Shown piece by piece: positions 1 to 64,000 of a stretch of 64,000 nucleotides of DNA. A program made the position numbers and the translations under genes. This DNA is from Asterella californica (taxonomy: Eukaryota; Streptophyta; Marchantiopsida; Marchantiales; Aytoniaceae), in assembly GCA_036924285.1 (NCBI GenBank), contig JAYKYS010000016.1, positions 6,634,001 to 6,698,000 of the forward strand. The letters are read 5' to 3'. Each line of letters begins with the position of its first letter. The stretch's first letter is position 1. The notes beneath the pieces are model-generated. The model saw only the letters and a list, made by a program, of their open reading frames with translations, had not been told where the DNA came from and did no database searches.

Positions 1-1146
1 TTAAAGAGTGGCGGAGATGTCCGTAGAAAACTGGTAAGGAGGTTAGGAGTTCTTGTAAATCATTTTCAAAGTATAAAAGTCTCTCCTCTTTTGTATTTTG
101 GAGTTGTTTTATGTACAATACATCTCCAGTAGTAGATTATCAAACGAAATACAATAAACTATGATTGGTTGAAAGTTTATGATTTTTATAGATTAGTTCG
201 ATAATTTTTAAATTTTAGAAGTATATTCAACTCTAATTTGGGGAGGGGCGGGTAAAACTACGTAAACTTAACTTTTCAGTGCTAAATATGCATCCCAAAC
301 GACCTAGCTAAGGATAGCCGATAAAGAGACAAATGAGGTATGAGGGAGAAAATAGAGTGAATGGATTAATTCTGGATTTAGTGATTATTTTTATATTTTT
401 TGAATTTTCTTTTTATGTCTATTAGTGATAATTTTATTTAAGTTAGAGAGAAAATTTTATATATTAGATAAATATTTTAAAGTATATTTAAATTATTTTA
501 TAAATATTAAATATGATCATAACTACAAGTTCTGATGAATCTGGCAGAACCTTAGCACACGCTGTCTATACTGTAAGACAGGGGTCTGGTCTCATATAAT
601 CATTAAGTTATGGATGAATTATTTTATTATCCAACCCTTCTCATCGGAAGGTTAAGTAATAAATTAAGCCTGTCTCCTCCATCTGAAGTTGAAAAAGATG
701 TTATGTAAACTTGCCTACTTTATCTACTAAATATGCTTGCAACTTCCGAATGTTTATGATTATCAAAAAATATATAAGTATTAAATAAAAATATATATTA
801 AATTGATTTAAAAACCAAAATATTTATAAATATTAAATGTTAAGAGAACCCGGAGACTCAAAGAGATCCCAGAATAACCATAAAGAGAGAGATGGAGGAC
901 GCGCTTCTGACAGTATTAGTCGAGAGGCTGCAAGTAAAATATTCAAAATTAATGAAATATTTAGTTTATTATCTAATCCCTCCCGACGAAGGGGTTAGTA
1001 CTAAATTAATCATTTGTATATTTTCCTCTTCCACAGAAGATGGACGAGGTGATTATATAATATGCATGGGTGCTAAACAATCCACTCCGTCTCATGGCTT
1101 ATCCGATATCTCAAACCTTTGGCATGCAAGACTATAGTAGCTTCAG
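1..1146. other. AT-rich intergenic sequence, no gene recognised
   Basis: This is low-complexity AT-rich sequence. Only short open frames of under 85 codons occur and none resembles a known protein. It ends at the target-site copy of the first foldback MITE. Confidence 0.6.
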
Positions 1147-1152
1147 AAATTG

Positions 1153-1517
1153 GCTTGATCTTACTCCCAATACGATTGTTATGCTTGATAAACCTGATCA
1201 AACCCCTCTTAATGGTTGGATGCTTGATCATACCTTGACGAGTTATTTACAGTAAAAACAGTCATTTTATCTTTTGGTTCATCATTTTATTATTTTCAAC
1301 CTTGACTAAATATCACTGTAAGTCAAAATATTGAACATTAAAGATACGTTAGACTATCCATATTTTTATTTCTTTAACATATGCAGTCACACATGTGAAT
1401 AACATCACAAAGTGACTGATTTTACAAACAATATCCAGTCAGAGGTATGATCAAGCCATATATCGTTAAGAGGGGTATGATCAAGCTCATGGAACCTACT
1501 GGAGGGTGTGATCAAGC
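1153..1517. mobile_element. Foldback MITE, copy 1, with target-site duplication
   Basis: The left arm begins GCTTGATC at 1153 and the right arm ends GATCAAGC at 1517. The arms (about 1153-1255 and 1411-1517) are imperfect reverse complements over roughly 100 bases. They share blocks such as CCCCTCTTAA / TTAAGAGGGG and the repeated motif TGATCAAGC. The six bases AAATTG occur immediately on both sides (1147-1152 and 1518-1523), as expected of a target-site duplication. No transposase is encoded, so this is a non-autonomous DNA transposon. The superfamily is not clear from the ends alone. A second, truncated copy lies at 4904-5219. Confidence 0.75.
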
Positions 1518-1840
1518 AAATTGCTGCAGTAGCCGAGGGAACCGTGTGGACTCTTGTGGTGCAGGCAGAAGTGAGGGTCAGGTTGACCGGTATGCTGGAG
1601 GAACTGGGAGGTGGTAGTAGGGTATACGGTGTGCCAGCCGTCGGATTCTTTTCACATCCGGCCGGCAGGACAAAATCAAAGATGACGTCAGAAAGTGGTA
1701 ATGGCGCCATGTCGAGTGAAGCCTTCCACGTGGCGTTGCTGAGTACTAGACAGTACCATTCTTGAGAGTAACTTGAGGAGGACTCTGGGGGGGCGCATTC
1801 GCTTCTTCCGTGTATGAACGGCAGCCCGCCCTGGATTCAT

Positions 1841-1930
1841 CACTCGTTCCTCACTTGGTTGGGCTTGTGATGCTACTTACTTCTCCACTCGTTCCTCACT
1901 TGGTTGGGCTTGTGATGCTACTTACTTCTC
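1841..1930. repeat. 45-bp tandem duplication
   Basis: A 45-bp unit starting CACTCGTTCC at 1841 is repeated at 1886. The two copies look identical by eye. It lies upstream of the GRAS gene, so it could fall in its promoter region; no function is evident. Confidence 0.85.
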
Positions 1931-2617
1931 CACTGCTGAGATTCTGACGCTAAAACTTGAAGCAACCTGTCACAAAGTCACGTAGTACACGCAGAACAAG
2001 AGCTGGACGATAGTCGCTACTCTAGCTACACTTGAATCAGGTGTAGGATGCAAAGATCGACTACCCAAGTTCAGGACCTAGTGAACCGGGGATGAGGTTG
2101 AAAGGTTTCTCGAGGTAGTAAACTATTTCTGAACAAGACGTCGTCATCAGATCTCTCCCTTGCCGACTGGTGCCAAGTTGCATATATGTAATCCTGCGAC
2201 AATTGCAAGACTTCATGTGTGTTCACTGTTGGCAAGTGGATGATTTAATTTGAGAGTCTTCTCTCATGCATTCTTGCAGTGTGTCAAGACCATTTCTTTG
2301 CCGGTGATCCCTGAGAAGTTGCGCGCGAAGCTTATTGAAGCTGTAGTCGAGGAAGAAGCGTTCGGATTCAGCTGGTCCAGGGAGTAGACGAACCCTACCT
2401 ATGTATGTCGAAGCATTTTTCACTGGGATGTACGTCGGCTGATCATTCATGGACAAATCGTGACTATATATTGATGGACTATCATGACTAAGCGAAGTAC
2501 GTACCTGCTGATGTGATTCGAGCAACTCTATGTCAGACCTCGGACCGGCCCACGCCCAACAACACCACCGTCCACAACAACTGGTACTGAAAGTTTCATC
2601 CAGTGAGTTTGAAGACA

Positions 2618-4222
2618 ATGTTATCTACGGAACGAGGAGGGAGATACAGTCCCGGCATGCTGACTTCGGTCGATCAGGCGCGTCTGTTCTTGTACTCGAG
2701 CGAAAGCTCCAGCAGTCCGAGCTCCGACGATGCCACCGTATCGCCTTCGGTGAGCTACGCAACAGTCCCGACCACCAGTTGTATTAATTCTATAACTACT
2801 GCTACACAATCAACCCATGGTAAAGATCCAAGACAGCTGAAACATTCAGCAAGCGACCATGACAGCGCTAGGGACACAAATGCGGTCGCGCACTGCGATC
2901 AACCACAGATGCAGAAGGGAAATGCGCATGCTAGCGCTCCACTCGAGAAGTTGACGGCTGCTGCCAGTAAATTAGAGCTCGACGGCAAACTGCTTGCCGA
3001 GATTGCCAATCTAGCATCCTTGGACAACAGCTCTAACTCTGCCGATGATGCTGTTGCTGCCGTAGGAAGTCGATGGGCATTCGATCTGCTCAGAGAATGC
3101 GCTCGAGCCCATCTGTCAAATAACATGCCTCGCATTCAACGCCTCATGTGGATATTGAATGAACTTGCTTCTCCGTATGGCGATGCAGAGCAGAGACTGG
3201 CTTCGTACTTCTTGCAAGGTCTCTTCTGCAAGATCACCGGTACCGGACAACGATGCCACCGACTCCTGTCCGCGGCTGCAGAGAGAAGTTATCATTTTGA
3301 CTCCATGCGTAAGTTGATTCTCAAGTTTCAAGAGGCAAGTCCTTGGACGAATTTCGGGCATGTCGCTGCGAATGGTGCGATTCTGGAAGCTCTGGAAGGA
3401 GAAACGAAGGTTCACATTGTCGATATGAGCCATACATTATGTACACAGTGGCCCACACTTCTCGAGTCACTGGCCACAAGAGCCGATGGTGTTCCTTTAT
3501 TGCGTTTGACGACCATTATAATCGATAAGGGAACGTCGGCGATGACAGTTATGAAGGAAATCGGTCAGAGATTGGAGAAATTTGCGAGACTGATGGGTGT
3601 TCCCTTCCAGTTCAGAGTTTTACACCAACCGGAACTCGAAAAGCTTCGAGCGGAAGACTTAGACCTGAAACCTGATGAAGCGTTGGTCGTAAACTGCAAC
3701 CACGCCCTCAACACAGTGCGGACTCCTGGCCCACGGAACACCATTGTGAGCACAATCGCGAGCATGAAGCCGAGAATCGTAACCCTGGTGGAAGCCGAGG
3801 CTGATTTGGTTTCGACTAAGGATTTTCTCGCGTGTTTCTCAGAGGCTTTAAGATTTTACTCACTGTTTTTTGACTCTTTAGATAAAGGCTTTCCTCGGCC
3901 CTGCAACGAAAGGTTGATGCTCGAGAGAAAGTGCGCTCGAAATCTGGTGAAGCTGTTGGCATGCAAGGAGGAAGATGAAGACGTTGAGTTTGAAAGATTA
4001 GAAAAAGGTGTTCAGTGGAATGAGCGCTTCCATGAACTGGGATTCACACCGATTCCGCTCAGTGACGACGTTGTAGATGATGTGCGTGCCCTCTTGAAGA
4101 GATACGATGGCTATAAAGAAGGATCATGGGGTCTCGTCGTCACACCCCATGGCCTTTATCTGACCTGGAAAAATCAACCCGCAATTTCTACTTCGATCTG
4201 GAAACCAGTTTCATCGCCCTGA
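2618..4222 (+). CDS. SHR: SHORT-ROOT-type GRAS transcription regulator
   Basis: This intronless gene codes for 534 residues from the ATG at 2618 to TGA at 4220-4222. An in-frame GTG lies 15 bases upstream, but the ATG is the likely plant start. Residues 1-150 are low-complexity, rich in Ser and Thr. The GRAS domain follows in the usual order: leucine-rich region from about residue 155 (LLRECARAHL), then SPWTNFGHVAANGAILEALE, then VHIVDMS (about 265-271) with CTQWPTLLESLATR, PFYRE-like and SAW regions, and a C-terminus close to WGLVV...IWKP. The SPWTNFGH and CTQWPTLLE signatures are specific to the SHR branch of GRAS proteins. Known SHR proteins act in the nucleus with SCR to control asymmetric division; that role is inferred here from family. 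The gene is bracketed by two MITE copies. The SHR assignment is strong; orthology needs a tree. Confidence 0.93.
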   Translation: MLSTERGGRYSPGMLTSVDQARLFLYSSESSSSPSSDDATVSPSVSYATVPTTSCINSITTATQSTHGKDPRQLKHSASDHDSARDTNAVAHCDQPQMQKGNAHASAPLEKLTAAASKLELDGKLLAEIANLASLDNSSNSADDAVAAVGSRWAFDLLRECARAHLSNNMPRIQRLMWILNELASPYGDAEQRLASYFLQGLFCKITGTGQRCHRLLSAAAERSYHFDSMRKLILKFQEASPWTNFGHVAANGAILEALEGETKVHIVDMSHTLCTQWPTLLESLATRADGVPLLRLTTIIIDKGTSAMTVMKEIGQRLEKFARLMGVPFQFRVLHQPELEKLRAEDLDLKPDEALVVNCNHALNTVRTPGPRNTIVSTIASMKPRIVTLVEAEADLVSTKDFLACFSEALRFYSLFFDSLDKGFPRPCNERLMLERKCARNLVKLLACKEEDEDVEFERLEKGVQWNERFHELGFTPIPLSDDVVDDVRALLKRYDGYKEGSWGLVVTPHGLYLTWKNQPAISTSIWKPVSSP

Positions 4223-4874
4223 GTTTGGAAGTGTAATGACAGCTAGAGTAATCTTTACAGGCCAAGGTTAGAATTTGACGACAATGGTGTACTTCAGCAA
4301 CAGGACGTATCAACAGGCCCAGAACCGCTTAAGGTCCTTATTTCTTGTCTGATATCGATCGACCATTGACTGGAGCACTTTTGAACGCTTGCCTGAAATA
4401 TCCATGGATGACTTTGCGGAAACTTACACGATTGAGGAGTTTGATACTCCAAGACTCTGGGCCTAAAACTTGTTACATGGTTTCGTCTGAATCTGATTCA
4501 GCTGTGTGTGCGACATGTACAAGCTCATCAGTATATGCTCAGTCCTCTCTTGTGTGTAGCAAGTCTGCGATCTAAAGCATCTGTTAATCAAGACAAAGTT
4601 GTTTCCGCTTTGAGTGGCCATGTATATGAAAGTAAAGAGTTGAATCTGATCATGATCAGTGATTTCCAATTCAAACTGAGAGAAGCAGTTTACACTTAAT
4701 CTACGGGTAATGTTGCAGGTGCGTTGAAAAGTAGTTCACAGACAAACAAATAACCGTGGCAAACTCGTTGTAAGAGTACTCCAGAATGAATACCATTCCT
4801 TGCTGTCGCCCTACTCCCTACAATGGGTGGTGAGCGGATGATCATGAGTCGGTTACACCTCTACGACAGCCGTT

Positions 4875-4966
4875 TAATTTGTCGTGCTTCTCTTCAGAAT
4901 TTTGCTTGATTACACTCCAGTAATTTGTCGTGCTTCTCTTTATAATTTTTCTTGATTACACTCCAG
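4875..4966. repeat. 46-bp tandem duplication at the edge of MITE copy 2
   Basis: The unit TAATTTGTCGTGCTTCTCTT... (46 bases) occurs at 4875-4920 and again at 4921-4966 with a few differences. Each copy ends in the MITE arm motif CTTGATTACACTCCAG, so the duplication involves the outer arm of the second MITE. Confidence 0.8.
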
Positions 4967-5219
4967 TAGGCCTAGGTTTGTTGTGCTTGATCACACCCTC
5001 TTAACGATGTATAGCTTCATTACACCCCTGACTGAACGGCTATTGACTGTGAACCCAGTAACTTTGTCATGTATAGTCTGATGTGTATTTTATTTTTTAA
5101 ACGATCTGAATCGCAGAGGTTGAGGGAGGTTGACGGTAGTGAATTGACTAACGATATGAGACAGTGACTGGTTTTACTGTTTTAGTTAGCAAGTCAGGGT
5201 TGTGATCAAGCACAACAAA
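4904..5219. mobile_element. Foldback MITE, copy 2 (right arm truncated)
   Basis: The left arm at 4904-5060 matches the left arm of copy 1, including CACCCTCTTAACGATGTATAG. The right arm at about 5160-5219 (AGTGACTGGTTTTACTG ... TGATCAAGCACAACA) matches copy 1 from 1411 but stops before the terminal repeat. The central part has diverged. Together with copy 1 it encloses the GRAS gene. Confidence 0.65.
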
Positions 5220-8200
5220 TCTCTTTGATGGAATCTGTTTAGTATGATATGGCAAATATTGGTGTTTGCTTTTCTGATCTGATCTCCTTAAAGTTTAGGT
5301 TTAATTTATAAAACAGAAATCATTGTCCCGAGTAGACTTTCCGTGAAAATTAGAATTTGAGGTTGCTTCTTGTGATTCCGAACTCTATAACTTATTAACA
5401 GTAGCTGCGCTACTTGAGTGTCCAAGCATCCTCAAGAACGTAACAGACTGAAATTTATACTTTACTATTATAGTACCCTCAAGCTTGGGTTCTGTTTCTG
5501 ATCATTATAGTGACGTCTGAAGCACTGAGGCCGCAGGCTGCATTCTACTAACGAAAATAGGATTAAAATGCAAAACCAGAATTATTTAAACATATTTACA
5601 GATCGTTTCATTTTGTATGACAATGCATCTACCAAACTTTACTTTTCTAAGAACAACATTTCTGTCTATAGAAAGCACACTTATATATTATAGAATACTT
5701 ATTAGACAAAGTGTTTGATTTCAATGGTGAACATACGTAATAGTGGGTACAATACTTAACTCATTCTCGTAATATTAAAATTATACATGAGATGATTATA
5801 TTTTATTATTTAATTTAAAATCGTTTAAAATCAAAATAGATACATATTTTTGCTTTTAACCAAAGAAAATATTACATAATTAGAAATTTAAAAGAAAATT
5901 TTACAAATTTAATTTAGATTATTGTAGTTAATTAATTTAGATGTTCCAAACATACTTAATGATTCTAGACTATTACTAGTAGCTAGAATGTATATCATGT
6001 AGTATGTATTGTAGATCTATCATAATCTCAAACTATAATAGAAGGTTACACAATCTTGATTATAACACGGTAATCACCTGTTTGGTGTAGTTGTCAATAC
6101 TCTTATATCAAATTCTCCATAAGAAAAAAGATCTATCCAAACAAGCTCCGTTATCGCTATGACCTAATCGATCAGAGTGTCATTGCAAGCTATAATCCCA
6201 CAGGAGCTTCAGAAAATCTAGACTTATTCATGAATGTAGGATGCTCTTGTACAAGAGAAAATGACGCTTGAAAAGAATATTTATCCATACGAGTAAACTG
6301 AAGGAATGAAGCTTTTGGTAGTTCATAGAAGAAATTTTGTACAAAATCTTTACTTTTTGAAAACATAATAGAACAATCTAAATATCTTGATTTTGTAATA
6401 TTAAATATAAATCGAACCTGAATCATCGGTTGAATCTGTATCTTCAGTTGATGCCAAAGAATGTATTGAATCATCTTCTGCACGGACAAACGCCTCCATT
6501 CCTAAAATAAGCTCCACCTCTTACAACAGCTCTTTGTGTTTGGATAAACAAAGCATCTAAAAAATGCAAGAGAATATAGAAAGTAGATGGTATGTAAGCC
6601 TTGAAAGTACACGAAAATATAAAAATTTTTGAGAAAAAGAGAACTGAAAATTTGAGAATATGAGATCACACCTGGAACACAATCCAAGTGCAGCCCAGTG
6701 TCAAAGAGATATCTCATCAGAGGACTCTAGATTTCTTGTCTAGTAGCGAAGGAAACATTGTTTTAGAAAGAAAATTCTTTAATTCAAACTTAAGGTCAAA
6801 AAAGACTATGGCCTGCGGAGATACAGCCGCTTCCATTCCTATGACGAAAAAATATGATCAAAAGATTCCAGCTTTGACACGCACTAATAGATTCATAGTT
6901 ATCGTATGCATATGAACTCTATATGTGAATTGAACAGCAAGGATGGACCGAAATCAAGAACATTGAATTCACAACTGTGGCTGCTGACCGTTTGACGTGT
7001 GGAGAAGCCTAGAAGATACAATCGAGTAATATTTCCAGGGTGAAATGATGGTGATAATGTTCAAATCGTTGAAACACGATCGAGTACAGTGACTTATAAG
7101 TCAAACAAAACTAGATTCCCACCATAATCATTATAGAAACTGGAGATGCTTCGATCAAGAGTACGTAGAATACGTACAACTCACAGTTATTCCATCGCTT
7201 GTCGTTTGTCCTAGTAAGGTGTACGTACTTGGTGAAAGGCATATCTTAGAGAGAACAACATCCCAGTCCGAATCTGTGTGTGTGTTCATTCATTCTCATC
7301 CTTAGACCACTGAAATGGCGGTCAAAGTGTCTCATCGACCTATAGGAAAAGTACCATACACACAACTGGGAACTGTGAAGTGGAAGACCCCACCGGTGCT
7401 AAAGAATAGAAAGCTACATATAGCTGTGATTAGCCTCGATGTTCTCTTCCCCTTCGGGTTGTTGGTTGCTTTGCACTTTGGGTTCCCTCTTTCCCCTTGT
7501 TCGGCTTGATGGGGGGAACGCGACGCTTGATGGGTGATCATGGGTCGTCCCATTCGTTTGTATTCATTGCGTCGCGCCTTCATAAGAATATATGGTGGAA
7601 GCATAGCCAGACATCTCACGCCCTGTAGACAGCTACTGATGATGGCTATGCTCAGACGGGATAGATTTCTGCTGAATCAGGTCTGGGTGTAACTGGCCAG
7701 CTGAACTCCCGTCTCACAACTGTTTTGCGTGGCTGGCAAAGGTGGAAAGAGAACTGTCTCCCCCGTAGCAACTTCACATTTACCCTGTAAAGCTAAGAAC
7801 GGGATTAAGCTTTGAACCTGTAAGCCTCTAATGTCAGGGAATGTCATAGCATATCATCCAGAATGTTCACAGACGTGGGATTGGAACACTTTCGAGCGGT
7901 TGTAAGAGAAAAAGGGACTTACGGGAAGAGACCCATCATTGTGCAAAACACTGTAAGAATTTACAGGGTACTCCCGGTGGTGCCCTGTCCGGTTTACATC
8001 CAGAACCAATGAAAACCTACTTTACAAAAATGACAAGAATGCTTTACAGGAAGCGGTTTGAGACGACCATACGTTGGATCATGTCATTCAACTGACATTT
8101 CTCGGCCGACTGAGAGCCTGAATGAGGTTTTGTTTGTTACTGTAACTCTTGAAGACTCCTTCACATGTATGTCTTACACTTTGTCTCCTTTGAAACGTTC

Positions 8201-9349
8201 ATCTCTACCTCTTGTCAAGCTTCTAGAGCAGTATTTGTTTACTTTGCACCTACTTTACTCTCCTATATTCTAACAGTGTCCCCAAGTATAACAAAATATA
8301 GGTATCAGTATCAATATCATAATTATGGTTTTCCTTTGTCCAGTGTCCAATAAGATGGCCTTGTAAATGCATCGTACTGGATGATATGACCAAACTAATG
8401 TACATTAAATATCCATTATGATCGTCATTCCAATCATCACAATATACGAATCCTTTTAATCCCCAGGTGTGGCTATAAAAATGGCATATTTCCATTTCAC
8501 CCCTCTACTTTAGGTTAGATAGAAGATACTGATCTGTTCCAGAATTTCTTTTCAATATTTCTAATCGGATTCAAATATAATTGAAGTGAATCACATAGTG
8601 TAAAGTAAGCTCTCGGAGAGCTTTGATTTAAAAGTCAGTACTTAACAGATTTGGTTCTTGCAAGCAAAATTTTTTCAGCAAGAGTATTATTTTGTGTATA
8701 TTTGAATTACAAATCCTTTAAAGCCCGAGTTTGAGTACAAGTGCTCCTGGTGACCCATAAGACTTTATTTTGCGAGTTTACTCTCAGATAACTGGGAAAT
8801 TTACCGTCTACAAAAAATTGTTTTAGGGACTACGTCTTCATCCTTACTTAAAATCTGCGAAAGAAAATATCAACATAAAGCTATTCACCTGTTTGACAAG
8901 CTATGATTCATCTCTACACCAACTATCGAGAACTGAAAGAGAAATCTTGAGATGAAGATTAAAGGTTTCTAGGAGCAAAAAAAAAGCTTTTTTTAAAACT
9001 CAAAATACACTAGAGGAAAAAGGAATATTTGATTTTATGCTTTTATATTCAAACTCGGGGTCTAAAAGTAAAATTACTTTACCAGTATAAACCATATCAA
9101 CAGAGTTAATTATCTTAGTCTTGAAAGGGAGGTGCAAGGGATCAAACTTGCACCTCACCATGAAAATGAAATTTCTTCTCATCACGTTTAATTTATCTTG
9201 ATAAAATTTAGTGTAGACGGTTTTGGATCCTGAGCACCATCAGAAACCTCAGGCTGCCATTCTGTCATATTGACAAGGGACTGCTCCCTTGTCGCTAAAT
9301 GGACCTTTTAGTTTATAGTAGATATCATTGTATTCAAATTTTAAATACA
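5220..9349. other. Intergenic sequence, no gene recognised
   Basis: About 4 kb of AT-rich sequence. A short frame at 7315-7509 begins with ATG but has no recognisable domain, and nothing around it supports a gene. No tRNA or repeat structure was recognised here. Confidence 0.5.
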
Positions 9350-9920
9350 TGTTTAAAGTCAAGAAATTAAATTTAGAGATGTACCATTTGCACATTATAG
9401 TTAACTTCAACATTTTTTTGATAAATATCCACATATTACAGTTAATGGAAAGTATGATATATCTCTCATTTCTATGATACCAATAAATGGTCTAAACTAT
9501 TTTATGTCAAATTATAAAATTTAGAGATGTAAACAGATAACATATTACAGTTAGTGCTAAATATGATATATCTCATGTCTGTGATATCCAATAGTTTTGA
9601 TCTAAATAGTTTATGTCAAATTATAAATTTGGAGATGTATCATTTAGCATATTATAGTTAAATTTAAAATCTTTGAGAAATATCCACGATTACATTACAG
9701 TTACTGCTAAATATGATCTATCTCATGTGTGCAATACCCTATAATTTTGGTCTAAACTACTTTATGTCATGATTATAAATTTAGAGATGCACCTTTAGCG
9801 TATTATAGTAAAATGTAAGATGTTTGATAAATATTAAATATCCACGATATTACAATTAGTGCAAAATAGGATTTATCTCAGTATGTAATGTTCAATAATT
9901 TTGGTGTAGACTATTTTATG
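9350..9920. repeat. Degenerate ~150-bp AT-rich tandem repeat, four copies
   Basis: The phrase AAATTTAGAGATG (with small changes) recurs at about 9369, 9519, 9626 and 9776. It is followed each time by CATATTA(C/T)AGTTA, TAAATATGAT(A/C)TATCTC and GTCTAAACTA. The spacings are about 150, 107 and 150 bases, so one unit carries a ~43-base deletion. It resembles a small satellite array and has no coding capacity. Confidence 0.75.
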
Positions 9921-10354
9921 ATCAAATTTACTTTTACTTAATTAAGGGTCCAGTTTAAGGATGTTCCGACTGCAGTTGTTTCTACCTCATCAATGCTTGG
10001 AAACAATATGACATTTTGATTGATGTAGCACTAAAATCTTTCAGAAATTATGCTTTTGATGTAAGGGAAAAATCTCTCTCGCTTGAAAATACATAAAAGT
10101 ATTAACTTTAAATCTCCAGAAATTTACTTGACCCCATCCCTAATATGTTTGTAAGACTTGACTCCACATTTCTTAACTTTATAATACTTGATTGGTTATA
10201 ACAGGTCTAGTAGGTCAAAATGTCATGTCATCAGAAAGGAGAAGTACATGTTAGCCTTCATCCATGTATCTACAAGAAAGTTCAATTTAAAATATCTTTA
10301 TAACAGATTATCAACTCATATGATATCTTATTTGTGTTAATCTAGTATCATTTT

Positions 10355-10560
10355 ATAACCGAAGATCGGTAGCTGAGTTGGTTGGGTCTCAGACCTCTAA
10401 GCGAAAGGTCTGGGGTTCAAACCTGCCTGCTCCTGGTTGGAGGTGCAAGAAGTCGCTGTATGTGCTGTATGTGCAATCTGATCCGGGTACGCTGTGGTTA
10501 CCCACAAAGGACAGTCCGATGCCCCTTGAAGGGATAAAGCGGACAAGTTAACAACTTTAA
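10355..10560 (+). mobile_element. tRNA-derived SINE-like element
   Basis: A perfect RNA polymerase III A box, TAGCTGAGTTGG (10370-10381), is followed about 33 bases later by a perfect B box, GGTTCAAACC (10414-10423). Between them CAGACCT...AGGTCTG can form an anticodon-like stem. The expected acceptor stem and CCA-proximal pairing are not present, and the transcript-like sequence continues into an unrelated tail of about 130 bases. That is the layout of a tRNA-derived SINE and not of a working tRNA gene. No clear poly(A) or target-site duplication was found. Confidence 0.65.
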
Positions 10561-11554
10561 CTTTATAAGAGAGAACTTGTTGTCAGTCAGAGGTGAGGTC
10601 AAGTAATATAAAGTAAAGAAAGGTGGGATCAAGTCCTTCAAACTTATTAGAAATGCGATAAAGTAAATTTCAGTTTAAATTCTTTCCATCAAAAAATTCT
10701 ATTGAATCCTTTTCTATTTAGACGAGAAAAATCATATTAGATTTTGGTATATGACTGGAACCATATACGAAGAGAAAAGTTGGTACCGAAGTCGACAATG
10801 CTGCTTCGAAGTAATAAAATAAGATAAGACCGAGAGAATACTGAAACGATTTCATTCTGGAGGGGAGGAGAGTTCTGCTTTATGTTCGCATCTTCTCCGG
10901 AATCAAGAAACGAACTGTTGTACCTTCTTGAGCTTGCTTCTCCTCGCTCCAAGCGCATCGGACGGTCCACAGTGCTCGTATATGAGGCGTTGTGGATACG
11001 GTTATCCACCATCATGCGTTGCAGATATACGGTTACCGAAAAGAGCACGCTTCTGACTGTAAGGAAAGCATGCTACATCTTCCGGACGGGAAGCGGAGGA
11101 AGGGAGGCGGAGCGGAAACGTAACTGGAAAGAGGAGCTTGTGATAAAACAGTCCTGCCAAACGCGAGGGAAAACCGGAGCAGGGGAAGCGAGTGATCGAG
11201 TGTAGTGTAGTGAGATGGTGGCGTCGAAAAGACGAAGCAGACCCAGCATGGATAAGAAGAAGAGGACGGTAGCGGAGCGGACAGGTGGGCCCACGAGCTC
11301 CAGAACTCGGACGCCGAGTGCCGAGCTGGCATGAGAAACGGAGAGACGGTGACATCCTCCGAGAGGGCCGCAGCAGACGATCCGATAGTAGACGAGCCAG
11401 CAGGAGGAGGAGAGGTCCGGTGAAGCTATGGCTTCCAGTTTCCTCTGCTTCGGTCACTGCCTGCTTGCCGGTGACAGCCTGCTAGTAACCGGGGAAATCT
11501 GAGTTAGCAGCCTCTGCTGAAGACCACAGAAGCGGAGAAAGAAGCAGAGACGAG

Positions 11555-11585
<31 letters not shown>

Positions 11586-11871
11586 GCAGGCAGAAGGAGA
11601 CAGAGGATCGCAATTGTCAACCAAATGTTGTGGTCGCGGTGGGTGGTGGACGATGTCGGAGGGAACTGTAGATGAATTTCTCGATGGCCTTTCGGTTCAC
11701 TTTTTTGGTCAATTCTTTCGAGCAGAAAATTCAGCTGCTCCTGTCGCTGTTTGGGCAAAACCCTTCTCTCACAGGGCGCAGATTATCTGAGCCTCTGGGT
11801 TGAGGAAGGAGGAGGACGAGGAGGAGTACGAGGACTGAGTTGCAATTTTGTGCAGTTAGTCCGTGAAGGCG
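10561..11871. promoter_or_regulatory. Upstream and 5' leader region of the starch synthase gene
   Basis: From about 10880 the sequence becomes richer in GC than the spacer to its left and runs into the first coding exon at 11872. It includes a (GA)n microsatellite at about 11555-11579. (GA)n tracts are common in plant 5' leaders, so promoter and 5' UTR probably lie here. I cannot place the transcription start. Confidence 0.4.
11555..11579. repeat. (GA)n microsatellite in the SS4 5' region
   Basis: An uninterrupted run of GA dinucleotides lies about 300 bases before the predicted SS4 start codon, in the likely untranslated leader. Confidence 0.85.
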
Positions 11872-14800
11872 ATGATGGTGGAGATGGTGAAGACGCGGTT
11901 AGGTGTTGTGCCTGGTTTAGTCAGCCCTGCGATTGTTCGGCCTGGAGTTTTGAGCTCAAGCTTACCAGTGCTGGGCAGCAGTTGCAGATTGCCATTCTCG
12001 AAGGAGAATTTAAGAGCGGGAAGGATGATGCTGGTGCATGGGGTTAATAGCAGCAGTTTCTTCTCTTCGCAGCTTTCACCGTCGTGCAGGTTGAGGACCA
12101 AGAAATTTGGGTACCAATTTCATCCCGTCTTGGTTCTTCAGGATTCTGCTGCTCCGGACTTGGCATTCATGTGATGGACAATGCACTCGTCCATTTCGTG
12201 CTTGTTGTGCTTGAAGTCATGGGCTTCACTAGCCAAACGGCTTCTGGGGGTTTGTCTGCCAGGAATCTGGTCGAATTTGCGTAGAAATCGTTTCAAATAT
12301 TTCCTCTCTCTGCTTCTGCGCGGTGTTCTTTATTTATTCGTTTGTCGTGGCTATGTCGGAAGTCGCAGTGCAAGTACCAGGAAAGCTCAAGCGAAGAAGA
12401 ACACCAACCGGCAACCTTTGGATGGGGATAGTAGTCCTGCTGACGAGGGCAAAGAAATTCAAGCTAGAAAAAGTCCTTCCCCATCTCCAGAGGCTAACGT
12501 TCCGCGGGGAGCTGAGGGAAATGGAGCTGGGATGACGACAGCCCGAATAGAGCCTCTCAAATCTCCGGATAAGGTGATGCAGGCAACAGAGGGTAATGCG
12601 CCGGTAGTAGGAGCAGACACGAGAAGGGAGAACCCGCAACTGGTAAAGGAGATTGAAGATGGGAAGACCTCCAAAGTGTCTTTGGTACTCTGACTAGGTC
12701 CCCTATTTCCCTTCTAACTATCATTAAACTGACAATTTCGCTGCACACACTCGTGAGTTAACTTTAGACCATAGGCCAACTTGGTACTAGATTGAAATTC
12801 GAGTGAATCTCACTATCAGCAAACGAATTCATTCATCTGTTGACTAGAGAGAATGCAACCACATACTTCTCCGCTGCGCTTTACCATATCAGGCTCCTTT
12901 CACATAAAATCGGCAATCAGGCTCAGGCTCGTGACATTTTTAGAATCTGTCTTGCAGCTGAAACGAGGCAGTAAAAATGAGGAAGTTCCAGCCGGTGTTA
13001 GCGTCAATGATCTTATGATCATGATCAAAGAAGCTGAGAAGAGTGAGTTACATTTGATGTCCTTGGATTGAAAGACCCAGTGTTGTGATGGGACAGTGAA
13101 TCTTAGCGGTCAGCACTGATTTCTCGTTTTTCGCATAAACATCGGAGAAAAATTGGGAGTATCATTTCGAAGTTTGAACTACGATCTCCGCTGATGCGAA
13201 CCTTAAGAGTTCTTTGCAGCTAGACTAGATAATTCATCAGCTGACGATGACAAACGTTATAAGTTGAAGGGACTTTTGCATCTCGATATGAATTTGGCGT
13301 TCAAGCATTTGGAGTTGTTTTTGCTTTCCTATGAGAGTGAGCATAGCGTGGCCTCTTGAGAGAGTTTGTTGTTTCGGCTGAAGGTACAAATAATCCGTAC
13401 TGTTTTGACAGATATTATACTTCTCAACCAGGTCCGAGCGCGTGCCCTTGAGGAGCTAGAAAGTGTTCGCAGTACCAAAGATGATTTGCAAGGGCAAGTG
13501 GATGTGCTGAGTGCTCGTCTAGCGGAGGCTGAGGCAAAAGTCAAGTTAGGCGACCAAGCCAAGGAGAAGAACAAGTTTCTGGAAGGAGAATTGAACCTGC
13601 TACAGGCTCGGTTAGCGGAGAAAGAGGTTGAAGCAAAAGAAGGGCTTCAGCTGAAGGCGGAGTATGTCACTCTTCAAGCGCAAGCTCAAAACCTGACGGC
13701 ACGACTAGAAGCTTCTAGTGCCGCTGGAAGCGAAGTTAAGTTGTTGAAGAGTCAGATTGAGGCTTATGAGAAAGAAATCAAGAACCTCAGATTAGCTCTG
13801 GCAGATGTTAAGGTGAAGGAGGAGACTGTACAACAGCTTGAAGGTGAAAAGCAAACCATCCAAGAATATGTACACTGCCTCGAGCTTAAACTGGCGGAAG
13901 TCGAAAAGAAGGAGATCGAAAATGCACGGCTGAAATCCCGTGAAGCTGCTTTGCAGGCAGATTTAGCGCGGTTGAGAGAGGAACTTGCAGAAAGAGCTGA
14001 TGTGGGTGTCGTAGCGCCGCAGTTGGTCAAAGAAACGGATCTCTTACGAGAGCAACTTCAGTCGCTACAAGTTTCTTTGCAAAATGCGGAGGATGCCCGA
14101 GGTGCTCTGAAAGTGGTACAGGCTGAGAATGTGGTATTGCAAGAACAAGTGCGCATGCTACAACAGAGGCTTTTGGAGACAGATAACGAGATACGTCAGC
14201 AACTAGAGCTTTATCAGGACGAAGTTGAGGCCTTCCAAACCAACTTGGAGGGTTTAAAGGCTGATAGTGGGCTAGGAATCGCTCAAGTGCCAGTCGGAGA
14301 GATGCCATGGGACTTTTGGAGCAATCTTCTATTACGCATTGATGCTCTGATGCTGGGTAAACAGCTTTCTCTCGAGGATGGACTTGAGTTGAGGATAATG
14401 GCGTGGCGACGAGAAGCTCGTATCAGAGACGCGTATGTCGTTGTGCAAAATGAAAAAGATGCTGAGGTAGCCTCGGGGTTGAGAGAGCTTACGAAACAGA
14501 AGAAAAAGTAAGGCTTTTTAAAACTTTTACCTGAGTCCAAGTCAGGAAAATCTTAAGAATCTTGTTTGGAGACTTGGAAGGAAAAAGGGATGAAACATTG
14601 AAGATTGTAGCTATTTCCCTTGCAAAAAGAAAGTGATTAGTTCTGTGTCTGCATGTTCTTGAGGCCTTTATGTGTCTGAAGGAACAGAGGAGTCACATCT
14701 TACTTGCACCCAGGATTGTGAGAGCCTTAAGGTCATGTGATTACAGTGTCTTGATTCCGGTGCAGTGCTTGTAGTTCTGGTCAGCAAGTCGTCTAAATAT

Positions 14801-17800
14801 ACAGTGGTCAAAAGTCAGAGAACCGCATATAGTATATAGCTAGGTAGATGCGAGTTTCAAGACTAGCCAGTGGCACTCTGTTCTTGGAATTTAGCACTTG
14901 CTGCGAATCTCAGTGTCGTTCTCATTCTAAAGTTAGGCGAGAAGACGCCGTTACTTATCCGTGGCTTGGATTTCTTGTTTGGAAATTATCTTACTCTTGC
15001 CCCCGTCGTTTGAGCTGGGATTTGCGGCAGGCCTGGTTATCATGTGGTACATATTGCTGCGGAGATGGCTCCTGTTGCCAAGGTAAGCACGACATCACGC
15101 CCTTCTCTACTGAATATGCGTGTCAGGTGCGCTTCGACAACAAAAAGATAGTTTGCGCGACCTCAGTACACGACAGTGAGGTTGCGTTACGTGACCGTTG
15201 TACTTGATTTGGGAATCGCAACATTAACTTTTCTAGTAATTTCCTTTTCATTTTCCCATATTTGTCTCAGTTTTCGTGGTACCCATAGGAGAGAATTTCT
15301 TCCGAGAAACTGACTTAGCTGTATGCTTGAATAGAGAAAAAATGGACAAATGCTAGAAGCTGGATTCACATATCTGAGTCTGCTCCTTGACGTAGTGGTC
15401 CATATGGCTGATGTGGTAATCGTCGCACTTGCATAATTCCCTAACTTGTGCGGCATGGAAGGTTGGGGGATTGGGGGACGTCGTCACTGGATTGGGAAGA
15501 GCACTTCAGAAGAAAGGGCATCTTGTGGAGATTATACTTCCAAAGTACGACTGCATGGACTACAGTCGCATAAAAAACTTAAAGGTTTTGCTACTCTTTC
15601 CCTCGACTTCCCTTATTGTATGGTGGTTGATACCGTAATCTACGTTCAACGAGATGAGAATATTGCAATCTCTTCCAGTTTCTGGGACAGCAGACGTAAC
15701 TTGGTACCCAGCGGCATTTCATCGTTACACGTACAACTTATTTGTATCCTGAGAGTCGGATAGGTCTTCCTTGCTCCGTTGCTTGTAGAATCCATGTAAC
15801 CATCCTGTACAGAGGCCGCTCATCTTCTGCCAGTGACCTCAGTACCTGGCTTCTGATTTAGTTCCATCCTCGGATCAACTCTGTAGCTCATCTACTTCTA
15901 CCAAGTCTAGGATGAAGCTTCGTTATCCAGTTTATATACACCCCTGGACACCGGTTTTATGTGTTGCGTGCGCGTGCATTAGTTTGGATACTAGTCATGC
16001 TGACGTAAAACATCTGGAATGCAGGTTCTGGACGTTGAACTTTACTCCTACTTCGATGGTCAAACGCACAAGAATAAAATCTGGCTCGGTATTGTCGAAG
16101 GTGTGTCTTAATCGCTTTGAGTTCTTGACTTTTCCAGGTTCTTAAACGCTTCCAACTTTTGCACGTGGTTACTGTTGGAGAACTTCTTCCGTTTTAAAAC
16201 TCGTTTATCCCAGTCCACAGGCCTTTCAACTCAATGGTCAGATCTCCATATTTGAATATTCCCATGAAGATCAAGTACAGGCTAATTGGCAGATTCTTAC
16301 TCTGCAGGTCTTCCCGTGTACTTCATCGAACCTCATCACCCAGCAAAGTTTTTTTGGAGGGGAGAGTTTTATGGAGAAAACGATGACTTCAAACGGTTCA
16401 CCTATTTCTGTCGTGCGGCTCTTGAATTCTTGCTTCAATCCGGCAAGAAACCCGACATGATTCACACTCACGATTGGCAGACTGCAGCAGTGGTATCCGC
16501 CTCATTATCGCCATCGTCCCATGTCCTTGTTGACCATCAAGAGTACGGTGGATAGGTCGCGTCAGGTAGAAGGACAGTTGCACTGGCAATGGCACAGCAT
16601 TCTTTGGTCTGCAAATGACTCCGGTTAAGATGACAGAAGCGGCAATTTCGTGTGTGTTGCTTGTAGTATTTCCTCCCTGTAATGCTTTTCCAGTTTAGTG
16701 AAGAGGTGATTATTTCATCCGGAATAGCAAACAGAGGTTTGTCTTACGCTTTGGCCTTGACCTTGGTTCTGGTTTCTTTTGTTAATCGTTAATTCTGTTT
16801 CAGTGGTCTGTCACGGTCTTGAGGCCAACGGCATCTCTTGCCCGGATGTCATAATTAGCAGCAAGTTGGATCTTCTCTGGTTGTCGTAATTTCAGGAGAT
16901 GCAGCATTGATTCTAGTTTGCAGCTTCCAGTTCACTGGTTTTGAGTTTGTCAACTATGATGATCATTGGATCTCTGAGAAAAAGGTGCTTTGTCTTGCAG
17001 GCACCATTATACTGGGATATCTACGTCTCTCAAGGACTGGACTCTGCTAGGTTGGCGTTCACTTGTCATAATTTTGAATATCAGGGTGTCGACGCTCCGG
17101 GAGCGCTGACATCCTGTGGCCTGAACGTTCCGCAACTACACAGGCCAGATAGGATGCAAGACAATTTTGCACACGATAGAGTTAATCTTCTCAAGGTATT
17201 TGATGACTTGAACAAATTCGGAAGGGAACATGTGAAATTTGTTGGTTCTGTGATACCAAGGATTGTTTGCTGGATAAACAACCTTCCTACTGCAGCAGAT
17301 TGTCAACTGTGTTATCTAGTTGCACCTCTTCCGTGATAACACCAGTGTCTCTGTTCTTTATAACAGGGAGGTATTGTCTTCTCGAATATGGTGACAACAG
17401 TTTCTCCAACTTATGCTCAGGAAGTGCGAGCTCCAGAGGTATACTGAGGAACTGGTTGGCTGCTTATGTGGATGGTGTACTAGAAACACGGCGAACTTTT
17501 TTGAGTCTTAGTTTCGACGTTGCAAGGGTCTTGCCTGTGGACATACCGTGTTGATGTTGCCACGGAGTCATCAGCAGTATGTGGGCGTACAAGACCGTCT
17601 GGGAGTGATTCATTTTGCCGTCTTAGTGGTCGGAAGTCTCAGGAAGTTTCAGTGTTACCAGCTTAACTCTGTTCCTCCTGTTGGTGTGTTTAGGGAGGGC
17701 GCGGCTTGCACCTAACGCTGGCTCAGCACTCTAAGAAGTTTCTAGGAATTCTGAACGGCATTGATGATGAAGCATGGAATCCAGCAACAGATCCATTACT

Positions 17801-19631
17801 GGAGTATCAATTCAGTGCTGATGACTTGAGTGGAAAGTACGCCAACAAGGCTGCGTTGAGAACTCGGATGGGACTAGCACCCGCGGATGCGAATGAGGAC
17901 AAGCCGCTGGTAAACTTTACGTAGCTCTCCTGAACTGTTCATAGATGGTTGATTTGACGATGTCGAGAGGCGGCAGCTGTGAAGCATAACGTCTGTAGTT
18001 TCAACTGTGAAACTTAATGTCTGCTTGACGTCACAGAACTACTAGCCATCGACAGGAGATCTCAGTGTGATGTCATAGTGTATGTGAAGGAATTGGAGGC
18101 ATTGCTCTGTCTTGCTAGGTAAGCGTAATTAAAGCTCCGTCAGTCGATTCCTGTAAAGGGAGCTGCCGGGTCCGTGAGCTCATAAAAGTGCTGCTCTGTT
18201 GCTTCAGTCCGGCACATGGTTCTTGTAGCTTGATGAGGAAAAGTTTTCTGTACGAAGTGTCTACTCCGCTAGACTAATAAATGTGAAAATTTCCACATTG
18301 TTCAGGTGGGTTGTATAACTCGACTAGTGCCACAGAAAGGGGTGCATCTGATTCGACACGCAATTTATCGTACGCTGGAATGTGGTGGACAATTTATATT
18401 GTTAGGGTCAAGTCCGGTCCCTTCTATTCAGGTAACATCATGAAATTCGTCCCTGCCACTCTGCATTATGACAATAATTGGGGAAGTTGTTTAATCCATA
18501 ATGCGTATGAACGATCTCAATTAAGATGGTGTATTTGTCTTGCAGCGTGAGTTTGAAGGAATTGCACGGGACTTCGATCATCACCCTCATATCCGCCTGG
18601 TCCTGAAATATGATGAGGCCCTTTCACATTCAATCTACGCTGCATCGGATATGTTTGTGATTCCCTCAATTTTTGAACCCTGTGGGCTGACACAGGTGAT
18701 AGAATGAGCCTTGGTCCACTTTTTCCATTCGGGAACGATTTATTTCCTAGTCGTGGAGTGGTGACAGTTGACTTTTGCCAAGTATGCTGACTCCATATGC
18801 AAACTCTGTTTGTATAGATGATAGCAATGCGCTATGGGAGCATTCCAATCGTGCGGAAGACAGGAGGACTGAACGACAGGTTTGCTAATGAGTCGATGTT
18901 CAAGTGAAACAGTATGAGCATGATCAGTAAATCCTACGAAGATATGTTTATGTCGTGGTGTACCTCGGGGAATGCATATTTGTTCCTTTTCTGGAAGGAT
19001 GTTAAATCTCCTGAGTAGATATTTGAATCGGCCAAAACGAAGGTATCTGAAAAACTCATTATCGTGCAGTGTGTTTGATGCTGATGATTCTTCTTATCCC
19101 GAGGAGAAGAAGAATGGTTTCACATTTTCTGCTGCGAATGAAGGGGTGAGATCATCGACCTATATGTGTCAGTGCTGCACTACATGTAGATTAGATCTTG
19201 TTTATGTATTATGTTGAGTCTCGCTATTTTTGTTCGTAATACTGGGTATCGAAGTTTGTGTTACTCGTGCGCTTCAAACTCAAAGATCTTGCAGAAGATG
19301 TTGCAAGGAGGTTGGACAAATGCTGAGTTCATCTCTTTCGGATCATGGGCCTGGTGTGCTTGTAGGTTTTGATGGATGGATACACGACCTCGTTACTAAA
19401 GGCTGTAAGATCGGTGGAGCTGTTTGTTGCATAACTTGTCACCAACTGGATGATGTGCAGGGATTAAATTTTGCTTTGGATAGGGCAATGGCTTATTACA
19501 AGACCGATCGTCGCTGGTGGCAAAGGCTTGTTTCAAGAGCCATGAAAATGGACTACAGCTGGGACCACTCCGCAGATGAATACGTAGATTTGTACAGGCA
19601 GTGTCTGGAAAGGGCTTCAACAAAGTTATAG
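11872..19631 (+). CDS. SS4: Starch synthase 4 (ADP-glucose : glucan glucosyltransferase), complete gene
   Basis: Joining exons in frame gives about 1075 residues, close to the ~1040 of Arabidopsis SS4. Exons: 11872-12110, 12369 to about 12675 or 12684, 12958-13042, 13412-14507, 15031-15082, 15462-15584, 16025-16100, 16308-16492, 17001-17195, 17367-17438, 17694-17909, 18306-18431, 18546-18695, 18818-18879, 19070-19145, 19461-19631 (stop TAG). Introns follow GT-AG and codon phases match from exon 3 onward. The first intron (weak donor GTACCA) and the exact end of exon 2 are inferred. The N-terminus is rich in Ser and basic residues, as in a plastid transit peptide. SS4 starts starch granules and sets their number in plastids; that is family knowledge. 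No stops or frameshifts were found in the coding exons, so the gene appears functional. Confidence 0.94.
13412..14507 (+). CDS. SS4: SS4 coiled-coil exon
   Basis: This single exon of 1096 bases encodes about 365 residues of heptad-rich sequence ([17 protein letters not shown] onward, many Leu/Glu/Lys/Gln). That predicts a long coiled coil, as in the N-terminal half of SS4. It begins by completing an AAT codon ([20 protein letters not shown]), a junction typical of SS4. It ends [17 protein letters not shown]... ELTKQKK with donor GTAAGG. In known SS4 the coiled coil drives plastid membrane localisation and partner binding. No frame disruption is seen. Confidence 0.93.
15031..19631 (+). CDS. 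SS4: SS4 catalytic region (GT5, twelve exons)
   Basis: The conserved GT5 fold starts at [20 protein letters not shown]. The KxGGL ADP-glucose-binding motif is split by the intron at 15083-15461. Further landmarks are [102 protein letters not shown], and the second KTGGLNDSVFD motif across exons 18818-18879 and 19070-19145. The protein ends in ERASTKL. All motifs expected for glucosyl transfer are present. The many short exons match the usual organisation of plant SS4 genes. Confidence 0.95.
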
Positions 19632-20990
19632 CTGTATGGGGTTAGTGTCACTCTAAACGTTTTGAAAAGAATTCACTCGTCTGTGTGGTGGGTTTTGTGA
19701 AGATCAACGTGCATTTCTCTGCCCAAGAATGTATATTAGTGTCAGTGAGCTCAGGATATCTTAGGTGCCCATTTTCGAAGCAAAGTACCTTGATGTCCGA
19801 GCCGTAGAGACGGTTCTTCTGAGGATAAAGTAGCGATTCAAACCTTTTGGGTACTGTTGTAGCCAACAAGTCATTTGCCAGCTTTGTAGCAATCACGGTA
19901 GTTGCTTTTTTTCACTTAGTGCGGATTCTAGGAGTGTAGTTGTTGGTCTTGAATATAGAGCCCATCAAAGGGGAAAGCCTGTTTCAGTGTTTGTAGCTGA
20001 AGATCATTTTTGTAAGATGAGTTCAAGCGCCGAAGGCGATGCAAATGCTTCCTGTGCTTCTCATACTTTGTTGAATCTGGCCTTCGTTTCTAGCTGCTTC
20101 CCAAGGCATGTGCGATCTCCGAAACTTACTAGTCGTCTGCTAGTTACAAGGACGCCCTTAGTCCAGTGTATATTTACTGTGATAAAGCGAAAATTATCGT
20201 AATCTTTTCCCCTACCCTGAGTTATGTTGCTTGCAGTTTGAGACGTCTCAGTCTGAAGATGGGACGATTGTTAACGTGTGCAATTCTCAAATATTCGTCC
20301 GATCTGATCCACAAGACTTTGAGTTCATGAAGTTTTTCTGTCAGCTTGATAAACCTCATCTGGTCTTTCTCTTATTTTTTCTTCCGATACGAAACAAATA
20401 TGATTCCCAAGCGAGGTGGGGAAGTTCGGAGCGAAAGGCGACAAACGTTAGAAGCATGGAGAAATTCTTTTCCGCCATTGCTATGTGGTTGGGTAGGTAA
20501 GTTAGGGGACAGAAAAGCAGAGGCTTTCTGTCTCTGATGTGAATGTTAAATCTGGGAAGCATATGTAAATCTTTGAGGAGTTTCTTTTGTCTTTCTTACT
20601 GATAAATCTTTAAGTAATACGGACAAGTGAGTCAGCAAACATAAATATTTAACATTGTTTTATAATGATAAATGATAATCAAATTGAGAATGTGCAAGTA
20701 TCCCGAAATAACCCATACATCAGTAACGCACATACTCGCTTTCAAAAGTGTAAGTGCGGGAGTCTGGTATTCGTATAATGTACATATTTATTAATTATAT
20801 AATTTTTTTCCCGACAAAGAGTTAAATATAAAATTGAGCATGACTGTGCATTCTTGAAAGTGTGACGGGGCACTTTGACATTCACTTTGACAGGAATGTC
20901 AAAGTGTTAACTCATATTGAAAGTAATTTCGCGCTTCGGTTCAGTCGTAAAGGAAAATTTGTTCATGTACTTTTCAAAATCGTCCTTTTT
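19632..20990. other. Spacer between SS4 and element A
   Basis: The first few hundred bases are the likely SS4 3' UTR. After about 20,560 the sequence is AT-rich with no recognised gene. A 13-bp perfect hairpin at 20871-20906 is listed separately. Confidence 0.5.
20871..20906. repeat. Perfect 13-bp inverted repeat (hairpin)
   Basis: CACTTTGACATTC (20871-20883) and GAATGTCAAAGTG (20894-20906) are exact reverse complements separated by 10 bases. The loop itself repeats ACTTTGACA. It lies 85 bases before the 5' LTR of element A; origin unknown. Confidence 0.85.
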
Positions 20991-21444
20991 TGTAATAAGT
21001 AGAGTCCTACTTATCAACTAGAGGAGAAATTGGTTTGGTAGAAGTCATTGGTATAAGAATTAATTACGGCTAAGTTGGCCGAAGAATACATGCAACAAAT
21101 AGTACTTCTATTAACAGGCGAGTGCGCCAAAAGTCCGCCGGGAAACTTCCAGAAGGAAGTTTCCAGAATGAAGCTTCTAGAACTTTCTAGCCGGGAAGCT
21201 TCCAGAAGGAAGTTTCTAGAAAGAATCTTCTAGAACTTTCCAGCGAGCCTTCTACGTGGCTTATTCTGAACCTCTAGATGTTGTTCTAGATCTAAGGCTG
21301 CATGTAAGCCACATCAGCGATCCGCGTGAGAGATGAGCATTGACCGGAAGCTGATCATGTACTATTCCTCTCACTATATGAAGGCTGCGAATGCACCACC
21401 ACGGGCATTCGAGTTTCGAGTTCACTCTAGAGCCTCATCTTACA
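20991..21444 (+). repeat. Element A 5' LTR
   Basis: The LTR runs from TGTAATAAG to TCATCTTACA (TG...CA) and is the same length as the 3' LTR. It carries the heat-shock-element array at 21141-21243. The presumed TATA box reads TATATGAA at 21375-21382, whereas the 3' LTR has TATATAAA. The primer-binding site begins two bases after its end. Confidence 0.96.
21141..21243 (+). promoter_or_regulatory. Heat-shock-element array in the 5' LTR of element A
   Basis: The stretch is packed with alternating GAA/TTC pentamers. GAAACTTCCAGAA (from 21142) is a three-unit element. GAAGCTTCTAGAACTTTC (21170-21187) is a perfect four-unit nGAAnnTTCnnGAAnnTTC array. The second half repeats the pattern and ends in CTAGAACTTTCCAG (21230-21243), an exact match to the plant consensus CTnGAAnnTTCnAG. 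It lies about 130 bases upstream of the TATA position. By analogy with heat-responsive plant LTRs it may recruit heat-shock factors; activity is inferred. Confidence 0.8.
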
Positions 21445-21445
21445 A

Positions 21446-21457
21446 TGGTATCAGAGC
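21446..21457 (+). other. Primer-binding site (initiator tRNA-Met)
   Basis: TGGTATCAGAGC directly after the 5' LTR is the classic plant retrotransposon sequence complementary to the 3' end of initiator tRNA-Met. It primes minus-strand DNA synthesis. Confidence 0.95.
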
Positions 21458-21558
21458 AGGAAACTCTAAGAGAGCGGATTACCCCTCTTAGAAGGACCTT
21501 TGATCGAGGTACCTAGCAATTGGAACTCTGAGTGCACTGAAAGGATCAAGAGAGCTAT

Positions 21559-21986
21559 GTGATGGATGGGGGTAGATTTCCAGCTCCAGAATTACCATTC
21601 ATGAATCCTTTCCATATCAAGCTTATGTATATGCGTCGAGAGCATTTTCGAGTGTATCTTGTTTATCATTTCGGTGAGGATTTCATGGGTCAAGTGATGA
21701 ATTCGCCAGTCCCGGTGATTCTTCCAGTAGTGACATATGCAGCTAGTTGGGATTTGACCGTCTACATCTTGATTTAGTGAGCATGGATCTAAACTTACCC
21801 GCTCCTGTTCCCTTCAACACGTGGGTGGAGATCCGCTATGTCTGCAGACCGAAATGGTTACATAGAGAGTTTGTGATTAGAAATTTTGGTGAGGATTTCT
21901 ACCGCGAGATAATTGATTCTCCTGTCTCTTTTGTAGTACCTGTAGTATACGAACGTTTCCGAGTGGCCGTCATAACTCTGTACTAG
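21559..21986 (+). CDS. Two tandem related ~70-residue frames in the element A leader
   Basis: Two short frames lie between the primer site and gag, about 21562-21777 (MDGGRFPAPELPF...) and 21783-21986 (MDLNLPAPVPF...). Their products align along most of their length. Both start MD, then PAP..PF, then share F..FGEDF, SPV and a PVV end (HFGEDFMGQVMNSPVPVILP against NFGEDFYREIIDSPVSFVVP). This looks like a duplicated module diverged at protein level. I do not recognise the family. It could be a leader protein, an extra N-terminal gag module, or captured host sequence. Confidence 0.5.
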
Positions 21987-22031
21987 GAGAAGCTTGAAAC
22001 TTAGGTGTCGTAAGAGAGAGAGAGAGCGATC

Positions 22032-23156
22032 ATGGAGCAACAACTTCCAAATCCAGAGTTGGTGATGCAGGAACTGATGCAAGGCATGCTGACCGAATTT
22101 CGAGAGATGAAGATGACGGTTGAAGCATTACAGAACAAAATGCTGAACCTCGAGGGTCAGAGTATGACAGACGTTGCAAGAGGAGGATCGTCTCAAGGAG
22201 TACCGGTGGTGGGAGAGCAAGCTGCACCAAGAGAACCCGTGGCACAAATCGTTAGAGCTCTAGTCGATGAGGAAGGTGCCCTGCTACTACGGATGAAGAA
22301 GACATGTAACATTGAACCGTACAAAGACCAACGACTTATGAGAGTAGTCGAGAATTGGATTTCTCGGATGAATCGATATTTGCGACTTTTCAGTACGCAA
22401 ATCACGGACCACGTAGCGGGAGTGTTTGCGTGTGGCTACTTGACTGATAAAGCTCTCACGTGGTATGATGCATGGGAGAGATCGGTGTTGACGGAAGGGA
22501 GGACAGTCACATGGACTGCAATGCAAGAAGGGTTGTTGAAGAATTTCCAGTCTGTGGACTCGGTGCAAATGGCTCGAACGAGGATGTGAGGATTGAAACA
22601 GAAGGGAAGCCTTCAAGAGTATGTAGAAGCCTTCCTCGACTTGCAAGTTGCAATCACTGATATGAGTCCGGCGGAGGCTCTTGATAATTTCAAGAGGGGG
22701 TTGAAGGAAAGAATTCGACAAGAAGTAATGGTGCAAAACCTACTCACGGTTGAGGCCATCGCTTGCGCTCAGAGAATTGCTGGAGCATTAGGAGGAGAAG
22801 TGATGATTCCACCAAATCATCAGAATAGATCCGAAATCCCGTATGCAAACGGTCCGACACCCATGGAGCTAGGCAACATCCGCTATCAGCCACGACAATT
22901 TCAAGGTGGAAATCGTCGAGGACGACCAGAAGAAAGACGTCAAGGAGCTCCTAGAGGAGAAGGTGTCAGGAATGCTACACCTCAACTCGAGCAACGTCGA
23001 TGTTACAGCTGTGGGCGATTCGGTCACATAGCTGCAAATTGCCAAAGTCGTTTTCCTAGAGATCCAAGACCTTCATATCGTCGACCTCTGAATCATCTGA
23101 ATGAGACGGAAAGAGATGAAGAAATCGAGGCAAGACTGGGAAACGAAGAACACTAG
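22032..23156 (+). pseudogene. gag: Element A gag (nucleocapsid/capsid) with one in-frame stop
   Basis: Gag starts at the ATG at 22032 (MEQQLPNPELVMQEL). It includes a capsid-like region with LKQKGSLQEYVEAFLDLQ and a CCHC zinc knuckle CYSCGRFGHIAANC near its end. It is broken once, by TGA at 22587-22589, inside the sequence RTRM*GLKQKGS; the frame continues on both sides. Conversion from CGA by one C-to-T change would explain the stop. Gag packages the element RNA. The frame closes with TAG at 23154-23156. Confidence 0.88.
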
Positions 23157-23221
23157 TAAATGCACCTCGCGGCCTTACTGGTGCAAGGAGGGAGAAGAAA
23201 GGCGAGGGAAGGAGAAGGAGA

Positions 23222-25118
23222 TTGACAAAAAACAATGCACAACTGATTGTCGCGGATGGAGTCTTGGAAGGGACCCAGGTGAGAGTACTAATCGATCCTG
23301 GTGCAACAGAGAACTTTTTGTCTCGATCGACTGCTATGAAGTTGGGAATGGAGTTAGAAAGTGATGAGAGTGAAGAGGTGGAACTGCCCAATGGACAGAC
23401 TGAGAAGATTGAATCTCTACCTCGAAAGATAGAACTTACTTTAGGTGAATATCGTGAAGATATTGAGTGGCGAGTGATCACATTAACCCGTTATGATGTC
23501 ATATTGGGTATGCCGTGGATGGAGCAGTATAATCCCGAAGTGGATTGGCGAAGAAAAGTGGTGAAAACCAAACAGTAGAAAATCTTCGGAGATAGAGTGA
23601 GATCTCGAAGACAAAACTTGCCTTTGTATGTAATAGATACAAGTGCGATACGTAACAACGATGTTTGTTTTTTGGGTTTAATAAGAGAAGTCCCGAGTGC
23701 ACGACTCGACGGGAAGATACCAGACAGCTTGACTGGAGTGATAGCAGAATATGGGGATGTCTTTCCCGATGATCTTCTTTCAGGATTACCACCAAAATGA
23801 AGGATTGATCACAAAATCGAGGTGATTCCAGGGAGCACCCCTCCTTGTAAGGCCCCATACAGACTAGCGCCACATGAATTGGAGGAGTGCAAGGCGCAAA
23901 TCGAGGAGATGTTACAAAAAGGGTTCATCCAGCCCAGCGTGTCACCATATGGAGCTCCAGTCCTTTTTGTTAAGAAAAAAGATAACAGCCTACGGATGTG
24001 CATCGATTACCGAGCACTCAATCAACAAACGGTGAAGAATAAGTATCCACTACCTCGGATGGATGACTTGTTCGACCAACTCGAAGGAGCAAAGTACTTC
24101 ACGAAGCTAGACTTACGGAGCGGGTACAACCAGATTCGAATCGCTGATGAAGATGTGGAAAAGACTGCCTTTCGAACAAGGTATGGTCACTTCGAATACT
24201 TAGTAATGCCATTTGGTCTCACAAATGCACCGGCCACCTTCATGGGCCTGATGAATGACATATTTCGTCCGTACTTAGACAGATCAGTCGTTGTATTTCT
24301 TGACGACATCCTAGTCTATAGCAAAACTATGGAGGACCATGTGCACCATTTGAGAGAGGTTCTCCAAGTACTCCGCCAAAATTTCAAAATGTGAATTTGG
24401 CAAGACGGAGGTGGACTACTTAGGAGACAGAGTGAGTGCAGAAGGCATACAAGTAATGGCCTATAAAATAGCTGTCATCCAACAATGGAAGGCTCCAGAA
24501 GATCAGACCCAACTTAAGAGCTTCTTGGGATTGACAGGATTTTATCGTAGATTTGTTAAGCATTTTGCCAAGCTTGCACAACCACTAACTGCCCTGTTAG
24601 GCAAAGGCAAGAAATGGATGTGGGGAACAGCGCAAGAAGTAGATTTTCAAGCATTGAAAACCGCGCTACTACATGCTCCGATCCTCAAGTGGTACGACCC
24701 AAAGAAACCTATCAAGTTAGCAACGGACGCATCAGGCACGGCAGTAAGGACGGTGTTGCAGCAAGAATGAAAGGATGGTTGGCATCCAATTGCATACTTC
24801 TCTCGGAAGTTGTTACCAGCAGAACAGAACTATCACACCACCGAGAGAGAAGAATTGGCGATAGTTCTCGCTACTAAGCATTGGAAGCACTATCTAGGGG
24901 AGAAGGCTTTTGTGGTCGAGACAGACCACAAACCTTTAGTCTATTTGGAGACGCAGAAGGATCTCTCAAAGAGACAAATCCGTTGGGCAGAATGAAGACA
25001 GCGATTCAACATGACCATCACGTACGTTGAGGGCAAGAAGCAAATTGCTGATGCATTAACCCGCATGCCTATGGTGCATAACATAGTCTCTGAAGTCAAG
25101 GTGAATTCTGACTTCTAG
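23222..25118 (+). pseudogene. pol: Element A protease, reverse transcriptase and RNase H (decayed)
   Basis: Protease is recognised by VLIDPGATENFLS near 23280. Reverse transcriptase follows at 23822-24394 with [53 protein letters not shown] and the active site [12 protein letters not shown]. RNase H shows KLATDASG and TDHKPLVYL. Stops lie at 23576 (TAG), 23798, 24768, 24993 (all TGA) and 25116 (TAG). A one-base insertion near 24388 shifts the frame at [16 protein letters not shown], and another shift lies near 25135. Each stop sits where related proteins have Arg or Gln. The catalytic residues themselves survive. Confidence 0.92.
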
Positions 25119-25198
25119 ACAAAATTGATCGAGGGCACAAAATCGATGCACAGACTGTCGCAGCAAAACCTTCAAGAACCATCACCCGCAACCATGGT

Positions 25199-26563
25199 TT
25201 GGTATTCTATGAAGGGAAGTTATGGATCCCAGATGATCCAAAACTACGTACCACCATACTAACTGAATGTCACGATTCAGCCATTGCAGGACACATGGGG
25301 GCAGAAAAGACGTTAGAAGCAGTCCAACGAGTGTTCTATTGGCCCAAGATGGCAGAGGATGTTGCAGTATACACTCGGAGTTGTGCAATGTGTCAACAAA
25401 ATAAGGCTACAAATCAAGCACCCTCCGGTCTCCTTCAACCCCTCCCGATCTCTTCCAAACGTTGGGAACATGTTAGTATGGACTTAGTGTGTGAACTTTC
25501 CACGACGAGCTCAAGTTTTGACTCCATCGTCGTCTTCGTCGATAAGCTCAGCAAGATGATCCATCTTCGACCGACCACGAAAGTCTTCTCAGCACCGCAA
25601 CTTGCTCAGATATATTTGAACACCATTTTTGCTCAGCACGGTCTATCACGGGTGCTTATAACAGATAGAGGTCCTCAGTTTACGAGCATGTTTTGGAGAA
25701 CCCTATTTGGTTTGTTCAAGACCAAACTTGCCATGTCTATGGCTTATCACCCACAGACCGATGGACAAATCGAAAGAACCAATCGCACCATTGAAGACAT
25801 GCTACGAGCCTTTACTCTGGAGGAGCAAGCGAAGTGGGACACTTTACTCCCTTTGGTAGAATTTGCCTACAACAACTCCCTCAATGCATCTACTCGTGAA
25901 ACACCTTTTTATCTCATGTACGGCGAACATCCTCTCACACCAGCAAGTTTGACACGATTCAGCACGACGTCGTCAGTCAACATCAAAGTGGATGCTGTTA
26001 ATGAATTCGTTGCACGAATTCAACAAGGAGTGGACAAAGCTAAGGTGAAACTACAAGTTGCTCAGAACCGACAAAAGCAATATGCCGATGGACACCGTCG
26101 GCATGAAGAGTTCACGATTGGTGATCAAGTTTGGTTATCCACAACCAACCTTACTCTGATCGGCAGTCGTAAATTCAACCCTCGCTTCATCGGGCCTTTC
26201 TCTGTTGTCCGGAGAATTGGAGCAGTGGCATATCAACTCGAACTTCCACCCCACATGAAGATTCATCCGGTTTTTCATGTGTCTTTATTACGGCGATATA
26301 CACCACGACCTCCTCAATTTGGCAATTCGCAAGAGTCGCGACCACTGCCTCAAATTATCGATGGCGAGGAAGAGTTTGAAGTGGAATGCATCTTAAAGAA
26401 ACGTGTTCGTGGGACTCGTCATCAACGGGTAGATTATTTGATCAAATGGAAAGGCTATCTATTACATGAAGCAACATGGGAACCTGCAACCAATCTTGCA
26501 CACGCCCCACTCATAGTGCAAGCTTTCGAACAGCAGTTGAGCAACGAGGACGTTGCTTCTTAA
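25199..26563 (+). CDS. int: Element A integrase with C-terminal chromodomain
   Basis: An open frame of 454 residues (in frame from about GLVFYEGKLWIPDD). It has the zinc-binding HHCC region (H25, H32, C62, C65), the D-D-E core (D95 in SMDL, D156 in ITDRGPQF, E192 in GQIER) and a GPF-type module near residue 332. A chromodomain follows at about 391-445 (EEFEVECILKKR, YLIKWKGY, ATWEPATNL). Integrase inserts element DNA; chromodomains in this group guide insertion to marked chromatin. No stop or frameshift is seen, unlike the pol region upstream. It ends 13 bases before the 3' LTR. Confidence 0.95.
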   Translation: MVFYEGKLWIPDDPKLRTTILTECHDSAIAGHMGAEKTLEAVQRVFYWPKMAEDVAVYTRSCAMCQQNKATNQAPSGLLQPLPISSKRWEHVSMDLVCELSTTSSSFDSIVVFVDKLSKMIHLRPTTKVFSAPQLAQIYLNTIFAQHGLSRVLITDRGPQFTSMFWRTLFGLFKTKLAMSMAYHPQTDGQIERTNRTIEDMLRAFTLEEQAKWDTLLPLVEFAYNNSLNASTRETPFYLMYGEHPLTPASLTRFSTTSSVNIKVDAVNEFVARIQQGVDKAKVKLQVAQNRQKQYADGHRRHEEFTIGDQVWLSTTNLTLIGSRKFNPRFIGPFSVVRRIGAVAYQLELPPHMKIHPVFHVSLLRRYTPRPPQFGNSQESRPLPQIIDGEEEFEVECILKKRVRGTRHQRVDYLIKWKGYLLHEATWEPATNLAHAPLIVQAFEQQLSNEDVAS

Positions 26564-26575
26564 AAGGGGGGAGGT
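26562..26575 (+). other. Element A polypurine tract
   Basis: AAAAGGGGGGAGG overlaps the integrase stop codon and lies directly against the 3' LTR start at 26577. That is the expected plus-strand primer position. Confidence 0.9.
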
Positions 26576-26576
26576 T

Positions 26577-27030
26577 TGTAATAAGTAGAGTCCTACTTAT
26601 CAACTAGAGGAGAAATTGGTTTGGTAGAAGTCCTTGGTATAAGAATTAGTTACGGCTAAGTTGGCCGAAGAATACATGCAGCAAATAGTACTTCTACCAA
26701 TAGGCGAGTGCGCCAAAAGTCCGCCGGGAAACTTCCAGAAGGAAGTTTCTAGAATGAAGCTTCTAGAACTTTCCAGCCGGGAAGCTTCCAGAAGGAAGTT
26801 TCTAGAAAGAAGCTTCTAGAACTTTCCAGCGAGCCTTCTACGTGGCTCATTCTGAACCTCTAGATGTTGTTCTAGATCTAAGGCTGCATGTAAGCCACAT
26901 CAGCGATCCGCGTGAGAGATGAGCATTGGCCGGAAGCTGATCATGTACTATTCCTCTCACTATATAAAGGCTGCGAATGCACCACCACGGGCATTCGAGT
27001 TTCGAGTTCACTCTAGAGCCTCATCTTACA
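26577..27030 (+). repeat. Element A 3' LTR with intact TATA box
   Basis: 454 bases, TG...CA, matching the 5' LTR except for about 12 single-base differences. The heat-shock-element array lies at 26727-26829 and has two exact CTAGAACTTTCCAG motifs (26763-26776 and 26816-26829). The TATA box is TATATAAAGG at 26961-26970. A promoter here would read outward toward 27 kb and beyond. Confidence 0.96.
26727..26829 (+). promoter_or_regulatory. Heat-shock-element array in the 3' LTR of element A
   Basis: This is the same repeated GAA/TTC arrangement as in the 5' LTR, here better conserved. GAAGCTTCTAGAAC continues as a long alternating array, and two copies of CTAGAACTTTCCAG match the plant heat-shock consensus exactly. 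It is about 130 bases upstream of an intact TATA box. Confidence 0.8.
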
Positions 27031-27535
27031 CTTATGGTGTTAGTCCCCACTTGAGGTTTTACATTTTCTTCCACGAGTTCTTTCCATAATTTCTCAAGCA
27101 AGGAAATAATTATTTTGTGAAAGATCAGTATACGTGTCGGAAAATCAATATCTCAGGTAGGGAAGCTCTCTTTAGGCGGGAGAATCAAAGTCGCGACGTT
27201 TCAGTCGAGAGACACGCCATGCAACAAGTTCAGAGACAGAAGGTGCATATTTCTCTATGGAGATTCTATTTAGAAACAGACTTTGTCTGCTCTGTGATGG
27301 TACGTGAAAATCAACATGCATGCATGCAAGAGTGTAGACGTAGAGACGATTCAACTTCAAACATGCTATAATTATTCTGATTTTAAAATGATTTTTAGAT
27401 TTCTTCATCCATCGTCGGTCTAGAAAAGATGTTTGTCTCCCTTTACAAACGACTTATCAGATCCGAACGGCTATAACACATCGAATCTCATGCTTGCCAA
27501 TCGCAAGTTGCCAACACTCCAAACAATACTAGGTG

Positions 27536-28293
27536 CGTCGTGCACATACACATCGTTACACAACATACATCGCTGTCAGATATACACCAGACATACACAT
27601 AACACATAAACGTTTTCGTATACATACACAAGTGTACCACAATAATCTCAACAGAGAAATTACCATCTCTGAATGTCAACACAGCAACAACGATTACTCC
27701 CAAAACGGTCAAGCCAAACCCACTCTATGCTCGCACAGAATCCAAGTTACACTCAACAAGACTATCCATCATAGCCAAGAGCTTGAAGGCTCAACTCGAA
27801 GAACTAAGACTTCCAAGCCCTACCTGCGAAGTATACTCTAGTGGGCTATCCCAACAACTCGCTCTAACGACATTAACGGTCCTACCGAGATTAGTCACTC
27901 TACACTCGATCAACCTAGTCGAAGTGCCAAATTGACGTGATAGTTGTCGTGCGCATACACATTGCTACACTACATACATCGCTGTCAGAGATACACCACA
28001 CATATACATAACACAGGGGACGTTATCATACATATACATAAGTGTACAATAATTCCCCCCCCCCCCCAACTGACAGTTAGGTCACTCTAACTCCAAATAA
28101 CCCCATATCCCACTTACATGTTATACACCTTCGTGGGTGCAAGAATCAAGAGGTCGGGTGCTACATCGTCTCATCGTTAGTCGTCTGTTTGCAATCCATA
28201 CCACGCAAAGATCTAATCAACTATCTCTGCTATATACATCGAAGGTAAACCCACCGTCCAGTAGGAACGACATTGAGAGGTGGAGTCAAACAT
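27536..28293 (-). mobile_element. Fragment D: inverted 3' end of an element C relative
   Basis: Read on the minus strand it matches element C from the PHD finger at the integrase end through to the end of the LTR (element C positions about 62600-63351). The integrase tail covers 28293 down to about 28250. A polypurine tract of about 14 G follows (C run at about 28055-28068). The LTR then runs from 28048 to about 27536, roughly 513 bases. It is diverged from C at many positions and lost the rest of the element. It confirms the LTR boundaries proposed for C. Confidence 0.88.
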
Positions 28294-28933
28294 GACACAT
28301 TCTTTTCTCATCACAAAAATCATGAAGGAAAAGAAAAAGGGTCAGGTTTTTTTTACCCCGAGCTATTAGGTGCTATGAATCCTCCGCAATTTCACAAAAA
28401 ACTTTGGAGTTATAGTCTATGAAAAAAGAGATGGGGCCGTGAGGCTCCCGCTCTTCGTCGGAGGATGTTCTGTAGTAGCGATTATCGCGAAGAGATATTT
28501 TTTACTGCTTTGCCTTTTCTTGGTTTTGGTCAAGTTCAACACACGACGAAATATAATGAATTACCTTCGCTGTTATATGACCCTTAGTTCTTCGATTAAT
28601 CATTCCAACTCACCACACAAAGTAGTTTAAGATGTGTTTTGCTTACTTTGCGAGTTTGCTTTTTTCTCATTGGAATATCGTTCTTGGTACTGCAATCTTC
28701 AATTGGAATTCCAGTCACTTCATTCTGAACCCGACGCACCAGAGCGAACTGCCCTCTCTCGCTGGTCGAGACCTTCAGACGAAAACAAAAAAGAAAGATT
28801 TTCTGCGCCCTTTGCTTGTTTTGATACATTACAGGGTTCGGCAAGTGGAGCCGGCGGGCCTCTCCTGCTGGTTGGACACTTCGAGCAAAAAAAGAAAAAA
28901 ATCTTTTGTTTTTTCGCTAATCATCATAAGGAC

Positions 28934-29000
28934 ATGGGTCGTGAATGGGAATTTAGCTACCGTTTAGGTATGCATCTTTGGATTGCTGTTGCATATTTAT
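28934..29000 (+). pseudogene. psbA: Nuclear copy of a plastid psbA fragment
   Basis: Translation gives MGREWEFSYRLGMHLWIAVA, which matches the photosystem II D1 protein around MGREWELSxRLGMRPWIAVAY. The match is about 67 bases long, starts and stops abruptly and carries substitutions (Arg-Pro to His-Leu). It is therefore an old insertion of plastid DNA and not a gene. The flanking 28.4-29.2 kb may contain other organellar fragments, but I could not identify them. Confidence 0.65.
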
Positions 29001-29009
29001 TACATTTTT

Positions 29010-30265
29010 TATGGTTAATCAAAAATTAATAAAGCAAACTCTCATGAAGCCGCAAGCAAGAGTCGACAAAAGGACCAAGGCGACTACGAGGACGCCCAGA
29101 ACAAAGGCGTTCAGAGCGCTTATCCCGCAGGCGGAAATCAAGTTTACTTGTAGATATGCAGAAAGTTATAAACCGTCTGGCAGAGAAGGGATTTTGTGAT
29201 AAATCGGGTCATCCGAAACCTAACTATGCTTACTTTCAGTATCCTCATCACCATAGCGGCTTATCTGAATAAATTATAACAAAAATTATCTTAAATAAAA
29301 ACAATTAATATTCAAAATTAATTGAAAATTAACATGACCTACTGAAGGTGCGAAGTTCTCGCTAAAGTTTAGTATTTCAAAATTGAATTGATTTTTGTTA
29401 GCTACAGCACTGCACAGATTGATACGCATAGCGTCAAAAACCTGAAATAAAAGTGCCAAGATTCGCAAGGTTCTGGCATCTCAAAGTTTCAAGTCTTTCT
29501 TCATGATGACCCCGCCGCCGTCATCCCTAAATCACGCAGAATGGCTGACAGGGCCCTTGGGGATGAACTGTCAGACGCAAAATGAACTGAAACACTGTAG
29601 AATTTAGCAGATATATTATATAAAATTAGAAATAGGTTTGAAATTTGTACTATGGGAGTTGGCCATGCCCGAAATATTTGCAAAACTAGGATAAAGTTCA
29701 GCTAAAAGATCACGATTTAAAATAATTCACGTTTGAATCATCATTTATCTGGACTTTTTGGCGTAAGTTCACTAGACGAGCCCTCGGACCGAACCTGTTG
29801 GCCCGAAGGGCACGCTCATCTTCTGACCTTCTCTCCACAGGAAAATAGTGAATATTTTGAAGTGTTTTAATATTATTTTCTTTTCAAATACTCTTACTAC
29901 TTGATTCAAATCAGTCAAATAGGTTTTACCTTTATTATTACAATATATTTTTTATTTATTTTTGTATGTAATTAAAGATTGAATTAATAATTTATGTTTT
30001 CACGAGACAATTCATAACTAAAGATCTGGATTACTCCCAGAATAAGCTTGATTCTATTCCGAATAATGGAGATACGAATGCGGGCGGACCATTCAACTTT
30101 ATGGGTTGATTGACCATGCCGTTGAGACGAGACAATGTCTTGACATCCAAGACCTCTACGGTAGATCAATATGATCGAGAGATAAGCTCCTTAACCGATA
30201 ATTGCAGGGCCTCGTTTTCACCCCCAGAATGTTCCAGTAGGAGCCGTATGATGAGAAACCTTAGC
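29010..30265. other. AT-rich spacer, no gene recognised
   Basis: No domain, RNA gene or repeat was recognised between the psbA scrap and element B1. Confidence 0.5.
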
Positions 30266-30269
30266 ATAT

Positions 30270-32957
30270 CAGATTCAACCAAGTCCTCTGAGATCAATTC
30301 CAGTACCGCGGGCTCACTTGCCTAAACTGGTGGAGTTGCTGAAGGAAAAGATGCGGATGAAGATATTGGAGCTGTCGTTTGCACCGTATTCGAGCAGATG
30401 GTTTAAAGTGCCTAAGAAGAATGGGTCGCTGCGGTTCATCCAAGACATGCAACCGATGAAAGCAGTAACAATCAGAAATACTGGGGTGAGATCGATTATG
30501 GATGCGTTTGCTGAAGCGTTTGCAGGAGAGCAATTTACTCAATAGGAGATGTTTACTCATGATATGATCAATTTCAACTAGCGGAGGAGAGCAGAAGCTT
30601 CACGACAATGAGGACATCTTTCGGGTTGGTTAGGATGTGTACTTTATCACAAGGAGCTACCAACTCAGCAGCACACATGATGAACGATATGAATAGAGTT
30701 CTAAGGGACTTCATCCATGAAAAGACGATGTCGTTCTTGGATGATATCCCCATCAAAAGATATGTGGAAGATGAGAAGGATGAAGCATTAGATCAGAGCA
30801 GTTGTCGGCGATGTCATCGATCACATTGCAGATTGTGAGAAGATCCTATCTCAACTTGAGGAAGTTCATCTCACGCTGTTAGGTGCAAAGTCTACATTTG
30901 AGATTAGAGAAGGTTTGATCGTTGATCATTTGTGTGGATCGTTTGGTCGGAAGCCTGACCCAAACAAAGTGGATGCGATCGAGAGGATGAAGGAGTTTGC
31001 AACTTGTTGAAAGAAGTAAGAAGATTTTTTTGGTGCTTGTGTATTCTATCACATTTGGATTCCTCATTATGCGCGTGTGACAGATCCATTATATGGGTTG
31101 TTACGCAAGGGTCATAAGTTCAGATGGGAGGAAGAGCATACTGATGCGATATGAAAGCTGAAGTCCTTACTATCATCTCCTCCAATTTTGAGAAGGATTG
31201 ATTACAAGGGTGTCAGGTCAGTAGTTCTTACTGTAGATACAAGTCCAGTTGCAACTCGGATGGGCAGTAAGACATGATGATGAGGACGGAGACAGATTTG
31301 CGGTTAGGTTCGGAATGAAGGTGTTAAGTTCTCGTCAACGTGCATACCCGCAAGTGAAGAGAGAACTATGAAATATTATTTCAGTCATGAAAATCGTGAA
31401 AGAGTATTTGATTGGAGCAGTTGTGATGGTTGAAACTGATTGTTTGTCATTGTTAGGAATGATCATGAATTGTACAACTCCTGATATTGCAGTATTACGA
31501 TGGATCGCTTATATCAAGTTGTTGCGGGAATTTAGACATATCGCAGGGAAAGATAATCCGATGGCAGATATGTTATCTCGAGCTCGAAATGAAGAGAAAG
31601 ATGAGATGGTTGAAGATGTTGATGACATGGGTGTAAAGTTCTATTTGATTACACACGCAAGAAAGGAAGATGAGTTGTTTGTTGAATGGTTGTATGATGA
31701 TGAATTGCTTGCCATTGGAAGGTACCTTAGCATGATGATCAAGCACACAGGTTGGACGGATGAGAGCTTTCAAAGAGTTTGAAGGAAGGCTTACAACTTC
31801 ATGTCGCAGGATGAATTTCTTTGAAAGCGGCCAAAGCAGAAAGGTGGGATACCACTACTAGTGATTTATGACAAAAAAGATCAACAGAAGTTGCATAAAG
31901 CATTTCATGAGAGTCTTTAGAATGGATATCGGAGATTTGGGTCACTTTTACGAAGATGAAAGAGCGATATTGATGAAAAAACATGTACAGAGTGTTGTAT
32001 CTTTTGTGGAGGCTTAGATGTATTCAACATCCGACATCGAGACGGATACATCCGACTTACTCATTGGCAATCCACTTCAAGTGGATCCTAGACTTGGTGA
32101 TTGCCAGTTGGATTGTGACAGATGAGATACTTGGTACTTGCTCGAGAAGACCTTTCAAATGAAGTTGAGGGTATGGCGCTTCGGACAAAGACAACTGAAG
32201 GGGTATGTAAATTTCTCTTGGAAGAGGTTGTTTGTCGATATGGATGTGTGGGAAAGATTATTGTAGATCGAGGAGAGTTAGATGCACATGAGGCTCGTGA
32301 ATTCTTTGCAAGGTGTGGGGTGAGGTTGTCATTGACAATTGCTTACAACCCCGAAGAGAATGCCGAGAGTGAACATGGTCATCCGTCCATTGTGAAGGTT
32401 TTGGTGAAGGCCTGCAACGAAATGGTGCGCGAGTGGCCTCGACTCTTATCATTTGCATAAGACAAATCAAACGACGCACAGCTTGATAACAGATTACATG
32501 TCAGTGAAGCTCATCACAAGTTAAAAACTTATCATGCCAATTGAAGAACACGTTCTGACATGGAGAGTGTTATCTTGGGAGGACAATCTGACAAGGGAAG
32601 AACTCTTGCTATTCGAATTAGACAGTTAGAGAGAAGACCTGAGGATATCCAAGTTGCTTTGGATAAGCTACAAGAAGCACGGTTGAAGAACAAAGTCAGA
32701 TTTGATCAGCGACATCGTTTAAAACCTAGAGAAATCAAGGAAAGTGATTGGTGTTAGTCTATGACAATAGTCTAGACAACCGGCATAGTGCATTATTTAA
32801 GACCTAGGGACATCAAGAAAGGTGATTGGGTGTTAGTCTATGACAACATTCTAGACAACCAGCATAGTGCATTATTTAAGACCTAGGGACATCAAGAAAG
32901 GTGATTGGGTGTTAGTCTATGACAACATTCTAGACAACCAGCATAGTGCACTGTTTA
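30270..32957 (+). mobile_element. Element B1: truncated Ty3/Gypsy pol (RT, RNase H, integrase)
   Basis: The sequence enters inside the reverse transcriptase (PRAHLPKLVELLKEKM, APYSSRWFKVPKKNGSLRFI). It continues through RMCTLSQGATNSAAHMMN, the active site FLDDIPIK, RNase H (GAVVMVETDCLSLLGM, FRHIAGKDNPMADMLSR) and integrase (KIIVDRGELDAHEAREFF, LTIAYNPEENAESEHG). No gag or protease precedes it. Many stops and frameshifts break it. It ends in a triplicated 79-bp integrase piece that runs straight into the leader of B2 with no LTR between. It belongs to the same family as B2. Confidence 0.88.
32723..32957 (+). repeat. 79-bp tandem triplication inside B1 integrase
   Basis: Units start at 32723, 32801 and 32880 (periods 78 and 79) with the phrase ACCTAGGGACATCAAGAAAG or a close variant, ending CATAGTGCATTATTTAAG. 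Units 2 and 3 are almost identical. The unit encodes the integrase C-terminal stretch KGDWVLVYDN. It lies exactly at the B1/B2 junction. Confidence 0.85.
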
Positions 32958-33134
32958 AGGCATCTTTTATCCCTTGATAGGTGACAGTGAAGGTTACGTA
33001 GGATGGAGAAAAATCCAGAGGGGGTGTACTCAAGAGGAGAGAGAATTCCAGGATCATTGTCGAGAAAAAACAGGAGAGCTAGGAGAGGAGTTTACAGAAC
33101 TTACGGCTAGAGAGAATTTCTGACTGAGGATAGA
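32954..33134 (+). repeat. B-family leader sequence, copy 1
   Basis: It starts TTTAAGGCATCTTTTATCC, continues GGTGACAGTGAAGGTTAC and AGAGAGAATTCCAGGATCAT, and ends near the start of gag. Its partner is at 40399-40604. Confidence 0.88.
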
Positions 33135-33416
33135 GAAGCGATTCGGAAGAGCAGAAGCGCTATTGGTGCTACTTTTACGGCTGCTGCATCTACGTCTACT
33201 GCAGCACTTTTCATAGCACATGCGACTGCAGCGACGACAACATCTGATCTTGATACAGCTGAGATTTTGAAGACACATGCGGCCCTGGTCCAACAACATC
33301 CAATCGTTGAGGGCGTGAGTTAAAATCCACAAAGGCTTTGCAAGCGATTGTGGAATAGATGTGGAAGATTTGAGGATAGAGATATTTCTAGATAACTGCA
33401 TGAGTATAGAGGAGAG

Positions 33417-34760
33417 ATGGAACTGGTTAGAGTTATTGACGTTGAGATGATAACCAGTTTCGAGTTAGCAGTGATTCTTGAATTGCGAGATCAAGTTAGG
33501 GATGTGCATAGAAGAAATCTTGGTATCTGGATGAATTTTGAGCGATCTCTTCGAGAGGAGTTTCTTGAAGAGGATTCAAAGAGAGTTACTAGGAGAACGT
33601 TTCTGGACTGGGTGAGTAACAACTTGGTCTTGTGATGAGAATGAATGAGTTTTGAGAGAGTTTGATCAAAGATACCGACAACTTTCAACTCTAGAGCGAA
33701 TCACCTTAGATGCTAGGAGAACAGAGCTTTTAGTTACCGATGATGCTACGGCAGATCAATTATGCTTCATGTTGGCCGATCGATCGATTGAAAGAGGAGT
33801 TACTACTGATTGGAGAAGAGTCGAGGATGTTGTGGCAGTACTAACAAGACAGAGGCATGGAAGAGTGGTCGTGAGAGAGCGTCCGCTTGCAGAAGTGGCC
33901 TCTCAACCTCACGCTGCTCCTCAACTTGTTGTCCCGGCTGCAGTTCCTTTGATGCCAGTTGTGCCAGTTCTTGCACAAATGACACTTGTTCATAGACCTA
34001 CGGAGAACCATGATCAGCAGAATCAGATCAAAGACTTGATCCGGCAAATGCGAGAATTGAAGATAGAGCTAACTGGCTTGTAGAGAGAGCAGCCGTCAAT
34101 ACCTGCTGCTGCACGTCCAAGAGGTGCTCCTATTCTTAGATGTATCTGGTGTGATAGTCTTGATCAATTTCAAGGAGATTGTCAAGAGCTTTTGATTGCT
34201 TTGCGAGATGGTGTGGTTCGCTATCAAAACGGTAGGCTGCATCTTTCTTCGACTGGAGAGCCGTTGAACACGCAATTTGGACGAGAAGACATGAGAAGTC
34301 TACCTCAGATTGCTGCGGCTACAACTGTAAATGCGTTGATGGCATCGCCGTTAAATTCTGATGTATATGCTGGACAAATTGAATTTTCTAGTCCTACGTT
34401 GCTAGATAGGACTGCTGAGAACAATATTGCTCAAGTTCCTTCTCAAATACTGAAGAGAGGAGTCGAGTCTATTCGTAAGATCACTGGGTGGAGAGATCTT
34501 GTAGACATTATGTCTATCAAAGCATACTTGGACGTGATAGACACGTTCACTAGCAGGATGCTTCTGTAGAGGAAAAGAGGCGGAGAGAAGCCTCTGAACT
34601 TGATACTGGAGTTCCAGAGGAGACATGAGATAGACGGAGAGTCACAAGGAGGCGATCAGCTCCTCTAGAGGACGTCTCGTCTACTTCTGCAGCTCCTCTA
34701 TGGACCAGGTCCAATGGAGGACGTGCAGAGATCCCAGCAAGAACCAACGACTATTGGTAG
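33417..34760 (+). pseudogene. gag: B2 gag
   Basis: Several adjoining frames carry gag-like sequence: FDQRYRQLSTLERITLDARR and VREFD around 33650, the zinc knuckle near 34138, and GVVRYQNGRLHLSSTGEPL near 34210. The knuckle reads CIWCDSLDQFQGDC, with Gln where the zinc-binding His should be, so even a repaired frame would have a defective finger. Stops at 33633-33635 and 34081-34083 split it. Confidence 0.78.
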
Positions 34761-34953
34761 ACGGTTTACTGCCCAAGAGAAGAAGAAGGGACCGTCTTAG
34801 TTGGAGCAAACATAAAAACTTCTACTGATCTCAAGAGCATCTTGGAGTAGAGGATACTGGACGCACGAATCAAGTTCTTTCTTCGAGAGGTTCTTGGTAT
34901 TGCGAAGAGAGATTTTCATGAACTGATCATCGACATTATCAAGCAAGAGACAT

Positions 34954-35600
34954 GTGATGTTCGAGCAAGTAGAAAGTCAGATGATAGGTGTGATAGGAGC
35001 TTCTATAAATGATGTAGAATTCAGAATGGTGCATTTTTATGAGACTGATGACATAGAGTACCAACAAGAAGTGTTGGTTGCTGGTACCAACACTGCTGAG
35101 TTTGATGATGACGAAGTTGGCGACGAGAGTTCAACTACTGATAGTGATTTCAGAAAAAGACACTGGACTCGTGCTACAACTGCTACACGAGTTCGCCTTG
35201 GGAGTCTATCTGAACCTATTGCTGCTTTAGATGATTAAGGATTTGAGATCAACATCACGTCACGAGAGGTGTATGAAAGAGATCAGTGGTCTCTCGAACT
35301 GAACCATGGTTGGGTGTTACGTGTTGATAACAACCAAAAGGGTGAGTTATACGGCGCTTGTCCCTAACGTGAGGGTGAAGCTAGGTGATGTGGAGGTAGA
35401 TCAGCACTTCTTCGTGCAATCTTCTACTTCATATCTTGTGATTCTTGATCTGTCTTATATCACTGCAGTTCAAATGGAGACCAAGGTGATGACAGACGGA
35501 TCTCACTATGCTAGGATCCGTAGTCCGGATGATAGACGTTTGAGAGATTCTCTTATCTGTACGAGTAAGGGTTTTCAGAAACCACTCTTGTAGGACGAGA
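34954..35600 (+). pseudogene. B2 gag-pol linker and aspartic protease
   Basis: An acidic linker ending in HWTRATTATRVRLGSL is followed by protease-like sequence. The latter includes VRVKLGDVEVDQHFFVQSST, YITAVQMETKV and DGSHYARIRSPD, which are typical of retropepsins of this Ty3 lineage. A frameshift lies near 35335, where HGWVLRVDNNQKGELYGACP is in another frame. The catalytic Asp-Ser/Thr-Gly is not intact in the readable part. Confidence 0.75.
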
Positions 35601-35928
35601 TAGCAAGAGTGATGGATCTGCTACTACTATGATCTCGCTTGAGCAGCCTGAGAGATCACAGGAGGCTGACGAAGAGGTTGCTCAAGATTCTGAAAATAGC
35701 TATACTGTACATAGTTGGAAATCTGATTTGATGACTTTCAGTTCTAGTGATTGGAGTGAGTTCATGCGAGTAGAGGATCTGACTGAGAAGAGTAGAAGGC
35801 AGATGGAGAAGTATGCAGCAAATCTATGATGTACAGGAGTTCTGAATGAAGGTGAGATGATTTCTGGTGTTTACTAGGAGTTTGTAGGTGTACAGTCTTT
35901 CGTTCGTTGACTGGATAATGTAGATAGG

Positions 35929-37700
35929 TTGATGGAGCATATGGGAGGAAGGGTGGTGATCCTCATGCACTCTCGTAAAATCTATGAGAAGGTTGTCTCG
36001 TGCTTACAATCTCATCCTTATCCGAGACTGGAGAGCGGATGGAAGGATGCAATCTGCTGGTGTGGCTCTCGTCAAGAAGCAGAGATGCACACCAGATACA
36101 AAATTGTAGCAAAGACGGTGAAACTAGTGGCGATCCAGTTACCTGTTGATTCACGACAGCAGATGGAGTTAGCGGTCACTGAGCCTGTGCTTAAAGATCC
36201 TACACAGGTAGGACACCTGTTTACTCAAGAGACCCTCGAGCAACTCCAGATAGGAAGGGGTGGCTTCTTGACTGAAGTAGAAAAAAGAGCTTTCGAGCAT
36301 ATGATAGTTAGTCATGATAAGGCATTTTCTTTCTCAGCTGAGGAGATTGGTTGTGTGGATCCTAGTGTGATAGCTCCAATGGTTATCTTCACTGTTCCTC
36401 ATGTACTTTGGGACTTGAAGCCAATTCTGGTCTCTCGTGCCTTGCTACGGAAGGTTATTGAGTTATTGAAGGAGAGGATATAGATGGATATTCTGGAACC
36501 ATCTATGGCTCCGTACTCTAGCCGATGGTTCACAGTACCTAAGAAGACATGAGCTTTACGCTTCATCCAAGACTTACAACACGTCAGCAACATCACGATT
36601 TGAAACGTTGGGAGAGGACCTGTGGTTGATGAAGTAGCTGAGGCATTTGTTGGAAGATCAATCTGTTCTATTGCAGATCTGTTTTCATGTTACGATCAGT
36701 TTCAGCTTGTTTTAGAGAGTAGAGACTTGACTACCATGCGTACATCTTTTGGGTTGATGCGGATGTGTACTCTTCCTCAAGGAGCAACAAACTAGTAGCT
36801 CATACGCAAAACGCGATGCATATGAGCTATGGTGTTACGAGAGTTTGTACCTGAGGTCACTATTTTATTTCTGGATGATATCATCATGAAAGACTGTCCG
36901 GTGGAAGACAAAGATGAAACTGTGACTTCTGATGGTTGTAGAAAGTTTGTTGCAGACCACATTCGAGATGTGAGAAAGATTCTAGCACGTTTGCAGGAGG
37001 TACACCTCACTCTGTCAAGTCTCAAATCTCATTTTGAAATGTCAGAGATTGTGGTGGTGGATCATTTGTGTGGTATTTTTGAGAGGCGATCGAACTTAGA
37101 GAAGATAGATGCTATAGCAAGGATAGCAGACTGTACCAACATCACTGAAGTTCGATGATTCTTAGGAGCTTGTGTGTTCTTTCGCGTGAGTATTCCTCAT
37201 TATACACACATTGTCGAGCCTCTGTATGCACTCTTGAGAAAAGAGAAGAGGTTTACTTGGTTGCAAGATCATCACGAGACGATGGAAAAGCTGAAAGAGA
37301 TTCTAAAGTCTCCACATGTACTAAGGAGATTTAACTACGAGAGTGAGAGACTTGTGATACTGACTGTTGACACAAATCCAAAGACGATTCGATGGGCAGT
37401 TGGAAGATGCAGATGGTGTACTGCTTGTTTCTAGGTTTGGAGCTCGAATCTTAACAGACGGACTACGTAACTATCCTCAAATGAAGCGTGAGTTGTGGAG
37501 AGCGGTTACTGCTATGAAGGTAGATCGAGAGCTCTTGATAAGAGCCCGTGTGGTACTAGAAACAGATTGTTTGTCTTTGCTTGGTATGATAGCAAACTGC
37601 AATACACTAGACATAGAAATGCTGCTATGGATTGCTTATATCTGAAGTCTGAATCTTGAGCTGAAACATATAGCAGGGAAGGATAATCTTGTTGTAGACA
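35929..37700 (+). pseudogene. pol: B2 reverse transcriptase and RNase H
   Basis: The frame from 35929 leads into RT. Recognisable blocks are MAPYSSRWFTVPKK, ALRFIQDLQ, VVDEVAEAFVGRSICSIADL, DLTTMRTSFGLMRMCTLPQG, the active site FLDDIIMK, and RNase H (LVILTVDTNPK, RVVLETDCLSLLGM). Stops include TAG at 36481, and TGA at 36601, 37156 and 37643, each where relatives have Arg (or Gln for TAG). It is clearly dead. Confidence 0.85.
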
Positions 37701-37724
37701 TGTTATCTAGGGCTTGTTATACAT

Positions 37725-39174
37725 ATGAGGATGAGATGGTTGCAGAAGTCGAAGATGAAGAGAAAAGCGACGTTTGGTGCCAAGTTGGAACCACTGTCAT
37801 TTAAAGAGGAGTTCTACATGGAAAAATTCTGTGATATCGGATTTTATCTGAGTTCATTATGCAGACGAGAAGGTTGGAGTGACGCACAGTTCAAGCAGAT
37901 CAGGTGAAAGACATACAGTTACTTTCTACATGAAGGTTATCTATGAAAACTTCCGAAAAGAAGAGACGGAATGCTTGCTAGAGTGGTGGATGATCAACCG
38001 ACAAAGCTGAATCTGCTTAAGGAATTTCGTGACACCTTATGGATTGGACACCGTGGAGTTTGGACTACGTACACGAAGATGAAGCAGAGATACTGGTAGA
38101 AGGGTTTGTATCAAGACGTGGTGGATTTTGTTGGATTGTGTCTGCACTATCAGTTCTACTCTAAGATCCGTTACAGAGATGGACTTGTACCTACCTATCC
38201 ACCCAGTATCCATTTTCAATGGGTCCTTGATCTTGTGATGATGCCGCTGGGATTGTGAGGGATGCGCTACTTGGTTTTTGGCTCAAGAAGATCTCTCCGA
38301 CTACGTGGAGGGACGAGCACTACAGACAAAAACTATAGAGAATATATGTAGATTCGTGCTTGAAGTTATTATATGTCGTTACGGATCTGTGGGAAGACTC
38401 CGCAGATAAGGACGAGTTGAGAGGTGCAGAATCGAAGGAGTTTTTTACTCGTTATGGAGTAAAGCTTCGACTTACTACTGCCATGGATCCATAGGACATT
38501 GGTAAGAGTGAACGAGGACACCTTTCTATTGTTTACACTTTAATGAAAGCATGTGATGGTAGGTCTAGAGAATGGCCTAGACTACTTTCATTTGCTTTGT
38601 AGGCTGATAAAACTACACACTGTACCACGACTTGCTATATGCCGGTTGAGTTTATGTTGGGACAGAAGCCAATCATGCCTTCTGAGGAGGACTTTCCTAC
38701 ATGGACTACGCTATCGTGGGAAGATGGTATAGATCGTACTTCACTCTTTGCTTTACGAACCAGACAGTTAGAGCGGAGGGAGGAGGATCTTGCTGAAGCG
38801 CAAGAGAAGTTGAAGATCGCTCGAGTCAGAAACAAGGAGCATTTCGACAAGACTCACAGACTACGATCAAAGCCGATACATGTTAATGATTGGGTTCTGG
38901 TGGACGACAACACGCTGGAGAATGGTTCGGGTCTTATGTTGTGTTAGATGCTTATGAAAATATCACTTATAGTTTACGGGAGCTAGATGGTACTCCTTTG
39001 AAGCTATCTGTGGTTGGCAAACGTGTGAAACTGTTCAAAAAGCGCGGAGGATCAGTAGAGTTATTCAATTTTCTAAAGTCAGAGCAGAGGATAACAAGAG
39101 ACCAAGACGCCTCGGCTACTGAAGAGGATGAGACGGAGGAGAGTGATGATGATGAAGAACAGACCGAAGGATGA
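37725..39174 (+). pseudogene. B2 integrase
   Basis: Decayed integrase runs through several frames. The best stretch is 38639-39174, with MPVEFMLGQKPIMPSEEDFP, TRQLERREEDLAEAQEKLK and NKEHFDKTHRLRSKPIHVND, followed after a frame change by YVVLDAYENITYSLRELDG. It ends in an acidic tail rich in Glu and Asp. No chromodomain or PHD finger was recognised. Confidence 0.8.
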
Positions 39175-39228
39175 AGAGGTTGGCACATGCCAGAGGATGT
39201 GTAGGTTTAGAGAGGATGGATGTCTTGA

Positions 39229-40398
39229 TGTGAATTATTTCACATTGTAAATAATTCACCTCTCAGTTAGAAGTTAGTCTCTCTGAGTGAAGTTAAGACC
39301 TTAGAGAATTCAATTCTGGAGGAAGTGAGCATTCACAAATCTGAAAACACCACGGCATAAGTCTCATCGCGCTGATCACCGTGGCATGTTCAAAAGTTGC
39401 AAACAGAGTTGGAGGCGAAAAGTTACTTGGAGTTCTTCTACAAGATTTATGATATCGAGAAATGTATCATAAATCTGAGTGAGTTCAAAAATTATGTTTA
39501 AGATTTTTCTCATGTAGATTGTAGTATGTAATATTTGTTTTCATTTTAAAACATACAAAAAGACTATGTCTAGAGAAAGTTATGGCAGTTCGTGTTAGTG
39601 AAGGAAAGACAAAATACCGCGCTCTGCTAGCATATCAGCTTAGAAACTGGTCTCTAGAACAGTTGTGAGATTGGCTTCCGTGCGTAGCTGAGTAAACCTG
39701 TAGGGAGGGGTCTCCGGATCAAATTCTCTCAGACTCACAACCGGCTTGGAGTAGGTTGGCCCCTTCTGGAGAATATGTGGGGCACCAAGTTTACCTAGAG
39801 GCGGGTCACTAGATGTCCTTTAAACATATTGTGAATGCGAGACGTCTTCGTCTACCCCTGCACTAGTGCAGTCACCTGGTGTGGATGCTCGAGAGGGTTT
39901 ACCACCAGATTTTCGAAATGGACCTTATGCTAGAGGACTAACTCATCTAAGGATTGTCGAGGTCACTAGTACGAATGTTGTTGCGGCTCTCTAAGTCCTG
40001 GGGTAGCGAGATGGCATCAAAGATACTCCAAGTCGATATCAAATCTTTCGTAGAAAATTATAGATCTCGTCATGTGATTTACTTGGGTCAAAAAATCAAG
40101 TGAAACTGATACTTGAAGAGATACTTACGGCGTCTCGAAGTTCAAGGGGTCCGGAGAACGACAACAGCTGTAACTCGAGCTCCACATGTCATAACACGGT
40201 GATTCCGGTGGTCAGAGGTAGCCGTGGTGGAGTTACTTCGACTAAAGGTGTCTGAAGCTGACTGTACGGCCATCGATTCCTGAAGCTGACTATGGTCGAA
40301 TCGGTGACCGTCCATACAGATGAACGTGCGATGGCTTGTGATCTAGTCTTATAACGTGTTGGATTTTTATCAGTGTATTATTTTTCTGCTGCCATCTT
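39229..40398 (+). repeat. Probable B2 3' LTR region
   Basis: It begins TGTGAATTATTTCACATTG at 39229. The first ~90 bases match, in reverse complement, 58090-58176 inside element C, which supports an LTR end here. The region stops where the B-family leader starts again (40399). A perfect 11-bp hairpin lies at 39230-39259 (GTGAATTATTT / AAATAATTCAC). The right boundary is not directly shown because no full second copy exists in the window. Confidence 0.5.
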
Positions 40399-40604
40399 TT
40401 TAAGGCATCTTTTATCCTTGCTAGGTGACAGTGAAGGTTACATAGGATGGAGGACAGAGGGGGTGTTTTCTAGAGGAGAGAGAATTCCAGGATCATTGTC
40501 GAATCGTCGTTGTGAGCAGAGACTATCGAGTAGAGAAGAAACATGAGAGCTAGGAGAGGAGTTTACAGAACTTACGGCTAGAGAGAATTTATGATTGAGG
40601 ACAG
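40399..40604 (+). repeat. B-family leader sequence, copy 2
   Basis: Matches 32954-33134 almost base for base, with about 25 extra bases in the middle. It follows the presumed B2 3' LTR, as if a third B element began here. The downstream sequence does not contain recognisable gag or pol. Confidence 0.85.
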
Positions 40605-43600
40605 ATTTTGACATCGAGGGATTGAGAGTAGAGAACAGAAACGAGTAGAGCGGAGACTTGAAACTTGTACGCATATCTTTCTGAACAGAAAACGGGAAGC
40701 TTCTAAGTGAACGCGCTGGTGCTTCACAGGGTAGTTTTCTGAAGTTCTGATTTTCTGAACGAGAGATTTATAGTCTGCATAATCTGGAGTTGAAGATATA
40801 CTTGCACGCTGTGTGTTTTATCTTGACCGGATCGAGAACATGGTGGATTGTTTTCTTACGATCCGTATTCTTTGTGTGGTTTTTTGCCTTCCTCTTCACG
40901 GTCGTATCACAACTAGATGTTTTCGCCCTTCTCATGAAACTCTCGTCTCGACAACGCTGGTTCGTACCACATGGTTCTAGTCTGAGGCGAAACCACAATT
41001 TCTCGAAAAACTACTAAGTGTTGGAGCTCTAGCAATGTTTTGGGTCATAGACGGAGCTCCACATAAGATCTTGAGGAGAGTAAGGTATCATTGGAAAGGC
41101 CTCGGCATGAGCTTTTCATCGATATGCAGAATTCCTCTAACTGACATCAGCGTTGAGAATTATGATCGATCTCGTGAACATATTGTGATATAAATTTTAG
41201 GGACCAAAGAGGAAGACGAGACCGACGATCCTCAGAAGTATATACATGACGGGGGCTCGATGCTTGTGTGGGCAAGAACAAGTCATCCCACCCTAGAGTT
41301 TGGCAAACGGACTCTGGAGACATGAGGTGATGGTTGGACCAGTACCAAGATGCGTTTCGGGTCTAGACTTGGACGTCAAAACATGAGAACGACCCAAGGG
41401 CTATGGAAAGACTAGAGAACAAGACGGGAGTTAGATCATCGTTCGGAAGCTTGGACTAAGACAGACATCACGAGCAGTTGGGTCGCTAGGTGTGCTGGAG
41501 ATACCGTTTAGGACCTTGGATTTTATGAGAAGTCCGTCTCAAGTCATGTTATGACTTGCTCATGTTTTGAGATCGACCTAGCTGGGTCTAGGTCGGGACT
41601 TAGGGAATGTTGAGCTTGAGAGTTACGGAGATAGTCGAGCTCCAGTGGAACCAAACAGAATTAAGATAAGTGGTGCATGAATGTTAACGTATGATTGTGG
41701 TTTATTTAGCGTTGTGAGTTTCATGATCTAAAACTGAGCAAGAGCTTCCGCTGACGCAACAAGACGGTAGGTGCACAAAATTTTATTATCATCACCTGCA
41801 ATGTGCTTATAAGTGTTCCAGTTTTTGCGAGAAAAATGTATGTTTTCTGGATGGTTTTCTATCTATGTAATGATATGTTGAGACTATCAGCATGAGAATA
41901 TGGATGCAACATGCAGTTTTCTCCTTAGAGAAGCAAAACGACAAGCGCTTTTTCAGGATGAATAATTCATTCCTCATTTGTCATTTATTATATTTAGTGT
42001 AAAAAAATCTTCAAATTCACATACACCGAGCTCTTCTTTTAACGTATCTTTGTTATTGAGAAGTATGGAGTCTTTGAAAGATATAATTGAAGGTATTATA
42101 CAAAGAAGATCAAGTAGTTGAGAATGGATAACATGAAGTGACGTCCAATATTAGTATATTGACACGAAGTTTAGTTATTTTCTATACATATTGTTCAAAG
42201 TTAGTACAGTGATTGTGCTCTTCACTAGAGTTGGATGTGTTAGTTCGAAACCAAATCCAGGTAAAGAGTGCACGGAGGGTCTTTATAATTGAATTGTCTC
42301 TGAGTAAGTCTTAGATGAATTAGTAAGGTCTCTATAATTTAACTGTCCTTAAAATATGAATTCTATAGAAATGAAAACATGATTGATTCTCAAACGAATT
42401 AAAGAGGTGTCTTTATAAATCAGTGATCACTATATCAGTCCACAATGGAGATTCGATTGGTTCTCAAGTCAAAGTGTTCCTTCTGGAAAATGACAACTTT
42501 CTAATACATAGAACGAACTGAGCTCAGGTCATAATACAAAAAACATGAACATGCATGAGAATAAGCATTGTTATGTTTCAAAAGATGTTATCCATGAATG
42601 TTATCATATCTTATTAATGGCATAGCTAGAGGGCATCATATTGATTTGTAACTTCGTGTTATCACGCACTGGAGATCCTCATCAAATTTTTGGAAAAATG
42701 TCAAATGTTGTAATGGTTATGCTGAGTTTGCATGAAATGGTAAAATGAGAGTTTGCATGGTTCACGCTGTCATGTTGCATGATCTTTTGTATGTTGAAAG
42801 ATGACCAAAAAGGGTTTTTTTCACGGTGTACGTTGTAAAGGAAACTACTTGTTAAGTTGGGCAAAAGTCAAGCTAGACAAGTTGCCCTCTAGCTTATATT
42901 CAGAAGAACTATTGAGAAGTTATGAAGGTACCAAGTGGAAGATCTTCTTGAATAGAATAAACATGTATTTTTGTTTACATAAAATAAGATTATAAGTAGA
43001 TGTTTACGTTATTTCTAGTCTAAAAAAATAACAAAAGAGGAAACTTTGTCGTTTTCTGCTGGATTCATTATCTGATGACATCAACGCATAGGTGCTCTTG
43101 AGTAATATAGGATTTTTTGTTACTAAAATCAGAGATTTATAGTGAAAGTAACATGTAAAAAGTTAACAAAAGAGATAAAAGCATGTTCTGTTGACATATG
43201 TAGATGTTTAATTACTTTATTAAACGGGAGCAAGAGTCACTCTAGTGGAAAGGATGCCCACCTAGGAAGAAGAGATCTCTAGATCAAATCCTCTTGGCTC
43301 CTGGTTCCTATCTCAACATGTCAATCTCTCGGATGAGAGTCTATGTTGGATGTCTATGTTGGGTGTGTGACTACGTCTTACACATCTAGGATGGAGGACC
43401 GATATCCTCTTGAAAGTTGGACTTCTTGACTTAAGCTTCCGCATACAACCGAGATTATGGGCTAAGAGATACATAATTCAGCTATGGGAGGGCTGTTAAG
43501 CTCTATAGGATGATATTGTAGCTAAGGTTTCGGTCATAAAATCATAGCTTAGCTCAGTTTACATCAAGATGGCATCGAGAGCTGAGAAATTTTTATTAAG

Positions 43601-45040
43601 CAAGGGGTCAGCTTAGCTAAGTAGTTGCTTGATACGTATATGTGCACATAAGGGCATAAAGACTCCAACTTAGCAAGGGGTTTGTTTTTTAGATAATTCG
43701 ACGTACGAGCCAGAGTTCAAGGGACATTCAAGAGAGTTCAAGAGAGGGCATGCGCATGAGAGGGAAGAGAGATTGTGATTGCTGAGGACATTGATTATAA
43801 AATTGAGGTGTGAATAAAGATTTTTGAGTCTTGGAAGACCTATTTGCACATATTTGAATGTCTGATTGACCTTCTGGTTACAAGCTACTATATTTGAGCT
43901 TTGAATACTGGAAACAACCTTTTTTCTTTTTTCTCATTCTTACAATCAATCACAAACAGGAGATCCATCCTCACCAAAGAAAACTCTCTTTGTGACCATG
44001 TAAAGTAAACAGTGATCAGGCTGCACAATTATAGTGTATACAGCGAATAGCGAAACAACATATATACAATATGTTTGATTTGAGCGGAAACCTCCGATGA
44101 GGACTTGGCTGGCTGCGCTAAAGAAATATTACCAGGGGTGTGTTTAAATCCTTCTGCTGTGCGTTTAATCAGTATTACCAGGGGTGAATGAATTCTCTCT
44201 TTAACGTGAAAGGGTGTGCAAAATATTTCTTTCTTAAAGTGATCAGTTAAAAGTTTCCAGATAAATATTAAATAATTTTTAGAAGCTATGGTTTATAACA
44301 TTTTCTCTGAAAATAATAAAATTTTATAGTGTCGAGTTCACAAAATAACCAGGTACACTACACAATGAAGAGAACTCTGAAAGTTAGATATCTCTAAAAT
44401 CATCCATTATAGTATATTTAACAATGATGTTTACATGAGGCAAGCTAGATGGACAATCCATCGTAGTTCATGAGATTCAGTAATGGATAAATAAATATTT
44501 TGAGATCACCATTCTGGTCACGCTGACACAACCAAAAAAAATACCAAGATGTGTAATCTTTGTAGTGACAAATGCTACTCATAGCTGAAAGTTGAACACA
44601 TCTAAACCGACACTGAACTGGAAGTGAAGGAAAATGCATCTAATGCCCAAAACTGAACACGAAGATGGTTCCGGAAATGGTGAAGAAGCTAGTTTTGAGA
44701 ACTTAACAGAAGCCGAAACTGAATTGGCTTCAAGCTGAAAGCTGTAAAGAAGGTGAAACATAATCCACTTCAAGCTGAAAATTGTGAACCGAAACAGAAC
44801 AGTGAAATGTGTATGTGAACTGAACCGGAACTGTGAACTGCGAGGAAAGTAAAAGAAGGAAAATATACTCTCTTGCCTCTCAAACTAGCCACCATTCATG
44901 AACAAAATGGATGATCTTTACAATTATCATCATTTGAACTGTTAGCTGAAATGGAGACAACAATGGTTCGCAGTATACGTCTACCCAAAAGTGCCAACCC
45001 AAATGCCTCAACAGAGTAGCATGACCGCCACCATGACTGG
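40605..45040. other. Spacer with no gene recognised, SINE-like piece near 43.2 kb
   Basis: No protein domain was recognised. The part up to about 41.7 kb has the base composition of LTR or non-coding retroelement sequence. From 41.7 kb onward it is AT-rich. A tRNA-like box pattern at about 43228-43440 is listed separately. Confidence 0.45.
43228..43440 (+). mobile_element. Possible tRNA-derived SINE
   Basis: GATCAAATCC (43282-43291) matches the polymerase III B box GWTCRANNC. GGAGCAAGAG at about 43227 can pair with CTCTTGGCTCC after the B box, like a tRNA acceptor stem. The A box is weak. The tail shares CTCCTGGTT and a GGACCGAT...CTTGAA stretch with the SINE at 10.4 kb, so the two may be distant family members. 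Confidence 0.35.
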
Positions 45041-45047
45041 ACAGTGA

Positions 45048-46260
45048 CTACGCCACGCCACTATGACAACAAATGTTTTGCCCCCAAAGATAGCTTGGCC
45101 TGGTAAAAAAATGACCTCCTGCTGAAACTAACAACATCAAGGAGATGTGTCGTCCTTCTCCATTACCCAAAACCATAACAGACTTAGCTTCTCTCATAGA
45201 GTATGTTTTCTCATTTCCAACCAGCATTAGCTGAAGATCTATCTCATCTGCATTAACCAGCAACGCCTCATGAATGTCATAAGCCATGATAAGATAAGCA
45301 ATGCGGTGTAATAAAAGCTTCCCCTTCTCCTCCCTTTTTGAAAGAAGCTTACTGCATTCAGAAGTGATTTTCTCTCTCGCACCCACTTTCTTACAAAACT
45401 ACTACTGATAGACAAAATTCCCACCTCTTTCATGTAAAAGATCAGATGCACGTACTGTAAAAGAAGCTTTCAATTGATGTTGAATGATCACATTGTTGAG
45501 CATAGAGTTCGAAGCCCTCAGAGTGTTCAAGAAAGAAATGAACTCTTTTCCAAGTCAGGATGATCACTCCACACACCAAGCGCTCCAAGATGCAATAAGG
45601 TCCTCACAATGTTCCCAACAGTATCAATGGTTGCTATGACTCGCTTGAACTTCTCAGTGTACTTGCACTTTGATGGACCAGTCAACCAAGCACAGATTGT
45701 GCTTTCATTCAACCCTCTAAATATAACATGGACTGTCATACTTTATCAGCAAAAGTTGAAGGGTCCTCTAGGACTGAATCGTGATGCACGCAAAGCTGAG
45801 TATATTAAAGACCAGTGTTCCTTTGTGAACCAATTTCTTTACTTGGTTAGGCTCAGGAGAGGTTCACGTGCTTGTGGTTTCAGTATACCAGTATATTGTC
45901 CACATCATTGTGAACAAAATTCTGCTAAAATCGGCACAGCAGCTCTAGCAGATTTCGGCATAGCCCTCATACTCTCTTCTTGATTCTCTATGAACTCATT
46001 CTCTGATAATCTTGAAGCCAAACTTCGAGAATTTACCCATTGTCACTCACTATAATTCAAAAGTTTCTTCACTGAAAACTGAAGGAGTTGTAAACTCCTC
46101 TACCTCTTCAAATTGTGAGCTATTGGTGGTGTCTTTGTCAAGTGTATGGATCTCAAAGAGAGATCCAACTACATCGTTATTATCTTCTTCAAGGAAATCA
46201 CTCGATGGATCATGTTCAACTGGATTCGGTCGAGATGGACACCGGGTAAGTTTTGGTCGA
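45048..46260 (-). pseudogene. Decayed DDE_1 (pogo/CENP-B-like) transposase
   Basis: Reading from 46260 downward there is an acidic N-terminal segment (DPSSDFLEEDNNDVVGSLFE). A helix-turn-helix-like stretch follows (GLNESTICAWLTGPSKCKYT, near 45700), then the DDE region at 45386-45048 (HRIAYLIMAYDIHEALLVNA, DEIDLQL). The pattern VNADE..QL...KTYS...K.V.V.G resembles DDE_1 transposases, where the Asp is catalytic. Stops and frame changes separate the parts, and the remainder of the catalytic domain is missing. Terminal inverted repeats were not found. Confidence 0.6.
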
Positions 46261-47650
46261 GGACACTTGCACCGTAGGTAGCGAGCTTGAACAACAAAGT
46301 CTAAGTTATAGAACCTTTAGTCACAAAACACAAGTACACCAGAACTGAACCTACTCAAACGCATGGAGCTCTTCTACACAAAAGCTACAACTGCAATCTA
46401 ACCAAGAATCTTTCAAGCGGAACATCACTATAAGACTCTTTGTAGATCCTCAGCTAGGAAGTGCACCACTATGGCATCAATGTGCTCTTTGCAAAGCAAA
46501 AACCTAAAGGTTCTTTCACAAGACAAATCGCAAGATCTGGAAGCAAAATTGAACTCCTTGATACAAATAGAATCCTTGGATCTAACATGGACTTTGATGT
46601 CCAACTCACAAAAAGGTCTACTGAAGTAATTGAACTGAATTGAATTGAAAGTATTCGACACAAATCATACCAAAATTAACCGAACTCACAGTCAAGCAGT
46701 AAATTGCGAGCACCGCCATGTCCTTTTCAAGTCTAGTGAACATCTGACGGCCATCTCCATTAACGCAGCAGCCAAATCACATTACACCGTGAATTCAAGC
46801 ACACTGTGAAGTCCAGCCGAAAGTCACTAAAGTCCAGCCACAGTTTTCCAGTAAACCTCGCACTAAGCAAAAGCAAAAATTGTGAGAAGCCGTCGAATCT
46901 ATACTCGAGAGAACCAACAAAATGAATATGTGACTTAAATGGGATGCACGAAAAGACAGAATCGCAACAGAGCTCCATCTGCATGCAAGCCCGCTGTACC
47001 GTTAATGCACGAAACCTTCAAAATCTTCGGGCCATGCATTCTGTAACAACCAAGATTCTGTTCATCGCAAAAAATCCCAACATGGCTCTTGCTCATGTTC
47101 AGGTTTTCGCTAGTTGCTCATTATCCTGATACAAAGACTATCTGTCTGTGCGTTTACTCAGAAAACAAATCGCAACCCTGCGTGAAACCTAGAACCATTA
47201 AACCGTCCAATGTGCGATCTGGTATTCACGCTAATCTATGGATTGCAGAGTTAAGTTGTAATTTGACAAGTAATTAATGATTATTTTTTAATTATACTGT
47301 AACTTAATTATTATTTATTTATTTATTTAAGTTTAGAGGTAACTTATAAGTTGTTATATAGTGTATCTTTTCATAAAGTTGGATGGAGATTTTGTCGTAT
47401 AATGTATTCTGTCTTATTAACTGAGAGTTAGAGAAAGGAGAGGAGTTTAGATCCAGATAAATAACTAACGCAGAGCCCCGCAGTTCCACTGCAAGAAGCA
47501 GCACCTTGAATCGAATCGATCTGAAAGGACGATGCAAAGCGCCTTTCCAGTACCATTTACAGTCAGGTTACGGTGCGGATGCTCTAGATCTCCTATTCTC
47601 CACATCCCCGCCACTGGATCAAAATCCACGGCTTGGAATCATAACATAAG
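46261..47650. other. Spacer, no gene recognised
   Basis: Only short frames without recognisable domains. The stretch at 47270-47340 is strongly AT-rich. Confidence 0.45.
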
Positions 47651-47654
47651 CCCC

Positions 47655-48600
47655 CTACTTGTTGCGCTTGGATCTAGAAAAGCGTGAGACCTGAGGGAGT
47701 AGTCCGGCCCGGCAACGGTACGTCGGAATTTTCGGTGTAGGGCAGTAACCGGCGGTTATACTGTTTGACAACGAAGTCGTATACCTCCAAACCAACTTTA
47801 CAGCGTCAGGATACTTCTTTTCTCGTACCTTGGATACATCAGTGGTCACGCATCCAAGAAAAGAGTTACATTCCTGGCACTTGCGAATGATACGTGCGGC
47901 CTCCAGCAATATGCGATAAGCACACTGCTTGAGGTAATGAAGTAGAAGAGCTGCTACAAATTTGCAAGGAGTTTTCGAGTGCTTCAAAGAAATACTGCAG
48001 TCAAGGTTCCCAAGCTTTCTATATCAAACTCCATTTTTGGTCCACAAGATGATTTCACCAAAGGGTTTCCGCGCGTCCTCTGCATGAGAACGAGACTTGC
48101 CATGTTTACTATACTTCCAGGTACTGACACCACTAATAAAACCGTACTAATTGTAATGGAGCGCGCTCCTGTCGCGACACAATTTTCGAAGTTGAACGGA
48201 AAGTCTTGTGCAACAAAGAAAAATAATACACAACAGTGCACGACGACTTGTAGAAAGACATGATCTACGCGAGCATATCTCGAAATAGGCAGTTCTACTT
48301 CGACCTCTCAGGCGAAATATAATACCAGTAAACCGGATCTCGAGGCTGCACGATGCAAGAAGTCATGTGCGTGTGAATATATATTAGCATGTAAGAAGAG
48401 TTATGCACGCGCCACTTATAGCACAAGTCCGCGTCATGGCCAATCTTCTCTCGAACAAGAGGGAGAAGGTTGAACACGCAAGAAGAAGAGGTCCCAAAAT
48501 ATTCACCTGAGGCACCCTCATCCAACACAAGGCAAGTGAGTTTCGGTTTAAGAATGGAAACGTTTCCCAACAAGGGCCCGGACGCAGCAGCTGCAGGTCA
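47655..48600 (-). CDS. Possible unrecognised protein-coding exons
   Basis: Three minus-strand pieces look more protein-like than their surroundings: 48573-48490 (LKPKLTCLVLDEGASG), 48222-48125 (FPFNFENCVATGARSITIS) and 47987-47655 (LLLEAARIIRKCQECNSFLG, YPDAVKLVWRYTTSLSNSI), the last ending in a stop. Plausible splice donors and acceptors lie nearby. I do not recognise the family. It could be the end of a small gene downstream of the capping-protein gene, or chance open frames. Confidence 0.3.
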
Positions 48601-49538
48601 TGATCATAAAGATGGTTACAAGCGGCTTATAGCATGAACCAGTACGAAACCTGACAACAAAGCAAGAGGGCGGAAGTTTTCCGGGTGTAAATTGTCGTAC
48701 ATGCGTTGCCTAGACCTATCGGTGTGACCCTAAAGCAAATCTGGGAACTCTCTGTGCCATTGTATGCTACAAGATGTCTGTCTGTTGATTTCCGTACAAC
48801 CGTTTGTTACATTTGTAAAACGATTTAACTTTCCACGTGCCCTCAGTTTTCAATCCGACCACGTAGTACTCTCTGACTCTACGAGGAAAAGGAACGACCA
48901 TGTTCACATGCCACAGACTTCAGCACTACCACTCCTGTCGTAACGACGCAGGTAATTCGCGCTTTAACTGAGTATTGGGTATACACGGCGGAAGATTTTA
49001 TTGCCAATATACCGTAACACGGGCTTGAGCACTGCATCTGCACGGCATTTCTTCGACTGGACAGTATCGGATCTGCTCCGACTTGTCTTCCTGTAATCTA
49101 CATAGTGAGAAGCTCCAGGTCGTGGAACTGCGTCATGAGACACGTTCCCAAGCTCACGGCTGGCAGGATGCTGTTAATTATGTCTGAATACAGAACGTGC
49201 CCGCAAGCGCACCCATTTCGTGCCGGTTTAACGACCTTAGCCCCGGTTGCGTTAAAGGACATAGTGTGTCTCACTGGTGCCCACAGGACCTCTGCCGTAG
49301 AAAAGGTTACCGAGAGCAACCCAACGAGGCACATGTTCGAGTTATCTGGTTGGGGCGTTCTGGGTGGGCATCCTCCCTGAGAGCCTCAGCATAGTGACTG
49401 ACTGCGACAGAACCTCCGGAATAAACCCACCGATATGGAAACAAAGGCTCCTCTTCCATGCCACATGCACGCCGTTACTGCATATGGTCACACTTATACA
49501 CAAAATAAAGCTCTGCCCACAAGCTTCAAAAGTGATGC

Positions 49539-52500
49539 TCAAACCTCCTCCACTCGGGCAAGACTGTTTGCTCTGGGATTCAAAGTAATTTGTCTGGCTG
49601 CCTCCCTCGACAAGCTGAGTTGCAGGGCATTGTCCCATGAGAACTGAGTGCGTGTAACAGGCAGTTTTCTCCGTAACTCCTGTAGCCATTCAAGAGAACA
49701 ACGTTCAGAAACTAAACCTTCAGCCGCGATTAGCCTGTACTCGACATACTGCACAAACTACCATAATCTATTTCAAACTTGTTCACTCAACTTCCATTTA
49801 CTCTGGTCGCCTTAAGCTTCTCGAGTGTTCCCGAATAGACTTCGTAAGTCAAGCTCATATCGGGCAGCAAATGGGGAACCTCAGATGTACTACTAGCTGT
49901 AGTCAGATGATCGTGTTCCTCAAGAACGAGCGTTCCTATGTATCACTTCGATATCGTCGCTTTACCAGCTGTATATATGATGGTATTGTAGTCCATACCA
50001 AAGCTCACCCGGTAAAAAGATTCTACCGCAGTCATACATACCCTTGCTCTTAAACACACTGAAGTACTGAAAGGAAGAAGGTACCTTGAATGTTGAATCC
50101 GAAAGAGTGTTATATTTCTCCTGCAAAATGCGACACTTCTCTTAGAGTTGAAGAGGAACTGGATTCATGTTCTACGTCTACCTGGACAACCAACTATTAC
50201 CAACTAGGCTCTGTTTTCGGTGAAAACAAAGAAGTCGTAAGGAAACTGAGAAGGTGCACAGTAAACTTTCAATGGTACCTCCGTTTACAGCAGTAGCTTC
50301 CTTCTTCTAAATTCTCTTTAGGTGGCATACCAACCAAGAAACACAGTAATATTATCATCCACTCAGTTTCTTTCACAACAGGATGCCAAGAAGCTCTACC
50401 TCGAGTGCTGCTAAGTACTCGGATTCGTAGTGTCGAATTATACCAACAATAGTAACTCCCATTTCATGGAACTCCTGCAAGATAGAAATGAAACCGTATG
50501 TCAAGGACTGATTGCACGGTCCTAAGTCCAGCAAGACCCCAGAGTGGGAGGGCAACGGCAGCCTGCTGGACTCGCATGGAGTGGGGAGAACATATATTCA
50601 TACGACGAGAATGGTAGATTCAATCAAGCACCACTCTCTAGTGGGAGAACATAAATAATACTCATGAAAACTCTATGCCTTAGACCTTTGAGAGTTTCGC
50701 TTGCTTAACACTCGCATAAGTCACTGTCGGATAAAGATCGGCTATTGCAGACAAACCTGCCTTCCCTGTAACTCACAAGGAGGCTTCTGTCTTGCACTAA
50801 CAAGGGAAGAATCTAAACCGACGCTCCGGTTCAGATTCTTCTTGAACTTATGAACTACGGATAGAAAAGTAGTGTGTAATTGACAGAAACGGGAATGTTG
50901 TCAGGTAACCATTGAAAAGTCATACTTGAAACATAGACGAATCCGAGCACTCGTAGCTGGTCGACAGCTGGACGTTGCCTTCTTCAAAATAGTGAGCATT
51001 AACCTTCAGGAGTCCAATGCCAACAACAATGAACAAACATGCTTACAAGTTAACTTCAAAGACATAGAGCAAGAAAGTGAGCATCAAGAAGAGAACTAGC
51101 GATCTTTCACATATATTCACGAAGTTCTTGCATGTACGATGCTCTGAATTTCCCATGAAACGACCGGTAAGTGCTCTCATCCATCATACCAGGATGAGCT
51201 TCGTAACAACAATACACTCCGTAAGAAGTGACAAGTTGTTAGTCTAATGTCCCGAGATGCATCTTACAACTATACATACTTGTATATGACCCCTCATCTT
51301 GACGGAGTCCACGGAATCTTCCTCAGGGTTGAGCTCGATAGTCCATATGGATCTCCAGCGCCCGCCCCTGTACACACCATGAAGTAAAGTTAGATTGCGA
51401 CAACACCTTAACCGGTAGAGCGTGTAGGTTTCCCGAACTACTGCCATTCTCCAAAACCCATTTCGCGAAACTTGCGCTTTACATGCGATGGCAACTTCAC
51501 TTCACGACCAAAAATCCGCGATTATGTATCCGCACTTCTTCCAAGAATATGATCAGGTATTATCAGGTCCTGAAATGTTCGTGATGGTAGCGAGAAAGTG
51601 CACTTACCGAAAATTCTTTGAACTGAAGCTTGATGTTGATATCACCACCGTCAGCTCAAATTCTCCATCATTTGCATGGTTATCCTTTCCGCGGGTGCAG
51701 TAAACTGAGCAACTGCCTCTTGGATATGCTTCTTCGACATATTTCAGAAGCTCGGCGTCCACAGAAACTCTGTGAACAATGAACTACCTTTTGTGAGGCT
51801 TTAGACGCACCCCGGAGAGATATGGTTGTTTGACAGAGTTCTGTCATCTTCTGACCAAGAAAGAAAATCTTTAAAACACTGTACATCTAGCACGGTTCCA
51901 GCGGGATAATTTTTGGACGGACTGACAACACAGAACCGATACTAACCGATATTCTTCCACATAGCTTGACGGAAGCTCCTCATCTGTGGCTGGACGAACT
52001 GACGTGCAAATCTGTCAAGCGGAGGAAAAATATCACAAACTTAGGCCCTGCCGTGATTACAGACAGAATGGAAACCGAGCTACGAGCAACCTATACGAAA
52101 TCATATGGCGACATGCTATGTCATTCAACGAAGGAAATTAGTTTCGACAAGTAGTTCTTTCACCTGTTTCACGTGATCCACCGCGGCTACTTGGGCTGTT
52201 CGTGGGTCCAGATAGTGACTGCCATCAATTTCTCCGAAGCAACTCAAAATCACCTGCCACCACATTGCAGGAGCACAGCTGCCTGCCAATCAGGACATTC
52301 CAATCTCAGAAAGTCACCCCTACTGTACACCACATGCAGACCTTTAACTCATAACTACCCGAGTGGTGTTCGCGGCTGGGCATTCCTTCTTCCCTCGGTA
52401 AGCTAAAAACCGTTCTCGTTACCCATTTTCTTGCCCCAAAACACAGTGAAGTATGAGGTAAGGCTTTCAGCAGGTGTGAAGTAGCGAGTGTAATATTCCC

Positions 52501-53722
52501 CTGCTTATATTGTAAAACACTATCTTTTGACAACCTTACGCGCTACACCCATGCCGGATACAAAATGACGGGAAGAGTACTATTCATCCACCGCGACCTG
52601 GTGCTATCTCTCTTTCAAGATCATCTTTGAGAAAGGAAACGTACTTTTACCTGTCCAGTGCCATTAGGCATCTCCACGGATATCAACTCTTTCAAGTTGT
52701 ACTCCGGGAAAGCTTGCGAAGCTGCTAGGTCGTATAGTTGATCGTCCGTCAGCACCTCACGAACATCTGACACGTGATCAAAAGAGTTACACTTGCAGAA
52801 TTACGTAGTGGTTACAACGGTCTTCAGGCCACCTGGGTTTCGTACAAGAATTTTCCAGTGTGCTGATGGATCGACCACTACTCCTCAAGAAAATTCGTCA
52901 TCGTCATTCTTCTGGATACAACGTTCTCGGAAACAGGCCAGATTGCCCACTCTCTTAAACTGGACTGTGAAAAGGTTAATTAGGCCCTACAATAACAGCA
53001 CGCTACATACGTGCTGTTATTAGAGGTTCCTGATATATTTCAATTCTACGGGCCTCGAGAACTGCCACAAGATCGCAGCATTATCGCAGCACATTCACTG
53101 GTCTTACACGCAGTAGAGGACGTTCTGACTGGTATCCTGGTGCGGAGCAAAACGGATCCACACAGCGAATGGTGTTATATCAAAACCTAAAGGCGTAGGA
53201 AATTACGTGCAGCGAACTCAAGAACATCCAGGGCCATCCTTAGAAGACCCAAAAGAGGTACTCTGCCACCATTGAGTTTGGACAGCTGAAAGGTGGGTGG
53301 AGGTTAATCACATTCTAGTGTGCCGTTCAAGCTAGCAGAATTTTCGGACTCAACACCGTCTTATGAATCCTGACAAGGCAGATCTACGGAAAGAGAGAAG
53401 TGAGAGAAAGCACATCATCTGTCTTGCATGGTCGGAGATTCCAAGAAACGGAGCTTGAATTGACGATCATCGGTGAAATATCCTTCTAAACAAAGAGGTG
53501 AGATCAGGATGGGCTACAGACGGAACGATCAGGGGAAAAGAACTCGATATCTAGCTTTGAATGGGTTAAAGAAGAAGGAAGGAGAACTCTTGAAATACCT
53601 TTCGCAACGTGTTGCATTTCTTCGGACGGTGCATTTTGGAGGAGCCATTTCGCAAGAGAGACCTTTTGATCGTCATCCAACTCCACAGGCTCATCGTCAT
53701 CGTCGCCATGATAATTCGCCAT
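49539..53722 (-). CDS. CPA: F-actin capping protein alpha subunit, complete nine-exon gene
   Basis: Exons on the minus strand, 5' to 3': 53722-53599, 52766-52651, 52253-52164, 52011-51947, 51769-51608, 51367-51280, 51003-50926, 50474-50400, 49748-49539 (TGA). All introns are GT-AG and all phases agree, giving 335 residues against about 308 in Arabidopsis. Landmarks are DQKVSLAKWLLQNAP, YLDPRTAQVAAVDHVKQ, ICTSVRPATDEELPSSYVEE, GRWRSIWTIELNPEE, AHYFEEGNVQL, GIIRHYESEYLAALE, and the signature LRRKLPVTRTQFSWDNALQL near the C-terminus, the actin-binding end of the alpha subunit. With the beta subunit it caps barbed ends of actin filaments. The N-terminus is unusually acidic (HGDDDDEPVELDDD) and the C-terminal tail is longer than usual. 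The gene appears functional. Confidence 0.95.
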
Positions 53723-55442
53723 TTTAACGACGTCTCAGGAAGTAACAGGATCAGGCGCTCACAAACGCTGCTCAAGATGTGCCAGTATGCACCACCTCAA
53801 GAACACGACAATAACCAAACCGCTAAGGAAGCTCCCAAATCCCAGTACCGATCACAAAACGCCCGCCACCCTTCCGGCTTCGATCTTCCACCAAATTCTT
53901 GCCACCTTCTTAGACCTCCGCAAGACTGCTAACCTTGCCCCAAATTTTTACGATCAGTAGCAGTATACCTGCCTCAGGCTGTCTAAGCTCCACTCTCTCT
54001 CCGCTCTCCTCCACCCGCTTCTCGTCCACCGTCTGTCTATAGGACGCTGCTCGCGCCGTAGAGAATAACTCTCACCTCCAAACCGGAAGACGCAGTGTGA
54101 TGGAAACGAAATGAAAATCCAAGTAACTTTCAGATCAATCTCACCTCGCAAATAACGGCACCGGATTCATGTCACTCCACTTGTAGCCTGAGGACCTGGC
54201 ATTCAAGCAAAGCCGTTGGATAGAAGATCGACCAGGAGCCGGGATTGATTTCTTACTGTGTATAATGACTGCAGGAATTTGATGGTGGAGATTGACAGGA
54301 CCTTGATGTGGTCATTGTGGTGGACTGTCTTCCCTTGCGAAAGTTGCGATGAGACCGCGCCAAACCAAGTCACCCACTTTGGCGCGGGAAGCGGGCTAAC
54401 CTGGTGGAGAATCTTCCGATGACCCGGTTTTACCGGTCACTGCTTCGACCTGGTGCCTTTGACCGTTGCAGATCACTTGGAGCCTCTGGAGAAAGTCCTT
54501 CCAGATTTAAATGCTTTTCTCCTCGCTTGGAAATGAAACAATTGGAGGAGGTGAATAATATATAGTATTGGGTGCCTGACTTTTCAGATAGGTGTGAACT
54601 TGTGAAAGAGTATGAGAACTTGGGTATAAAAGCTAATCATATTGTTCTTGGACAATTTTAAAATCCGTGACTGGAATGCATATCATATATATGCATACTT
54701 CCTAAGTTGGAAAGCGGAGACAAGTAAAAAGATAGGGACAAAACCCTTGATGTATATTGGTTCTCGTCATGGCTGGAATAAGTTATGGATTAATGTTATA
54801 TAAAAAATTTATTGAATCGATTAATATCAGTTGGTACTCTGTAATATCAGTGTGTATTATGTTTAATTTATATTATCAATAAATATATTATATATTGAAA
54901 TGAAAATAATGAAAATGAAAATGAAAAATTTGATAAATATTAGATGTTAACTGAGGCAGGAAACCAGGAGGGTGCTCTGAAAATCTGGTTGGGATAAGCA
55001 AGTAGTTGCTTTGGGGAATAGTAGATGTCATCCATTGATGTTCCCATAGCCCTTTGCATTGCTGTAAGTACTTCCCCAAGCAAGTGGTTGGGGAAGTACT
55101 TCTGATAGCTCTTTGTATTGCTTTGCTTCTTCCCAAGACATGCGTTTTTCTTTTTTTTAAATGTGACAAATCTACACAAAGAAAACTCGGAGATATCAAA
55201 ACGAACAAAAATGTACCTATAAGGAGATGGTCAGTATGAAGCTGGACGAATAGAGAGGTGATTTTGTTGCATTGGTCGCTCTAAAGTTTATTCTGTTTGG
55301 TCAATGGTGACAATCCTCTTGAAGGAAGATCCCTTGTATGATAGTGATCAATGCTCTTGTCAAACAATCATGATCGTCTAACTAATATGTTATTTGAGAT
55401 AAATAATGTAAAGGCTAGATAGTACAATCGGTTTTGACAAGT
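53723..55442. other. Promoter side of the capping-protein gene, then spacer
   Basis: The first several hundred bases, read on the minus strand, are the probable promoter and 5' UTR of the capping-protein gene. From about 54.5 kb the sequence is AT-rich. A perfect hairpin at 55066-55101 is listed separately. A frame on the minus strand near 55.0 kb has no secure identity. Confidence 0.45.
55066..55101. repeat. Perfect 14-bp inverted repeat (hairpin)
   Basis: AAGTACTTCCCCAA (55066-55079) and TTGGGGAAGTACTT (55088-55101) are exact reverse complements with an 8-base loop. Beyond the stem, CTTTGCATTGCT and CTTTGTATTGCT are direct repeats. Confidence 0.85.
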
Positions 55443-55726
55443 TGTCACGTCAGTTTGGTAACTCGGCTAGGTTGACCGAGTGCTAAGTGACGGACCCCGG
55501 TAAGGCCGTTAGGACAAGTTGGTGAGAGTGCCCACAAGGGGTATACTTCGCAGGTAGGGGCTTGGAGACCTCAGTTCTTCAAGTTGAGTCTTCAAGCTCC
55601 TGGTTATGGTGGGTAGTCTTCTGAGTGAGATCTGGATTCTCTGCGAGCACATAGTGGATTTGGCTCGACTGTAGTGATTGTCTAGTGCCTGTTGGCATGA
55701 GGGAGTGAGTACATATCTTGTTATCA
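55443..55726 (+). repeat. Element C 5' LTR core (truncated)
   Basis: TGTCACGTCAGTTTGG to CTTGTTATCA, 284 bases, aligns end to end with 62961-63244. The terminal 106-bp segments present on both sides of the core in the 3' LTR are missing here. The next 34 bases (55727-55760) are an inverted copy of the core around 55550-55583 (CTTGAAGAACTAAGGTCTCC), so the 5' end is rearranged. Confidence 0.88.
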
Positions 55727-55864
55727 CTTGAAGAACTAAGGTCTCCAAGCCCCTACCTGGAGCGGAGTGCGAAGTGCGAGAGTGCGAAGACGGAGCCCAA
55801 GCCCGCCGCAAGCCAGCTTGCTGACGTGCGTGAGAGAGATATCCAAGTTTCAGTTGTGTGGGAA

Positions 55865-55976
55865 GTGTAAAACCAGTAGGTCACCCATCCCAACACTATT
55901 TCTGGACTTGGATGCTTAACTCTGTAGTCTCAACTTTGGCTGTACCACTAGACCAATAGCTCTTGGTGTCTTACAG
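55865..55976 (-). ncRNA. 5S-rRNA-like sequence with tRNA-like A box, in the element C leader
   Basis: On the minus strand, GGGATGGGTGACCTACTGG (55891-55873) is nearly identical to the C box of plant 5S rRNA. GAGTTAAGCATCCAAG upstream corresponds to the 5S A-box region, at the right spacing. Before it lies TTGGTCTAGTGGTA (55956-55943), which fits a tRNA A box. The 5' and 3' ends do not match 5S rRNA, so it is a derived sequence and not a working 5S gene. It may act as an internal polymerase III promoter. The orientation is opposite to element C. Confidence 0.65.
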
Positions 55977-56044
55977 GGATGCGTGCAAGTACTTAGGGGT
56001 TGGTTTAAGGTAGTAGGAGACCTGCTCGCACGTTCCTAGAGGAT

Positions 56045-56914
56045 GTGGTTACCTCTAGTGCTGAGGTGGTTCAGCAAGAGATGATAGATGTGTCCATGGA
56101 GTCGAAGATCAGGACAGCTACTAGTGGTACTTGGCAAGCAGCGGCTGCCAGACTAGGTGAGTTACCAGCTAGGCCGGCAATTGACCGTGCTGGATTGGCA
56201 CCAGGTGTAGTGTTGTTGGACAACAGAAGTGGTATCTTCTGTTTGGTGGCACCTTCAGGGAAGGTGTATCGACCACATAAAGTGTTGTTAGACTCTAGAG
56301 CCCAACCGTTGATGTTGAGGAAGGCGGCGTGTATCAGTTTGGGGCTGAGGAAGTCCGAAATGGAGAGATGTCCATTCCAACTACAGACATCTCTAGGAGG
56401 ATCAGGAGGTACAACTCTACACATGACACGCGAGTTGCTGACGGTGAGAGTTAGACCAAATCATCCCACTGATGGTTCCATGATGAGGGCCAAGGCTATC
56501 GTTACGGCCACGGAGTCTTATGATGTATTGGTTGGAGGTGCTGTATTGTATCCTATGGGGTTCGTGATCGACTATTGGGCGGAGACAGCATCTTACAGAC
56601 CAGATTGGCAGTCCGGTGAGGGAGGAGTGAGCCGCTTACCAGTGCGGTTCAGTGCTAGAGTTGGGACAACGGAGCTTACATCAGAGACGATGACATCCGT
56701 TGCAGAGTTCAGTTCGGTCATCACTTGGCCTGATGAGTTGTTAGAGAGCAATGTCCATGCGGAGGATACTCCGGTCTTTGAGGAGATGGAGGACATGCCT
56801 AGCATGTCTACGTTAGTACCATCTGCCTTGGATGTTCCATTTTGGAGTTCGAGCGGTGTCGAGTTGAGAGTTTTCCTGGGAAGGGCGGAACCTTCTGGCT
56901 GTGATAGATCTTGA
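56045..56914 (+). CDS. Element C aspartic protease region
   Basis: An open frame of 289 residues. KVLLDSRAQPLMLRKAA corresponds to the retropepsin active site, in which relatives read D-S/T-G-A; here the Gly is Arg, which should inactivate it. Further family-like sequence follows (SYDVLVGGAVLYPMGFVIDY, ETASYRPDWQSGEG). The frame would belong to a longer gag-pol polyprotein. It runs into the interrupting segment that separates it from the methyltransferase. Confidence 0.75.
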   Translation: MVTSSAEVVQQEMIDVSMESKIRTATSGTWQAAAARLGELPARPAIDRAGLAPGVVLLDNRSGIFCLVAPSGKVYRPHKVLLDSRAQPLMLRKAACISLGLRKSEMERCPFQLQTSLGGSGGTTLHMTRELLTVRVRPNHPTDGSMMRAKAIVTATESYDVLVGGAVLYPMGFVIDYWAETASYRPDWQSGEGGVSRLPVRFSARVGTTELTSETMTSVAEFSSVITWPDELLESNVHAEDTPVFEEMEDMPSMSTLVPSALDVPFWSSSGVELRVFLGRAEPSGCDRS

Positions 56915-56929
56915 AGGCTGTGTTTAGTC

Positions 56930-58176
56930 TACTCAGGGAAGCGTTGGACTTCAGGCTATGGTTTCTTACTATACAGAGGTAGGCTTCAGATCAAAAGGGA
57001 ACAGTATAAACACTCACTCAGGTCGAATGGACCCTCCAGTATGTTCAGGAAGTGAAAATCAGATCAGACTAGTAGTAATAAGGTCAGACAGCAAACTTTA
57101 ACAGTCTAGAATAAAAAACATACGATAGTTCTGACTTCAGAACTCCTCCTACATGTAAGTGAGGCCCTACTGACCATACACACGAAGTTTCAGCTTGAGA
57201 TCAAATCAGAGTGTCGAGATATGGACAGAAATGTTTCGAGCAGAGAAATTACGGCAATTTCTGGTACCCAGACAGCTATTTCGACCTAGAACAGAGAATT
57301 GGCTCAATCACTTTCGAATATTCTTACAGGATTTGCAGTACACAGCTTGCTGAACACTCCTGTGAAGTTGGGCCTCTTGATTGTACACAGAACTCCAGAT
57401 CTCGCTCTCTGAAGTTGATGTTCTAGATTGAGAGCTTTTCGGACCCCCTCTATTTCAGCGGTCGCCTCGAATTACTCAATCACTCAATCGACATGAAAAT
57501 TTGGGGACAGTCGTAGCCCTACTGGCAGTGAACGTGACCACGAAGGTTTGAAGCGATTTTCTCAAATCTACTGCGATTGACACCGAAAACTCCAAAATCA
57601 ACAGAAGTGCTGCAATTCTGACACAAATCGAACTTCAATCAGCCATAACTCCTTCTTTATTGCTCCAAATCGATCAAAAATTTCTCTGACAGTGCTTGGC
57701 ACGACGAACCCTATCTCCTTGTGCTCTCAGATTTCGAAGTGTCCTCACCAAATGCTCGAACTCCTCTTAAGACCCCTACTACTAAGTTTAGTAGTACATA
57801 AAGACAAAATTGGACCAATGGGAGTTCATAGCTTCACTCCCCTGTCCTTTTGTGTCCCAAACCACGTGGTGACTTGATTTTGCACATAGGCTACCACGTC
57901 AAGCCCCTAAAGTGCCAGTATAGACCCTAAACTACATACGAAGACATGTAAAACAACGCGTAATCTCGAAAGATAACCTAACCTCGCTAGGAAGCATGCA
58001 TGGACGACACGTAATTACAACCCATGAGCTTAAGTCCATCTACATGGTAATGAACCTACTAAGACTCAAAAATATATAAAATCCTCCAGTGTCGACTTCT
58101 CTGAGGTCCTACTTTCACTCAGAGAGACTAACGCTTGACAGAGAGATGAATTATTTACAATGTAAAATGATTCACA
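56930..58176 (-). mobile_element. Probable LTR insertion inside element C, opposite strand
   Basis: The right edge reads ...AAAATGATTCACA at 58176. On the minus strand this begins TGTGAATCATTTTACATTG, matching the start of the presumed B2 3' LTR at 39229 for about 90 bases. The rest has the style of LTR sequence but diverges from B2. No gag or pol is present, so it is perhaps a solo LTR of a B relative. The left edge and a target-site duplication were not found. Confidence 0.55.
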
Positions 58177-58192
58177 TCACGACAGCGGAGAG

Positions 58193-59299
58193 TTGCAGCA
58201 GTATGCTGACCGGTTGGTGCAGCAGGCTTGGAGTGAAGCCTTTGTACCGTCAGTAGAGAAACATCGGAGTGTCTCTGTTACTGGCCCTGTGACCTTAACA
58301 CCGCTGGATACGACTCTTATTGTATGGCAATATCCAGAGGAGGGTGTGTGTGTGCTGGAGCTATTTGGAGGGATCAGCACAGGTTTGGCTGCGGTATTGC
58401 AGGCAGGCATACAAGTACAGCGATACTTGTATGTGGAGAGAGATGAGATCGCAAGACGCGTCTCATTGCGTCACGTGGCACGTTTGGTTCAGAGATATCC
58501 TGAGTTGTTGTCTATATCAGCCGTTAGAGGATACCAGCAAGCATTGCCGTCAGATATTTCGCTGTTGGGGGCGCGGGATCTCACGTTTGTTGGCACCATT
58601 CACTTGGTGATAGCGAGGTGGCCATGTCAAGGTCACACGCGTGCTGGGAGAGGTCAGGGTTTGCATGACCCACGATCTAGGATGTTTTGGGAGATGTTAC
58701 GAATCTTACGACATCTCCAGATGCATCAGATGGATTCTTCAGTGTACATCTTGGAGAATGTTCCTTTGTTGGGTGATGCTCGTGCACATATGATGACGAG
58801 TGTGCACCAGGTTCAGTCTTGGGTCGGACCGGCAGTGTTGTTAGATGCGGCGAGAGTGAGATCTCGTGCACATCGTCCACGATTGTGGTGGACGAACTTG
58901 TTACCGAGGGAGGTGCTCAAGCGCGCACACGATGCAGTGAGACGATCAGCGCACCTCACAGTTGATGGCATCTTGGATGCAGGACGACGATCTCAAGTAG
59001 TGAGAGTCGTCGATAGGTCACCCATGGCAGTTGTGAACCTAGTGAGACGATATATGACAACGTTATCCACTTTGGTGAGCTTTCCAGCGTCACATGCTTA
59101 CAGAGATGGAGGACCTGGGCTTGTGTGGGATGCTCGGTTACAACAGTTGGTGGAGCCCAATGCCGACGAGAGAGAGAGAGAGAGAGAGAGCGATGGGTTT
59201 TCCTACTGGTACAACGGCAGTAGCTTTAGTGTCGGAAGCTTCACGTCGTCAAGTGTTGAGTCAAGCAATGGACTTGAACTGCTTGACATGGATTATTAG
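58193..59299 (+). CDS. C5-cytosine DNA methyltransferase domain carried by element C
   Basis: The open frame contains methyltransferase motifs in order. Motif I VLELFGGISTG (58352-58384) binds S-adenosylmethionine. Motif IV is WPCQGHTRAGRGQGLHDPRS, with the catalytic Cys codon at 58625-58627. Motif VI ILENVPLLGD has ENV at 58754-58762. RVRSRAHRPRLWWTNL resembles motif VIII and the region after it. The reaction would be methyl transfer to C5 of cytosine in DNA. The initiation codon is unclear because the domain was probably part of a polyprotein. The core has no stop over almost 1 kb, unlike flanking pol. Real domain sequence ends at the (GA)n tract at 59168-59190; the remaining codons of this frame are out of register. 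Related elements in dinoflagellates and charophyte algae have been reported. Confidence 0.9.
   Translation: MQQYADRLVQQAWSEAFVPSVEKHRSVSVTGPVTLTPLDTTLIVWQYPEEGVCVLELFGGISTGLAAVLQAGIQVQRYLYVERDEIARRVSLRHVARLVQRYPELLSISAVRGYQQALPSDISLLGARDLTFVGTIHLVIARWPCQGHTRAGRGQGLHDPRSRMFWEMLRILRHLQMHQMDSSVYILENVPLLGDARAHMMTSVHQVQSWVGPAVLLDAARVRSRAHRPRLWWTNLLPREVLKRAHDAVRRSAHLTVDGILDAGRRSQVVRVVDRSPMAVVNLVRRYMTTLSTLVSFPASHAYRDGGPGLVWDARLQQLVEPNADERERERESDGFSYWYNGSSFSVGSFTSSSVESSNGLELLDMDY
59168..59190 (+). repeat. (GA)n microsatellite inside the methyltransferase frame
   Basis: A pure GA run encodes Arg-Glu repeats in both usable frames. The methyltransferase reads in one frame before it and in another after it, so repeat-length change is the likely cause of the frameshift. 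Confidence 0.88.
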
Positions 59300-59555
59300 C
59301 CTTGGATTGGCTGAGCAGCGTCGGATGCGATTGATGGGTGTTACTGCTCGGACACTCCTGAGCTTTTTGCCTACCGGGTCAGTGGAGGCAAAGGCTGGGG
59401 GCGAGGCACGTGGAGTTCGTCATCCTTGGACATCATGGGATGTCGTAGGAGAGAGTGTGGAGCTTGCAGCTAGAACTGCAGAAGTTTTTCGCACAGTAGC
59501 GGTGGAGGTTGTTGGTGGTGAGCAGAAGGAAACTGCTCCAGAGACTGCAAGATAG
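59191..59555 (+). pseudogene. Methyltransferase C-terminal part, frameshifted
   Basis: After the GA tract the domain continues in the frame that also opens at 59094: AMGFPTGTTAVALVSEASRR, QVLSQAMDLNCLTWIISLGL. This resembles motifs IX-X of DNMT3-type enzymes (FGFP..YTDVS...RQ.LLG..W...V). A low-complexity linker follows to TAG-type termination at 59553-59555. Both parts would be needed for a folded enzyme. Confidence 0.8.
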
Positions 59556-59585
59556 CAGTCAACGACTTCGTCTTCTACCTCTAGC

Positions 59586-60545
59586 ATGGTGACAGAGGAT
59601 ACTTGGGAGCCAGAGATTGGACCCAAGCTTATAGAAGAGGAGAGACGAAGAGTTCAGAGATTCCTGAAGAGCTACAGGAATTGTTTTGCCTTTAGTATGA
59701 AGGATTTGGGTACCTTGAAGGGACCGGGTATACGGATCGACTTGGCTAATGACACGCCAATCTTTCGACGTCCTTACAGGTACATTGACATGGAGAGAAC
59801 CTTGATCCAGAGTAGGACTCAAGACTTGATGGAAGCTGGGTTGGTGGAGATGTCGCATGGAGAGTATGCATCTGCCACAATTATGTCAGCAAAGAAGGAT
59901 ATGTATGGCAACTACACGGATAGGCGTATGTGTGGAGACTACCGTCCTATCAATCGGCAGACGAAGTCCGATAAGTATGCCATGCCGACACCTGAGGAGA
60001 TCTTTGATGCAGTGGGGCATGTGAAGGTCTTCAGTACTTTGGATCTTCGAGCAGGGTATCATCAGTTGCCGGTGAGAGAGGAAGATAAACCCAAGACAGC
60101 ATTCTAAGGGATTGATTCTCACGGCAAGGATTGTTTGTATTAGTGACGGTTCTTACCATTTGGGTTGAAGAATGCCCCTGCTGAATTTCAAAGAGTGATG
60201 GATAGGATCCTAGCAAGAATGGATTTTGTCAGATGCTATATTGACGACATCTTAGTCTATAGTGCTACAGTGGAGGAGCACGAGAGACACTTACGGGATG
60301 TGTTCGAGCGGTTGAGAGCTCATGGGTTGAAGTTACACCCTGGGAAGTGCAAGTTCTTCCAGGAGTTGATAGAGTATCTGGGTCACACCATCTACCCAGG
60401 TGGGTTGGGTGTTCAACAGACGAAGGTCGAGGTCGTTGCACGTATTCCACGCCCCACAGATGTGAGTCGAGTTCGAGCATTTGTTGGTTTGACGAACTTT
60501 TATCGTCGATACGTGAAAGGATTTAGTGCAATTGCGAAGCCTTGA
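59586..60545 (+). pseudogene. pol: Element C reverse transcriptase
   Basis: Blocks in order: NCFAFSMKDLG, PIFRRPYRYI, EYASATIMSAKKD, RRMCGDYRPINRQT, STLDLRAGYHQLPV, then after stops PFGLKNAPAEFQRVMDRIL, the active site CYIDDILVYS, LKLHPGKCKFF and FVGLTNFYRRYVKGF. The frame is broken by TAA at 60105 and by TAG and TGA at about 60139-60144, where relatives have Trp, Gln and Trp. A one-base deletion near 60541 (AKP|LTKLMK) moves the frame into RNase H. Confidence 0.9.
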
Positions 60546-61378
60546 CCAAGCTGATGAAGGTGGACCAGGAGTGGCAGTGGGGAGATGAGCAAGAGCGAGC
60601 TTTCGTGGAGCTCAAGGATAGGTTGACATTTGCTCCCATCTTAAGGAGACCCGTTAGGGGACGTCCTTTCCAACTGCACACTGATTGGAGTATGTTGGGA
60701 CTTGGAGCAGTGTTGACTCAGCATGATGATGAGAAAAAGGAGTTTGTGGTGACGTATGTCAGTTGCTCAAACAATTCGACGGAGGCGAGGTACAATTCGT
60801 ACGAGGGGGAGTGTTTAGCTGCAGTGTGGACTGTTGCACACTTCCGATGTTATCTGTTTGAGAACCCCTTTACTCTCATCACTGATCACCAGCCGCTCAA
60901 GTGGTTAATGGAGTCCGACAAGCTTACAGGGAAGCTTGCACGATGGGCTCTGATCTTACAAGAGTATGACTTTCAGGTAGTGCATAGACCGGGAGTTGCA
61001 AACCTAGATGCTAATGGGTTGAGTCGTAACCCGTGCACGAGTCAGCAGGATCAGATTGGGGCTCGATGGCATGATGAGGTTGATGAGGAGATAGTGCCAG
61101 GGTGGCATGCATCTGCCTTTCTTTGTGTGTTGGCCATGAACTCTAGTATGGAGGGCCAAGTCGTATCTTTCTCAAGTGAGAGAGTAGATGACGAGTCTCC
61201 AGATCCTGAGGGTGGAGATGGTGTTCCAAACCAGCGGGATATCCATGACGATGTGACCGTGATGGAGTATCTACATACTGGCGTGGTGGTAGGCACAGTA
61301 AGTGCCAAGGAGCAAGATCATGTCCTTCAACGAGCGAAGAGATTTCGACGAGAAGGACGACATGTACTTCGAGTGTGA
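60542..61378 (+). CDS. pol: Element C RNase H and linker
   Basis: An open frame with WGDEQERAFVELKDRL, the RNase H start FQLHTDWSMLGLGAVLTQHD, YNSYEGECLAAVWTVAHFRC, LITDHQPLKWLM, KLARWALILQEYDFQVVHRP and ANGLSR. Catalytic Asp and Glu positions are present. The region after residue 165 is a variable linker to integrase. It is entered by a frameshift from reverse transcriptase. Confidence 0.88.
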   Translation: MTKLMKVDQEWQWGDEQERAFVELKDRLTFAPILRRPVRGRPFQLHTDWSMLGLGAVLTQHDDEKKEFVVTYVSCSNNSTEARYNSYEGECLAAVWTVAHFRCYLFENPFTLITDHQPLKWLMESDKLTGKLARWALILQEYDFQVVHRPGVANLDANGLSRNPCTSQQDQIGARWHDEVDEEIVPGWHASAFLCVLAMNSSMEGQVVSFSSERVDDESPDPEGGDGVPNQRDIHDDVTVMEYLHTGVVVGTVSAKEQDHVLQRAKRFRREGRHVLRV

Positions 61379-61399
61379 GATGACGGGAGAGTACAGATA

Positions 61400-62680
61400 G
61401 TGCCACATCCATCCCATAGGGCACAGTTAGTACGACATGCTCATGAGGAGTTGAGACATTTTGGAGTGAAACGCACGTATAGCTTACTCCAAGGACAGTA
61501 TTGGTGGCGTGGTATGCACGTCGATGTGCAAAAGTTTGTTGCACGATGTGTGGTTTGTGATCGAGTACGAGCATCGTTTAATGCTGCTACTCCACAACTA
61601 CACCCCTTACCAATTATGGGGTTGGGTTACCGTTGGAGTTTGGATTTTGCGAGATCTTTATCGTTGACGGTATGTCATCATCGATATGTGTTGGTGATGG
61701 TGGAGCACTTCTCCAAGTGGATTGAGTTGGTGGCATTACCAGACAAGACGAGTGAAGAGACGACGTATACGTTCTTAGATTGAGTGCTGAGTCATTTTGG
61801 AGCACCAGCTGAAGTGCTGACAGACCAAGATACAGAGTTTCTGGGTAAATTTCAAGCCTTGTGCGATCAGGCGTTGATTGATCATTGAACTACGTCTCGA
61901 GATCATCCTGAGGCGGATGGTTTGGCGGAGAGGGTAGTTCAGACGGTGAAGAGAAGATTGCATAAGTATGGCTTGCAGAAGGGTCACTTGGGAGACTGGG
62001 ATGTGCAGTTACCATGGTTGGCTATGGGCTACCGTTTTAGCCGACAAGCGTCTTTGGCTTCCTTTTCACCGTATTTTCTATTATACGGTCGAGATCTAGA
62101 TTTACCTTCGGCCATTCGTCGTGATTCTGTTGAGGTGCTGAACCTTGATGACCCGGATATGTGGATGAGAGCATGTTCTCAACGAGTATAGACATTTCGG
62201 AGAGTTATGCCCATGGCTTTTGAGAATCTAGCAATTGCTCAGCATAGATACACGTTGCGATATGCAACTATCCGAGGAGGAGGTTATCGATCATCGATTC
62301 GTAGGTTTCATCCTGACGATTATATCTATCTGCAGCAGACTGCACCGACGACGTTGGATGTGACCACTGGATGCACTATTTTACGAGTGCGTGAGGTGTT
62401 ACCTTCTGGAGTACTCATGTTAGAGGGTCGTGATGGTGTTGTTTGGAAGAACCATGTGCGTAATTGCGTGCCATGTCATCTTCCCAACATCGATGGTACC
62501 GTTGACCCAAGCTTGGCAGTTGTACGAGCAGGCTTGAGGTGTATGTTGTGTGGGTCTGCTGGTGGAGCAGCCCGTATGTTGATGTGTGATGTTTGTTCGA
62601 GAGGTTGGCACCTGTCATGTTGGACTCCACCTCTCACTGTCATTCCTATTGGACGGTGGGTTTGTCCTCGATGTATATAG
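61400..62680 (+). pseudogene. int: Element C integrase with PHD finger
   Basis: HHCC zinc region (HAHEELRHFGVKRTYSLLQG, CVVCDRVRA). The core has SLDF, LTDQDTEF and ADGLAERVV as the D-D-E positions. Stops lie at 61781 (TGA), 61886 (TGA) and 62189 (TAG), where relatives read Arg, Arg and Gln. The last part, open from 62207, carries the C-terminal domain (LRVREVLPSGVLMLEGRDGV) and then a PHD finger. Apart from the three stops the reading frame is continuous. Confidence 0.88.
62540..62677 (+). other. PHD finger coding segment of element C integrase
   Basis: The pattern is C-x2-C, C-x2-C, H-x2-C, C-x2-C (CMLC; CDVC; HLSC; CPRC) with WHLSC and the typical Trp before the last pair (GRWVCPRC). That is a complete C4HC3 PHD finger. 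Such fingers usually read the H3 tail. It sits where chromoviruses carry a chromodomain. Confidence 0.88.
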
Positions 62681-62852
62681 CAGGGATAGCCGATTAGATC
62701 TTTGCGTGGTATGGATTGCATACAAGCGACTAACGATGGGGCAATGTAGCACCCGGCCTCCTGATCCTTGCACCCATGAAGGTGTATATCACGTAGTTGA
62801 GATATGGAGCTATCTGGAGTTAGAGGGACCTAACCGCTAGTTAGGGGGCGAT

Positions 62853-63351
62853 TGTGGTACACTTGTGTATGTGTATGACATCGTTCATGTGTTATGTGTA
62901 TGTGTGATGTTTCTTTGACAGCGATGTATGTTGTATAGCGATGTGTATGCGCACGACAGCTGTCACGTCAGTTTCGTAACTCGGTTAAGTTGACCGAGTG
63001 CAAAGTGACGGACCCCGGTAAGGCCGTTAGGACAAGTTGGTGAGAGTGCCCACAAGGGGTATACTTCGCAGGTAGGGGCTTGGAGACCTCAGTTCTTCAA
63101 GTTGAGCCTTCAAGCTCTTGGCTATGGTGGGTAGTCTTGTGAGTGAGATCTGGATTCTCTGCGAGCACATAATGGATTTGGCTCGACTGTAGTGATTGTC
63201 TAGTGTCTGTTGGCATGAGGGAGTGAGTACATACCTTGTTATCATTGTGGTACACTTGTGTATGTGTATGACATCGTCCATGTGTTATGTGTATGTGTGG
63301 TGTTTCTTTGACAGTGATGTATGTTGTGTAGCGATGTGTATGCGCACGACA
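62853..63351 (+). repeat. Element C 3' LTR (499 bp) with internal terminal repeats
   Basis: TG at 62853 follows a purine tract (TTAGGGGGCGAT), and CA closes at 63350-63351 (GCGCACGACA). The first 106 bases (62853-62958) and the last 106 (63246-63351) are direct repeats with about four or five differences. Between them lies the 284-bp core shared with the 5' end. Fragment D has the same three-part structure. Confidence 0.75.
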
Positions 63352-64000
63352 AAGTTGTTATCAGTAATTTTGTTATATTAGCATATTTTATGCTCAAAAG
63401 TGTCGATAAGACGTCGATGGAAAAACTATAAGTAATGAGAGAGCGGGAGAACTCAAGCTAGGGGTGAAGGAAACTGGATCCATGTGCTCCAACCACAAAA
63501 AATGTCTACCACTATCTTGATGATCACTCCTTCACTAAATTAGTATGACACTTGCAATCCAGCAATATCCGAACCTTTATAATAAAAATTAACTGAAAAT
63601 GATAAAAAAGGTAGTAGAACTAAAAGTCTTATCATTTATACAAAAAATGATGATTTTGAGAATTTTGAAGAATTTTGAAATATTTAACCATGAATCTTCA
63701 GTATTTGTCAACCTTTAATTTCATTTAACCGTATATATTGATAATCTAAATTACTGATCAATGGAGTTGTAAAATAGAAAAAGGCACACACATGTACAAG
63801 CTTATTAATAGGGGTATATATATTATATATATATAAGATAATCGAACAATATAAGTTGTAGACTTCATACATAAGTGTTAACAAATAAGAATTCATCAAA
63901 ATTATATATGAAAATCTTTTAGTGGCTCGCACCTAGTTTCCAAATTTATGTCTGGTGATCTCTCGAGACCAACGTATCATCAATTATTTCATTTGTTTCT
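63352..64000. other. AT-rich sequence, no gene recognised
   Basis: Nothing recognisable beyond AT-rich spacer with short TATA runs near 63820. Confidence 0.55.

What the first reader, a model, noticed from the sequence alone, without database searches (positions are those of the whole stretch)
58193..59555. A Ty3/Gypsy retrotransposon of a land plant carries a C5-cytosine DNA methyltransferase
Between protease and reverse transcriptase of element C lies a methyltransferase with FGG (motif I), PCQ (motif IV, catalytic Cys), ENV (motif VI) and an RxR...RPRLWWTN stretch, followed after a frameshift by a DNMT3-like motif IX-X region. Retrotransposon-borne DNMTs have been described in dinoflagellates and charophyte algae (de Mendoza and colleagues, 2018). 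A land-plant member would extend that system. It could let an element methylate its own new copies, or alter silencing in trans.
Basis: partly seen in the sequence, partly recalled or inferred. Interest (0 to 1): 0.95.

Follow-up and report, generated by a model that had tools for sequence, protein, structure and literature searches.

The report
Plant retrotransposon carrying a DNA methyltransferase
This is a damaged copy of a young, multiplying jumping gene, probably of a moss or liverwort, that carries its own DNA-methylating enzyme, a trait that I found described only for retrotransposons of algae.

The parts
55443..63351 (+). whole element copy (7,909 bp), defective; TG..CA termini
55439..55442 (.). 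target-site duplication AAGT, 5' side
63352..63355 (.). target-site duplication AAGT, 3' side
55443..55725 (+). repeat A1
55573..55583 (+). AGTTCTTCAAG, putative self-primer (complementary stretch reaches back to 55553)
   Evidence: found by script; coordinates read
55727..55737 (+). CTTGAAGAACT, putative primer-binding site one base behind A1; complement runs to 55757 with one mismatch
   Evidence: coordinates read
56039..56856 (+). protease region (LDSRAQ here, LDSGAQ in open copies), end of the gag-side ORF before the insert
56857..58183 (.). insert read as solo LTR of another element (TG..CA, 5-bp duplication AGCGG)
58184..59299 (+). DNMT3-type methyltransferase, motifs I-VIII in frame; out of frame behind the GA run
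59168..59189 (+). (GA)11 run that shifts the frame inside motif IX
59079..59555 (+). other frame: DNMT motifs IX-X (from about 59190) and ORF1 tail, ending at the UAG 59553-59555
59553..59561 (+). UAG CAG UCA, leaky-stop context between ORF1 and ORF2
59556..60545 (+). reverse transcriptase, two pieces (59556-60107, 60147-60545)
60527..61378 (+). RNase H
61379..62191 (+). integrase (H2C2, rve), broken into pieces
62540..62674 (+). PHD finger at the end of ORF2
62851..62958 (+). repeat B1
62959..62960 (+). gc dinucleotide at the CA-gc-TG junction
62961..63243 (+). repeat A2
63244..63351 (+). repeat B2

Best explanation
SHOWN from sequence: the window holds a decayed member of a young Ty3/Gypsy family whose open copies encode ORF1 (Gag-protease-DNMT3-type methyltransferase) and, behind one in-frame UAG, ORF2 (RT-RNaseH-integrase-PHD finger). 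INFERRED: most ribosomes stop at the UAG and make Gag-protease-DNMT, and a few read through to the whole polyprotein, so the methyltransferase enters the particle at Gag-like dose, next to the reverse-transcribing DNA. The RNA 5' end folds back as primer (Tf1-like). Reverse transcription gives a linear cDNA with repeats B-gc-A. Its ends are joined to a circle, and the integrase cuts at CA-gc-TG inside one repeat and inserts with a 4-bp duplication, leaving A-coding-B-gc-A-B. The DNMT methylates the new cDNA (CG by analogy with the tested dinoflagellate enzyme), most likely to make it look like host chromatin or shield it until integration. The PHD finger reads histone H3 tails and steers the integrase, as chromodomains are thought to do in chromoviruses (recalled).
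Against: No expression, methylome or protein data. The UAG context is known only from closely related copies of one genome. The A2|B2 joint is identical in 16 of 18 copies in view, less variable than free end joining would predict. No canonical purine tract borders B1; AGGGGGG ends 2-3 bases upstream. No significant hairpin follows the stop (z -1.34). The compensatory primer change rests on one copy, the window's, whose 31-nt complement could be the trace of a single aberrant copying event. The host's own DNMT3 gene could not be searched for.
Confidence: 0.7

Rival explanations
1. The DNMT serves to tame the element: it marks new copies so that host maintenance enzymes silence them, lowering harm to the host and so being kept.
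For: Purifying selection shows use, not direction. De Mendoza et al. raise a host-benefit option in their discussion. 202 of 363 substitutions between reference copy L009 and the window copy are C-to-T or G-to-A, as methylated copies would gather.
Against: Dozens of near-identical open copies argue against strong self-restraint. 105 of the 202 transitions are in CHH, 50 in CG, 47 in CHG, so host pathways could explain them; direction was not polarised.
Confidence: 0.15
2. The methyltransferase acts on RNA (the element's own genome or the primer) rather than on DNA.
For: The paper offers RNA methylation for the dinoflagellate LINE enzyme that was inactive on DNA in yeast.
Against: Sequence and fold lie nearest DNMT3; DNMT2 (tRNA) is far weaker in sequence (1.5e-06 to 1.2e-04 against 4.6e-24).
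Confidence: 0.07
3. The A-coding-B-A-B ends come from a DIRS-like route (template use of the internal B-A junction) rather than from an end-joined circle.
For: The repeat order equals that of DIRS elements. The joint A2|B2 is the same in 16 of 18 copies.
Against: No tyrosine recombinase hit; DDE integrase and 4-bp duplications instead. Primer site and G-rich tract fit ordinary reverse transcription of a B-gc-A repeat. One copy's A2|B2 joint holds the first three bases of the primer site plus filler.
Confidence: 0.25
4. Chance assembly: DNMT, protease and RT of separate insertions.
For: The window is a nest of elements.
Against: Same order in open copies and in other species.
Confidence: 0.01

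Closest known systems
KnitGypsy-Dnmt3 of Klebsormidium nitens (de Mendoza et al. 2018, PMC5890265; first part, sections 9 and 11 and search passages read)
   Same: Gypsy pol with a DNMT3-type domain; in the Klebsormidium protein P0202 the order is protease-DNMT-RT (that P0202 belongs to KnitGypsy is my inference). DIRS-like repeat order (figure legend). Purifying selection on the DNMT (Ka/Ks < 0.2).
   Different: There the DNMT is said to sit in the Pol ORF; here in ORF1 before a UAG. No PHD, leaky stop, self-priming or integration model in the parts read; the word PHD has 0 hits in its main text. Host is an alga.
SymbioDIRS-Dnmt3 of dinoflagellates (same paper)
   Same: DNMT3 inside a retrotransposon; de novo CG methylation shown by the authors.
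   Different: Tyrosine recombinase, distantly related retrotransposon class, independent capture according to the authors.
Tf1/sushi and Tcn1 self-priming Gypsy elements (PMC7175516, PMC6317226; passages read)
   Same: Site behind the 5' repeat complementary to about 11 bases inside it.
   Different: Those are chromoviruses with ordinary LTRs (recalled in part); here a PHD instead of a chromodomain, and permuted ends.
Tobamovirus-type (type I) stop readthrough (PMC5382211; passages read)
   Same: UAG followed by CARYYA (here CAGUCA).
   Different: Junction of Gag-DNMT and Pol in a retrotransposon rather than a replicase gene; readthrough not measured.
Chromoviruses
   Same: Histone-reader type domain at the integrase end.
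   Different: PHD finger, no chromodomain hit.

Membership tests
Ty3/Gypsy LTR retrotransposon | RT-RNaseH-integrase order with DDE integrase | tested here: met
   ORF2 of L009: RVT_1, RNaseH, H2C2, rve in order
Ty3/Gypsy LTR retrotransposon | TG..CA termini and 4-5 bp target duplication | tested here: met
   11 of 11 copies
Ty3/Gypsy LTR retrotransposon | identical LTRs directly at both ends | tested here: not met
   A-coding-B-gc-A-B in 11 of 11 copies
DIRS retrotransposon | tyrosine recombinase | tested here: not met
   ORF2 carries rve; no recombinase family among Pfam hits of ORF1 and ORF2 of L009
DIRS retrotransposon | split direct repeats A-coding-B-A-B | tested here: met
DIRS retrotransposon | no target-site duplication (recalled) | tested here: not met
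   4-bp duplications, 11 of 11
KnitGypsy-Dnmt3 | DNMT3-type domain in a Gypsy element, protease-DNMT-RT order as in P0202 | tested here: met
KnitGypsy-Dnmt3 | DNMT within the Pol ORF | tested here: not met
   stop codon between DNMT and RT in open copies
KnitGypsy-Dnmt3 | one clade with the Klebsormidium DNMT element | tested here: inconclusive
   P0202 falls among weakly supported deep forks in both quick trees; no outgroup of DNMT-free Gypsy lines
DNMT3 methyltransferase | canonical motif order I-IV-VI-VIII-IX-X, not rearranged as in DRM | tested here: met
   L009 ORF1 residues 977, 1063, 1108, 1148, 1196, 1273
DNMT3 methyltransferase | nearest solved sequence and fold is DNMT3 | tested here: met
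DNMT3 methyltransferase | N-terminal ADD/PWWP modules | tested here: not met
   no such Pfam hit in ORF1 of L009; a PHD finger lies at the far end of ORF2
DNMT3 methyltransferase | clade with host DNMT3 genes in a tree | tested here: inconclusive
   only one outgroup row (part of human DNMT3A) was at hand; the search for host genes did not complete
DNMT3 methyltransferase | de novo methylation activity | not testable with these tools
   needs protein
Chromovirus | chromodomain at integrase end | tested here: not met
   PHD at 996-1040, no chromodomain hit
Tf1-type self-primed element | primer site behind the 5' repeat complementary to the RNA 5' end | tested here: inconclusive
   complement found in 18 copies and the window; the RNA 5' end is unmapped
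Type I stop readthrough | UAG-CARYYA | tested here: met
Type I stop readthrough | measured readthrough | not testable with these tools
   needs reporter assay

The most novel reading that the evidence does not exclude
A green-lineage clade of self-priming Gypsy elements, older than land plants, has kept a DNMT3-type enzyme and a PHD finger together. It packages the methyltransferase through a leaky stop, methylates its cDNA, and integrates not from linear ends but from an end-joined circle that the DDE integrase opens at CA-gc-TG inside its repeat. The reported independent capture in Klebsormidium would then be one branch of this clade. (Odds lowered from 0.40 to 0.35 on recheck, because the trees do not place the Klebsormidium DNMT element.)
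Probability: 0.35. Interest if true: 0.93.

Novelty: new variant of a known kind. Interest (0 to 1): 0.82.

Why it matters
DNA methylation is the main weapon plants use against transposons (recalled); an element that brings its own de novo type methyltransferase turns this round, and in bryophytes, including the model Marchantia, it can be tested. A published account lists five DNA methyltransferases for Marchantia, none of them DNMT3 (PMC5784723, passages); the DNMT3-type sequences that my element-based searches returned for that species belong to these elements as far as their neighbours show. I did not search Marchantia for a host gene. The permuted ends with DDE-type duplications point to an integration route that I found described nowhere, and the leaky stop gives a concrete reason why the enzyme could be abundant in particles.

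Tried and rejected
Separate insertions: rejected. DIRS membership: rejected on recombinase and duplications. The GAG profile drifted into the DNMT; its internal 'GAG' hits are an artefact and were ignored. The first DNMT selection value (0.29, 19 copies) included copies out of frame in the DNMT; repeated without them (0.14, 16 copies), a script that stopped with an error after that first table. A structure without alignment failed (pLDDT 35.8). IMG/VR scan with P0002: no relative. Hairpin after the stop: not significant. Rfam: nothing. Host species: not identified. Outgroup rows asked for (Tanacetum, Cordylochernes) were not in that tree, which is rooted at its midpoint for drawing only. DRM does not appear among the 50 rows. 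Papers: searches bore on DNMT retrotransposons in bryophytes and listed no report of one; most listed papers were not opened. Searches were on other points. (passages of PMC12344493) speaks only of streptophytes and dinoflagellates. Subscription journals and supplements were not seen.

Full report
WHAT IS THERE. The finding lies in one element copy, 55443-63351, bounded by AAGT duplications. The ORF 58166-59299 matches DNA_methylase and, in solved structures, DNMT3A/B before all others. The copy is defective: gag and nearly all of the leader are missing, an insert read as a solo LTR (56857-58183) sits between protease and DNMT, a (GA)11 run shifts the frame in motif IX, and ORF2 is in pieces. 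Paired repeats of this copy differ at 15 of 391 bases, so it is older than the open ones.

OPEN COPIES. The window's own genome (G000, 516,715,530 bases, 773 contigs) gave 109 scored matches out of 5,400 candidates, a lower bound; I count 34 of the 109 in frames of 1363-1381 aa without a stop inside. I fetched 20 copies, mostly chosen for long frames, so the next figure is not a genome rate: 12 of 20 have both ORF1 (1363-1371 aa) and ORF2 (1038-1041 aa) open. ORF1 holds gag, protease and DNMT; in ORF1 of L009 Pfam sees only the DNMT, and gag and protease are named from position, the LDSGAQ motif and kinship with P0137, in which zf-CCHC reaches its Pfam cut-off (22 v 20.8 bits) and Asp_protease_2 falls just short (23.6 v 24.3). 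ORF2 has RT, RNase H, integrase and a PHD finger.

THE STOP. ORF1 and ORF2 share one frame, with a single UAG between them. 26 of 28 loci (L001 being the window copy) show TAG CAG TCA; L003 and L004 lacked the script's search string. This fits the type I leaky context UAG-CARYYA. The copies are close relatives, so this is not independent conservation, and no stable hairpin follows.

KIN. Of 119 DNMT hits every row that bears an organism name is a bryophyte (Marchantia, Calypogeia, Sphagnum, Riccia), save one Klebsormidium row; most rows are unnamed metagenome or archive contigs. Long Marchantia proteins (P0120-P0134 except P0123) show protease-DNMT, most with gag, a few with RT. The ORF2 search (1,466 hits, 120 shown) brought Klebsormidium, Closterium and Tetraselmis kin; Closterium and Klebsormidium proteins have DNMT before RT. 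A second order, DNMT between RNase H and integrase with a PHD at the end, occurs in ten proteins of unnamed origin (P0142, P0143, P0197, P0198, P0204, P0206, P0208, P0218, P0221, P0227), besides two partial ones (P0145, P0146).

TREES. Both are quick trees with one support value. In the RT tree (104 rows passing a length filter) L009 falls with Calypogeia, Marchantia and one unnamed row (six rows, 99*). Against a neat story, the Klebsormidium DNMT protein P0202 lies elsewhere among weak deep forks, and other Klebsormidium proteins nearer by show no DNMT in view, which cannot be told from a DNMT in a separate ORF1. In the DNMT tree (84 rows: named ones, long proteins and about a third of the other short ones) 36 rows, with all bryophyte-named rows of that tree, form a clade (100*); the deep forks are weak. 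DNMT and RT distances correlate (28 proteins, r 0.78; 18 with DNMT before RT 0.85, 10 behind 0.66), which speaks for long joint descent, though the position changed at least once.

THE ENDS. In 10 of 10 young copies (nine with both ORFs open) and the window the order is A1 (about 294; 283 in the window) - coding - B1 (107-108) - gc - A2 - B2, ends TGTCACGT..GCACGACA, with exact 4-bp duplications, never 5. The ten show 3 mismatches in 3,970 paired bases, so they are very young. Directly behind A1 lies CTCAAAGAACT, complementary to AGTTCTTTGAG at A+139; a mononucleotide shuffle of A held the 11-mer in 26 of 200,000 trials. All 18 fetched copies in which the script found the 5' repeat have it; for L021 and L022 it found none there. 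The window has AGTTCTTCAAG and CTTGAAGAACT, changed on both sides, with a 31-nt complement broken once; L022 shows the same A version but no leader in view. This is one copy, and the long complement may be the trace of one odd copying event. Tf1 uses its first 11 RNA bases in this way. A G-rich run AGGGGGG precedes B1 by 2-3 bases. So reverse transcription would see a repeat B-gc-A, and the integrated form is its end-joined circle opened at CA-gc-TG. The A2|B2 joint is the same in 16 of 18 copies in view; one has an extra A, one has three bases of the primer site plus filler. Four of ten short stretches fetched did not show the joint.

WHAT IT LIKELY DOES. Placing the DNMT on the Gag side of a leaky stop would load it into particles at high dose beside new cDNA. 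I favour methylation of that cDNA. De Mendoza et al. showed de novo CG methylation for the dinoflagellate DIRS enzyme and proposed self-methylation. The PHD finger is nearest to those of KMT2C (listed as MLL3 homolog), CHD4, DPF2/3, KDM5, PHF12 and PHF21A; that several of these bind H3 tails unmodified at K4 is recalled. A targeting role is inference.

NOVELTY. Retrotransposon DNMT3s are known from dinoflagellates and Klebsormidium. I found no report of a bryophyte member in six full-text searches of an open-access library, nor the words PHD or methyltransferase in the main text of a broad plant LTR survey. It is a new variant of a known kind; the integration route, if borne out, would be more.

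LIMITS. No DNA of other species was readable. Nothing here shows enzyme activity.

Noticed in passing
27537-28297 (-): 3' fragment of another, older copy of the same family (about 85% identical; PHD end, B, A, B).
   Followed up: partly
20989-26874: Another element with two 300-nt repeats 97% identical and Gypsy-like ORFs; the last ORF ends in a chromodomain-like stretch by eye (no profile search run).
   Followed up: no
33649-38947: Decayed ORFs that look like a further Gypsy element by eye; 39221-39323 matches the end of the insert at 58082-58184, inverted.
   Followed up: no
2591-4222: 543-aa ORF that reads like a GRAS-family protein by eye (recalled; no search run).
   Followed up: no
59168-59189; L002-L004: GA run inside the DNMT codons for DERERA has 11, 8, 5 and 5 units in the window and L002-L004, each out of frame, while 18 other fetched loci keep 12 nt in frame; six loci did not match the script's pattern.
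   Followed up: partly
P0142, P0143 and eight others: Second architecture with the DNMT between RNase H and integrase, source organisms unknown.
   Followed up: partly
P0232, P0243 (Tetraselmis), P0216, P0226, P0262 (Closterium): DNMT-like domains in Gypsy proteins of a chlorophyte and a zygnematophyte alga.
   Followed up: partly
ORF1 residues 1291-1370 of L009 and its kin: Tail behind the DNMT shows a ratio above 1 (1.5), on few changes.
   Followed up: no
window copy v L009: 202 of 363 substitutions are C-to-T or G-to-A, 105 of them in CHH context; direction not polarised.
   Followed up: partly
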